Positions 1 through 64,000 of a stretch of DNA of 64,000 nucleotides are shown in pieces. Under the pieces are notes generated by a model. The model was not told where the DNA came from, did no database searches, and was given only the letters and a program-made list of their open reading frames with translations. The stretch lies in assembly GCF_963678975.1 (NCBI RefSeq), contig NC_089274.1:2716001-2780000 (forward strand). The letters run 5' to 3'. The stretch is from Dysidea avara. Lineage: Eukaryota; Porifera; Demospongiae; Dictyoceratida; Dysideidae. Numbering within the stretch: the stretch's first letter is position 1; each line of letters opens with the position of its first letter. Position numbers and translations under genes: made by a program.

Positions 1-626
1 ACAAGTGGGACAAAGTCACACTCCGCCTCCTCTACAGCATCTTGATGTCTCTGGTCCTTGGCTAACTCACCAGCTGCAGCAGCTACCCCAGCACAAGAAG
101 AAAAAGAAATGTGAGAAGGCTGGGTAGTGCTACGAACAGACACATCAAAATAAGCTGGATGACCATGCTGAAAATCAGGGTGGTACACATCACCTGGGCG
201 AGAATTATCTTCATAAGAAACACGTTGTTCCTTCAAAGCTCCTGAGTGACTCTGGGACAAAGCATGACAAACAATGTCAACTAGAGCATCATGGCGACGA
301 ATTCTCATAGGACCATGGGAGCATTCCAAAAGATGGTCACCAAATTGGTCAATGGAAGCAAGACACACACATAATGGGGAAAGTGGAAATAGAGGAATTC
401 CGAGCCACAAACGAAGGCCAACAACAAACTCAGGGCCAGGAATAGCCAGAGCAAGGGAGACTTGAGGAATAGCTTTGAGCCATACACTGCTAGTACCAGA
501 TGAGTGAGAGAGAGCAGTAAGTCGAGCACGGTTTCGGATGTTGAAAGAAGCAAATAGTTGGTCATACTGATTTTGATCTAACAGAGCCTGTAAGTCCTGC
601 TGGGTATAGCAGAGGGAATAAAGATA
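1..626 (-). pseudogene. C-terminal part of an RLE-type retroelement protein (partial)
   Basis: An open frame of 208 codons runs leftwards off the window edge and has no start codon of its own; an in-frame TGA lies at 627-629. It carries a zinc-knuckle-like C-x-C ... H-x4-C-x-H region (includes FGDHLLECSHGPMRIRRHD) followed by RPGDVYHPDF and AYFDVSVRS, which resemble the catalytic core of a PD-(D/E)XK restriction-like endonuclease. The same order (knuckle, RHN/RHD, RADI/GDVY, FDVRV/FDVSV) occurs in the element at 2084-3772, so the two belong to one protein family but differ strongly in sequence. Just upstream (630-700) another frame reads AFERF/ASDIFIPSA-like sequence, suggesting a frameshift. 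This is the nuclease end of a site-cleaving retroelement; I read it as a decayed copy, because upstream coding is broken. Confidence 0.7.
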
Positions 627-746
627 TCAGATGCAAACCTTTCAAAGGTAGTAGCTAACAGCATGTTCTTCATTTGGAAACACTAGATCATGAAAGTTCT
701 GGGATAGAAGATGAATCTTTTGGTTCACCAGTGACCTTCAAGGGAT

Positions 747-1190
747 GATTTTTGCCATACGCAATGTTCAAACGCACGTGCAATCGACTGTACAGTTTTC
801 TTTCTTTTTTTAATAATAATGATTTTTTTTTATTCCGGCCCTAATGGCACTCCCATCCTCCCCGATCTCTAGCTAGAAGTTAAACCTAATTCAATTTATA
901 AAAGACAAAAAGCAGAAAAAGCAGCTAAATCTACAGAGCCTATATACACAGACCTACAAAAACACCGCATACGCAGTCGATTGCACGTGCGTAGTATGAA
1001 CATTGTGTACTGCGTGAATCCGTCTGGCCTGCCTAAAAGATCTACACAGTCACGCAAACAGCACTAGACAAGTTCAAACTTATAAAACAAAGAATAGCAA
1101 GTGTTTCGTAACACTTCAATTACACGTGTGAACAACACGGAATGATTTTTGCCATACGTAATGTTCAAACGCACAGGCAATCGACTGTAC
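747..1190. repeat. Three copies of a 47 bp repeat, one inverted
   Basis: A 47 bp sequence beginning GATTTTTGCCATACG and ending CAATCGACTGTAC occurs at 747-793 and 1144-1190. A truncated inverted copy lies at 973-1014. The stretch between is AT-rich, with a T-rich run at 800-832 that could be a retroelement tail. It looks like the subterminal part of an unidentified fold-back element; no gene is visible. Confidence 0.6.
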
Positions 1191-1232
1191 ACAAGTAACT
1201 AAACGTTTACGCTATCATCAGGGGGTACTGCT

Positions 1233-1453
1233 ACTGCTAATTGCACGAATCTTTAAAAATTGCGTGACGCATGCGTGTATGCGCACACAAGAATTAAAAA
1301 CGTTTTGTTTCACGGAACAAGTTGCTTACATTAGGAATCTTAGTGAGTCCCCGACATCAGCAACATGTTCCGTGAAACAAAATGTTCTTAAATCTTGTGT
1401 GCGCACACACGCATGCGTCACGCAATTTTTAAAGGTTCGTGCAATCAGCAGTA
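1233..1453. mobile_element. Fold-back (palindromic) MITE, copy 1
   Basis: Both arms (about 90 bp) match as an inverted repeat. They include TTGCACGAA, TTTAAAAATTGCGTGACG, CATGCGTG, TGCGCACACAAGA and TTGTTTCACGGAACA. The short centre holds GTCCCCGACATC. No coding potential. A second copy lies at 1722-1929. Confidence 0.75.
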
Positions 1454-1692
1454 CTGCGGTTTTCCAAGTTCTTGCAATGCAAAGCGTCATGCGCTAATAT
1501 TGTGTCAGTATGCGCAGTTCTTTAACTACACCTGTAATGTTCTGAGGCTGTCGATTTGTATGCGTAGGCATGCTTGAAGTCCTGTGAGTTGGTAACCGTC
1601 ACTGAAAATCCACTGTTCCACAACTGCGCACGTACATGCTTGTATAGCGCATGACGCTTTGCATTGCAAGAACTTGGAAAACTGCAGTACAC
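1452..1692. repeat. Inverted repeat between the two fold-back copies
   Basis: Arms at about 1452-1496 and 1647-1692 (TTCCAAGTTCTTGCAATGCA, AAGCGTCATGCGC) are reverse complements around a 150 bp centre. With the flanking fold-back copies this makes three adjacent palindromes. Confidence 0.7.
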
Positions 1693-1721
1693 GCAATTTT
1701 TAAAGATTGGTGCAATCTGCA

Positions 1722-1968
1722 GTATTGCTGATTGCACGAACCTTTAAAAATTGCGTGACGCATGCGTGTGTGCGCACACAAGATTTAAAAGCATTTTGCT
1801 TCACGGAACAGGCTGCTGATGTCGGGGACTAAGATTCCCAACTTAAGAAACTTGTTCCGTGAAACAAAACATTAAAGTATTTTGTGCGCATACACGCAAT
1901 TTTTAAAAATTTGTGCAATCAGCAGTACTGCGTCACGCAATTTTTAAAGATTCGCGCAATCAGCAGTA
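1722..1968. mobile_element. Fold-back MITE, copy 2, with a duplicated end
   Basis: This is the same family as 1233-1453. The arms are 1724-1825 and 1843-1929. The right terminal motif (CACGCAATTTTTAAA ... GCAATCAGCAGTA) is repeated once more at 1934-1968, so the right end is duplicated. Confidence 0.7.
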
Positions 1969-1976
1969 GGTCATGA

Positions 1977-3780
1977 TTTTTTAATTTTTTTTCTCCCGGA
2001 CTGGATGTACTGCCCTTGCCTACCACCCCCAGCACCAAGGAGCAAGTGTGCTGGACAACTGAAAGAGGGGCAAATAAAAGTCCCTAGGGCCAGCAATATG
2101 GCCCATTTCCGGGGGAAGCATTGTTGGAACGATGAATGATGGATCGTGTTCCCCGGATGCACATTGTAGCAGAACGAAGCAATGAAAATGACAGTGTGCA
2201 GCGAATCCACGCCAGAGTGCCACTATAAGATGTTGAGCTGTGGCGAGAAAGCAAGTTGGCTAGACGACGATAGAATGTTAGTGCTTCTCCTCCCATTCCA
2301 CCGGTTGTGGAAAATACTAAAGGGGTATAGGAAGCCTGTTCCACCTCCCGGACACGTTCGCCATACTCTCGCTTTTTCTGTAATTCATGACGGCGATATA
2401 CAGATGGTATGCTGGAGTTACGGTAACTTGGTACATTAGGGTGAAACACCCTTACGTCAAGAAAGGCACTTTGTCGCCATCCCCAGAAACCACGTGCATG
2501 AATATCTGCCCTGGTATCATCCTGTCGGTTCGCAGACTTGGGAGTGATTACTTCACCACTGAGGAGCTGTAAGGGAGGCTCAGTAGCAACATCTGAACAC
2601 ACCCTTGACAATAAACCTGCCGTGATGTCACGCAAGTCATTGTGTCGCACAAACGTTAAGCCCCCATGTTGACAGACCATGGCATGGTCGATAGTAAAAG
2701 AAGCCCCACAGACACAGTGACTGGGAACATTCAGTAACTTCCATCCGTAGCGCAGATGGACAGCATCCCAGAACTCTTGTTTGTTAAGATGGAAGCCCTG
2801 CTCCTGTAATGGCAGGGCCAGTAACCAGGAAGATGCACCGGGTTCACTGTTCAAATCAACCGCCCTTTGAAGTTGGGAAGAAAGATGATCTCTTACATGC
2901 ATTGCAAGTTCTTTGGAAGTTCTTCGCCGATTAAGATGAACCTGGGCCTTTACAGAACGAACATCAGTTGGCCAAACACAAACTGACTGCTTGATAATCA
3001 GATCTTTCAGGGAGGCAGTAATCAGTAGTGATACATCAAACTGAGAATCAGAAACCTTCGTGGGATTTATAAGCCCTAAACCACCAAAACGGCAAGGAAG
3101 GGAGAGCAGGTCCCATTCATCAGCAGAGCAACCAGGGTGTCCAGAAATAGAAGGAAGAAGTTGCAATCATATGGCATCCTCTAGTGGTTTTAAAAAAGAG
3201 CTTATATCCAGGACTGTTCTTATCAAATAAACCCATCATCCAATCAATCCATGAGTGAAGGCACTATAAGCAGCATGTGGACGACTGTTTGCAATCCCAG
3301 CCAAGGCAGAAACCTCAGAGACCCAGGACTGCACTTTGTCAGCCACATATTCCTCTGCGAATTCTCTTGATCCCAGCACAGCACCAAGATGTCTTTGGCC
3401 ACGAGCAGTTATCTGAATGTTGGTATCAGCAAAAAGCTTTTGTGCTCGAGTGAGGTGTTCTGGCTTGACAATTAGAATAGTTTTAACAGCATTTGTAAAA
3501 TAGCCATAGGCTGGGCCATAAGATGAAAGTTGCCGCCACCAAGTCAGCAGTGAAGAGAGTGAACCAACAGCACTGGCATCATCAGCAAACCAAACCTGAG
3601 ATACATCAGGCACTTCAGTACGTAAACGACGAATCAAAGGAACCATAGCCAGTGCATACATGCCCATTGCAAGGGGGTCACCTTCCGTTGTGCCCTCAGT
3701 AGATGAAATTTCACCTTCACCAACAACAAAAAGACGGACTGGGGCATGATAAGTATTCTGCAGGATGGTCATAATGCGTA
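1977..3780 (-). mobile_element. 5'-truncated retroelement with RT and restriction-like endonuclease
   Basis: The interval spans a T-rich tract at 1977-1992 (the poly(A)-like tail when read on the minus strand), a short 3' UTR, and the RT plus endonuclease frame at 2084-3772. The 5' limit near 3780 falls in a perfect palindrome. The N-terminal half of the reverse transcriptase is missing, as usual for incomplete target-primed insertion. Confidence 0.75.
2084..3772 (-). pseudogene. Reverse transcriptase-endonuclease ORF, two in-frame stops
   Basis: One frame covers the whole interval with two TGA stops, at 3236-3238 and 3167-3169. The first part holds RT palm motifs: EGTTEGDPLAMGMYALA, then the catalytic box QVWFADDAS, then GYFTNAVKT and GQRHLGAVLGSREF. 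The second part reads LLSLPCRFGGLGLINP, then LRYGWKLL, a zinc-knuckle-like CVCGASFTIDHAMVCQHGG, RHNDLRD, and an endonuclease core (DDTRADIHARGFW ... FLDVRVFHP). The second and third aspartates of FADD and the D/E-rich nuclease core are kept. Both stops sit where Arg (CGA) would suit the context, so simple CpG decay (CGA to TGA) explains them. The copy is otherwise remarkably intact and could be young. Confidence 0.8.
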
Positions 3781-3836
3781 ATAATGACCATCCTGCAGGA
3801 TGGTCATGACCTACTGCGTATTCTGCAGTAGGTCAT
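3758..3836. repeat. Cluster of near-perfect palindromes
   Basis: CTGCAGGATGGTCAT (3758-3772) is repeated inverted at 3784-3798. 3784-3807 is itself a perfect 24 bp palindrome centred on CTGCAG. 3807-3836 forms a third stem (GACCTACTGC / GCAGTAGGTC). The cluster marks the 5' break of the retroelement. Confidence 0.75.
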
Positions 3837-4159
3837 GGTGCGTAACGCGTAATGAATATTGTGCAAGCATTCACGTGAGCTGAATAGTCCCGTACAAAAA
3901 GTAGGGCGCGTTGGGGCGCGATACTTATTTCAGTTTGCTGTTTACAATGGTGGGAGTCACGATTATAAAAACGATGTCATTATGGAGTAGAGTTACAGTG
4001 ATGGCGATGTGTGGTGGCCACGACTTTCATGTTAACAGTAACCGATGATTACTTGTTTATCATCAGTGATTACTTGTTGTGTGATTTATTACTTTCAACA
4101 GATAGTATGATCATGTTTAATAAAAATATTTTTATTAGTGCTTCGTAGTGGACGTGGCC
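3837..4159. other. Intergenic, no gene seen
   Basis: AT-rich sequence with a short GC-richer part (GGGCGCGTTGGGGCGCG near 3903). No open frame or repeat that I could recognise. Confidence 0.4.
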
Positions 4160-4167
4160 TTGTCCTA

Positions 4168-4669
4168 GTCTCGTGCCCAGCTGGGCTCGCGCTAATGCGC
4201 AAACACCGTCTGGTGACAATCTTGGGCCCGGAAGTGCCATCCAGCCAAAATATTGGCTGGGCAATCAGACTCGGAGTTGCATAATCGCATGAATATATTG
4301 GAAGTTGATGAAAAAGCAGATTATTTAAAGCCGTTTTATTAGAAGTATTCATCTAGGTTGTTCAAGAAGTTTTGTTGTCAAGTTGTGTCTTCCGATCTCA
4401 CCTTATAAAACTGAAGAGAGGTGACTCGACGTTTCACCAGTAATGAAATACTATCCTCTACCTCGTCTGCTAATAAGAGATCGCGTCTAGAAAATTGTCC
4501 TTTTCTGAGTTTTATTTTATTCCTAGCCATTTTCGAATGGTTTTCACTGTTTTAAAGCGATTATGCAACTCCTCGATTCTGATTGGCCAGCCAATATTTT
4601 GGTTGGATAGCACTTCCGGGCCCAAGAAACTCGAGCATTTTCACGCATTAGCGCGAGCCCGGACCAGTC
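4168..4669. mobile_element. hAT-like MITE with 8 bp target duplication
   Basis: The 502 bp element is flanked by perfect duplications TTGTCCTA (4160-4167, 4670-4677). The ends are long imperfect inverted repeats of about 110 bp sharing CTCGCGCTAATGCG, TTGGGCCCGGAAGTGC and AAAATATTGGCTGG. There is no transposase frame. An 8 bp duplication fits hAT; the superfamily is inferred from that alone. Confidence 0.75.
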
Positions 4670-4677
4670 TTGTCCTA

Positions 4678-5059
4678 TTCTTTATTATTAATTACTAGGC
4701 AGGCAGCACAGCTGGTTTGCCTAGGATGTAAATCACAGAACACGTTACAATCAATAAGTTAAAGTATGTATGCTATATTGTGTATGTTACAGTTACTAAT
4801 AATAAACAGTGCAATCCCCCGGCTACCACTCTGAACCAGGGGGAGAATAAGAATGACAACAATTGGGTGGGCAGAGGATATTGGCTGACAGACCATAGAT
4901 ATACTAGCCCCAGAGGTTAGTATATTTATGGACAGACTCACCCAACTTTAGATAGGCCATCTGTGTTAGGACTTTGCTAAGCACAACCTCTGATGGCACA
5001 GTGTGTGCAATGTATTAAATTGTGTCTTCAAGTTATATAGCTACTGAACTATGTGGCAT
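4678..5059. other. Intergenic with a 39 bp palindrome at 4893-4931
   Basis: 4893-4931 reads CCATAGATATACTAGCCCC then the inverted GGTTAGTATATTTATGG. It is an intact form of the palindrome that is split by an insertion at 5060-5428. The rest shows no gene. Confidence 0.6.
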
Positions 5060-5428
5060 CATAGATATACTAACCCCAGGTACCTGGCAGTGGCGGATCT
5101 AGGAATTTATAAAGGAGGTTTCCAGTTTAGAAGGTGGAGATATACATTGATATGAGATACGTGAAAGTCTGCACTACATTGTCTGGTTTGGCAAGGTGAG
5201 ACCAAAAAAAAGTCACAGCCTATTGATATTACATAAAATACCTTAAATAACTTGCTACACGCTGCTTTAATAGCTACTGTGACTGCTCTATTAGAGTATC
5301 TCGGTCGAGGCGCACGCCACGATAATTAAAACGTTTAATTGTTATGTAATCATTTTTCAAAGGGGGTTTCCGTGGAAACCTTGAAACCTCCCTAAATCCG
5401 CCACTGCCTGGGGTTAGTATATCTATGG
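5060..5428. repeat. Small palindrome split by a transposon
   Basis: Left half CATAGATATACTAACCCC (5060-5077) and right half GGGGTTAGTATATCTATGG (5410-5428) are reverse complements. The element at 5088-5406 was inserted at the centre of symmetry. Confidence 0.75.
5088..5406. mobile_element. CAGTGGCGGATC-type TIR element, 5 bp duplication
   Basis: Termini are CAGTGGCGGATCTAGG and CCTAAATCCGCCACTG, flanked by CCTGG on both sides. It contains one copy of the dispersed CTCTAATAGAG motif at 5281-5307. The same termini and a 5 bp duplication occur at 19229-19512 and 47496-48348. Such termini are usual for hAT-related elements, but the 5 bp duplication sets this group apart from the 8 bp ones. Confidence 0.75.
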
Positions 5429-6259
5429 TGGCATGTACTGACATGGTGTGGATGTATATGCACATGCATGTTTGTGTGTGCTAGTAGTATGTGAATCTGC
5501 TGCTGCATGCCTACAACAGACTATATATGGTACATGGTATACTAGCACTGGCATAGCTATATGGCTTCAATAAGTGTGATAATCCCCTAATACCATATAA
5601 GAGTGAATGCCTCAGGAAGTGTCAGTCACATATAGTCACTTATATAATCCTACACATATATTAGAGTACTAATAACAATTTTAGAGGTCCAATGATTTAG
5701 TGGTATCTGAAGAGATATATGTGATCTGTGAGTAGTTATATCAAATAGACAGCTAGAGTTTAGAGGCAGTGATACTCATAACCTGGTAAGTCAAAATGTT
5801 GCACAATGTGCATACTGATGTGTATATACAAGGCAATAAATGTTATATTGTGCACAGAGCTGTAGCTACTAGTGGGTCAAATTTTGATAGTCAGAGGTCT
5901 TTATAATGTATGTAGCTACCCATCAAAGTTGTGATTTTAATGGTCTCATACTATGGCTATATGACAAGAAAGCACCTTTGGTGTGTGATATCTTGATTTT
6001 GTCAGTTTAAATATTTGGAATATTTTCCTTCCATCAAAATTTCCTGTTGTATGGTAACAACAATTTCCAGCTTCGCTTTTCTCCTAAACATCTTCGTGAG
6101 ATTTGTATACCCTGCAAAAATAGATATAGCTATACCCACAAAAATAACCAGCTTTACGGTGTACACAGCACACTATCTATGACTGTAATCACCTGTTTAA
6201 ATTATTATGTGATGGCATTCTTAGTGTGCTTTGCACACAAAAATGGTGAGCCACGCTTC
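5429..6259. other. Intergenic, no gene seen
   Basis: AT-rich, with many TATA-like stretches. No conserved frame and no obvious repeat except a G-poor tract near 6047-6240. Confidence 0.4.
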
Positions 6260-6371
6260 GCACACAAAAACATGTCACGGTGCACACTTTGGGCCTCAAA
6301 GTGCAATGCACTGTCACGGTGCACACTTTGGGCCTCAAAGTGCAATGCACTGTGACACTGTTTTTGTGTGC
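6260..6371. repeat. Fold-back repeat with a 39 bp tandem duplication
   Basis: Outer arms CACACAAAAACATGTCAC and GTGACACTGTTTTTGTGTG are inverted. Between them a 39 bp unit starting GTCACGGTGCACACTTTGGG is present twice without change (6274-6312, 6313-6351). Each unit contains its own hairpin, ACTTTG-GGCCT-CAAAGT. Confidence 0.8.
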
Positions 6372-6666
6372 AATGTAGTGTTGCTTTAGTATGGAAAATT
6401 TTAGTTTTGATTAGTTTTTGTAATCACCAACAATATATTCTGCACTTTTGGTTAATTCAGTTTAGTTTAATTTACTATAAGTAGCTGTGGGTTTTGATTA
6501 ACTTAGTAAAAGTTGTTGGGGTTTAGTGGTGTTTCATGATCTTCATTATTTAACGTAGAGTGTTACTCCCTAAGCATGCATATTTAACTTTGTTAAAGAG
6601 CACAATGTGGCTTGCTTTTGACACCAAGTCACTGCTGCCAGTCTTCTGGTGTGGCCACAAATGAAG

Positions 6667-7291
6667 TAGTGTTGCACCGATATGCATATTTTCACATTTA
6701 CCGATACCGATTTTTCACTCATTCCTGTAGCCGATATGCCGATATTTACCGATATTCTTCTATTCTATAGGTCAGAGGAGAAGGAGCAAAAATCATCTAA
6801 AGTTTATGTGTGTGTATAACATTAATTGCAATAATTTAATTACTTGCGTGGGCGGCCGATTCTACAATGTTTGCTACCAGTGTGCCACTAACCCCTTACA
6901 TGGAAATGAAAGCCAAGTAGTTATAAAACACCTAAGTCAGCTTCTCAAACAGAGTTTTGGTGGGATTCCAGACCTTTTCCAAATAGTGATTGGTTAATTG
7001 CGTGGGCGGCCGATAAATATACACAGCCTATTATAGCCTTGCAGCCACACTATTCACAGATAAACAAGCCTAAATAGTTATAAACAGGTACAGCAAATAA
7101 ATGTTTACCGCTTACCACTGCATTCACTGCTTTCTTTTAATACTGTCATGTGTTTATTACTGTCGTTAATGATTGATTGTGGGTTTAGGTTATCGGCAAA
7201 TAATTTCCTCTTCGTAGCCGATACCGATACTTGCAAAATCACCTTATATTGGCTGTTACCGATTATTCAACCGATTATCGGTGCAACTCTA
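6667..7291. mobile_element. hAT-like element, TAG(T/A)GTTGCACCGATA ends
   Basis: Perfect 8 bp duplication AAATGAAG at 6659-6666 and 7292-7299. The termini TAGTGTTGCACCGAT and (inverted) TAGAGTTGCACCGAT are of a type common in hAT elements. Several CCGATACCGAT-like repeats lie near both ends, plausible transposase-binding sites. A 17 bp word TTGCGTGGGCGGCCGAT occurs twice inside. No transposase. Confidence 0.8.
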
Positions 7292-7394
7292 AAATGAAGC
7301 ACAAGTTTATGTAAGTAGATAATATAATAAACGGTAGTTGTTGTTCTTTGCAGTCAAAGTTTTCATTCACTTGCATGTTTATTTTAGTTTTGAT

Positions 7395-8081
7395 TAGTTT
7401 TCACAGGAAGGAAAGCTACATTTCAAGTATTCGGAAATCCCCAGTAAATGTACAGAAATTCCATGTTTCCGTACATTTTGAGTTTTCATGAAATTTGCAC
7501 ATTTCCTTGACATTTCCTGATAGCAGGATTGATGGTATTTCTTGACATTTCCTAATGCAGGATAGATGAAATCTACTGACATTTCTGAAACACAGGAAAG
7601 ATTAAAGTTTCATAAATATCTTGACATTTCCTGCACTCAGGATAGGTGGTGTCAAAATGCAAATTTCCTGTCTAGTAAATGTCATGTGTCAACACATTTC
7701 CTAAACACAGTATTGATGGGGGACAGTATGGTGCCAGTGTGCATTACCCTCTCTACCAGTTCAGGACACATGACATTTCATGACACTTCCTAAATGGCAA
7801 GGAACACCGACAGTGTTGGTATCTACCAGTTCAGGACACATGACATTTCATGACACTTCCTAAATGGCAAGGAACACCGACAGTGTTGGTACAATACAAC
7901 TAGCTAGTTTACCTACTTTAATAGAGTTTGCAAAATGTATAAGAAACCTATATTACCAAGGTATTATTTCATTGTGGGTTTGGGTTATCACATTTCCTGT
8001 TAATGTAAGAAATGTCCAGTAAATATGATATTTCTTGAAATTTACATGACGTGTCCTTGGCCTCTATAATGTACCGTTTAT
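7395..8081. repeat. Subterminal repeat tract with 70 bp tandem duplication
   Basis: Dense repeats of ACATTTCCTG and related words. A 70 bp unit (starts TCTACCAGTTCAGGACACAT) is duplicated head to tail without change at 7752-7821 and 7822-7891. Related but inverted words recur at 14228-15430. Confidence 0.6.
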
Positions 8082-8851
8082 ATCAAGACTCACAGTAGTG
8101 AGTCGCGCGGCCAGTAAAGCAGAAACACGCGCCGCAGACAATAAATGACGCGACCACTACGTGAGGATTTTACAAGAAGGAACGTTGTCAAATTCGGCCT
8201 TCCTGTAATCCACCCGTCACTTACGCTATCCCTCTGAAACTCTGGAGTTGAACTCATCATGTCACTAGTAACTACCACACAAGCAGTGAAGCAAATCCAT
8301 GCCGATTGTTTCGTGATCGAGCCATCATCGAGGTTGCCGACATCAAAGGGGAAGTTTCATTTTTTTTAATCGCATGCGGTTAGACGCAACCGCAGGTGTA
8401 TGCCTTGCGTTCCTTTGTGCATTCCGAACATTCATCGCCCTGTTATCGCTTCAGTATTCACTCAATCACCTCAAGATTCACATCATCGATTTCACCATAC
8501 ATGATTACCCTACAGTCGTGATTTCAGCATCAAACGAAGTTTCAGTCGTCCTCAGTCGACCTAGAGGCCAAATACAAATCCCAGATTGTTGTTTTCCGCA
8601 ATACTCGCTTGGCATGTAGGGCAATGTGTCTTTAAACTGTTCTGAAAGTTTCGTTCAGATTGAAACATTTGTTTTCGAGAATGGCTAGTTTGAAATTTGA
8701 ATTTAGTCGCCCCCACGTCATTTGCTCTCTAAGAATTTTACTCGGAATTTAAAGAATGACGCAGAGCACAACTGCGGTCACTGGGTATTGATGAACTGGC
8801 GCTCTATGTAGTTAATCAGTACATATAGCCACCAAGAAGTGTGCTGCCATA

Positions 8852-10028
8852 CAGAGGCATAGCTAAGGGGGGGCAAGGGGGGGCATTTGCCCCCCCATCA
8901 CTAAATGATTTTTTTAAAACCTTCGTCACAAGTTTACCAGTATTAAACCGACACGCAAATGCCTGTAAATTATGTACACTACTACGCGGTATCACCAGGG
9001 GTTGTTAGTGAATGCGCACACACAACATTCAACTCGCTAGTGAATCCATCGAACGAAAATATTAGAGACATACTTCTATATTTAGCCTAGATTACTCGCG
9101 TGATAGAACATTTTTGAATCTAAAAAGAGTGACCCGTTTCTCCTCGGCAGGAGTCACAACTCACAAGTGACAAAGGAGACCAGATGAGGCTATGAACCTA
9201 CTGCCTACGAGGTGATAAAGCGTTAGCTAAATAAATGTACCATTATCGAGTCGATCACACTGGACCTTTGTACGTACGGCAGTGCAGTCTGTTTTTACTT
9301 TGTCAGTCAGTCAGGTGGATCAGTCAAGCTTACAAGTTCTGCTAGCAAGACAGGTGGGATTTCATGCAATACATGGCATTTGAATTTCGCCGAGTGAAGT
9401 AAATGAATACGTCATCCTGTCAGCAGTGTGCTAGAACTGCAGCACAGGCTGTGGCTAACGTTTGTAATTGCACTAAAGTATTAGCTCTACCGGACTGTGG
9501 ATGAATTTGTTGGAGTACAGTTGTGGCACGTGCGATGATGCTCGACGAATGTAGCTACCTCGATTAGAAGTAGTCTGGCGCCGCCCGCCCCTTCGCATAA
9601 AGTAAGGGTCTGCAGATACTAAATCATTTCTAGCGCCCAGATTCGGCGCTAGCCAATTAGTGCATGCCAATGACGTTCACACAGAAATCGCCTTGGCAAC
9701 ACAATGCTTTTGTTCGAATTGAAGTGCAATTATCTGACGTAACAAGCATTACGTGCGCTGTCTAATTGAATTCCTTTTGAAATGATTAGGTATTTGTATT
9801 TCACCAGACCCTTACTTTTTGCGAAGGGGCGGGCGGCGCCAGACTAGATTGGAAGCAGTCAGTACTGAAATAGTTACGTAGCTAGTTATTTAAGCTGTAA
9901 TAATACAACACCGTATGTTGGCTAGCCCACCATTGGGTTATTAGCCTTTTTTGCAATCATGAATGATTTTGAATGTTTCGTGGGGGCATGCCTGCCCCTC
10001 CATCACCTTCTGGCTAGCTACGCCCCTG
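8852..10028. mobile_element. hAT-like element (1177 bp) inserted in unit A
   Basis: Perfect 8 bp duplication CTGCCATA (8844-8851, 10029-10036). Termini are CAGAGGCATAGCTA and TAGCTACGCCCCTG. Unit B keeps the uninterrupted site at 29155-29170, which proves the insertion. The left end runs into G-runs (AGGGGGGGCAAGGGGGGGC). A smaller element (9571-9846) is nested within. Confidence 0.85.
9571..9846. mobile_element. Mutator/Merlin-like MITE, 9 bp duplication, copy 1
   Basis: TIRs begin TAGTCTGGCGCCGCCCGCCC and extend about 40 bp. The flanks are GATTAGAAG and GATTGGAAG (9 bp, one change). The second copy at 22259-22542 has a perfect 9 bp duplication. A duplication of 9 bp fits Mutator or Merlin. 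The centre contains CGCTAGCC- and TGACGTAACA-type words but no frame. Confidence 0.8.
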
Positions 10029-10031
10029 CTG

Positions 10032-10064
10032 CCATAGATTATAGTCCATAGATATAATCTATGG
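10032..10064. repeat. 33 bp palindrome CCATAGATTATA...
   Basis: CCATAGATTATA and TATAATCTATGG flank a 9 bp centre. Unit B has the same at 29162-29194. It resembles the palindromes at 4893 and 5060. Confidence 0.6.
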
Positions 10065-11156
10065 TGCTGCATACCATCCTTAATTCGTTTTGAAATTAGT
10101 CCTCTAAGGGCGCGGCTTAAAGAATGACACAAGAGTACAACTGCGATTACCAGTTGTTGATACAAGCTGTGAGTAATTAGCACATGTAGCTAGCTTAAAA
10201 GGAAGTGTGCAAAATCGCCTAATACAATTGTCACCATGCATTATTGCATTTTATAGCACCCCCACACAAAATTACGCATATAATTACAACATACAGAGGA
10301 GACACATGAATACCAAACACTTTTCACAACAATAATGTAAGAATTGTACAATAATGACTGTAATATAACTGCTATGCAAATGTTTTCCAGTGGCCCACCA
10401 TGGTAGCAAGTCTCACATGACGGCATGTATATTCATCCAAACACAATGGGAGTAACGAGTAAGTATGATGACAACAAGTTGGTATGACTCCATTTGTAGA
10501 ATCCAGATGAGTGGGTGTGGCTCCAGTATGTCTAAACAGTTAACAAACATTCCTGTTATAAATACGTGCTAGAGTTGCAATATAATAGTATAGTATTTAA
10601 ATGCAATAATACATAGTCTCCATTGCATCACTATCAAACGACACTAAGTGGAGGATATTGTTGCATCTCTAGTATGTACACTCTATCAGTACAACCTATC
10701 TTAATGGCCACTAGTATAGAAAGACAACCACTCTTGAAAAGCCAATTCCAATTGAGAATTTATACACTGTTACCTGCTGAATGAGTGAAGGTGGCAATAA
10801 ACAAGTTCCACCGTAATTTATACACGTGATCTGATCCTATATATTCTGTCAGTGGATGAGATCCACTTGGCCAGGACAAAATGTGACTCAAGTGCCCTGG
10901 ATGATCCATACTCAACCAACTTATGACCCAGTGGCACAATGGAACTGATTATTTATAGAGAATACAATTATATTTATTTCTAAGATGTGTGGATGTGTAG
11001 ACACATTACAACACATTACATGTACATACAAGACATGCTACGTACTGTTTTAGCATTTCAAGTCACCACATTATACACGTACCAGTCAACAATGCTTCAT
11101 AGTGCCCATCAGTAAACCAGAAGAAAAGTTACGAAAAATAAAAATTCACATAAGTA

Positions 11157-11332
11157 CAATGAAACCTCATTAATATGGCAGGCTGTGGGACCAAAAAATT
11201 TGGCCTGAATAACAAGGTGGCTTTATTAATGAGGTCATAAGTAATGCTTAGCTATATTTGGGACCTACTAGAGGTGGCCAATATAATGAGGTGGTCTTAT
11301 TAAAGAGGTGGCCACTAAGTGAGGTTTCACTG
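11157..11332. mobile_element. pogo/Tigger-like MITE
   Basis: Flanked by TA on both sides. The termini CAATGAAACCTCATTAAT and (inverted) CAGTGAAACCTCAC are typical of pogo-group mariner elements. In unit B all but the first few bases of the MITE and the sequence beyond are missing, so B carries a deletion that starts inside it. Confidence 0.75.
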
Positions 11333-12935
11333 TACATATAGTTCACAATATTAATGGTTAACAATATACACTGAAACTTGCAGGTCACTCTTGTGGAAGA
11401 TTGCTCTCTACACAAAATGACACATTCAGAGATTGTATTTAGATGGATGATGCAGTAACGCATTGTGACTTCAATACTCGTGATGTGTCACTGCTAGGCA
11501 GCAACCATATACACGGCACTGCCACATCGCACTTGCTCGCACACACAATTTTGCTAAAGATTTTACAAATTGATAATTAAGGGGTGTGGCAACTAGCTGT
11601 TTCGCTCGCAAGACTGTGTGGCAGCTATTTCCCTTCTGTACAAGTGGCCACCAAGACAGGTCCACTGTGGATGAAAGCCAGGCATTAGATATTTGGTATT
11701 TCATGTGTTGAAGACATTCCAGGGCTTCTGGTAGTCTCAAATCTCACCACAGTTTAACTCAGGCAGTGTTGTGGTCACCACTAAACTATACTGGAATGCT
11801 GTGTTATGTTCATCTTATGCTTGGCTACTATATTGTAGAACTGAAATGGATACTCTGAAAAATATATCCTATGGATAATGACTTCATCACTTTCTTCATC
11901 AGGACCAATAGTGAAACTTTTTACACTTGGGGCTGACAGTCAACTGCCTATGTCTGAAGCAGTGCTTTTGGTGCTCTAACAGATTGGCTGCCCCCTTGCT
12001 GCCAGCACTCACTGTCTCATACGCTGTCATACACTAAATCCATCTCTATAGCCAGTTAGAACAGCATGCTTCTTACCTTTTTTTAAGGCCGCATAACGCA
12101 GCTACCTCTTTAAAAGGCAAGGTTAGAAAATTTTGTCCCTACGGCCTGAATAATGACCAGTTTTCACTGTACTATTAGTGATTAGTGATCATCGGGGATT
12201 ATTTATTAAGATACTAAGATATACAAACGCTACAACCTCTAAATATAGCAGTAAATTTTTTACCCTGGTCCAATGTCTGGTAATAATCGTGACTTCGTGA
12301 GAGACTCTACTGTGACAAATACATGTTTATCATGATATGTGCTAATCGCCTTTTTACAATTAAGTTTTACAACACAAATACATGTATAGTTAAACTCACC
12401 AATTGCGACTAAATCCCTTCAACACGAAAAGACAAGTAATGAGACAACCTTGGAGACAACAGCCACACAAGCCTATTCTGGTGCGTTTATTTAGTAGTAA
12501 TATAAATTTTAAAGGCGTTTATTTACAACAGGACATAATTACGCGCCCCTCTATTGTCTCTGTACATACTTGCCTTTTCTTTACTATTCTCATTTTCATT
12601 TCACAAGATCTCTTGGCAAGGGCGTAGCTTCTTCACTTGAATTAGTCAATGCTTGAAGTAGATCGAGATACTCTAATAGAACAGTCACATTTCTACAAGT
12701 ACCATAATTTTATATTGTAAAGTCTGTAAGTAGCTAGTAATTTTAAACTATACAATCCAATGCTAAGCAGAAGTTGTAACTATGCTAAATATTGATTGCT
12801 GTGTTACAGCTATTTTGTGACTGCTCTAATAGAGTATCTTGATCGTTTCAATGCAGTACAAGATGAAAGGCAAAGTGTTGTTAAGGGTTTACTAGTTAAA
12901 ATGGGTACTAGTTGACTGCAGTTACATGCCACTAA

Positions 12936-13115
12936 CAGGGCCGTCCAGAGAAATTAGAGGGCCCGGGAAAAGAGTTAAAGAGGGGCCCAGGGGCAAGGAA
13001 GGGTCTAGATCCTGACTGTTCTATTAGAGTATATCGATCTTTCTTTAAACAGGTATTCAAGTGGCCCCTTTCGGGCTGTGGTAGGGGGCAAAATACTCCA
13101 ATGTGGGCGGCCCTG
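12936..13115. mobile_element. hAT-like MITE, CAGGGCCGYCCA ends, copy in unit A
   Basis: Perfect duplication GCCACTAA (12928-12935, 13116-13123). It carries the CTCTAATAGAG-type motif at 13014-13038. Unit B holds the same insertion at 31682-31870, so it was present before the two units separated. Confidence 0.85.
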
Positions 13116-13235
13116 GCCACTAAAATTTTTTATATTTTAATATTCTGTCACTGTAATCTGGGGTTTCTGTCAAAACCATGGAAACTCACCTACTGTTATC
13201 AACAGTGCATTGCTTATTCTAACAAAAGGTATTGA

Positions 13236-14113
13236 AATCCCATCCAAAAACAGCTTATAGCTGTAAAAAAAGTGCGCGTCCAAGTAAAGCAGAGTTAACT
13301 GCGACAAAAATTAATGATATCAAAATGCGGCCATGTGCGAGGTGTGCAAGTTGTAAAATTAATATGTGACCGGGCCTGCGATAATAGGGCATGTGGGCAC
13401 ATGATTTTTGCCTAATTTTTCACACTTTCATCACTCATAACATTTTGTACCATTATGCTATGGCATTGCAATTTTCAGCTCTGAGTAAACATTTAATTGG
13501 CATCATGATGCAAGTTACAGAATGGAAATATACATTTCCAATACTGCGATATAACCTGTAGAGTGATGGAGTGTACTTTGTGCCCACATGCCCTGTTTTC
13601 GCAGGCCCGGTCACATATTAGCTAATCAGATAATACAATGTTATTGTTAAAGTGTTAATGAGAACTATGTGATGCTGCTAGTTTTTAAGTGCATGAGCAT
13701 CTTCATAAATGCCACATAAATTTAATTCTCAATGTGTATAGATTCTCTGTTAGTAATAAATAGTTTGAGTTTGGCCGCCTTTCCTGTATACAGCAATGCT
13801 ACGAACAAAGGAAAGGTGGCCAAACTCAAACTATTTATTACTAACAGAGAATCTATACACATTGCTTTATTGAGAATTAAATTTATGTGGCATTTATGAA
13901 GATGCTCACACACTAAAAAACTAGCAGCATCACATAGTTCTCATTAACACTTTAACAATAACATTGTATTATCTGATTAGCTAATATTAATTTTACAACT
14001 TGCACACCTCGCATATGGCCGCATTATGATATCATTACTTTTTGTCGCAGTTAACTCTGCTTTACTTGGACGCGCACTTTTTTTACAGCTATAAGCTGTT
14101 TTTGGATGGGATT
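13236..14113. repeat. Fold-back 5' region of unit A
   Basis: The terminal sequence of unit A is repeated inverted 0.88 kb inside the element. The two arms read AATCCCATCC-AAAAACAGC ... and meet near 13786-13808. The left arm is interrupted by the TA element 13365-13615; the right arm and the whole of unit B's fold-back are uninterrupted. Confidence 0.8.
13365..13615. mobile_element. TGTGACC-type TIR element with TA duplication, copy 1
   Basis: Termini TGTGACCGGGCCTGCG and CGCAGGCCCGGTCACA, flanked by TA. Adjoining inner repeats are GGGCATGTGGGCAC and GTGCCCACATGCCC. Absent from the same place in unit B (near 32120). Related elements lie at 41636, 52145 and 56538. The TA duplication suggests the mariner group. 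Confidence 0.8.
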
Positions 14114-14227
14114 GCATTTATAAATATGTAGGTTACACAGAGACCTTATCCTAATCTGTAAAGTGTTATAGTAGTCAGGTATGATAGCAGCTGGAGTGAC
14201 AATCTCGGACTAAAATTTCACTACATG

Positions 14228-15430
14228 TTTAACTTAGGAAATCTCATGTAAATGTCAAATTTCTGGATAGTGTAGAAAATCTCACTGCATGCCATGTGTC
14301 CTTGACTTAGATGTAAATGTCAAATTTCTGAATAGTATAGGAAATCTCACTACATGCCATGTGTCCTCACTCTTCAGGCCCGTACGCAGGGATTTCAAAA
14401 GAGGGGTTCTAAATTGAAGCAGTAGGCAATCCCAGACGTTGAGAAAGGTTTAATATTCAATGTCCTGAGAATAGCCTCAAATTGCTTAAATGCAGAAATG
14501 CATACACTGATTAAATAAACTTTTCACACATCATTGTGTTGACACAAATTCCTCTCAACATGGGCCCATCACACACTAATGCAAACAAGAGATTAGAATA
14601 TGGTTGTAGTGCATGTACACTCCATCATTTCTAAGACTGCGTCATTTATTTCAGCTATAAGCTAAACCTTACATTTCACCATTGTCCAAACATGGATGGT
14701 AACCATAATAAGGTTAATATGAAAACAACTGACAGACTCACACACTTGACACTTTAGTAGAATTCATATCATTGAATGCAACAAGCCAGGCTTACTTGTT
14801 GTTATAGTTAACAGTCTTCACAGTGTCCATCCAGTCTGGTGTTCAGCATTGCTATTCCAGGCTCTTATTAGAAAATATTTACAATTGGAATTAATAATAG
14901 TAGCTCTCAGTGCAGTATGGGTGCCTTAGTGATAGACAGAAAACCACTGTCTGTATTCATGCATCATTAAAGTGGTTTCTATGTAGCTACACAGATAACC
15001 TCGAAGCGCCTATAGAAGCTACATGCTGCGGTTCAGCTGGAATAGAAGCCATGGAAGGCGTGTAATGAATGCTAGAACGCAGATTACAGTTGAAAAGATC
15101 GTTTTACAGTAAAAATAAAATTTCCAGTTTAAAATAGGGGGTTCAACTGAATCCCTCAAACCCCCCTGGGTACAGGCCTATTCCTTGACTTAGGAGATCT
15201 CATGTAAATGTCAAATTTCTGAATACATGCAGGAAATCTAACAACACGTCAAATTTTTGGCAGAGGAAATGTCCAGACACTACAGTGAATTTCCAATGTT
15301 TTAGGAAATGTCACAAAATGTGACATTTATGGTATACAGGTTTACTCCAGGTGTGATATAGTAAATTCAACAGTTACATTTCCTGTACATTTCCATGCTA
15401 AGTTTTGGTCCAGAAATGTCACTTTTTTTC
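14228..15430. repeat. Right subterminal repeat tract
   Basis: About 70-100 bp units with ATGTAAATGTCAAATTTCTG and CATGCCATGTGTCC occur at 14240, 14311 and 15195. They resemble, in inverse, the tract at 7395-8081. The element 14375-15180 splits the array. Confidence 0.5.
14375..15180. mobile_element. TIR element, CAGGCCYGTACSCAGGG ends
   Basis: The left end CAGGCCCGTACGCAGGG matches the inverted right end (AGGCCTGTACCCAGGG). It lies within a repeat unit that resumes on the far side with CCTTGACTTAG. No clear duplication and no frame. Confidence 0.6.
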
Positions 15431-15574
15431 CCCGTGTTTGTTAGCAGTTCATTTTAGTTTTGAATTGGTATTTCAAACTCAACATGTTTTAGTTTTTAAG
15501 TTAAAATTAGTTTACTAAATGCCGAACTAAAAGTATTTTAGTTTTAGTTATACTAAAACAACACTATAGTGCAA

Positions 15575-15937
15575 AGCATGCACACTTCAGTTTTAGAATG
15601 GGGAAATGTAGGCAGCTGATCATGATTCAAGTGAATATGTATAGATCAAACAAAATTGATTTCACATAAGAGACAATAAATAATAAACAATATATAGCAC
15701 AAGTCTCTTTTATAAAATACAGCTGACCCTATTGCAAATGTGCAAGTTTCATACAAAGCAAGAAGTCAGCCAAATACATGCATTATTCAAAGTTTCAAAT
15801 GTAGTCAGTATAGTTACACCATCTCCTCATATCCCTTTAATGAGTAATATATATGTATTTCTTTTAAAAATAAGACTAACCAGTCTTCCAATGACAAGCT
15901 GTGCGGCCATGTCACAATGCCCATTTGCCTAAGTTTA
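15575..15937. other. 3' flank of the membrane-protein gene
   Basis: AT-rich, no coding signal. The minus-strand AATAAA overlapping 15934-15939 is a possible polyadenylation signal for the gene that ends at 15938. Confidence 0.4.
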
Positions 15938-18830
15938 TTACAGTATAATAAGCATCACTGTATAATTATGCACTAACCGTACCTTCTCCTGAACTGGATA
16001 GCATAAATGTTCACAAGTGTACTTTCGTTCATCAGTTCTTAGCTATGGAAATGGGAAGTGAATTAGTTGTAAATGTTAGCACAGCTTACCTCTGAACCTT
16101 GCGTATAAAAGTGCTTAGCTTTAAAATTGCTGAATATATCTTGTTTAGGTAACAGGTATTCTGAAGGCAACACCTGTTCTACGATTTCAGACTGAAAGAA
16201 AAAAGAATAAAAATATAACAATTGAGACCAGGCCTTACTCCTGTGGCTCCTAAAGTGGCATGAACCACCACTTTACTCTGAGGCACATCTGTCAATGGCA
16301 CAACATTAGGTACTGGATAACATAGAGCTGAGCTAGTGATAATTCCTTCCTCTTGACAAGGAACCTGAAGTATTTCATTTAAAGGACAGTTTAGAACTCC
16401 AACAGTTCCTTTCTCTTCACAGAGAACCTGAAGTATTTCATTTAAAGGATGGTTTAGAACTCCAACAGTTTTATCTAACAAAGAGCAATGTAAATTAAAA
16501 TCAGAATAGTGGTTGAATCTTACCTTCACCAACCATCAATGTAATGGCAAACACCAGTGCCCCAACAATAACTGTCAATAGCACTAGTATCATAACATCT
16601 CCATTACTACCGTCTAGATACTCAGTACTACTAGTGTGGCCAATTTGATTGATGCCACACTCAATATTGTACTGATTTATTTCATCGATTTTGCAACTGC
16701 ATAGTCGCTTGCAGTCTTCTGCAAAATCGCATAATTTAGCTACAAAAAATGGTTTGTGGGCAAAATAGGCAAGCTCTGAATCAGCTTTCTTTGACTTGAC
16801 ACAGGCTTTTACCAAACACCCTAGTTTATCCGTAGTTAAGCAAACATCAGTCAGTGAATTAGACTGACACAATGTTGCAAAATCATACAATAAAGAAACC
16901 TCAACCAGTTGGGTTTGTCTGCTAGTGAGTGCGGTTATCTCTTGGGCCTGACCATACCCATATTTGTCAACCTTATCAGAGACACGTACAAATAATGACA
17001 AACCTGTGAAAAGAATGAATTATGCACTATAAAACTCATTCAACTTTGTATTTACCAGTGGATTTGAAGTTTCCATAAAACACTCTTCTAAAAAAATCCC
17101 AAATAATGTCCTTGCTGCATTGCCACAGCGAAGTAATACATGCATAATGCTGATCCTCAGCAGAATCATTGTCGTCATTCAGTTTTGAGTTACCAATTTG
17201 TTTTGGGATATTTGATTTCCTTATCCCACAGATCTGTAACTGCAAGTAAACATTACCAGAACCATCAAACTGAGCATCAAACTGATCTAGTTCAATATTA
17301 ACAGGTGTTATAGACTGAGAAATAGAACTGGACATGCTATATTGGTAGTTGCAGCCAGCCTTCCACATCATGTTATTAGAAAACAATAAATCTTCCTCAG
17401 CAAATAAACCAGTCACCTTACTGTCAAAGGAAGGTTGAGCAGACACTGCATGTAGCAGTGCAAAAAATGACAATAGGAATGACACAAAGTTGGCAATTTT
17501 AAACTTGAAATAAATCCTTTTACTTTCCTGGTGATAAATGATATCTGTGCCATCATCAACCCTGTCTTCTTGGTATAAACCATCCGGAAATTGTTTAGTT
17601 TCTTCACAGTGCTTTTCTGTGCCAAGTGACGCAGAATATATTTCATCCCTAGGTTCACACAGCAGATCCCCACACGCACATTTAATTATTTTCTCATATA
17701 CAAAAACACGTTCTTCAGAGTACAGCATGTAACCTAGTTTAATCTCGAAGACCTTTTCTATTGGTACATTGATGCTAATTCTAGTGTCAAGTATCCTCAT
17801 AACCTTCTGCATAATATCAGCAACAAAGATCATTATAGTGAAATGTATACATGTCAAATTCTGCACTATTGCTCAACAATAAAACATGTGCAATTTCTTG
17901 TTTGACTGGTGCACTGCTGTGCACCAAAGCCATTGTGGGATTGAAAGTAATCAAATTCTTGATTAGCGCCATGATATTTGATGGCATCACAAGGTCTTGT
18001 AATGAAGACAGTTGTAACATACACTTTATCCGTACTCTGGAATTTGGTTGAGTGTTATACAGTATTTCTTGGGAAAAGTAAGGATCACTGTTAGCTTTTA
18101 TTTGAAGGTATGTTTCTATATAGTGGGAAACTCCCATATTGTCTGCCCTTGAAATACTTTTCTTTCCTAAAATATAAAGCTGATGCATTGTGTAACGGAT
18201 GATACTACTGCCACAGTGCAGTACACAAATCAGCAATGCTGCAATGGTAATGTGTTGGAGACATGGGCTTGCATCCTCTGAATTAACCTGCAGAATGAGA
18301 CCAATGGTACAAGCTATATACTGCAACATGTGTATAGTGTGTGGTTCAAATGTCCTTAAAATATCTGTTTACAAATATGGTTGTTGTAGTAGGAAATTGT
18401 ATTACAGTGGCTATATATGCAATAATATTCACATACAGTTTACCACATACTTTATGGCGAAAGCCAAAAATGCTTCCTGTTTTCAAGGTGGGGGTTACAG
18501 TTCCAAAGATATCTTTTAAAAATTCCACCCTTTGACATGAGCTCAAAACTACCAAGCGATTGGAAGACTGCATCCTCCTAATAACATACAACATTGTGGT
18601 GATTAATATGGCTGGCATTTGAAGTAATGCATACTTAAATGCATTATGTATAATGTGTCTATTTTCAAATACCCTAGCAGAATTATAAGCTTAAAATGTG
18701 GGAGCCTGCATACATACAAGTCAAGATAAATCATTGAAATACACATTCCAATTACCAAGACATGAAAGAAAGAGGTTTCGAATAATTCTGTGAATGCTAT
18801 CCTGCTAGGGACAAAGTCAGAAACATGTAA
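15938..18830 (-). CDS. Multi-pass membrane protein, split gene, family not recognised
   Basis: Eight exons join in frame through GT-AG introns: 18718-18830, 18451-18673, about 17886-18287 (3' limit uncertain), 17056-17806, 16524-17003, 16239-16474, 16090-16191 and 15938-16042 (TAA). Most introns are 44-52 bp; one is 163 bp. The product is about 800 residues. Hydrophobic segments include FFHVLVIGMCISMIYLDL, YALLQMPAILITTMLYVI, ITIAALLICVLHCGSSII, FVSFLLSFFALLHAVSA and VMILVLLTVIVGALVFAITL. A cysteine-rich domain (about 10 Cys) precedes the last segment, probably extracellular. The tail has two 20-residue-type repeats (VGVLNHPLNEILQV / VGVLNCPLNEILQV) and a Cys-containing end. The phases agree at every junction except the one near 17806-17886, where no good donor is visible. 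This is the best host gene in the window. Its function is unknown to me; a receptor or transporter would fit. Confidence 0.7.
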
Positions 18831-18953
18831 CTAAAACATGAAGAATGTGGACCATTGCTGGTGTCACTGATAACTGAAGGACTTATTGGGATTACTAATT
18901 TTGATGGTACTACAAGCTACCATTTAAGCTCTATACCATTGTGTACACAGACT

Positions 18954-19199
18954 TTACAATGAAGCAGCACTTAATATGGTTAAATTGGCTGGAAGTACAA
19001 GTGACCAGCTGAGTAAAAACCCAACTACATATAGTTTTTTATGACTGCTTTGTAATCTAAAAGGAAAAACCACCAGGCTGTCAGCCTTATCTGTTGAATA
19101 CTCTTGGAGTAGAGTTGGTATAGCAAAGCAATTGATCACTACAGCAACTAATACTGCATGTATACATAAAGTATACAGGTGCTTTACTTCATTAGTCAC
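18954..19199 (-). CDS. Candidate upstream exon(s) of the membrane-protein gene
   Basis: An open frame of 81 residues contains two hydrophobic stretches (CIHAVLVAVVINCFAIPTLL and VVGFLLSWSLVLPANLTI), as expected of the N-terminal part of the multi-pass protein just downstream. A phase-0 donor (GTAGTT) after LQSSHKKLY would join it to the exon at 18830, but this join is uncertain. The ATG at 19199 may not be the true start. Possible further coding at 19727-19860 (KELFVVHQLLYLSTCQ) is weaker. Confidence 0.4.
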   Translation of the reverse strand: MTNEVKHLYTLCIHAVLVAVVINCFAIPTLLQEYSTDKADSLVVFPFRLQSSHKKLYVVGFLLSWSLVLPANLTILSAASL

Positions 19200-19228
19200 A
19201 AGTCACATTATGCAAGTCTATGGAGTTG

Positions 19229-19512
19229 CAGTGGCAGATACAGGGGGGTTGCAATGGTTTCAGCTGAAACCCCCTCTGAAAATAGCGTGCGCCCTTAATT
19301 TATTTTCGACTCGTCGTGTGGTTGATAAAATCACCATGAGTTATACACAGTGTACTATATTAGGACTTTTTCTACTGGTGAAACTTCATAGTTTTGCTTT
19401 GAAGGCATTCAACAGCAAGCAGTGACCTTTTTTATTTGGTCTTCAACTTACAGCTAGGCTCAAGTTGAGTGGAACCTGAAACCCCCTCTGAAAATTTCTA
19501 GATCCGCCACTG
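19229..19512. mobile_element. CAGTGGCGGATC-type TIR element, 5 bp duplication
   Basis: Left end CAGTGGCAGATACAGGG, right end CTAGATCCGCCACTG, duplication AGTTG on both sides. It contains TTGGTCTTCAACTTACAGCT, a sequence also seen at 25362-25385 and, inverted, near 36270. It sits at the 5' end of the membrane-protein gene. Confidence 0.8.
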
Positions 19513-19529
19513 AGTTGGGATTTGTATAC

Positions 19530-20190
19530 CAATGTATTCACCTGTTCAAGGAGAGTAAGAAGTTTTTCTATACCTATAAGCAAACTTTATTTACATGTGT
19601 TTGCTTATGATACAGTAAAAGTAACTTATCATATACTTTGCCTCAAGTTTCTTTGTTGACACTGTCTTTCTAAATGTGATCACATTATCAGGAGCAAGGA
19701 AGACAGTTGTATAAGAGCAGTGCTAGTTAATTTGATCCATGCTGGGCGAGATATGGAGCAAAAACTGCATGGGCATAAGGATGTTGACATGTTGATAAGT
19801 ACAATAGTTGATGTACAACAAAAAGTTCCTTATACTGTTCATTGTGCTGGTCACTGTAAAGCACTAATAATAATAATAATAATAATAATAATGATAATTC
19901 TTTCTTGCTGAAGTGTTGTTTGGTAACAATCACTTTTTTTGAAAACATGTAGCTGTTTTATCCTTGTAATCCGTTTAAAACAAACCTGATGTCCAAATAA
20001 CGTTCATCATGGTATTTCCCAACTTCTGCTCTATGTCCTGCATATAAGCTTCATACAGAATTACCAGAAACTGAGTTGTAATTTCTTAAAGAAGTACACC
20101 ATTAAATTTGCGTCCCAAGGAAGTTGTGGTTACACTAATGTTTATTGTAGTTTTGTGAGGATAAAAGTTATACTCTGTTCGATAGCAGTT
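19530..20190. other. Intergenic or intronic, with an (AAT)n microsatellite
   Basis: (AAT)n at about 19865-19893. Minus-strand frames at 19727-19860 and around 19540-19570 might be further exons, but no splice signals settle it. Confidence 0.3.
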
Positions 20191-20199
20191 TGACAAGTG

Positions 20200-20474
20200 C
20201 GAGGGGTAGGTAACAAGCCAAAATTGTCTACGAAATTTCAAAGATGACTGCCCATATTTCATCCTTCAAGACAAATTTCAGCTAATTTTTTTCCATAAAA
20301 TACAGTAATTCAAAGTTAGTAAATCCGTAAATTTTAGACTTCGTAAAATTTTGTTACATTTTACCGATCGTCAAATTTCATCTTTCAAACTGCATAAATT
20401 TCAGGTAATATTTCATCTTTCAGAAATAATTTCAGAGATGATCTACGAAATTTCAGGTCGTTACCTACCCCTCG
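20200..20474. mobile_element. hAT-like MITE, CGAGGGGTAGGTAAC ends
   Basis: Perfect duplication GACAAGTG (20192-20199, 20475-20482). The termini CGAGGGGTAGGTAAC and GTTACCTACCCCTCG are perfect inverses. The interior is a set of diverged copies of a word like ACGAAATTTCA / AATTTCATCTTTCA. Confidence 0.8.
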
Positions 20475-20617
20475 GACAAGTGTGAAAGATTATGAGAGGT
20501 GCCTTGGAATTATATAGTTAACTGCAGAAAGGGCACACATAGGTCTAGGCACAAGGAAATAGGTATCTCCTCAATCTTGCATGCTTTGCACATAATCAGC
20601 TATTCAATTCTCCCAAA

Positions 20618-21007
20618 GTTAGGCCACTCCAAATAAATTCTCTGTTTCCCGTTCTGGACTCAGGCATAATTGCATGCGGGCCGGTGGTCCATTTCCATTA
20701 TAAGATTGGCAGCTTTTCAAGCCATTATTTACCTAGCACAACCATAAAAAAGCTGCATATAAAAACATGCTTAAGCTTGTACCTTCCTTAAGTTGTATAA
20801 AAATAACACAACATGAATTTGTGTGGACTTGATAGCACTGCTGACACGTGAGCTGACATGCTGACACTGTTACAAGATGGCTTTCACTGAATGCAAGAAT
20901 GATTGGGAAATAATGGAAGAATACGGAATAATGGAATATTCAGAGCTGACAGTAACTAGATGTGAGCTGTGGACAGGAAACAGAGAAATTATTTGGAGTG
21001 ACCTTAC
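20618..21007. mobile_element. GTAAGGCCACTCC-type TIR element, copy 1
   Basis: About 32 bp TIRs (AGGCCACTCCAAATAAATTC, then TCTGTTTCC). The interior shares TTATAAGATTGGCAGC and GACTCAGGCAT, inverted, with 53240-53595. No frame, no clear duplication. Confidence 0.7.
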
Positions 21008-21479
21008 GCTGTGCATGCACTTCTGTAGGAAGGCTTGTTAGGACACGAAACACGGATGGATCAGGTGGCTTTTAAAGTCTCCAACTGACATACGAGGTAT
21101 TATGCTGATAGTAAGAGTTATTAAGACAAGTTTGAAGCAAAAACCATACAAGAGTTACTCGTGCACCAATAGTATGTGCACCAACTCAGCTGTTACCACT
21201 CTATATACACATCAGTACATTCAGGATGAATAACCAAACCTTAAATTTTGTAGCAGTACATCTACTACTAACCAGTAACACGTGTTAGTGTCATGTTTGG
21301 TATTGAAACTGCTCTCTACACCACAAAACGGAACTTAGTTTATGAATGAGATGTTGTAATACATTTTTGTGGTCGATTCGAGAATTAGCTACAAAGAAGT
21401 CATATGACATATACTCCTTTATAATAACAATGTAATACAACTGCTTTACAAGCCTGAAAGAATCATGTTGTCAAGATCA
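21008..21479. other. Intergenic, no gene seen
   Basis: AT-rich, no repeat or frame recognised. Confidence 0.35.
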
Positions 21480-22010
21480 GTACGCTCCTTTAGCCCCTAT
21501 ACTTATAGCTGGTGAACCACTCGCCCCTCTATAATCTCTGTCACTAGCAGCTCGGCGATATCCGAGTCTCGGACCTCGCATGCCTCACCGGCACCCCGCC
21601 TCACACTGGCCTATTTTATTATCCAATAAGTTTCTTTTATAGTCCACTGCCATTCCTAGTCACTCGTCACAACTTACAGTCAAGACAACCGTAAATTTGA
21701 AGAAACTCAGCAATTACTTTTGAAACCGGCCAGCGTGACATACCGTAGGTCATTAACACTACTACTGAGTTAGCATGCAGTTTGCCTCGCGACATCATGC
21801 AGTATATAATAAAGGCTGACTGTATTCAATACAAACTCACTGGTCTCTTGACATTAAAATCAGGCCGACTTGCACTGTACCTGCCCACTCCTGCGCCCGC
21901 GTGACCTGATCACGCGCAATCAGTAACCAGGGTAACAGCAAAGAGAGAACAAAAAGTCACGGGGAACGAGCGAAGAGTTGATTGCTGCTTTTCGGTACTG
22001 AAGTAAGTGA
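21480..22010. promoter_or_regulatory. GC-richer, CpG-containing tract, possible promoter region
   Basis: The tract stands out from the AT-rich surroundings, with many CpG sites (GCTCGGCGATATCCGAGTCTC, CACCGGCACCCCGCC, GCGCCCGCGTGACC). On the minus strand an ATG near 21580 opens a short basic frame (MRGPRLGYRRAASDRDYRGA). It could be the 5' end of the leftward membrane-protein gene or of an unseen gene to the right. No direct evidence of transcription. Confidence 0.3.
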
Positions 22011-22090
22011 TCATTTACTGTTTGGTGGTATATTATATGTACAACGTATCAAAACTACTCTGTAAATGAAGCCATAACTTGAAGCCATAA

Positions 22091-22240
22091 TGCATCTATC
22101 GATGTCACGCCCCACCTACTCCCAGGTCGGGCAGCGGGTGGGGATTGTAGGGGATTCGTCACTCAAACTCGTCCCCAGGGTAGGGGCATTTGCAACACAA
22201 ATAGCCATACTTGGCCATAATGTCAGTGATTCCCGTTATC
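22091..22240. repeat. Solo arm of the GCACCTATCAATGTCACGCC element
   Basis: Matches the arms at 37058-37200 (same orientation) and 37650-37762 and 35172-35308 (inverted). Includes CACGCCCCACCTACTCCCAG and GGGGATTCGTCACTC. The partner arm is missing. Confidence 0.65.
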
Positions 22241-22258
22241 ATGAACCACGATAGTGGG

Positions 22259-22542
22259 TAGTCTGGCGCCGCCCGTCCCTTCTCAAAAAGTAAGGGTCTG
22301 GTGAAATACAAATACCTAATCATTTCAAAAGGAATTCATTTAGACAGCGCACGTAATGCTTGTTACGTCAGATGATTGCACTTCAATTCGAACAAAAGCA
22401 TTGTGTTGCCAAGGCGATTTCTGTGTGAACGTCATTGGCATGCACTAATTGGCTAGCGCCGAATCTGGGCGCTAGAAATGATTTAGTATCTGTATTTCAC
22501 CAGACCCTTACTTTATGCGAAGGGGCGGGCGGCACCAGACTA
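22259..22542. mobile_element. Mutator/Merlin-like MITE, 9 bp duplication, copy 2
   Basis: Perfect 9 bp duplication GATAGTGGG (22250-22258, 22543-22551). TIRs begin TAGTCTGGCGCCGCCCG. Orientation opposite to the copy at 9571. It interrupted a GATAGTGGGTTCATA sequence that is intact at 22738 and 27577. Confidence 0.85.
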
Positions 22543-22544
22543 GA

Positions 22545-22803
22545 TAGTGGGTTCATAATAGGGATCGCCCATGTTTTTTTTGCAAAAACTTGAATAGAAC
22601 GCACGCCTAAAAACTAGCATCCTCCAACTCAAAAATGCAATGGGTATAGGTCCACTAGTAAGTATCAAGTGAAAAGGAAACAGTATGTGTATTTGGGACA
22701 AAACTGAAATTTGCCGTTTTGCTCATCATGAACCACGATAGTGGGTTCATATAGAGATCGCTCATGTTTTTTGCAAAAACTCTAATAGAACGCATGCCTA
22801 AAA
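22545..22803. repeat. Direct repeat flanking the large inverted repeat (left)
   Basis: A roughly 190 bp module with AGTAAGTATCAAGTGAAAAG and CTGAAATTTGCCGTTTTGCT matches 27430-27600 in direct orientation. The beginning of the module (ATCGCTCATG ... CTCTAATAGAAC) repeats at 22735-22800. Confidence 0.65.
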
Positions 22804-23446
22804 TAGGGTCCACAATGTGAAAAATGAAGTTGCAAGAAACAAATCCCCGACTATTGTAGCATGTTGGCCTTAGTGCCCCATCGCTAATACCACCCTTGGT
22901 TTGAAACTGAGTTCCCTTGTTGGAGCAACACGCGGATTTTTATATGTCACGTGATAGATTTTTATTCTGTGCGCTCCAAATAAGACGTCCAGAGCTCCCA
23001 GATTCTGAGTGTGATATCAAGTGTTGTTGGCCTATCAAACCATACATAGAAGTGAGTAAAACTTTGCCTGTGTTTTCCACGGAGGCTGATTTTCTGCTGA
23101 TGGGTCGAGAAAATTTTTCGTTCGAGGTGCTCTACCAGCCAAGAGAAGAGAAGCCAATCCTATCACATAAGATGGTAACGAAGTTGGATGTATAAGTATT
23201 CTACACACCAAGTTTGAAAGAACTGCGACCTTTCTAACCATCTGGCTGGCAGAGATGAAATTTTCAGCACAATGATCTTCAATGATTTTGGTAGGTTGCC
23301 TCCTTCCTACTGTTACAAACTGTCTTCCTAGGAGCTTTAAATCAGGGGAAGATTCAGAAGAGTATCTGAGGTTTCTAAGAAGTGGTAAAATCCTTGATTT
23401 TTAAAGTTAAAAGATCATTGGAAGCTACTACTCTAATAAAACATCC
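22804..23446. repeat. Left arm of a large inverted repeat
   Basis: Reverse complement of 26370-27415. Shared words include GGTTTGAAACTGAGTTCCC, CGAGGTGCTCTACCAGCCAA and GGAGCTTTAAATCAGGGGAA. The arms are 0.64 kb here and 1.05 kb on the right; the difference is mostly a LINE fragment in the right arm. Arms, 2.9 kb loop and flanking direct repeats may be one element of about 5 kb. Confidence 0.75.
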
Positions 23447-23449
23447 AGT

Positions 23450-25070
23450 ACTCTATAAGGAAAACCATGTAGTCACTACATTTACCGTCTGCTCTTGGTT
23501 GTGTCAATTGAACAGCTGTATAGATTGCTTGGAAGTCTGTATTTTATGGACATTTAAATCTGAAGATGCAGTTGCTGGAGAGTCCAATGGTATTTGAATT
23601 CCATTCATTTGCTATGAACTAATCATATTGTATCAGATGGAGTACTCTGTTGCAGGACCAGCTCCAGGTACCTCACATTTTACGTACCTGGTTTTCTATA
23701 CAAAAATTAACAATAATAGTTATCTATCTTGTGCAACTGCCTAAGCAAATAACAACTCAGTAATGCAGGTAATTCCATAATACCCTAATGCTGCTGTGTA
23801 TATGGCCTATGAGATTATTGATTCATGACTGAGATAGAGGTAAAGCAGAGCTTTACAGTTTTATATGTCAATGTGAATAGTTTACTACTTTATAGGTGTA
23901 GTAGACCAATAGATTGCATGTCTTTACAGTGTCCTTTTATCATGTTTTACACAGATAGTGAAAATAGGACAAGGAACCACAAGGCCATGGTCCCCCAGTT
24001 TTGTGGTCTATTCTTGTAGCAAAAGATCAATGTGCTCTGAATCATTCTAATAGAGCAATCACAACTGTTAGTAGCTGCTTAATTTTTAAAGTAAAAATGG
24101 CCACCCAAAGTACTGTCTCAGATCCCTGGGGCATGCATCCAGATGGAATCTGTGTCCACATGGGCTAATTAAAGTGGAACTTTTTACATTCAACTGCAAG
24201 CACTTGATAATTAAATGTAAGGAGATGTGCGTGGTCGAATAATTCCTTGAACATGTTAGTGTACTTTATTGTCCAAAGAATACATTTAAATATTGGTTTC
24301 TGCATGTCACAGGTCCATATGCATTGGAATGCTCTGTGTAACAATACCCGTTCAAAATAACAAACTTATCTTCATCAATCTGCAATGTTATCTGTTTTAA
24401 TAAAGCCAAATTTCTGTTCATCTAGATCTATTAATTTTGCATCTCTGCCTATGTTCCCCTCAATGATTGTTTGTTCCATTGATTGTTGACTGCAGCTGTA
24501 AGAAGCTGTCATCAAAGTTAAATAAATGCATGGCCATGCAGAACTGAGTAAAAAGCATACGAATCATTTGGGGTATCAATTCAGCTAACTAGTTTGTAAA
24601 GAAATAATTGATTACAAGCTTGCACAATATTAATAGTATTGATGGATGAAAAAGTGATGATTGAGTTTATTTATTTAAACTTATGGTCATACACATGTAT
24701 GATTTGTTTATTGTCTACCATGGATATTGTACTGTAAACTACATGTGTGTAATAGACTAATCACACATTTGTTCTTGAAGTGACCTAGCATGCGGGTAGG
24801 TTAATGTACAGTACACCTCACTGCATAGTTTAATAGGATGTGGAAAATGGATGCAGGAACTGGAATAAGGAATGAAAGACCTGGCAGTTTGTCTACTTCT
24901 TGAGCACAATGCAACTACTGAATATTATTATAGAGTTAATTATTAAGGAATATTTGCAGTGATAAACATGCTTACTTATGCTCATAGTTATAAGTTTAGT
25001 AGCTATGTGCTTATTGTGCTACACTTGAAAGTTGTTAACACAACTTTATGGTAAAACAGTCTATTCCAGT
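23450..25070. other. Loop of the large inverted repeat, part 1
   Basis: AT-rich sequence without a convincing gene. One CTCTAATAGAG-type motif at 24041-24063. Frames up to 71 codons have no recognisable content. Confidence 0.4.
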
Positions 25071-25451
25071 CAGGGGCAGTTGAGAAGGGGGAGCTGTAGC
25101 CCCTGAAAAAAAAAATTATGGGGAGCTGTAGCCCCCCCCCAAAATTATCTGTAGCTGTGATGGAGAGATTAGCTCAATAGCATCAATAATTTGAGATACT
25201 ATAATAGAGCAGTCAACATTGAGATATTCTAATAGAGCAGTCAAAATATTCCTATAGAGCTGTTAGAGGAGCAGTGTAGCAAGCTACGTATATGTAGTTG
25301 TAAATAAGGAGATGTAGTCTAGTTGGTGGAGGGCAACTATTGCCAGTAAGTAGTGACCATTTTTTGGTCTTCAACTTACAGCTAGACCATGGCATCATTG
25401 ATCTAGACCCCAGCCCCTCCCCTCTAAATAAAGGTGTCTCATCCGCCCTTA
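25071..25451. mobile_element. Non-autonomous element with CAGGGGCRGWTGAGA ends
   Basis: Left CAGGGGCAGTTGAGAAGGGG and inverted right AAGGGCGGATGAGACACC match. Inside are two CTCTAATAGAG motifs (25193-25215, 25220-25243) and then a module with GGAGGGCAACTATTGCCAGT and TTGGTCTTCAACTTACAGCT. Versions of the module occur at 19421-19456, 36270-36345 (inverted) and 54540-54610. No clear duplication. Confidence 0.55.
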
Positions 25452-26224
<773 letters not shown>

Positions 26225-26369
26225 AGGCCTTTGGTTTGTATCTATATTCTATATTTTTATACAACTATTATTAATGACTGTGCAACTTTTATTGATTAAG
26301 CAACTTGTCTACAGCTGTTCAATTAACACAACCAATAGTAGATGGAAAATGTCATGGTTGTTCTAATAG

Positions 26370-27415
26370 AATGAATGTTCTATTAGAGTAGTAGCTTGCA
26401 ATGGCCTTTTAACTTTAAAAGTCAAGGATTTGACCATTTCCTAGAAACCTCAGATGTTCTCCTGGATCTTCCCCTGATTTAAAGCTCCTAGGAAGACAGT
26501 TTGTAACAGTAGGAAGGAGGCAACCCACCAAAATCGTTGAGGGTCATTACACTGAAAATTTCATCTCTGCCAGCCAGATGGTTAGAAAGGTTGCAGCTCT
26601 TTCAAACTTGGTGTGTAGAATACTTATACATCCAACTTCATTACCATCTTATGTGATAGGATTGGCTTCTATTCTCTTGGCTGGTAGAGCACCTCGAACG
26701 AAAAATTTTCTCGACCCATCAGCAGAAAATCAGCCTCCGTGGAAAACACAGGCAAAGTTTTACTCACTTCTATGTATGGTTTGGTAGGCCAACAACACTT
26801 GATATCACACTCATGATCAGAATCTGGGAGCTCTGGATGTCTTCTTTGGAGTGCACAGAACCATGATAGCATCACAGACATGTTATCCAGTCTTGAATGG
26901 CCTACACTTCAAAACAGAAGAACAATTGCTAGACTCACCTTCCTATTCAAGATTGTCAGGAACTTACTAGCAATACCTGATCATTGCATACCATCACCAA
27001 CTCCAGTGTCCTACACCCGTGCTCAACATCCTCTCAAGCTAACTCAATTGCAAACAAGAATTGATGTGTACAAATACTCCTTCCTCCCACGAGCAATTAT
27101 TCAATGAAACTCCCTTCAAATTCCTAACATCGACACAATAGATCTCGAAACATTTAAGAACGCTTTAAGTAATATAATATGTGATTGTAATGCTCATTAG
27201 CGTGTTGCCCCTAGTGGGCTTTGCTAATTAACAATAATAATAATAATAAAGATTAATCACGTGAGATATTAAAACTGATCTGCGTGTCTCTCCAACAAGG
27301 GAACTCAGTTTCAAACCAAGGGTGGTATTAGTGATGGGGCACTAAGGGTAACATACTACGATAGTCGGGGATTTGTTTCTTGCAACTTCATTTTTCACGT
27401 TGCGGACCCTACCTA
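26370..27415. repeat. Right arm of the large inverted repeat
   Basis: Inverse of 22804-23446. The inner end begins with a CTATTAGAG motif, as the left arm does. It contains a LINE 3' fragment (26861-27250) that the left arm lacks. Frames on both strands of both arms are shadows of one another and show no recognisable product. Confidence 0.75.
26861..27250 (+). pseudogene. 5'-truncated LINE fragment (RT C-terminal end) with (TAA)n tail
   Basis: The frame from about 26864 reads NHDSITDMLSSLEWPTLQNR, then TFLFKIVRNLLAIP and IDVYKYSFLPRAI, and ends near SLQIPNIDTIDLETF. This is the conserved C-terminus of LINE reverse transcriptases of the CR1/L2/Jockey type. A TGA replaces the Trp of the usual WNSLP motif (27105-27107). 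The 3' end is the microsatellite tail AATAATAATAATAATAAA at 27233-27250. The uninterrupted site in the left arm (CACAGAATAAAAATC near 22965) shows that it is a late insertion. Confidence 0.8.
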
Positions 27416-28403
27416 AAAACCACCTTGGAAAGCATCCTTCAACTCAAAACCACCCTCTGGTGGTTATTTGCAATGAGTATTGGTCCACTAGTAAGTATCA
27501 AGTGAAAAGGAAACAATATGTGTATTTGGGACAAAACTGAAATTTGCCATTTTGTTCATATCATGAACCACGATAGTGGGTTCATAATAGGGATCGCAGT
27601 GGAATTTTTGAAATCCTAATAGAGCAGTCACCTAAAACCAGCCTTAGAAAGCAGACTCAAGCATAAAACAACACTCAGAAGGCTTATTATCAAACACTGA
27701 ACTCAGACAAATGGTGATATAGCAGTAAAAATGGTCTAGACGAAATTTGGAAATATTCAAAAATTGCGAATTTTACGTGAATTGTTCATATTAGCTATTC
27801 ATATTATTATTTTGTTTCACTCGTGTACAGCCCAAGGCTTCCATTTTTTCGCGATAAAAACTACACAGCCTTACTCACTGAGTCCTTCCGCGTGCCCATG
27901 ACCCATTAATTAACCCGTACTCCACAGATCTCCACCTCAATAAATTTCTAAGTTCTTCTTCACCATCACCTGCTGTTCCGTATACGGAAGAAGCCGTAGA
28001 AGAACAAAATTACGGGATCTTGTGTACTCAGGATGTGTATTGTTAGACTATGGTATTTATAACGTTAATAGATGGCAGATTGAAGTTGTGCAGCACTCTT
28101 TTATGCAGCACTCTTTTACCTTACAAGATCGCCATAATAGGGTCTCTAGTGAGTTGCCCGTCTTCACTATGAGAAGCCATTCAAGCGCACATGCAAGGCA
28201 TCCAGTTTATTCTTCTTCCTAGCCATCACAGTGAGTGCTTTGTTTGTCCATTATAGGTGGAAGATAAATGGTAGCGCTGATATCATGGCTGCTTTTCACA
28301 CGCAAAAAAGGTTGGGTGGGGTGTTCATTACAACTCTACCATTTAAAATATTTTGTGGTCTAACCACATATCATCAACAACCCTCCCATATGGTGTCCAT
28401 GTC
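27416..28403. other. Right flanking direct repeat and intergenic sequence
   Basis: 27430-27600 is the direct repeat matching 22587-22759. A diverged third unit starts at 27581, with a CTAATAGAGCAGTCA motif at 27611-27631. 27818-27900 resembles 34247-34345 (TTTTGTTTCACTCGTGTACA). No gene is recognised. Confidence 0.5.
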
Positions 28404-28404
28404 A

Positions 28405-31400
28405 TCAAGACTCACGGTAGTGAGTTGCGGCCAGTAAAGCAGAAACGCGCGCCGCAGACAATAAATGACGCGACCACTACGTGAGGATTTTACAGGAACG
28501 AACGTTGTCAAATTCGGCCGTCCTGTAACTCACCCGCCACTTACGCTATCCCTCTGAAACTCTTAGAGTTGAACTCATCGTGTCACTAGTAACTACCACA
28601 CAAGCAGTGAAGCAAATCCATGCCGATTGTTTCGTGATCGAGATTGCCGACATCAAAGGGGAAGTTTCATTTTTTTTTTTTATCGCATGCGGTTAGACGC
28701 AACCGCAGGTGTATGCCTTGCGTTCCTTTGTGCATTCCAAACATTGATTGCCCTGCTATCGCTTCAGTATTCACTCAATCGCCTCAAGATTCACATCGTC
28801 GATTTCACCATACATGATTATCCTACAGTCGTAATTTCAGCACCAAACGAAGTTTCAGTCGTCCTCAGTCTACCTAGAGGCCAAATACAAAACCCAGATT
28901 GTTGTTTTCCGCAATACTCGCTTGGCATGTAGGGCAATGTGTCTTTAAACTGTTCTAAAAGTTTCGTTTAGATTGAAACATATGTTTTCGAGAATGGCTA
29001 GTTTGAAATTTGAATTTAGTCGCCCCCACGTAATTTGCTCTCTCTAAAAATTTTACTCGGAATTTAAAGAATGACGCAGAGCACAACTGCGGTCACTGGG
29101 TATTGATGAACTGGCACTCTATGTAGTTAATCAGTGCATAAAGCCACAAAGAAGTGTGTTGCCATAGATTATAGTCCACAGATATAATCTATGGTGCTGC
29201 ATACCATCGTTGGGCGTTTTTAACAAATTTAGTCGCCCCCACCGTGACGTAATTTGTCCTCTAAGGGTGCAGCTTAAAGAATGACACAATACAACTGCGG
29301 TTACCAGATTTTGACACAAGCTGCGAGTAATTAGCACATGTAGCTAGCCAATTATCACCATGCATTATTACATTTTATAGCACCCCCACACAAAAATTAT
29401 ACATGTAATTACAACATACAGAGGACACATGAATGCCAAACACTTTTCATAACAATAATGTAAGAATTGTACAATAATGACTGTAATATAACAGCTATGA
29501 AATGTTTTCCAGTGGCCCGCCATGGTAGCAAGTCTCACATGACGGCATGTATATTCATCCAATCCAAGCACAATGGGAGTAACACGTAAGTATGATGACA
29601 AGTTGGTATGCCTCCATTTGTAGAATTTAGATGAGTGGGTGTGGCTCCAGTATGTCTAAACAGTTAACAAACATTCTTGTTATAAATACCTGCTAGAGTT
29701 GCAATATAATAGCATAGTATTTAAATGCAACAATACATAGTCTCCATTGCATCACTATCAAACGACACTAAGTGGAGGATATTGTTGCATCTCTAGTATG
29801 TACACTCTATCAGTACAACCTGTCTTAATGGCCACTAGTATAGAAAGACAACCACTCTTGAAAAGCCAATTCCAATTGAGAATTTATACACTGTTACCTG
29901 CTTATTGAGTGAAGGTGGCAATAAACAAGTTCCACCGTAATTTATATACATGATCTGATCTGTATATTTTGTCAGTGGATGAGATCCACTTGGCTAGGAC
30001 AAAATGTGACCCAAATGTCCTGGATGATCCATACTCAACCCACTTATGACCCAGTGGCACAATGGAACTGAGTATAGAGAATACATTTATATTTATTTCT
30101 AAGATGTGTGGATGTGTGGACACATTACAACACATTACATGTGCATACAAGACATGCTACGTACTGTTTTCAAGTCACTACATTATGTACGGACCAGTCA
30201 ACAATGCTTCATAGTGCCCATCAGTAAACCTGAAGAAAAGTTACGAAAAGTAAAATTCACATAAGTACAATGCTAGGCAGCAACCATATACATGGCACTG
30301 CCAATGCACAACATCGCACTTGCTTGTACACACAATTTTGTTCAAGATTTTACAAATTGATAATGAAGGGGTGTGGAAACTAGCTGCTCGCTCGAAAGAC
30401 TGTGTGGCAGCTGTTTCCCTTCTGTAGAAGTGGCCACCAAGACAGGTCCACTGTGGGTGAAAGCCAGGCATTAGATATTTGGTATTTCATGTGTTGAAGG
30501 CATTCCAAGGCTTCCGGTAGTCTCAAATCTCACCACAGTTTAACTCAGGAAGTGTTGTGGTCACCACTAAACCACTGAAATGCTGTGTTATGTGAAAAAT
30601 ATATCCTATGGATAATGACTTCATCACTTTCTTCATCAGGAGCTTATAAGGACCAATAGTGAAACTTTTTACACTTTGGGCTGACAGCCAACTGCCTAAG
30701 TCTGAAGCAGTGCCTTTGGTGCTCTAACAGATTGGCTGCCCCCTTGCTGCCAGCACTCACTGTCTCATACGTTGTCACACACTAAATCCATCTCTATAGC
30801 CAGTTAGAACAGTATGCTTCTTACCTTTTTTTAAGGTGCAAAATGCAGCCACCTCTTTAAAAAGCTAGGTCAGAAAATTTTTGTCCCTACGGCCTGAATA
30901 CTGACCAGCTTTCACTGTACTATTAGTGATTAGTGATCATGGAGGATTATTTATTAAGATACTAAGATATACAAACGCTACAACCTCTAAATATAGCAGT
31001 AAATTTTTTACCCTGGTCCAATGTCTGGTAATAATCGTGACTTCGTGAGAGACTCTACTGTGACAAATACATGTTTATCATGATATGTGCTAATCGCCTT
31101 TTTACAATTAAGTTTTACAACACAAATACATGTATAATTAAACTCACCAATTGTGACTAAATCCCTTCAACACGAAAAGACAAGTAATAAGACAACCTTG
31201 GAGACAACAGCCTCACAAGCCTATTCTGGTGCGCTTATTTAGTAGTAATATAAATTTTAAAGGCGTTTATTTACAACAGGACATAATTATGTGCCCCTCT
31301 ATTGTCTCTGTACATACTTGCCTTTTCTTTACTATTCTCATTTCATTTCACAAGATCTCTTGGCAGGGGCGTAGCTTCTTCACTTGAATTAGTCAATGCT

Positions 31401-32618
31401 TGAAGTAGATCGAGATACTCTAATAGAACAGTCACATTTCTACAAGTGCCATATTTTTATATTGTAAAGTCTGTAAGTAGCTAGTAATTTAAACTATACA
31501 ATCCAATGCTAAGCAGAAGTTGTAACTATGTTAAATATTGATTGCAGTGTTACAGCTATTTTGTGACTGCTCTAATAGAGTATTTTGATCGTTTTAATGC
31601 AGTACAAGATGAAAGGCAAAGTGTTATTAAGAGTTTACTAGTTAAAATGGGTGTTAGTTGACTGCAGTTGCATGCCACTAACAGGGCCGCCCAGAGAAAT
31701 TAGGGGGCCCAGGGAAAAGAGTTAAAGAGGGGCCCAGGGGCAAGGAAGGGTCTAGATCCTGACTGCTCTATTAGAGTATATCGATCTTTCTTTAAACAGG
31801 CAATCAAGGGGCCCCTTTTGGGCTGGGGCAGGGGGAAAATACCCCCCCCCCCCCCATGTGGGCGGCCCTGGCCACTAAAATTACAGTTATATTTTAATAT
31901 TCTGTCACTGTAATCTGGGGTTTCTGTCAAAACCATGGAAACTCACCTACTGTTATCAACAGTGCATTGCTTATTCTAACAAAAAGTATTGAAATCCCAT
32001 ACAAAAACAGCTTATAGCTGTAAAAAAGTGCGCGTCCAAGTAAAGCAGAGTTAACTGCGACTAAAAGTAATGATATCATAATGTGGCCATGTACGAGGTG
32101 TGCAAGTTGTAAAATTCATATTAGCTAATCAGATAATACAATGTTATTGTTAAAGTGTTAATGAGAACTATGTGATGCTGCTAGTTTATAAGTGTGTGAG
32201 CATCTTCATAAATACCACATAAATTTAATTCTCAATAAAGCAATGTGTATAGATTCTCTGATAGCAATAAATAGTTTGAGTTTGGCCGCCTTTCCTGTAT
32301 ACGGCAATGCTACGAACAAAGGAAAGGTGGCCAAACTCAAACTATTTATTGCTATCAGAGAATTTATACACATTGCTTTATTGAGAATTAAATTTGTGTG
32401 GCATTTATGAAGATGCTCACACACTTATAAACTGGCAGCACATAGTTCTCATTAGCACTTTAACAATAACATTGTATTATCTGATTAGCTAATGTGAATT
32501 TTACAACTTGCACACCTCGTACATGGCCGCATTATGATATCATTACTTTTTGTCGCAGTTAACTCTGCTTTACTTGGACGCGGCCTTTTTTACAGCTATA
32601 AGCTGTTCTTGGATGGGA
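28405..32618 (-). mobile_element. Helitron-like unit B (4.2 kb)
   Basis: On the minus strand it begins TCCCATCCAAGAACAGC (32618) and ends with the hairpin ACTCAC-TACC-GTGAGT and TTGA at 28405, between A (32619) and T (28404). It matches unit A over its full length at a few percent divergence but lacks A's later insertions. It carries hAT-like copy 31682-31870 and three CTCTAATAGAG motifs (31408, 31564, 31760). No protein-coding frame holds up; an 81-codon frame shared with A has more amino-acid than silent changes. Confidence 0.7.
31682..31870. mobile_element. hAT-like MITE, CAGGGCCGCCCA ends, copy in unit B
   Basis: Duplication GCCACTAA at 31674-31681 and 31871-31878, as in unit A. The C-run near the right end has grown to about 14. 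Confidence 0.85.
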
Positions 32619-32619
32619 T
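31993..32619. repeat. Fold-back 5' region of unit B
   Basis: Nearly perfect palindrome of about 0.63 kb centred near 32306. It includes AAATAGTTTGAGTTTGGCC and its inverse. Open frames on both strands here are mirror images of each other, not genes. Confidence 0.85.
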
Positions 32620-33590
32620 AAACAACTTACAGAATGTGAAGCCTGACAGTCTTATATGGGAGGATTGTGTGCTACTGTGCTTATGTCACTAACTAGCTAC
32701 TGTGCACTTATTTTAGCACATTCTCCGATCAGCTAGTGACATTGACAGTTGCAAACATTTAGCTATGACCACATGCTAACCAGACTTTGCTGACTATACC
32801 TATGGTGTTCCACGTTATGACACACTGCTGCTAGCAGGCTACACCTAGGCTTTCCAGGGCTAGAGCCCAGTCTAAGTCCTGGCAATTAAAACTCAATATG
32901 CGGTAATCATGTAAGACTGGCTACGCCATGCACTGGCCACTAGTAGTGACATTGTGATTTGTACATGCAGACACCGGCATAGGAAGACTTTTCGGCCAAG
33001 CCTAGCCATCTCTTATTTGCTTGATTAATACCAACTCACAGTGTTGCTGCTGTATTCAGCCCTGTTCATACGTGCATTTATACAAAGGTGTTGTAAAGCG
33101 TCATCGATATCGCTACAATAATAGCACTACAGCTACAATGTATATAGCTATCTCTTCACTACCTATTTGCTAGACAACTCTACACCTATAATGCACGTGC
33201 TTGATGTATGCATCGTTATATCACGTGAAAATTTATCTTCTCTTTTGAAAAAAAAATTGGACTCTACAGGAATTATAACACTAACAGTTACCATTTTTAT
33301 AAATTGTATCATAGAGTTTCATTCTTGTCCTTCTGTTAGAATAAACACCTAAGACATCTTGTTCTTCTTCAAGTCTCCTGTGCTGTCATCAACACTGTCT
33401 CCTGTATGATAGGTGCGCAATCAGTAATTCTTCTGACTGGTAGGTAGCTCATATAGCAGTGTGTTTTCAGCAACGGCACCAAGTGTGACGATGATGGCTC
33501 AAACACTGAGTATAGACTGGGAATTAATGTATCCTGCTTTATATTTTGTGTGTGTACAAATCAGGATGAAAATACAGTCTTTATCATAGA
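32620..33590. other. Intergenic, no gene seen
   Basis: Unremarkable AT-rich sequence between unit B and the tandem duplication. A 61-codon frame at 33167 has no supporting feature. Confidence 0.4.
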
Positions 33591-33591
33591 T

Positions 33592-33990
33592 TACAAAATT
33601 AATATTGCATTAACATATCTAATGAGTTAGCCTTTTAAACTAAGGAATCTCTGTTAGCTTACTACACTAATGTATCAATTAGCTTATAATCCGTAAATGG
33701 ATTTGGAATAAAGTACACAAATTAGACATATTAAAAATTTTGCTGGAATGGTAATGTAAACCACAAATCCCTATTTTGACTCTCTATAAATACAAAATTA
33801 ATAATGCATTATGACATCTAGTTATTGAGTTAACCTTTTAAACTGAGGAATCTCTGTTAGCTTACTACACTAATGTGCCAATTAACTTATAATCCATAAA
33901 TGGATTTGGAAAAAAGTACACAAACTAGACATATTAAAAATTTAAAATAAGAAATAGGGATCGCTGAAAAAAGCCACAAAACAAGAAGGG
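33592..33990. repeat. Diverged tandem duplication of about 200 bp
   Basis: TACAAAATTAATATTGC at 33592 and TACAAAATTAATAATGC at 33790 start two similar copies. Shared words are GGAATCTCTGTTAGCTTACT and TGGATTTGGAA. The second copy runs into the fold-back element at 33941. Confidence 0.7.
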
Positions 33991-34212
33991 ATCGCTGGGG
34001 GTGGTAATGTAAACCACAAATCCCTATTTTGACTCTGTCGGTGGTAATGTAAACCACAAACTCCTATTTTGACTCACTTCAAATTGACAGAGCATGTAAC
34101 TAAAAATTTATGACAGAGAATCAAAATAGGGATTTGTGGTTTACATTACCACCCCCAGCGATCCCTTCTTGTTTCGTGGCTTTTTTCAGCGATCCCTATT
34201 TCTTATTTTAAA
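33941..34212. mobile_element. Fold-back MITE, copy 1
   Basis: Arms of about 110 bp. The word order inwards is AATAGGGATCGCTGAAAAAA, AACAAGAAGGGATCGCTGGG, GGTAATGTAAACCACAAATC. The left arm has an extra partial repeat at 34039-34078. Confidence 0.85.
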
Positions 34213-34882
34213 TTTTAAATTTTTAATACGTCTAGTTATTATTATATTGTTTTGTTTCACTCATGTACAGCAAAAGTTATCCACTTTTTTGTGCTAAAAA
34301 CTATATAGCCATGCTTACTGAGTCCTTCTTCATGTCCATGACCTATTTTTGATTTCATTTTCGGATGGAAACAGCCAAACCAACAGCCCCAACCATCTTT
34401 GTTTCTTCTTACCCAAACACCATTACGCCCAAGAAGCCATACAAGATCGCACTCAAAGTTTAGTTTTTTGGTGTGCGCTGCTTGTGGCTAATAGAATCTG
34501 TCTTTATTAGACTCAGTATAGGCCAGAAGCTTAATCTGGGCTGATGGCTTTGTTGCAAGGTGGTTTTTTCCGCTCCGTGATTATTGTTCGTGGGCGGGTT
34601 ATCCAGATTAAATACTCTAATAGAGCAGTCATGTAAATACTCTAATAATGCAGTCAAGTGTATAATTACAATTCTTGCACTGAATTTGACAGCTATTAAA
34701 GGCACCAGTAATGTGAATTGTAGCTCATATTAGGAGACTCTCAGTCTGTATGCACACTGCAATTTGATCAGTTTCAAGTGTGTACTGAAATGTTGACGGT
34801 GTTACTATGCAGAATGCAAAATTACACTATTCACAACAGTCTTCTTCATAATCCATTACTGGATTAATAAAAAGTACACAAA
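34213..34882. other. Intergenic with two CTCTAATAGAG-type motifs
   Basis: 34247-34345 resembles 27818-27900. The motif occurs twice in tandem at 34610-34631 and 34634-34657. No gene. Confidence 0.4.
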
Positions 34883-35157
34883 CTAGATGAATAAAAAATT
34901 GGAAATTTTAAAATGGGAATAGGGATCGCTGAAAAAGCCACGAAACAAGAAGGGATCGCTGGGGTGGTAATGTAAACCACAAATCCCTATTTTGACTCAC
35001 TTCAAAATGACAGAACATGTAACTAAAGATTTATGACAGAGAGTCAAAATAGGGATTTGTGGTTTACATTACCACCCCAGCGATCCCTTCTTGTTTCGTG
35101 GCTTTTTTCAGCGATCCCTATTCCCATTTTAAAATTTCCAATTTTTTATTCATCTAG
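34883..35157. mobile_element. Fold-back MITE, copy 2
   Basis: 275 bp, with almost perfect arms of about 120 bp starting CTAGATGAATAAAAAATTGG. Same inner words as the copy at 33941. The centre is a short AT-rich loop near 35020. Confidence 0.85.
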
Positions 35158-35163
35158 TAAATA

Positions 35164-37190
35164 ATACGAATTAGTAGGGGATTTGTAACTCGAAGCTGTC
35201 CCCAGGGGGGAGGGGGGAATTTGTCATCTAGCATTTGCAAATCCTCACCAATCCCCACCTCTGCCTGACCTGGGGTAGGTGGGGCTTGACATTGATAATT
35301 ATGCACCTGTTCTGCCCAATATGCATATTTTATCCCATACGCGTACGGGATATCCCATCCATGTATGGGCTAACTTTATGTCCCTTACGCGTATGGGCAT
35401 CCCATATGAGTTACCCTACGCAAGTATTCCGGTAGCTATAGTTAGCTGCCTCCATGCAATCCTTCGGTTTATATTAATTTTGGGGCTGGGGGAAGTGCCC
35501 AGGCAAGAGCCTGACCAATATTTTACTGCCAGTAACAGTAAGTTAGTCATGAAAATTTACCATTACCAAGCTATTTTTATAGTTTTGCCTGACCAATAAT
35601 TTGATGCTTCCCCCAGCCCTGCTAATTTATGTTTTGCCTATGTAAACGAGTGGCCATGGGTATCGGTATAGTTAATGATATAGGAGGGATTTTTATAAAC
35701 GAGAGTTCCTGTTGACTCCTGCGTGTTGCAGGCGGATGTAAACTTTGTACAGGCTTAGCCTTTTGTATATTTGGGTATATAAAAAACAGCACATGAAGCT
35801 GTGTCCACATTTGCAAATCCCACTTCTGCCAGACCAGGGGTAGGCCAGTGGGGAATAAAATTGATAGGTGCCTATAGTAGACAGAAATGTTGCTGTCATG
35901 CACATAAGGCCACTCCATCTTTCTGGTCCTTTGAAATTTAGTTTTAGATGTGGGTGGGGATAATTCAGCAACTAAGCAACAATGAAGTGACTGCTTAGTT
36001 AGAGTGACTGACTGATTATATCGATCCGTAGTCTATATAGTATGCACATTTCTTGTAGCAGGTTTTCACTGTTGTATGACACCTATACAGATCAACGTTG
36101 AAACCGGGTCACTACTGCTGACCCAGATAGCAATCCGGGTCAGACCCGGATGTGACCCGGATTGACCCGGATTAATTAAAGCCGAGACGTGTTTTGGCTA
36201 GTCTCGAGCGAGCGAACGAGTCTACATTTTGAGCGTTCGATTCATGTTGAGTAAATATTGTAACTTCAGCCTAGCTGTAGGTTGAAGACCAAAAAAAAAA
36301 AAAAAAAAAGGGTCTTCACCTACTGACAATAGCTACCCCTCACCATAGATACCCTCAGTTTCGTGCTACATACTACACTTACTAACAAATGGGCGTGGCT
36401 GAACGTATGTTGGTAATGCGATAAGTGGGCGTGGCTCACAAAAGAGCTACGCGATAGTGTTTATAAGTTTCCACATCGTCAAACGAACAATTTCGTTTCT
36501 CACGTGATCCAATCCGGATCAGACCCGGATAAATTGTAAACCGGGTCAGACCTGGATGACCCGGAGAAAATGTGACCCGGATGACTCGACCCGGTTTCAA
36601 CGCTGATACAGATAGACTTAGCATACTTGTTGCAGCCCAATGTTTATTTCTGAATCTGAATTTTTCTAAAAGCTGCATGATGCTGGCATTTTTTCCATAC
36701 ATTTCACATCCTTCAAAAAAGCATGCGGGTAGTGACATAATTACCGACTGGAGTGGCCTAAAGGAAGGGGGTGTGTATATGTACGTTACATAATTATATA
36801 GGTACAATGCACTCACACTCAGATTAACATAGTTGAGAGAATGGCATTGTGCAGTGCTCATGCAATTGCAGCTATAGCCGTCTAGATTATTGATATTCTA
36901 CTGTACAGTGACTAAACATTAGTATTAGTCTACCTTTTAAGGATATATGTATATGTGACAGCAGACCGTCCCATACGCATAGGGGAATCCCATACAAATT
37001 TATGTATATGGGATGTCCCATACGTGTACGGGACAAAATACGCGTATTGGGCAGAACACACCTATCAATGTCACGCCCCACCTACCCCAGGTCAGGCAGC
37101 AGGTGGGGATTTGTAGGGGATTCGTCACCCAAACTTATCCCCACATTTGCAACACGAATAGCCATACTTGGCCATATTATTAGTGATTCT
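35164..37190. mobile_element. Inverted-arm element of about 2 kb with TACGCGTA words
   Basis: The left arm (35164-35420) and right arm (36960-37190) are inverses. They include GGGGATTTGTAACTCGAAG-type and CCACCTACCCCAGGTC-type words and clusters of short palindromes (CCCATACGCGTACGGG, CCCTTACGCGTATGGG). The interior was invaded by the hAT-like element 36093-36605. No frame. Confidence 0.6.
36093..36605. mobile_element. hAT-like element, CAGCGTTGAAACCGGGTC ends, copy 1
   Basis: Perfect 8 bp duplication ATACAGAT (36085-36092, 36606-36613). Ends AACGTTGAAACCGGGTC and GACCCGGTTTCAACGCTG. Many GACCCGGAT words lie near both ends, GGGCGTGGCT words inside, and a 19 bp A-run at 36291. The second copy at 58783-59495 is in the other orientation. 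Confidence 0.85.
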
Positions 37191-37762
37191 CAGGATAAGG
37201 CCCCTATTTGGTGATTATTAGTTTCTCATCCACCACCCACATCCTTCTTTGGCTACTGTATGGTAAGCCATTATTTACTCTGTGCATGCTCAAGAACACT
37301 TGATACCAAACCGTCATAATTTGCATTGAAACGCGATGACGTTTTTTAATCAACACTAAAGTGCACCAGGAGTACTGTTGTTTCCTTGGCAAATTACTGC
37401 AGTGGATTCTATTTTCGACTGTTTTTCAAGTCAACTGAAATCCTGCTAGCTATGATGAAGTCGATAGAGCATGATTGCAACTAAAAATTAATGTTAGTTT
37501 GTGGGAGGAAAGGAAGACAATTTGGACAAGGTCTGTACATCAGTGTATTAATAATATAATGGCCTAATGGTAATACCCTCCCGCCCACATAATAATATTA
37601 AAAAGACTGGATGAGAAACTAATAAGCACCAAATAGGGGCCTAAATAATACAAATTAGTAGGGGATTTGTAACTCGAAGTTGTCCTGAATTTGTCATCTA
37701 GTATTTGCAAATCCCCACCTCTGCCCGACCTGGGGTAGGTGGGACGTGACATTGATAGGTGC
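37058..37762. mobile_element. TIR element, CACCTATCAATGTCACG ends
   Basis: Inverted arms at 37058-37225 and 37608-37762 include CCCACCTACCCCAGGTC, CCCCTATTTGGTG and TTAGTTTCTCATCC. The left arm is shared with the right arm of 35164-37190, so the two elements overlap or derive from each other. Confidence 0.65.
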
Positions 37763-37769
37763 ATAATCA

Positions 37770-39487
37770 ATCGTCTAATATTTTTCACAGAATACGAAGT
37801 TTTACCCTGAAGAATTATACAATAAAGTCTGCTTTTTTAACCCCAGTGTCAAACAAGCTGATTCAAAAACCTTGTTATTCCTTGCAATTCCTTGGCAAAT
37901 ACAAAATGCATGCATTTTGCAAAAGAACACAAAAGTACAGGCATTAGCACCCATACTCTCTGCAGCACATCAACAACAAAGCCTCCTCACAGGTCCCTAG
38001 TGGGACAGCATTTAATAAAATAAATAAGAAAGCCCTTGAATTGCCCTGTACAATGCCACCCGTATTGTTGTAATGTTGCCACAGTGACATCTATTCATTG
38101 TTGGTTAAGGCATAATGTGGACTCCATATAACAGTCTATTGGAGAAATTGATTACATGGGTGGACAAACCCTAAAAGTACAACCTGTTATCCTTAACCAC
38201 GTTGGTGACAGTTTTATGCGTTGAAGCAAGAATTCACCCGTACTGACTTTTTAACTGGTAATTTTACACAGTGATGCACCGATAGTGGTACCAGTATTGG
38301 CCCTATTTTGGTAGTACATGTGCTGGATTTGTATCGGTAAGTTATAAATGTCTGATACCAACCGATACTTTAAATGACATCATTTAATGATGGTGGCATA
38401 CAGAGTGCATCGAGCAAGAGCTGATATAAGCCATGAATTCTTGAAAGAAGCCAGCCACTAGCATTATTAGTATAGTGGAAAAGGCAGTTATCCAATGCCC
38501 TTATATACCTGTTGCATTCAGCTAACCACCCCAGTTTCTTTTACTGTGGAAGTGACAAGCATAAAGTGTCTAACTATACTGTTTCTTTTACGGGCTTCCT
38601 CTGCCAACACTTTTCCCACTGCTGTCAGTTTACAACATTGATCCATGCAATGTGATGCAAAGTATACTTATTGTGTAACTCCACCTGCCTTACTACAGCG
38701 AATGTTGTAAATGGTTGTCCCCTGTCTCTGCTTAAAGTCAAGCACAGATTAGTACACTTACCATCACAGTAAGGTGCTGCATATTCTAACTACAAAATTC
38801 ATTGAAATATTTGCTATTTTTTAGTGTAATTATGCAGACCTACAAAACTTTTGAGCTAGCTGGACTTTGTACATCGTATACAATCAGCCCTTTCTAGAAA
38901 CAATCCAAAAGAAACAATCCAAAGTAGAGTACTTTCAACTGCTGCAGAGGTTTAAAAGTACAGTAGCTATTACGCTACTACGAGACAATTGAAATTACAG
39001 TACTTTACAGCATGTTTGTCAGGAAGATGTTGAATGATGCTGCCTGTATATAATAGATTTCATCTTCTGAAAGAATTTTCTTAGCTCAATCATGCAAAGA
39101 GTAGGTGGACTCAGCCAACCATACTTATTATAATAACTGTATTTTACTGATGTAGCTAAATTTTGTTTTTGTAACCACACCATGCCCACACAGGTCTTTT
39201 ATGTTGTGGTCTTGTTTGGTCACATGCATCCAAAAATTTATCTGACATTTAATTTTTTTTTACACATACATTCAGCATCATTAAGTTATCAATGATGGCA
39301 TCATTTATCAATGATGGTTTCATCTCTTATATGTGCTGTGGGAGTGTGGGGAACAAATTATTTCCCCCCTTCTATTGACTTTATTGACTATGGGGAATTT
39401 CACTTGAACTAGTTAATCCTCTTTTAAAGGTAAGGTTGTGCTGCAAGGGAGTAAATAGCTAGTTTATTTGAAATATTTATGTCTACC
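37770..39487. other. Intergenic, no gene seen
   Basis: Mostly AT-rich. 38279-38380 looks like one end of a hAT-like element (CAGTGATGCACCGATA followed by GATACC-type repeats); the matching opposite end is not nearby. Confidence 0.4.
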
Positions 39488-40843
39488 CTCCCAATTTGCT
39501 AATCGGTCCACCACTTCTTTACTACTAGCTACAACGTACATGCACATGACTGGGCTAAAATACTTGACAATTGTTTAAGCTCTCACTGTGTTTTCATTAA
39601 TTATGTGAAAGCATTTGATTCTGTTCCCCATGAAAGACTGTTGTTGAAACTGGAATCAATGGATCTTTGTTACAGTGGTTCCGTTCATTCCTCACTACCT
39701 GCAGACAAAGAGTTGTCATCAATGGTCATTATACTGACTGGAGTTATATATCTTTAGGTGTTCCTCAAGGATCTATTTTGGGTCTTCTGTTATTCATTCT
39801 GTATATCAATGACCTTCCCTCTGTAGTGAAATCAAAGATTAAGGTGTTCACTGATGATATCATACTGTACAGAAAGGTAGCAACACATAAGGACTGTGTA
39901 TTGTAACAGTTACAGGAAGGTTTAAACTGTGTATCTGATTTGTGTAGACTCTGGCAAATGAGCTTGAACCCACAAAAGTGTGAACTTTTGTGCATCTCTT
40001 ATAAGCAATCACCCCCTAAATACATGCAAGATCCGTTAAATTGGTGCAGTTCTGTTAAATATTTGGGAATTCATATTTCTTCAAATTTATCTTGGTCTCT
40101 ATAATGTTGCTTCTAATGCAACACGAATTTTGAACTTTCTTTACTGTCATTTGTTCAGCTGCTCAATGGAATGTAAACATAAAGCTTATCGTGCACTGGT
40201 ACAACCTATATTGGAGAATTCCTGTCAAGTATGCACCCAAGAAAGTATTAAGCAATTAGAATCTGTTCAACTTTATGGTGCTAGATGGGTTTGTAGTGCT
40301 CGATTTAATTGTTCTACCTCTCATTGGACACCATCCTCATCTTATAATGTTACTCTGAGTTACATTGGCCTTCCCTCATATTTCGTCGCAAATGTTTTTA
40401 CTGTCCTATCTGCATATGTCGCTCTATGACAGTTTTGACCACCATCATTGCTTAGATTTTGAAAAATATTTTACTCTGATTTCTGTCCCTATCAGATCGC
40501 ATTCGCTTACTATCTGTTGTAAGCATGAAGGCATTGCTTAATTATATAGATATTCTCTTTTTGTAAATACTTTAAATTTAGAATTGTATATAGCTTATTC
40601 TGTAGTTTCTTAATTTGTCTAACAGTAATGTATTTAAGTCTCAGCTGTACTAGTACTTGTGTAATTAATCTTTGTGTAACTATTTAGTTTTGATTTTGTA
40701 GCCTTTTGTACTAAACTATGTTTCGTGACAGTGTATGTACTTCTATAGACCTAGCTGTAGCCTTTTGTATTCACCTTGTCATTGTTGTGACTAAATTATA
40801 AACTAATAACTGGCAATAATAGTATTATTATTATTATTATTTA
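39488..40843 (+). pseudogene. LINE (CR1/L2/Jockey-like) reverse transcriptase, decayed
   Basis: Segments in shifting frames read FANRSTTSLLLA, DWAKILDN, YVKAFDSVPHERLLLKLES, LLQWFRSFLTTCRQRVVING, LGVPQGSILGLLLFILYIND, KIKVFTDDIILYRK, LWQMSLNPQKCELLC and VKYLGIHIS. These are RT motifs in the right order. The catalytic FADD box is FTDD. There are at least three frameshifts and several stops (TAA at 39904). The 3' tail is (ATT)n at 40818-40843, typical of this LINE group. The element is 5'-truncated. Confidence 0.85.
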
Positions 40844-41166
40844 CAGGAAATAATATTACCCTAGCTCTTTTCCAAAAAGAAATTACTGAACATATGTATC
40901 TATATACCAGCTGTAAGAGACTTACTTAGTTCCCCTGCTTCTCTGCAGCTGAGCCTCTACTCTGTGGCAAATACTAGCTTGCATGCAGTATAGGTAGACA
41001 CTTAATATGACATTATGCTTGTCACTTTTTCGTATAGAGACTAGAGTGGTTAGCTGAATGCACTGAACAGGTAAGGGCAAAGATAATATAGACAGGGGGA
41101 TTGATTACTTCAGATGAAATATCTGGACCCCCCTTTGAATGCGTGCAAATGGTGTTAATAATTAAA
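40844..41166. other. Left flank of unit L, no gene seen
   Basis: AT-rich sequence between the LINE tail and the Helitron-like unit; the last base, A at 41166, is the 5' flank of unit L. Confidence 0.4.
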
Positions 41167-41494
41167 TCTAATCCAAAACAGCCAAGCTGTAAAAAAAGTG
41201 TGCGGCCCTCAGAAAGGCTATGGTGAAAAAAGATGTGAAATCCAAGGTGGCGGCCAAGAAATGGCTGTGATGGTAGGTTAATGGTAAAAATTTTAATAAC
41301 AACAATTCAGGTGAATTTGGTGCCGCTTGGTCTTGGCACAAAATTCACCTGAGTTGTCGTTATTAAAATTTTTACCATTAACCTACCATCACAGCCATTT
41401 CTTGGCCGCCACCTTGGATTTCACATCTTTTTTCACCATAGCCTTTCTGAGGGCCGCACACTTTTTTTACAGCTTGGCTGTTTTGGATTAGATT
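41167..41494. repeat. Fold-back 5' region of unit L
   Basis: The 5' end is repeated inverted 0.3 kb inside. Arms contain AATCCAAAACAGCCAAGCTG, AAAAAAAGTGTGCGGCCCTC and ACCTACCATCACAGCCATTT. The first 45 bases resemble those of units A and B. Confidence 0.85.
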
Positions 41495-41635
41495 TCATTT
41501 CTTTTTGCATTTGTATACCCCAAAGCCGGCCTATGGCCAGCTTTGGGACTTTTTTAACCTAAGAAAAGATGAAGTAGATGTACTTTAAATATTTTATCAG
41601 TAAATGTACAAATTATATATACTGTATAATACATA

Positions 41636-41874
41636 TGTGACCGGATTTGCGAAAAGGGGTCTTCAACACACATCCAATTTGCCAACTTTGACAATTGATA
41701 ACTTCAGATTGGAAAGAGCTATTGCCTTGAAGTTTGGACAGTGGTGAGCACCACTATAGCTGAATAAGTGGTGACATTTTCAGGTTAATATGTTACTTGA
41801 ACACTGAGGTATGGTCTCCAACGTTTACGGAATTGGATGTGTGTGGAAGACCCCTTTTCGCAAATCCGGTCACA
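41636..41874. mobile_element. TGTGACC-type TIR element with TA duplication, copy 2
   Basis: Ends TGTGACCGGATTTGCGAAAA and its inverse, flanked by TA. Subterminal GGGGTCTTC and ACACACATCCAATT are also inverted. The same element sits at the matching place in unit R. Confidence 0.85.
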
Positions 41875-41894
41875 TAATATTATATTGATTACAG

Positions 41895-44800
41895 AAATCT
41901 CCATGGTAGTTTCTTTGTAACTGAACACTCTACAAGGTGACTTCTTCTAATTGCTCTCTCTACAGGGTGAATTGTTTGTAGCTGAACGATCTACAAGGTA
42001 ACTTCTTCTAGCTGATCTCTCTACAGGGTGATGTGTTTGTAGCTGAATTCTGTATAGGTGATTTGTTTGCAGCTGAGCTCTTTACAGAATGGTTTCTTTG
42101 TAGCTGAACTCTCTAAAAGGTAACTTCTTCTAACTGATCTTTCTACAGGGCAATTTGTTTCTGGCAGAATTTTCTAAATGGTGATTTCTTTGCAGCTCAA
42201 TTCTCTACATGGTGGTTTCTTTGTAGCTGAACTCTCTACAAGGTAATTTCTTCTAGCTGATCTCTCTACAGGGAGATTTGTTTGTAGCTGAACTATCTAC
42301 AAGGTAACTTCTTATAGCTGATCTCTCTACAGGGTGATTTGTTCGTAGTTGAATTCTGTACAGGTGATTTGTTTGCAGCTGAGCTCTTTACAAAATGGTT
42401 TCTTTGTAGCTGAACTTTCTACAAGGTAACTTCTTCTAACTGATCTTTCTACAGGGTGATTTGTTTGTAGCTGATCTATCTACAAGGTAATTTCTTCTAG
42501 CTGATCTCTCTACGGGGTGATTTGTTTGTAGCTGAATTCTGTACAAGTGATTTGTTTGCAGCTGAGCTCTTTACAGAATGGTTTCTTTGTAGCTGAACTC
42601 TCTACAGGGTGATCTGTTTGTAGCTGAAATCCCTACAAGGTAACTTCTTTTAGCTGATCTTTCTACAGGGCAATTTGTTTGTAGCTGAGTTCTCTACAGG
42701 GTGTTTGTTTGCAGCTGAATTCTCTACATGGTGGTTTCTTTATAGCTGAACTCTCTACAAGGTGACTTCTTCTAGCTGATCTCTCTACAGGGTGATTTGT
42801 TTGTAGCTGAACTCTCTACAGGTGATTTGTTTGTAGCTGAACTCTCTACAAGGCGATACTTCTAGGTGATCTCTCTACAGGATTCCTTGTTTCTAACTGA
42901 ACTCTCAACAGGGTGATCTGTTCATAGCTGAACTTTCTACTGGGTGATTTGTTTGCAGCTGAACTCTCTAAATGGTGGTTTCTTTGTAGCTGAACTCTCT
43001 ACAACGTGACTTCTTCTAGCTGAACTCTCTACAAGGTGACTTGTTTCTAGCTGATCTCTCTACAGGGTGACTTGTTTCTAGCTGAACTCTCTACAGGTGA
43101 TTTGTTTGTAGCTGAACTCTCTACATGGTGGTTTCGTTGTAGCTGAACTCTCTACAAGGTAACTTCTTCTAGCTGATCTTTTTACACTGCATATTTGTTT
43201 GTAGCTGAGTTCTCTACAGGGTGATTTGTTTGCAGCTGAACTCTCTACATGGGAGTTTCATTGTAGCTGAACTCTCTACAATGTGACTTCTTCTAGCTGA
43301 ACTCTCTACAGGGTGACTTGTTTATAGCTGAACTCTCTATAGGTGATTTGTTTGCAGCTGAACTCTCTACATGGTGGTTTCTTTGTAGCTGAACTCTCTA
43401 CAAGGTAACTTCTTCTAGCCGATCTTTCTACAAGGTGATTGAGTTTTTTGCAGCTGAACTCTTTACATGGTGGTTGCTTTGTAGCTGAACTCTCTAAAAG
43501 GTGACTTCTTCTAGCTGAACTCTCTACAGGATGATTTGTTTGCAGCTGAACTCTCTACGTGGTAGTTTCTTTGTAGCTGAACTCTCTACAATGTGACTTC
43601 TTCTAGCTGAACTCTCTACAGGGTGACTTGTTTTTAGCTGATCTCTCTACAGGGTGACTTGTTTCTAGCTGAACTCTCTACAGGTGATTTGTTTGCAGCT
43701 GAACTCTCTACATGGTGGTTTCTTTGTAGCTGAACTCTCTACAAGGTAACTTCTTCTATCTGATCTTTCTACAGGGTGATTTGTTTGTAGCTGAATTCTC
43801 TACAGGGTGATTTATTTGCAGCTTAACTCTCTACAAGGTGACTTCTTCTAGCTGAACTCTCAACAGAGTGATTGATTTTTTTTGCAGCTGAACTCTCTAC
43901 ATGGTGGTTTCTTTGTAACTGAACTCTCTACAGGGTGATTTGTTTGTAGCTGAACTCTCTACAGGGTGATTTGTTTATCATTAATTTTATTTCAGTTGTT
44001 CCTTATGTGGGGCAGGATATTGTTGTTTTGATTTGAGGTGGGCCGATGGTTTGTAATGCGACTTTAAATAGGTTTTTTAGTTTACATTACTTGTTTCCTT
44101 TTGTTTTGTCCTTCTTGGCGTTAGTTCATTTGCATTTTTTGCATAAATTGGGGTCGAATAATCCTATGGATTTGCCTTCTGATGTAGAGAAAATACCGTT
44201 TCATCGTTATTATACGGTAAAGGATTTATCGGGAAATATGTTATTTTTTGTTTTGTTTGTTTTTATTGTTTATTTTTTTCCGGATTATTTGGGTGATGCC
44301 GAGAATTTTAAGGAGGCCGACATTTTAGTTACTCCTATTCATATTAAACCGGAATGGTATTTTTTATTTATGTATGCCATTTTGCGATCTATTCCGAAAC
44401 TCTCTACAGGGTGATCTGTTCATAGCTGAACTCCCTATAAGGTAACTTCTTCTAGCTAATCTTTCTACAGGGCGATTTGTTTGTAGCTGAGTTCTCTACA
44501 GGGTGATTTGTTTGCAGCTGAACTCTACATGGTAGTTTCTTTGTAGCTCTACAATGTGACTTCTTCTAGCTGAACTCTCTACAAGGTGACTTGTTTCTAG
44601 CTGATCTCTCTACAGGGTGACTTGTTTCTAGCTGAACATTCTACAGGTGATTTGTTTGCAGCTGAACTCTCTACATGGTTTATTTCTTTGTAACTGAACT
44701 CCCTGCAAGGTGACTTCTTCTAGCTGATCTCTCTACAGGGAGATTTGTTTGTAGCTTAACTCTCTACAGGTGATTTGTTTGCAGCTGAACTCTCTACATG

Positions 44801-45943
44801 ATGGTTTCTTTGTAGCTGAACTCTCTACAAGGTAATTTCTTCTAGCTGATCTCTCTACAGGCCGATTTGTTTGTAGCTGAACTCTCTACATGATAGTTTC
44901 TTTGTAGCTGAACTCTCTACAAGGTGATTTCTTCTATAGCTGATCTTTCTACAGGTTGATTTGTTTGTACCTGAACTATCTACATGATTGTTTCTTTGTA
45001 GCTGAACTCTCTACAAGGTAACTTCTTCTAGCTGATCTCTCTACAGGACAATTTGTTTGTACCTGAACTCTCACATGATTGCTTCTTTGAAGCTGAACTC
45101 TCTACAAGGTGATTTCTTCTAGCTGATCTTTCTACAGGGTGATTTGTTTGTAGCAGAACTCTCTACAAGGAAACTTCTTCTAGCTGATCTCTCTACAGGG
45201 AGATTTGTTTGTAGCTGAACTCTCTATACATGATTTGTTTGCGGCTGAATTCTCTACATGATGGTTTCTTTGTAGCTGAACTCTCTACAAGGTAACTTCT
45301 TCTAGCTGATCTCTTTACAGGGTGAATTGTTTGTAGCTGAACGATCTACAAGGTATCTTCTTCTAACTGATCTCTCTACAGGGTGATTTGTCTGTAGCTG
45401 AACTCTCTACAAGGAAACCTTTTTAACTGAGCTCTGTACAGGGTGAATTGTTTGTAGCTGAACTATCTACAAGGTAACTTCTTCTAGCTGATCTCTCTAC
45501 AGGATGATTTGTTTGTAGCTGAACTATCTACAAGGTAACTTCTTCTAGCTGATCTCTCTACAGGGTGATTTGTTTGTAGCTGAATTCTGTATAGGTGATT
45601 TGTTTGCAGCTGAGCTCTTTACAGAATGGTTTCTTTGTAGCTGAACTCTCTACAAGGTAACTTCTTCTAGCTGATGTATCTACAGGGTCACTAGTTTGTA
45701 GCTGAATTCTCTACATGGTGGTTTCTTTGTAACTGAACTATCTATAAGGTGACATCTTCTAGCTGATCTTTCAACAGGGTGATTTGTTTGTAACTGAACT
45801 CTCTACAAGAAAACTTCTTCTAACTGATGTCTGAACAGGGTGAATTGTTTGTAGCTGAACTCTCTACAGGGTGATTTGTTTGTAGCTGATCTCTATACAG
45901 GTTACTTATTTCTAACTGATCTCTTGAATTCTGTTCAGGGTGA
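41895..45943. repeat. Minisatellite, 30 bp unit, about 120 copies
   Basis: Alternating variants of one 30 bp unit: TTTGTAGCTGAACTCTCTAC with AAGGTGACTTC, and TTCTAGCTGATCTCTCTACA with GGGTGATTTG. Pairs form a 60-61 bp higher-order unit. The length is a multiple of three, so long frames rich in (A)ELSTG-like words arise without meaning. Interrupted at 43977-44399 by mitochondrial DNA. Confidence 0.95.
43977..44399 (+). pseudogene. cob: Nuclear mitochondrial insert: cytochrome b fragment
   Basis: 141 codons read without a break in genetic code 4, with TGA as Trp in IWGG (44032-44034). Recognisable cytochrome b landmarks are [43 protein letters not shown] and [23 protein letters not shown] as Arg and ATA as Ile exclude the invertebrate code 5. 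Base composition and T-rich third positions differ sharply from the surroundings. The insert replaced about 9 bp of a satellite unit (GTAGCTGAA), with a GAA microhomology at the right junction. The clean frame suggests a recent transfer. It lacks both ends of the gene and is not functional in the nucleus. Confidence 0.95.
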
Positions 45944-45956
45944 CTGCTCTATTAGG

Positions 45957-46792
45957 ATGACTGCTCTATTAGAGTATCTCGATCTCGCACTTGCTACACC
46001 AAGTTGGATTTCGTGTTATAACTCCGTGGCTTTAAGTCTGATTTTTCTACACCATTGAAGAGCCTTTCTAAGATGATAACTCCATCTGTACAGCGATTTT
46101 CAAAGCATTACCCCAAGTGGTTTATCTGGTAGGCTTGGCAAGCATAATAATAATAATAATAATAATAAAAATTAGCTAATCTCGATTGCGTAATTGTTAC
46201 ACACTGTTGATTTTTTCGCTGTATCTTCCTGGTTTTTAGCTCGATTTCTTTCAAACCACAAAAGGTTTGAGGTTCAATAGTTAACCTATTCACCCACCGA
46301 TTTTCAGCTTCTTCCCATACGCGGTTTACCCTGTAGGCGTGACAACATATTGGTGTTATTTTTCGTGCATAATCGCTCATAACTCTTTGCCTGTTTATGG
46401 TATTCCAGCCAAAGTTGGTACAGAGATGCGCCTTTATACCCCCCTTCTGTGTGCCAAATTTCAAGGCAATCGGATAACGCGTTCGCGTTTTATAGCAGTT
46501 TTTGTAAGTGTGCGAAAAGAGGAAGAAAAATAAGAAGAAAAAAAAAAAACGAAGAAACTAAGCCAATTTTTGAAGTCGCATATCTCAGGAATGCCTGAAG
46601 CGATTTCGCTTAAATTTGGAATGTGGAGTACTGAAGTTGGAGGGAATGTACACAGCAAAATTTGTCTTGTTTCATCAAGGCAGCACAGAGCTACGGAGGT
46701 GCGAAAATTGCGTTTTCTTTCTTCCTGTCAATATACTCACGGGGTTGCGCGCCGGCTTCTTGGGCCGCACGACACACTACCGTGTGTCTTGA
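45957..46792 (+). repeat. Conserved 3' region of unit L
   Basis: From the CTCTATTAGAG motif (45957-45986) to the terminal hairpin. It matches 49510-50350 inverted at high identity. It has an (AAT)n run at 46146, an A-rich tract near 46535, and two similar sub-blocks (CGATTTCGCTTAAATTTGGA and the inverse of CCTTGAAATTTGGCACAC). Open frames of about 60-160 codons occur on both strands, but none is convincing. Confidence 0.75.
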
Positions 46793-46793
46793 T

Positions 46794-47495
46794 TTGTAGG
46801 GGGGATATAATATTTCAGAGGGGTCCATATATCAAACATTTTTGTTCTGGGGGGTCCAAATATTTCGATATGTTTGGACCGGGGGGAACCAAAATAGGGG
46901 GAGGATCCAAATTTTTCATGACAGTCCCACAAGAGTTCATGAAAATCCAAACGTTGCTCTTGACATTACAAGAACAAGTGAACAATGCTTACACTTGTAC
47001 AGTAGCTAGCTACCACTTGAATGCAATGTCACTATGCGCAAGTGCAAGCGATTAAAAGACTTGCTAATTCAGGGATGTGACAGCTGTTTCTATTGTGAGT
47101 CGTCATCCCTTTATGCGCAATGCGAGGGATAAAGACTCGTGATCAAAATGACTGCCATGCCCCTTAATTGGTGAGTTGTTTTATCACTCGCACTCGTGTA
47201 TAGCGATGTTGCATTTGAGCAGTACAGTATGTGGTAGCTAACAAAAGTTCAGGTGAACCCAAAGTTTTTTTTCTGTCAATTTTGCCATAGTGGGTTTTTA
47301 TGCCAAACTTTTTGTTTTTGCTATACACGTAGTGCCACTGTAGATTTGACCTATGATGACCTTTGCAGCCATTTTTGTATTTAAAATTTGATGTTTTTGT
47401 CTTTATCTCCCTGAGACATTATTTTACATATTAAAACGTGGTTCCAAATTTAAGATGTCAACCTAAGAAACAGTTTGGTTTTATACAATATCTCG
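46794..47495. other. Spacer between units L and R, part 1
   Basis: G-rich short tracts at 46800-46915 (GGGGGGATATAATATTTCAG, then GGGGTCC words), which may be the end of another element. No gene. Confidence 0.4.
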
Positions 47496-48348
47496 CTGGG
47501 GCGGATCTAGGATTTATAAAAGGGGGGGGCTAACTCAAGGTTATAATCTCTTGGGTAGAGGTATGCAAAGCATGCTGGAACTAGGGGAGTCTGGGGGCAT
47601 GCCCCCCAGGAAAATTTTGAAAAATAGATGCTAAAATACTGCAATTTGGAGACATTTCCACATAAAATTCATAATATTTTCTGCCTGTAGATATTTTATA
47701 TACTGCCTTTAGATTATAGGTATGGTCTCTGAAGCATTTTTCTAATGGAAAAGTTTGGGTAGGTACAGACAACCAAGTACATGATGCACCCTCTCACAAT
47801 TGCACAACACTGAATAGGTACATGTTAGAATAATAATGCTGAAAGTGGAAAATTTTGAAATTTGAACAATACAAGATTGAATCTGAGAGCATTTTCAATG
47901 GAAATTGTGTACCTGAATTAAGTATTGCCATACATATTAACTGCACAAGTAGATGAATGAAGCCCTTTAAACAGACCAATGTACTTCATTGTATGTATAG
48001 GTGCAGGCAGATTTGGAAAAATTCCATAACAGAACCAACTATATACATGTTTCCAGTGAATGTTCTATTAGAGTAGTTAGCTGACTGCTCTATTAGAGTA
48101 TCTCGATCTTGTACACCTCCAATGCTGATCCGGGTCCTTGTTGCATAAACTTTAGCATAAATCCACTGATAATACCTTGGAAAGATGTTTATAAGGTGGT
48201 TTTATTGGTATTTGTATTATTAGTGATCATATAATTATGCTAAGACAAAATTTCATTATAATACTCAGCATATTGATCAAGTAAAGCCTAAATATGATGG
48301 GGGGGGGGGCTTCAGCCCCCAAAGCCCCCCCCCCTGGATCCGCCCCTG
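47496..48348. mobile_element. CTGGGGCGGATC-type TIR element, 5 bp duplication
   Basis: Left CTGGGGCGGATCTAGG, right CTGGATCCGCCCCTG. Flanks TCTCG and TCTTG (one change). Internal GGGGGCATGCCCCCCAGGAA also appears near 60000. Motif CTCTATTAGAG twice (48061, 48083-48108). G and C homopolymers of 10-12 at the right end. Confidence 0.7.
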
Positions 48349-49285
48349 TCTTGTTCTACTCCAAAGTTATGATCATCATAAATTCCTCTTATCTGCCCTT
48401 GGGGTGTAAATTACCAATGTAAAGGTAACTTTATGAAATTTTACAGCTATTACAAATGATCATGTCTTTGGAACGAAATTACTGATTGACTTCAAATAAA
48501 AACCAAATTGTTTCTTTCAACAAGACCCTTAATTTGAAACAATGTTTTAATGGTGCAAAACAATGTCTGAGGGAGATAAAGACAAATATGATAAATATTC
48601 AATGTTAAAATAGCTGTAAAGGTCACACCAAAGGTCAAATATGCAATGGCACTATATCCAAAAATGAATGCCACTGGAAGTACAAACTGTGTGCTAAGTT
48701 TGGTGCTTTTCTCACAAAGTGCACAAATTCATCATACGTATTTATGCGCTATGCTGCTCTACTAATAAACTATTGTTAACCTTGATAGCCACAAAACCAG
48801 TTGATGAAATTAGTTATTGTGTCAGATTAATAACTGTTTCTTGTGAGAATGCCTGTGGGGGTAAACTATTGGCATTGGATTGGTATTGGCTGTTTCCACC
48901 CAAATGTATCGGTATCGGATCGGTAGTGAAAAAGTGGTATTGGTGCATCACTACCACTACAGAGAAGTATGTGAAAAACCTTATTTTCCCAGCATATATA
49001 TATACATCCCTGACCTGATGATGCATAATTCACCAGAACAAGGCTCTTTCTACCCTTTTCGTTTGTCCCAGAACAAAATCTAATATATCACGGGACTCAC
49101 CTGACATCAAGGAATCCAATAAACCAAACTGTGCTTCCATAAACTAAAGTATGTGGAAGTTATGGTGGTTTGTTTACAAGGTGATGTAATTTTTACTAAA
49201 AACAGGCAAAGCTATGCGGAATCCAGTAAATTTAACATTAATTTTGATATGAGACCTCAACGTATTGAGTAAAAGTACACTATGA
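48349..49285. other. Spacer between units L and R, part 2
   Basis: No gene. 48895-48953 looks like one hAT-type end (GGTATTGGTGCATCACTA). The rest is AT-rich. Confidence 0.4.
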
Positions 49286-49507
49286 TCAGCTATAAATTAC
49301 TTGATCATTCCATGTAAGATGCTCATCGATAGTTATGCTAAGATATTGTGTTGATGTTGTTTGCTTGATTTCTTGTCCTTGAATATAGTAATGCATAAGT
49401 ATGGGGTTAGTTTTATTGGATACTCTACTCACATTTTGTTGGATCAAAGTACATATTCCATCATTTCGCCCATTCTTTGGGAGAATTAAGATCTGCTTGT
49501 AAATTGT
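49286..49507 (-). pseudogene. LINE RT fragment, downstream half of a split LINE
   Basis: The minus strand reads LQADLNSPKEWAK, stop, WNMYFDPTKCE, then after a frameshift TNPILMHYYIQGQEIK and YLSITIDEHLTWNDQV. This is the RT thumb region of a CR1/Jockey-like LINE. The other half lies at 52851-53165. Removing unit R at A|T joins them in frame (VDDYHNLQADLNS). Confidence 0.85.
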
Positions 49508-49509
49508 GA

Positions 49510-50350
49510 TCAAGACACACGGTAGTGTGTCGTGCGGCCCAAGAAGCCGGCGCGCAACCCCGTGAGTATATTGACAGGAAGAAACAAAACGCAATTTTCG
49601 CATCTCTGTAGCTCTGTGCTGCCTTGATGAAACAAGACAAATTTTGCTGTGTACATTCCCTCCACCTTCAGCACTCCACATTCCAAATTTGAGCGAAATC
49701 GCTTCAGGCATTCCTGAGATATGCGACTTCAAAAATTGGCTTAGTTTCTTCGTTTTTTTTTTTTTCTTCTTATTTTTCTTCCTCTTTTCGCACACTTACA
49801 AAAACTGCTATAAAACGCGAACGCGTTATCCGATTGCCTTGAAATTTGGCACACAGAAGGGGGGGTATAAAGGCGCATCTCGGTACCAACTTTGGCTGGA
49901 ATACCATAAACAGACAAAGAGTTATGAGCGATTATGCACGAAAAATAACACCAATATGTTGTCACGCCTACAGGGTAAACCGCGTATGGGAAGAAGCTGA
50001 AAATCGGTGGGTGAATAGGTTAACTATTGAACCTCAAACCTTTTGTGGTTTGAAAGAAATCGAGCTAAAACCCAGGAAGATACAGCGAAAAAATCAACAG
50101 TGTGTAACAATTATGCAATCGAGATTAGCTAATTTTTTTATTTTATTATTATTATTATTATTATGCTTGCCACGCCTACCAGATAAACCACTCGGGGTAA
50201 TGCTTTGAAAATCGCTGTACAGATGGAGTTATCATCTTAGAAAGGCTCTTCAATGGTGTAGAAGAATCAGACTTAAAGCCACGGAGTTATAACACGAAAT
50301 CCAACTTGGTGTAGCAAGTGCGAGATCGAGATACTCTAATAGAGCAGTCA
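49510..50350 (-). repeat. Conserved 3' region of unit R
   Basis: Inverted match of 45957-46792, ending at the motif 50323-50350 (a second partial motif at 50352-50367). Confidence 0.75.
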
Positions 50351-50365
50351 TCCTAATAGAGCAGT

Positions 50366-52128
50366 CACCCTGAACAGAATTCAAGAGATCAGTTAGAAAT
50401 AAGTAACCTGTATAGAGATCAGCTACAAACAAATCACCCTGTAGAGAGTTCAGCTACAAACAATTCACCCTGTTCAGACATCAGTTAGAAGAAGTTTTCT
50501 TGTAGAGAGTTCAGTTACAAACAAATCACCCTGTTGAAAGATCAGCTAGAAGATGTCACCTTGTAGATAGTTCAGTTACAAAGAAACCACCATGTAGAGA
50601 ATTCAGCTACAAACTAGTGACCCTGTAGATACATCAGCTAGAAGAAGTTACCTTGTAGAGAGTTCAGCTACAAAGAAACCATTTTGTAAAGAGCTCAGCT
50701 GCAAACAAATCACCTATACAGAATTCAGCTACAAACAAATCATCCTGTAGAGAGATCAGCTAGAAGAAGTTACCTTGTAGATAGTTCAGCTACAAACAAT
50801 TCACCCTGTACAGAGCTCAGTTAAAAGAGGTTTCCTTGTAGAAAGTTCAGCTACAAACAAATCACCCTGTAGAGAGATAAGTAAGAAGAAGTTACCTTGT
50901 AGATCGTTCAGCTACAAACAATTCACCCTGTAAAGAGATCAACTAGAAGAAGTTACCTTGTAGAGAGTTCAGCTACAAAGAAACCATCATGTAGAGAATT
51001 CAGCTGCAAACAAATCATGTATAGAGAGTTCAGCTACAAACAAATCTCCCTGTAGAGAGTTCAGCTAGAAGAAGTTTCCTTGTAGAGAGTTCTGCTACAA
51101 ACAAATCACCCTGTAGAAAGATCAGCTAGAAGAAATCACCTTGTAGAGAGTTCAGCTTCAAAGAAACAATCATGTGAGAGTTCAGGTACAAACAAATTGT
51201 CCTGTAGAGAGATCAGCTAGAAGAAGTTACCTTGTAGAGAGTTCAGCTACAAAGAAACCATCATGTAGATAGTTCAGGTACAAACAAATCACCCTGTAGA
51301 AAGATCAGCTATAGAAGAAATCACCTTGTAGAGAGTTCAGCTACAAAGAATCTATCATGTAGAGAGTTCAACTACAACCAAATCACCCTGTAGAAAGATC
51401 AGCTATAGAAGAAATCACCTTGTAGAGAGTTCAGCTACAAAGAAACCATCATGTAGAGAGTTCAGCTGCAAACAAATCACCTGTAGAGAGTTAAGCTACA
51501 AACAAATCTCCCTGTAGAGAGATCAGCTAGAAGAAGTCACCTTGCAGGGAGTTCAGTTACAAAGAATTAAACCATGTAGAGAGTTCAGCTGCAAACAAAT
51601 CACCTGTAGAGAGATCAGCTAGAAACAAGTCACCTTGTAGAGAGTTCAGCTAGAAGAAGTCACATTGTAGAGCTACAAAGAAACTACCATGTAGAGTTCA
51701 GCTGCAAACAAATCACCCTGTAGAGAACTCAGCTACAAACAAATCGCCCTGTAGAAAGATTAGCTAGAAGAAGTTACCTTATAGGGAGTTCAGCTATGAA
51801 CAGATCACCCTGTAGAGAGTTCAGCTACAAACAAATCACCCTGTAGAGAGTTAAGTTACAAAGAAACCACCATGTAGAGAGTTCAGCTGCAAAAAAATCA
51901 ATCACTCTGTAGAGAGTTCAGCTAGAAGAAGTCACCTTGTAGAGAGTTAAGCTGCAAATAAATCACCCTGTACAGAATTCAGCTACAAACAAATCACCCT
52001 GTAGAAAGATCAGCTAGAAGAAGTTACCTTGTAGATCATTCAGCTACAAACAATTGACCCTGTAGAGAGAGCAATTAGAAGAAGTCACCATGTAGAGTGT
52101 TCAGTTACAAAGAAACCACCATGGAGAT
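50366..52128. repeat. Minisatellite of unit R, 30 bp unit, about 58 copies
   Basis: Inverse of the array in unit L (TCAGCTACAAACAAATCACC and CTGTAGAGAG-type words). 1.76 kb. Confidence 0.95.
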
Positions 52129-52144
52129 TTCTGTAATCAATATA

Positions 52145-52383
52145 TGTGACCGGATTTGCGAAAAGGGGTCTTCCACACACATCCAATTCCGTAAACGTTG
52201 GAGATCATAACTCAGTGTTCAAGTAACATATTAACCTGAAAATTTCACCATGTATTCAGCTATAGTGGTGCTCACCACTGCCCAAATATCAAGGCAATAG
52301 CTCTTTCCAATCTGAAGTTATCAATTGTCAAAGTTGGCAAATTGGATGTGTGTGGAAGACCCCTTTTCGCAAATGCGGTCAAA
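52145..52383. mobile_element. TGTGACC-type TIR element with TA duplication, copy 3
   Basis: Partner of 41636-41874 in unit R; the right end has small changes (GCGGTCAAA). Confidence 0.8.
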
Positions 52384-52530
52384 TATGTATTATACAGTAT
52401 ATATAATTTGTACATTTACTGATAAAATATTTAAAGTACATCTACTTCATCTTTTCTTCTTCCTGTAGCAAAGAAAAAAACGTAGGTTAAAAAAGTCCCA
52501 AAGCTGGTATACAAATACAAAAAGAAATGA

Positions 52531-52850
52531 AATCTAATCCAAAACAGCCAAGCTGTAAAAAAAGTGTGCGGCCCTCAGAAAGGCTATGGTGAAAAAAGAT
52601 GTGAAATCCAAGGTGGCCCAAGAAATGGCTGTGATGGTAGGTTAATGGTAAAAATTTTAATAATGACAATTTAGGTAAATTTTGTGAAGAGCCACAAAAA
52701 TTCACCTGAATTGTCTTTATTAAAATTTTTACCATTAACCTACCATCACAGCCATTTCTTGGCCGCCACCTTGGATTTCACATCTTTTTTCACCATAGCC
52801 TTTCTGAGGGCCGCACACTTTTTTTACAGCTTGGCTGTTTTGGATTAGAT
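52531..52850. repeat. Fold-back 5' region of unit R
   Basis: Inverted arms as in unit L, slightly shorter. Confidence 0.85.
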
Positions 52851-53165
52851 AGTCATCTACTGTTGTGTAAAGCAAAACAGTTTACTGACGGTTGTGTAAA
52901 ACATAAGAAAAGTAAGGGCCCCAAGATAGAGCCTTGTGGTATCCCAGAGCTACTTCAGCTGGATTACCGTGATGACCTCCAACAACAACTTGTTGTTTCT
53001 CTTAGAAAGAAAATCAGTTGGCCATGACAATAGTTGCCCACAAATACCATGATATTTAGTTTGTGCAATAAAAGGTTGCGATCCACTTTATCAAAAGCTT
53101 TAGAAAAGTCCAGGAACATAACATCAGTTTGTAAGTCATCATTCATATTCTTGAATAACCTGATA
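52851..53165 (-). pseudogene. LINE RT fragment, upstream half of a split LINE
   Basis: The minus strand reads TDVMFLDFSKAFDKVDRNLL, a frameshift, then SERN/FLRETT-like and a degenerate GIPQGSILGPLLFL. This is the RT palm of a CR1/Jockey-like LINE. It ends at 52851, where unit R was inserted, and continues at 49507. The FADD region seems deleted. Confidence 0.8.
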
Positions 53166-53239
53166 GCTTAATGTAAGTATTTTATAATTTCATGGCTGCC
53201 CTACGAATTTGAGATTACTTAACCTTGGAAAGTACCGTA

Positions 53240-53595
53240 GTAAGGCCACTCCAAATAAATTCTCTGTTTCCTGTCCACCGCCTGCTTCTGGTTGCCGTGG
53301 CTCTGAATGTTCTGTTATTCTGTTCATCCTTGCATACTCTACAGCTCAGTAAAAGCCATCTTGTAACTGTGTCAGCTCACATGTCTGCAATGCTATCAAG
53401 TTGGCACAAATTCACGTTTGTGTTATTTTTGCAACTTAAAAAGAAGATACAGTTAAGCATGCCTTTATGCAGTTGTGCCAGGCAAATAATGGCTTGAAAA
53501 GCTGCCAATCTTATAGTGGAATAATGAAATGGACCACCCACCTGCATGCCTGAGTCCAGGCTGAGAAACAGGGAATTTGTTTGGAGTGGCCTTAC
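53240..53595. mobile_element. GTAAGGCCACTCC-type TIR element, copy 2
   Basis: Ends GTAAGGCCACTCCAAATAAA and the inverse (TTTGTTTGGAGTGGCCTTAC). Relative to the copy at 20618 it is inverted (CTTGAAAAGCTGCCAATCTT is shared). Confidence 0.75.
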
Positions 53596-54414
53596 CAGCA
53601 GGGATCACCACTACACTCATATGAAAACATAGAGGGATAATAAATAGTCTGTAGGAAGTGTTTTCCTGCATAACATGTCATTTACTGCTGCAAGTAACAC
53701 TTTAGTCTTATCTTAGAACAAAAGCTTGGCCTTATCGGCATCAGTCATGACATATTGACAGAGCTGAGTGATTGTGACATTTTGCTACTTTCACAATAGT
53801 ATATCATGATTATGATAAGTATCACGATGTTATAACTCACATGTGTCAATAGCATCATGTATGCACAACTTTGTATATGAATCATTTATTTTTACAATCA
53901 TGGTGAAATTCTGTACAACTGTTCAACACAATTAAGGCCATAGGTAGTTACAGTTTAATACAAACAGAATATATCCTACGGTTTCTAACAGGTAAACTTT
54001 AAACTACGTAGTAATATTTATTCATACAATGAACTGTATCAGGCTTGTTTTCCAGATCTGGTTCTTCCATAACAGTATGCACCACCATTTTGAATTTGCT
54101 AATATACATTTGTGACATCACAATTATTTATAATGCATATCAACATTACGATGTTCAGAGACAATGACGATTAATCCCACAATTGATATAATCTCCATAT
54201 CAACAGCTCTCTATCATCGTTATAAGCAAGGTAGAGGTGTAGCAGCTACATATGATCAAAAGTGAACTTGTAGCAGTGATTTTGTACGGGCTGTACTGGC
54301 AGTTAGACATTCTCCCCCACATGCATGCATTCACACATGGTGGTGTGGATGACTGTACTGTTAGAGTTATTGATTGCTTTATTAGAGTATCTCAATTGTT
54401 TGGTTACCAGGAGA
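53596..54414. other. Intergenic, no gene seen
   Basis: AT-rich. A CTTTATTAGAG-type motif at 54371-54398 lies just before the element at 54415. Confidence 0.4.
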
Positions 54415-54670
54415 CATAGGCATAGCAACCCGGGGGGGTCAAGGGGGCTCCAGGCCCCTTGTGATTTTCTGATTGTAAGTTGCAAAAATATCGAGATACT
54501 CTAATATAGTATTCAGAGAAGCAATGTAGCAATTGTAGATAAGGAATTTTTGTAGTTTCTGGGAGGGCAGCCATTTTTAGGAGGTGTCAATCTTTTTTTT
54601 TTTTGCTCTTCAACACTGCCCTACCAAACTGAGAGTCTAGAGCCCCCTATCTAATTTTACTACACCTATG
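54415..54670. mobile_element. CATAGGCATAG-type TIR element, 5 bp duplication
   Basis: Perfect duplication GGAGA (54410-54414, 54671-54675). Ends CATAGGCATAGCAA and CTACACCTATG. Contains the CTCTAATA motif (54490-54514) and a version of the GGGAGGGCAGCCATTTTTAG ... TCTTCAAC module. Confidence 0.7.
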
Positions 54671-54675
54671 GGAGA

Positions 54676-55987
54676 GAAGAATGCTCCTGGCTATACCCCG
54701 TAGAAATATCATGGGTTCAAGCACTGATGCCAGAGAGAGCTTTACTATATGATTACGTACATTCAAAGTAGATGCTACTGTAGGTGCCTCAGGTAACTGC
54801 ATGTGGTGCACATTAATTCTGTCTTCTGAAAATCGTGTTGCTCTTTGCAGATAATGTTACAGTGAGCAAGATAAGTAGATATAGATGAGTCAACAGTGTA
54901 GCTTCTAACAAGTATACAATTGATCTATAGTTAGTAGTGATCTAATAAAGACATTCCTTCACAATTTTTCAAAATATGGAAAAGGTGCTTAATATTTATA
55001 TATTCATTGTTTGATGATCCTATAGATTTTACATGCATAATGATGCACATGTACTGTGATTATCCACACATTTTTTTAGAAATTAACTGCCTATTGGTAG
55101 CCTTATTTACCCTGGATTGTCTTGCATATGTGATTGCATAGTCCAGCTATGACTGTGGTTTTGCAATTGTATGTGTACTGTCACATGAACTACAGAGACA
55201 TTGATTTTGTTTAGCCTGGTCTTTCATTGTTGGTTCCAACATGAACTTCACTTTGAAACATATTTTCACCCTTAGAACATTGTGTTGCAGTATAGCTTTT
55301 AAAGTTTTCAAACACTCTTCATCATCTAGTTCTTTGAACTGCTCACAATGAAAGCATCTCAAAGGACCATTTTGCAAGGTCATTTATTTTGTTTTCATTC
55401 AACATAAGTGGTGAATGTGTAATGACATATTAAAAGCAATCTCGTAGGAGTATTAGCTACTTAAAGTGGAAGGGGTGGAACATTAATCATAAAATGGTGC
55501 TAGTCTCACTATCAGTTTTATGATCTTAATAATCTGAATGAACAGTTGGTTGTTCTAACATAACAGTCCCCATGACTTTCTGTGGTTGGTTATTTAAATT
55601 CTTTGCATGCTGTTGTATGTGACATTTGAATGGTGTTGATGTTAGCTAAGCCCATGTCAACTTAATTAGTTGTTTTTTTAAGGACCCGACCGGCATACCT
55701 TTTATGAGTGATAAATTTTCATAAGTGAAAATCAATTAAAGTATCACTATAAATACTAAGCATAAGCCTCATATACTTTCCAAAGCATGCACAAGCAAAA
55801 TATCTTCTCAAAACACATTATGGCTGAAAACAAGGTATATTATTTTGTGGGGACCATACTTGTATTTTGTTATATCTGCATATTTTAAATTCACCAACTG
55901 TATCTTCTTGAGATTTTGTTTGTGAAACAACTAATCAAATTTAATCTGTATTTATAGGTATGAATTGAATTACATTTGTTATCACTA
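54676..55987. other. Intergenic; one weak frame
   Basis: The only frame of note is minus-strand 55147-55383 (78 residues, CFHCEQFKELDDEECLKTLK, seven Cys). It could be a small exon, but no splice sites or family support it. Confidence 0.3.
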
Positions 55988-56319
55988 TAGTCTGTTTGCG
56001 TTCACCTGAGCCCTCGTTTCTTGTTAATAACTCTTGTTATATGGGCCAGCTGCCCAAACATTTAGTAGCGCTGTGAAGCCCTTTAAACGCCGGAAACGTT
56101 AATCAAAAAAGCGCTTTGATACAGGGAAAACCAATTGAGTTATGAGGTTTTAAAAATATCCCATACATTTAGTATGGATGATTCAGGCGTGCAAACATGT
56201 TTACAACATAAAAATATGCTTGTTCCAGTACAAAACCATTGGGAGTGAACACATGTTCACCTCTTTGATATTACTATATTTGGCAGGGACTCAGGTGAAC
56301 GCGTGCCGACTATAAATTC
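55988..56319. mobile_element. TIR element, CGTTCACCTGAG ends
   Basis: Left ATAGTCTGTTTGCGTTCACC and inverted right ATAGTCGGCACGCGTTCACC, then TGAG. About 330 bp, non-coding. The flanks give no clear duplication. Confidence 0.6.
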
Positions 56320-56537
56320 AGCAAGGTTCAGACTTCTACAAAATTTGAAAATTAAAGTTCAACTTAAAAAAGTTTTTTTTTTGTTGTTGTTGCATGGAAG
56401 ACTGAAATTCTTAAATTTTCAAGTTAATAATATAATGTTGTAGCTTGTCAAAACCTTCTGGATTGTAAGATTTTTATAATAGTTTCAAAAATGTGAGTTG
56501 GAGGCTATTTGACCACCCAAATATAAATTTCTGTGTA

Positions 56538-57142
56538 TGTGACCTGCTGAGCAAAAACTGGCTGTTTTTTGCACATTCCTAGCTCGAATTCCATTTTATT
56601 GTTTTTCTGTTATCTGTAGTAACAAAGGAGTGGACAGCCAAAGTTTCAGCCTTTTGTGATGAGTAGTCTTGGAGTTATAGTGCTAGACAGTTGGAACAGG
56701 AATAAACTCGATTTATACAGCAACAATATGGCAAATATAATGCAGGCGCTTTTAAACTCATGACTGAATGAAACAAACTACGAAGATGGTTTTTGGCTCA
56801 GTCTGTTCACCATGAACTGGCACATTGATCAAGGTATAGTGTTTTCCATGTATGTCCCCATGTGTACAAAGAAGTAGGCAATTTCAACAATTAAATGATG
56901 ATGGTAAATATTTCTATGGCATTGTAAATAAGTGAAACAAAGAATTTCTTAGTCCCATGCAATGAACAGGAGAATCTGGTGATGATAGGTTTTATTGATT
57001 TGAGCTTTGTTTCAGTGTATACTGAAGCAATTAAAACGTGTATAAATTCTTATGTAGCACGCATATTTCTACCTGGTTTATTTCAATACATTTTTATAGC
57101 AATTTTGTGAAAACAGCTGGTTTTCACTCAGCAGGTCATGCA
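56538..57142. mobile_element. TGTGACC-type TIR element, diverged member
   Basis: Ends TGTGACCTGCTGAG and CTCAGCAGGTCA, followed inwards by AAAAACTGGCTGTTTT and AAAACAGCTGGTTTT. Flanked by TA. It shares the first seven bases with the TGTGACCGG elements. The right boundary is approximate. Confidence 0.6.
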
Positions 57143-57162
57143 TATATACATATATATATATA

Positions 57163-58652
57163 TAGTGTAAGCAATCAATTATCAGCCTGGTTGTATGCCA
57201 GCCTACCGGAATCTCGTTTAGAACAAGATATACACAAACTTTTTATACCCAGTGATAGGCAATTTAATACTCTAGGTGTACACAATCTACCAGCGTTCAA
57301 GGCGGTAGCATTCGTCAGCAGCATCCAGCCAAAGGCAGTGATGTAAGGCATCAGTTATGGTTGGTAAACATCATTTATCAGCCACTCGATAACTTGTGCA
57401 CATCAATTATCATCCTATTTGAAGTATTTTGCTTGGCATCCACACAAAATTCAAAATTAAATCCTGCCAGTAGTGCAAAATAGTCTACCAGTAATTCCAC
57501 CAAAATTTCATGTATGTCTATATGCTTGATTTTCAAAATACACTCAAATCAATTTCTAATAAAACAATCACTCAAGTATTTTAACACTTTAAACACAATA
57601 CAAAATGAATTTAATAGATTTAATAGAACAATTGCTTCATCCATAATGTAACAAAGGTCAACAGAATAATCTTGGTGCCACTGGGCTCAGTTTTAGCTAG
57701 TTTGTTTCCTGCTATCCAGCAATCTACTCATGCAATGACGTATAAGCTCTTTATACATAAATGATAACTGAAAACACTGTGATGGGTGTCTTATCCACTT
57801 GTTCCTGTGCAGTGTAACATGTTCAATACTTGACAGCTGGTTACAAGGTTCCAAACTTCTAAATATAATGTATATACAGTCAATTATGCCTGAAAGTGAA
57901 TGTACTTTTATTTGTAAATACTCTTCCAGCCTACCATTGCTTATGTAGGTAATTCTCCTGTTGTCTAAAGGATGTAGATAGCCTCACAAGACTTTGCTGT
58001 GATTCACCTTGCTTTAAGAACTGTTTCTTTCTAGGCAGCTCCATTACTCATCACTTCTAACTACCACAAGAGATCTTTCCGTCTTCTTTGTCCACATAAA
58101 CAATTCATGACGGCTGTCATTGTACAGCCACTAATCCATGATGATTAAAACTACCTTTAGCAGTCCACAAGACACAAATTCCAAGTTAAATAAAATTAAT
58201 AGTGACTATCTTGTAAACAGACATGTGCGATTGTAAACAAACATTATTCCACCTGGAAGCGTGATTATTCTGGCACAGACAATCACTAGAGATTTTAAAA
58301 CGATTTCAGCCTGTCCCTTCTTAGCTTGAACATCTTGTGTAGGGTTCAGTGTGCTTTATAACAAAAGAAACAACACGGATTAAGTTCAGTATGCTACAAA
58401 CATCATTTTCATGGCAAGAATATCAGACTGGCGTAACAATTAAAAGTAAGCTATACACAAACCACTCATCATTAACCAACAGTCACACGTAATAGAGGTT
58501 GATTGTAGCTGGTAGAAGAACAAAACAAAGCAGCACGAGGCATCGTAGTGTTCTGAAGTTCCATGTTTTAATCCAGATTCTATAGGATGATAATAGACAC
58601 TGTTTTGGCTGATAATAAATAGATGTCGGTCGATAATTGATTGCTTACGCTA
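57163..58652. mobile_element. TIR element of 1.5 kb, GTAAGCAATCAATTATC ends
   Basis: Left TAGTGTAAGCAATCAATTAT and inverted right TAGCGTAAGCAATCAATTAT. Related words (CATCAGTTATGG, CATCAATTATCATCC) recur near the left end. No transposase. Boundaries within a (TA)n run are uncertain. Confidence 0.55.
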
Positions 58653-58782
58653 TGTAGTGGCGGAGAGGGGTGGAATAACTTACATTTATTCAACCGAACA
58701 GTTATTACAGTTTTAAGGAACGAATATATAAACAGCATCTTTTGGAAAATGAGACTTTTGTTATTTGGTAATTTGTATAGTC

Positions 58783-59495
58783 CAGCGTTGAAACCGGGTA
58801 GGGTCATCCGGGTCATCCTGGCCTGACCCGGTTTACAAATTATCCCGGTCTGACCCGGATTGGATCACGTGAGAAACGAAATTGATCGTTTGGCGACGTG
58901 GAACCTATAAACGCTAGTCGCGTAGCTCTTTCATGAGCCACGCCCACTTATCGCGTTACAAACGTACGTTCAGCCACGCCCATTTATTAGTAAGTGCAGT
59001 CTGTAGCATGAAACTGTGTCCGTTTCTGTCTGCAAGGTTACGTGGAGCCACGCCCACTAATCGATTAATGTATGAGTTGTATATAGTCTAGGTCTAGTCT
59101 TGCATGCAGCAGGATATTAAGTACTTTTGTGAGCCACACCCATTTTAATATATTGGGAAATTGCAATACTAAGTATGTATGAAGCCACACCCAATTGCTG
59201 TCTGTAAACTCACAGTATAGCTACGTGGAACCAAACCCACTGACTGATTTTAAATTATAAACTTACCGGCTTAGTTATCACATAACTACTCGTTTACTAA
59301 ACACGAATCGAACGCTCAAAACGTAGTCTCGCTCGCTCGAGAATACCCGAAACATAGCTCTTATCGCGCGCCTCGGCTTAATTTAATGCGGGTCACATCC
59401 GGGTCTGACCCGGATTGCTATCCGGGTCTGACCCGGATTGCTATCCGGGTCAGTGGGTCATCCGGGTCAGCAGTAGTGACCCGGTTTCAACGCTG
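58783..59495. mobile_element. hAT-like element, CAGCGTTGAAACCGGGT ends, copy 2
   Basis: Perfect 8 bp duplication GTATAGTC (58775-58782, 59496-59503). Subterminal GACCCGGATTGCTATCCGGG-type repeats. The interior has six diverging copies of AGCCACGCCCA (58938 to 59227). Confidence 0.9.
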
Positions 59496-61570
59496 GTATA
59501 GTCTGGTCTGTAATTTGTGTTGTGGCTATTTGTTCTTGTTGTGCTTATTATCTTTGTAGTATCACTACATGTATTTGTTGTACTTTATCTTGTATGTTGT
59601 GTGTCTCTCTGGCAGGGAAGAGTGGCCGGCTTTATCCAACCATAGATACTAGACTTATAATAGGGATTGGCAACGCACTATAAAATTATTATTTTCGTAA
59701 ATCAATGTGCGTTTCGCTGTTTCGCTGTGAAGTAAAAAATGGTGGAGCCTTTAAGTGACTGGCACTCAAGCAGGCGTGCAGTGCACGTATTCTTCGTGTG
59801 TTAAAGCTGAAGCTATGGCAGTGTACAATATAAGGGAAAATTATTGCTCGGACAGAATGGCCAATCAAAAGTAAATTTGATTGGCCATTTCTGAAATAGC
59901 ATGGCCATAAGATAGAGGTATACTGTCCTAGTGTGCAAAGCACACCCCGCAGTGCGAAGCACACCCTGCAGTGCGAAGCACAAGCCTTCTAAGGGGGTCT
60001 GGGGGCATGCCCCCCCAGGAAATTTTTGAAAAAGGATCACTCTGAGATTGAATCTGAGACCACTTTCAGCTACTTATCACTGAACTTTACGCATGTGCAT
60101 TTTACAGAGAATTAATTGTTTATTAGTAATACATGTACAAATTTGTGTTGTTGCATACATATTTTACAAAACAAAACTATGAATCAATGTATTGTACAGC
60201 CAGTTTATAGACTTAGCTAGGCTAAATGCTTTGTTTTTTTTGTTTTTTCCCAGGGTATCCAGCACCCCTTGTCACCACCCCTAGCACTAGATGTTGAAGT
60301 GCTAGCCAAAAGAAAGACTAAAAAAATTATTGGATTAAGGGAAAGGCACCTGACCTTCTATCAGAGCAGCCCTATGGCTGGCCGGGCAGCCACTGTGGGA
60401 GCGTGCTCCCCTGAATGTTTTGTTACAAGTGGTGTTGAGTCAGCACAGATTGAATTATCAACTAGCTATTGTGAATAGCAATAGATCAAAACTTACTCTC
60501 GAACTTTCCGTGTGCAGAACACTTTTATCACGTGACTTTCATTCCACTTTCTCCAGCCACTGCATCTCTGCAGATTATAACCACGAAATGGCCATCTTAT
60601 ACTTAATATCGTACCTCCACTTCGCAAACATTACTTTCTTTTCTTCTCTTGGAAGGCGCCACTCGTGTAATCAGTGTAGTGATCGCTTCTTCACAACATC
60701 GACAGTAACCCACAATCGATAATTTGGGTAAATACGAGGTGCAGTGCTCTAGCTTACACATGCGCATCGAGTCGATGCTTCGACGGGATCGAGACTTCAC
60801 TTAGTGATTAAGGAAAGTTAACGATACGACAATAATAATAACTATAATATTACATCTTCTAAAGACTAATAATAAAGAATTACAGTTGTAAAAAATTTGA
60901 TCGGCACAAATGGCCGACCAACGGCTACATTGATCGGTCAACAGCATCACTTGGTCGGAAAATGGCCGAGGGCCGACCGTTATATTGTACTCTGTATGGC
61001 TATATGAAGTACATTGGATGGGTAAGTTTCTTATTTGTGTGTTTTAGCGCGCTGTCATTTTGTTGTTTACTGTGGAGTTCAACGCTGTTTACCGTTGTGT
61101 AGTTTTATTGAAGTAACACAACGTTCCTAAACGGCGTTAACATTTCCCACCCTTTTATTTTTGCCTTGGAAGTGTGAATGGATCAAAATTTCTAACAATA
61201 CAGGCGTTGTTTGAGGGGAATGCTTATTTACAGGGCATTTCAAAGTGATATTTGTACAAGTTTTACTGAGCTTCGTGAAGTGCTGGCTGAAGAGTTTCCA
61301 TGGTTCAGTACAAATGTTAACTTTGGAGAATGTTACTCCATTCCTGTTACTTTCGTGTAGGCAGAGTTTAAAGTGAGCAACAGAAAATTTCACATGTATA
61401 GTCTTGGCATTAGAACTTTGATGAAAGGAGAAAAATTACAAGAAATTCAAGGTTGGAAGACCATCCAAGAACCAGAGGGAAGAATATGACAGATAATGAT
61501 CTAGTGTGTGCTCTTTAGCAAAGGTCTCAAACTGGGTTTTTGGAATTACGTTGATGCTATTGCTGAAAGC

Positions 61571-61887
61571 CAAGGGGTCCGCAACTCCGAAAAACCCTGT
61601 ACGAGATTTCAAATCTTTGCGATTTTTCAAGATTTCAAACAATTATGGCAAGATTTCAGAACATTTGAAATATTAGATATCCGGAATAATAGCATCACGT
61701 GATAGGAAGTATACGGAAATATGCAGAATTCTTTCTCTCGAGTTCTCTGCAAACTTGTGGGGATGCTGGACATAGCATATGTGACACTGCAAATACAGAA
61801 GTATACAGGAAACATACGGAACTTTACAACAATTTTCAGATTTCAAAGAGGGCTGTATGAGATTTCAAGGGAGTTGCGGACCCCTTG
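61571..61887. mobile_element. hAT-like MITE, CAAGGGGTCCGCAACTCC ends
   Basis: Flanks CTGAAAGC and CTGAAGGC (8 bp, one change). Ends CAAGGGGTCCGCAACTCC and GGAGTTGCGGACCCCTTG are perfect. Several AGATTTCAAA words inside. Confidence 0.8.
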
Positions 61888-62728
61888 CTGAAGGCTTTGC
61901 TTTAATGTGTGTGTGCGTGGCTGCTATACTATTACCAAAAGCTTTGCTTTAGTGTGTGCATGCAATACAGAGTTGAATCTGGTTCACTATGCATATGTAA
62001 ATTTATCACTTTTAGTGCAAAAAATATCATGACACAATTTATTGTATTTTGGGGGAAAACTGTGCAACAGAGACTAGGAGTCTTTCCTGCTGCCCACATA
62101 AAATGTCTGGCAGGAGAAATTACTCTGGTGTAATGATTTATTTGTGGTGTGTTTATGTAGTAGTCTTAATTTTGATTTTTGATTGATTGTAATGCTAGGT
62201 AAGCTGTTAACATCTGATTGAGCAGTTGCAGAACCAACAGACCTACTAGCAGGCTAGATTGAGCCAGAAATATAACACAAAACAAGCTGCAACAGGCTCA
62301 TGCAAGAGTAGAGCAAGAACCAACCTCCAAGTAGGATTTGCAAAGTTTACATCATGTAGTTTCATATGACATGTAAATAATAGCCTGGCAAGGTGTTGTT
62401 ATTTGTAACTTTGAGTTGTGTGGCACATGAATCAAAGTTGTATAGGGTGTATTAACTGTGCTATGTTTGATCCTGTGTGACAGTACTGCCTCATGGATAC
62501 GGGATGTCCCTCATTGTTGAGACCAAGGATGATGCTTCACTGACTTCAAATTCAGTTTACGGTCTGGTGTACATAATAGGTCTTACTCCTACTAGAGTCC
62601 AGGAGCTGTAAAAGGAGGGGCACACCCAGTCCGCTACAGTATCTCATTTGAGCTCGAGTGGTCTAAACTAATGGAGTGTAATCATCAATAATCACTCTAA
62701 TAAAGCAGTCAATAACTCTAATAGAACA

Positions 62729-62848
62729 GTCAGCTTGAAGTGTGAATATGTAGCTTCTCTGCTAAAGTATGAATTTAACTATAGGACATCCTCACATCTC
62801 TCTGGCTTACCTGTACAGAACCACGAATTATTCACACTTCAAGCTGAC
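62729..62848. repeat. 19 bp stem hairpin next to tandem motifs
   Basis: GTCAGCTTGAAGTGTGAAT (62729-62747) and its exact inverse (62830-62848) enclose 82 bp. The left arm overlaps the second of two CTCTAATA(G/A)A motifs (62693-62711, 62713-62732). Confidence 0.8.
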
Positions 62849-63099
62849 TAAAGACGCAAGGTAGGTTTCACTTCCGTACTGAAATTTCATCACGCATGCT
62901 AGCAAGAATCCCTAACGGAGCTACGTACCTTTAAAGACTAAATCTTCGTGGAAACACATGAAACATTCTCAGTAGTATAGCGGTCAGCTGGTAGTGACTT
63001 GAAATTTCCTAATAGTATTACAGAAAAGCGAAACGCAGATTATTTCCGTTTACGCCTCTGTTGCCAATCCCTATTATAAGTCTAGTATCTATGGTCCAA

Positions 63100-64000
63100 C
63101 TGTTTAGAGGTCATAAACAATCATTCATCATCATCTATCAGGTAAAGATGTGTAATGTTCACAGTACAGCGAGGCACTAATACCAGTGCTATATATTATT
63201 TGAATTTTTATTCCAATATGTTCCCATATAAACCATGAAAGGTATTTAACAATTTGAAGTGTATTCACTGTTGTATTGTATTTAAAAAATCGGCTGCTTG
63301 GAAAATTTTGTCTACCAAATTGCTGTGTTGTCCTCACTGTACAAAAGACATGCACAATCCATCACATACAAGCCCTAAATTCAGTGGTGATGCAGTCCCA
63401 AAAATATTTTGCGATAGTTCATTATACTATACAACGAATCGAGCCCCTTTCCCCATACCATCACCATCCAGATAGCATCTCGTGCATATTTTGTACCCAT
63501 GCTGTGTACTATACATATAGTAAAATAGACTAGAATATTGGTAATGATGACACTGTTGTCTACTGCTGATGACAGGAGATCAAATAACTGATAAAACCGA
63601 GTAAGCAGTTCTACATTCATTTAATGCATCAACAACATAACATAATTACTGCTTACTGACATTACACGGCATAGTGGTACTACACTATAAGCTTTAGCAA
63701 ATTGCATATTAATACCATTCATCTTGTAGAATAATGTTAATTTTTGAAACGTGTGATTCTGCATTAGCAGACATAGAGATTGTCAATAAGCCTCTGTTAA
63801 AAACAATCATGATGCTCAGGTAAGTGGGATAATGGTGACAAAAAATCATTTCTGAAGTTGTTAGGTTACACCAAATATTCACCGTTATATGGTAATTTGA
63901 ATATATAGGATAATAAGGTATAGAATGGAAAAAATGTACCTACGTACAGTAATTAAAATAGTTAACATAAAATACATTAACAATTGAGTTTAATACTACT
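63100..64000. other. Intergenic, no gene seen
   Basis: AT-rich flank of the 3455 bp element. Frames of up to 85 codons at 63131-63620 overlap on both strands and have no recognisable content. Confidence 0.4.

Follow-up and report, generated by a model that had tools for sequence, protein, structure and literature searches.

Canonical Helitrons (Helitron1) begin with 5' TC, insert between A and T, and end in CTRR with a palindrome of 16–20 nt located about 10–12 nt from the 3' end. Helraiser, a canonical element, has a spacer of about 11 nt, and its 3' hairpin serves as a stop signal (PMC4778049). Helitron2 elements start with 5' T and have hairpins at both ends and an asymmetric inverted repeat, of which the 5' copy lies inside the 5' hairpin, with compensatory changes, and the 3' copy lies upstream of the 3' hairpin, about 20–30 nt from the end; end-to-end pairing was proposed for them, and in the same model the short inverted repeat melts the 5' hairpin to end replication (PMC3627910). 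Insertion of Helitron2 occurs between TTTT and T or C (PMC5148889). The Helentron-derived HINE and DINE-1 elements, including oyster Cg_HINE, are non-coding, high-copy elements with subterminal inverted repeats, a 3' palindrome and central tandem repeats (PMC4067079, PMC7492417), and this group prefers TT as a target (PMC4067079). Proto-Helentron-Pi shows mixed features, with A^T insertion and a Helentron-type Rep, and has 5' TT and 3' CTAG ends (PMC4067079), and FoHeli1 and 2 have the non-canonical ends TCAG...ATTTT (PMC5148889).

In the window, the 64,000-nucleotide stretch of Dysidea avara DNA analysed here, a minus-strand insert of 3,340 bp (49510–52849) split a degenerate LINE, as the first-pass annotation had claimed. 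The upstream part of the LINE (52850–53165, minus strand) contained a reverse-transcriptase stretch with stops that matched the Pfam profile RVT_1 (E 8.8e-8), and the downstream part (49286–49509, minus strand) began with HNLQADLNSPKEWA; a second LINE query, intended to span the junction, had no match in the Pfam profile comparison. Excision of 49510–52849 joined GATGACTA to TCACAATT and yielded VDDYHNLQADLNSPKEWA, exactly as predicted, and the continuous frame said to be restored by this removal was short because the LINE is degenerate, with stops. The empty site that was taken to define the insertion was searched for in the host genome with 111 nt of the joined flanks (junction at 33|34). 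The query found 15 genomic places, namely its own two halves in the window, 12 that crossed the junction with both flanks and 1 that covered positions 31–111. A row on C5 (query 16–55) aligned 40 target with 40 query bases at 90%, with no net length difference at the junction, and a row on C11 (query 31–111, beginning 3 nt before the junction) aligned 81 with 81 bases, with no net indel there. The remaining 11 crossing rows had 9 extra target bases each, at a position not given by the alignment output; if their place is the same in all copies, they would lie left of query position 16, in the ADD region of the reverse transcriptase, and the window LINE, as we read it, appears to have lost part of its ADD box. 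LINE copies elsewhere in the host genome thus continue across the junction and serve as paralogous empty sites.

A genome search with both ends had also been proposed, and in addition to these LINE copies it returned thousands of exact ends. Similarity searches found at least 40 places each for the 3' end (97–100% identical) and the 5' end (98–100% identical in full-length rows). The exact 3' end followed by T (GTGTGTCTTGAT) occurred 11,309 times in the genome (reversed-pattern control, 171), and the same end GTGTGTCTTGA followed by a base other than T occurred 489 times (control, 359), while the exact 5' end pattern ATCTAATCCAAAACAGCCAAGCTGT was counted 10,298 times, both foldback arms included (control, 0). 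These counts exclude a chance origin of the ends. When 20 3' ends were sampled by position from the first 50 of 100 listed, all 20 matched the element over at least the last 48 bp (66–96% identity) and then ran into different flanks; in one of them (L104) a second 3' end followed. Among loci chosen as best hits, average identity was 99.5% for 24 5' ends and 97.0% (range, 79.8–100%) for 30 3' ends. The family, hereafter family 1, has been active recently and includes older members too. The element had no match in the viral_contigs database, and a 20-base match in a Boseongicola MAG was dismissed as a chance match in bacterial sequence.

The order of parts in family 1 was foldback, second inverted repeat, 31-bp minisatellite, 3' module, hairpin and TTGA. 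In the insert, the 5' terminal foldback (52533–52849, minus strand, as all parts below) was 317 bp long, began 5'-TCTAATCCAAAACAGCC, and had arms paired over nearly its whole length; as single-stranded DNA it folded at -176.2 kcal/mol (computed on 52532–52849), compared with -35.05 ± 4.22 in 100 shuffles. A repeat search placed the subterminal inverted repeat GTGCGGCCC (52808–52816) within the foldback arm, 33 nt from the 5' end and thus starting at position 34, and its reverse copy GGGCCGCAC (49532–49540) at 23–31 nt from the 3' end, where it adjoins the 3' hairpin on the upstream side. The second internal inverted repeat (52131–52397) had 58-nt arms that were 88% complementary, and tandem-repeat analysis gave about 56 copies of the 31-bp unit in the minisatellite core (50407–52127). 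The hairpin in which the insert had been said to end proved to be GACACAC-TACC-GTGTGTC (49514–49531), with TTGA (49510–49513) right after it and T as the next genomic base. None of the seven window ORFs of at least 150 aa lay wholly inside the element, and a scan of six of these seven gave no Pfam match at E 0.01. A second complete family 1 copy (41167–46792, plus strand) was 5,626 bp long, with flanks A and T and an array of about 130 units at element positions 744–4735. The inverted-repeat score was reached by 18 and 13 of 2,000 shuffles for the two family 1 copies in the window.

In the orientation of the element, the insertion reads A|TCTAATCC...GTCTTGA|T. Thirty loci were fetched for each end, and the 6 and 1, respectively, that did not show the exact motif were excluded; A preceded all 24 exact 5' ends and T followed all 29 exact 3' ends, the window's own copy included in both. 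Therefore the seat between A and T held, as did the 3' end TTGA in place of CTRR, in line with the genome-wide pattern counts, and the 5' TC start was exact in 24/24 ends, although its position shares the ambiguity described below. The target showed a further upstream preference. Among 38 distinct 5' flanks, one of which was an inner foldback junction missed by the filter, A stood at -7 in 33 (p 2e-13 against the flank background) and A or T at -8 in 37.

The sequence common to the copies stopped at the proposed ends. The insert was flanked by ATC at both junctions, and AT was present at both junctions in all four complete window copies, two of them from a sister family described below; the junctions of a canonical Helitron of the same genome shared just T. 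Because AT is present at both junctions, the cut position can slide one base either way, and the data fit two readings equally well: TC...TTGA without a duplication, or C...TTG flanked by a 2-bp AT duplication. The absence of a duplication asserted in the first-pass annotation is therefore a Helitron convention. The same AT pairs would suit a non-autonomous cut-and-paste transposon of the DDE type with a 2-bp AT target duplication and CTAATCC...GTCTTG as the element proper. We regard this reading as improbable: the extreme ends do not form terminal inverted repeats, the two ends are unlike in structure (a foldback at one, a short hairpin at the other), the subterminal repeats are asymmetric, and the 3' hairpin is maintained by compensatory change. 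We know of no DDE superfamily with AT duplications.

Evidence for this compensatory change came from sister families. Two family 2 copies were recognised in the window by alignment and inspection, both on the minus strand and both of the form A|TCCCATCC...TTGA|T. Copy A (8083–14111; 6,029 bp) had a foldback of 874 bp with an apparent inner insertion and the hairpin GACTCAC-TACT-GTGAGTC, and copy B (28405–32618; 4,214 bp) had a foldback of 624 bp and the hairpin AACTCAC-TACC-GTGAGTC; read by eye, -7 was A in copy A and T in copy B. The two copies were alignable with each other over most of their length, and their 5' arms aligned with those of family 1. The best ungapped inverted repeat of family 2 was a different stretch, about 8 nt upstream of the hairpin and about 45 nt from the 5' end, with a score reached by 2 and 1 of 2,000 shuffles in the two copies. 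The family 2 hairpin core was found T-A paired at 1,159 places in the genome and mispaired at 13 (T/T) and 14 (A/A), in counts that covered three of the four combinations with one pattern, all but A-T. A third family had the stem CAGTAC, a TAYY loop and the end TTTGA|T (587 places genome-wide; control, 0). Comparison of families 1–3 thus showed that the stem varies while the pairing, the TAYY loop and the TTGA|T end are preserved, and that the 3' hairpin is maintained by compensatory change between families.

Such constancy bears on whether family 1 might be of canonical Helitron1 origin, with an end that has drifted to TTGA, and be mobilised by one of the genome's CTAG Helitrons. The 5' TC and the A^T site are common to both, and canonical families in this genome do encode Rep/helicase. 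However, TTGA|T is retained in no fewer than three hairpin families and is therefore a stable signal, and the terminal sequences gave no blastn match to the 5' region of Rep family B, a canonical Helitron encoding OTU, Rep and PIF1 helicase domains, whose 5' end by eye has just TCTA in common with them. Drift from Helitron1 is accordingly a rather remote prospect.

The composition of the insert might also suggest a nest of unrelated insertions, with a foldback MITE on one side and another element on the other jointly filling the LINE gap. Internal inverted repeats are indeed present, and for 23 of the 64 five-prime units surveyed on part of C1 no exact 3' end lay nearer than 12 kb, which also counts against the Helitron-like reading. 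On the other hand, the parts followed the same order in both complete family 1 copies of the window, and family 2 was built on the same plan. All six further copies that were read in part ran from the 5' module into the array, which varied from 2.35 to at least 3.1 kb among them, and three of the six reached past it. In the first 4.85 Mb of C1, 48 of 87 3' ends had an exact 5' arm within 12 kb upstream, compared with a mean of 12.2 and a maximum of 25 at shifted positions, and 28 of these 48 pairs were 3.4–5.7 kb apart. The nest is thus largely refuted and very unlikely. A single-strand transposon of the Y1 HUH, IS200/IS605-like kind, for which subterminal hairpins and the lack of a clear duplication might speak, is scarcely credible, IS605-type elements having a fixed tetra- or pentanucleotide target, whereas here the 5' flank is fixed just at -1 (A), with A preferred at -7 and no fixed tetra- or pentanucleotide, and the elements measure 3–6 kb.

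We therefore consider it likely that the insert arose recently as a copy within a non-autonomous, Helitron-like host family (HUH Rep/helicase, rolling-circle), built on the Helitron2 plan with terminal signals of its own. This agrees with the Helitron-like nature first proposed, and draws on the exact ends in thousands of copies, the A^T target with its upstream preference, the covarying 3' hairpin, the subterminal inverted repeats, the empty sites, the recent spread and the lack of a long ORF. Like canonical Helitron1 and Helraiser, family 1 has 5' TC, A^T insertion and a 3' hairpin; its 18-nt hairpin, however, ends 4 nt from the terminus without the spacer, inverted repeats are present, and TTGA replaces CTRR. 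The missing CTRR rules out a canonical Helitron, and the other features agree more closely with the plan of Helitron2. Hairpins at both ends, the 5' T, the compensatory changes and the asymmetric inverted repeat, with one copy inside the 5' hairpin and the other just upstream of the 3' hairpin (abutting it in family 1), all have their counterparts in Helitron2. In that group, however, the 5' repeat lies 0–2 bp from the 5' end, compared with 33 nt in family 1 and, by its best ungapped match, about 45 nt in family 2; furthermore, the 5' hairpin is not a foldback of hundreds of base pairs, the target is not A^T, and there is no TTGA end. The HINE, DINE-1 and Cg_HINE features listed above are all found here too; the target differs from the TT of Helentrons, and the accessible parts of PMC4067079 and PMC7492417 make no mention of a very long 5' foldback. 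Family 1 resembles proto-Helentron-Pi in its mixed features and A^T insertion and differs from it in both ends, as it does from FoHeli1 and 2 in terminal sequence. We place it among Helitron-like elements as a new terminal variant, closest to Helitron2 and outside all three groups, because it lacks the CTRR and spacer of Helitron1, the 5' repeat position and target of strict Helitron2, and the TT target of Helentrons. Among the Helitron papers listed in literature searches, no title or opening of an abstract described TTGA-ending Helitrons with a long foldback.

Such an element would probably depend on another element for a Rep/helicase acting in trans, which would nick the 5' TC end beside the AT target; one strand would be peeled off, stall at the 3' hairpin, in the role shown for Helraiser, and be cut after TTGA, and the two ends would pair as suggested for Helitron2. 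The strand would then be joined into a new AT site, probably by way of a circle. Under a rolling-circle model, the foldback and the minisatellite would serve as terminal structure or as cargo without coding function. It is hard to see how a repeat of 9 nt would melt a nearly perfect foldback of 317 bp in the way that the Helitron2 model proposes. More tentatively, these families may form a separate terminal class of rolling-circle transposon, in which a Rep/helicase lineage of its own would recognise a hairpin-(TAYY loop)-TTGA 3' end and the target WA-N5-A^T and would use a 5' foldback of great length and almost perfect pairing; this is possible but doubtful, and if true, melting of the 5' hairpin by the inverted repeat would fail here in its simple form. 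Programs that seek CTRR would be expected to miss family 1, with about 11,000 3' ends by exact pattern in a 551-Mb genome. Being young, present in high copy number and covarying, the family is a natural data set on 3' end and target choice by Helitron-like elements, and it poses a difficulty for the model of competition between short inverted repeats and the 5' hairpin.

The first-pass annotation had further suggested looking for an autonomous relative. A genome search with PF14214 (Helitron Rep) gave at least 150 matches (150 scored of 230 candidates), a good number of which lay in long open frames, and the genome contains RepHel Helitrons. Rep family B (C5:5450409, C4:25129224) was a candidate on account of the minisatellite and the TTGA end downstream of its Rep/helicase on C5; it was rejected when comparison of the two copies revealed that family B is a canonical Helitron (A|TCTATATATTAATTC...CACTAG|T) and that the adjacent TTGA-family sequence is an insertion in its own right. 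Rep families A and D (L079, L081) had, by eye, hairpin and CTAG|T ends in single copies, and probes at two further Rep loci reached no end (L112, still helicase sequence by reading; L113, no hairpin end). None of the 150 Rep matches was tied to TTGA ends as an autonomous relative with the same ends. Among 80 family 1 ends listed, two lay within 40 kb of a Rep match, one match being 6.4 kb beyond the 3' end and the other 28 kb upstream; neither position is the one that a coding partner should occupy. An autonomous partner may well exist, because most 3' ends lie outside the examined lists.

When 100 of the 587 family 3 places were compared with 23 Rep matches (C2:10600393 and two close neighbours of included matches left out), one Rep match, on C1, was followed on its own strand by a family 3 end at a distance of 3.3 kb, and for another Rep the distance was 9.6 kb. 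A more specific family 3 pattern, for which 100 of 111 places were listed, put such a same-strand end in the first 6 kb downstream for 1 of 150 Rep matches. The chance expectation was 0.07 and 0.09, and as a partner this single Rep is no more than suggestive. Head-to-tail neighbours, which speak for the Helitron-like reading, were also observed: 2 of the 87 3' ends on C1 had the 5' end of another copy within about 10 nt in the same direction, compared with 0.04 on average and at most 2 at shifted positions, and further cases were seen at L006, with a spacer of 16 nt of TA, and at L096 (TATATATA).

In the 5' flanks of the loci that were read, A was strongly favoured at the position 7 bases upstream of the insertion point of family 1, the abundant non-autonomous Helitron-like element with A/TC...TTGA/T ends (slashes mark the element boundaries).

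Pairs of copies in the same direction, in which a 3' end was followed by the next 5' end, were observed at C1:4244697 and C1:4248257 in the host genome and at two of the individual loci (L006 and L096). The gap between the 3' end and the 5' end of the next copy in these head-to-tail pairs was 8–16 nt, and TA repeats filled it in the two cases for which the gap sequence was read. At L011, the flank contained an isolated 17-bp terminal fragment (ACTACCGTGTGTCTTGA), 156 bp past the 3' end. At L052 and L104, the terminal 69–71 bp of the element, a segment beginning with TC, was repeated in tandem immediately past TTGA, and each locus thus had two successive 3' ends.

The same genome carries a canonical Helitron of approximately 7 kb with OTU, Rep and PIF1 domains. 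A/TC...CTAG/T ends were seen in two copies of this element, whose 5' ends are located at C5:5446666 and C4:25133545.
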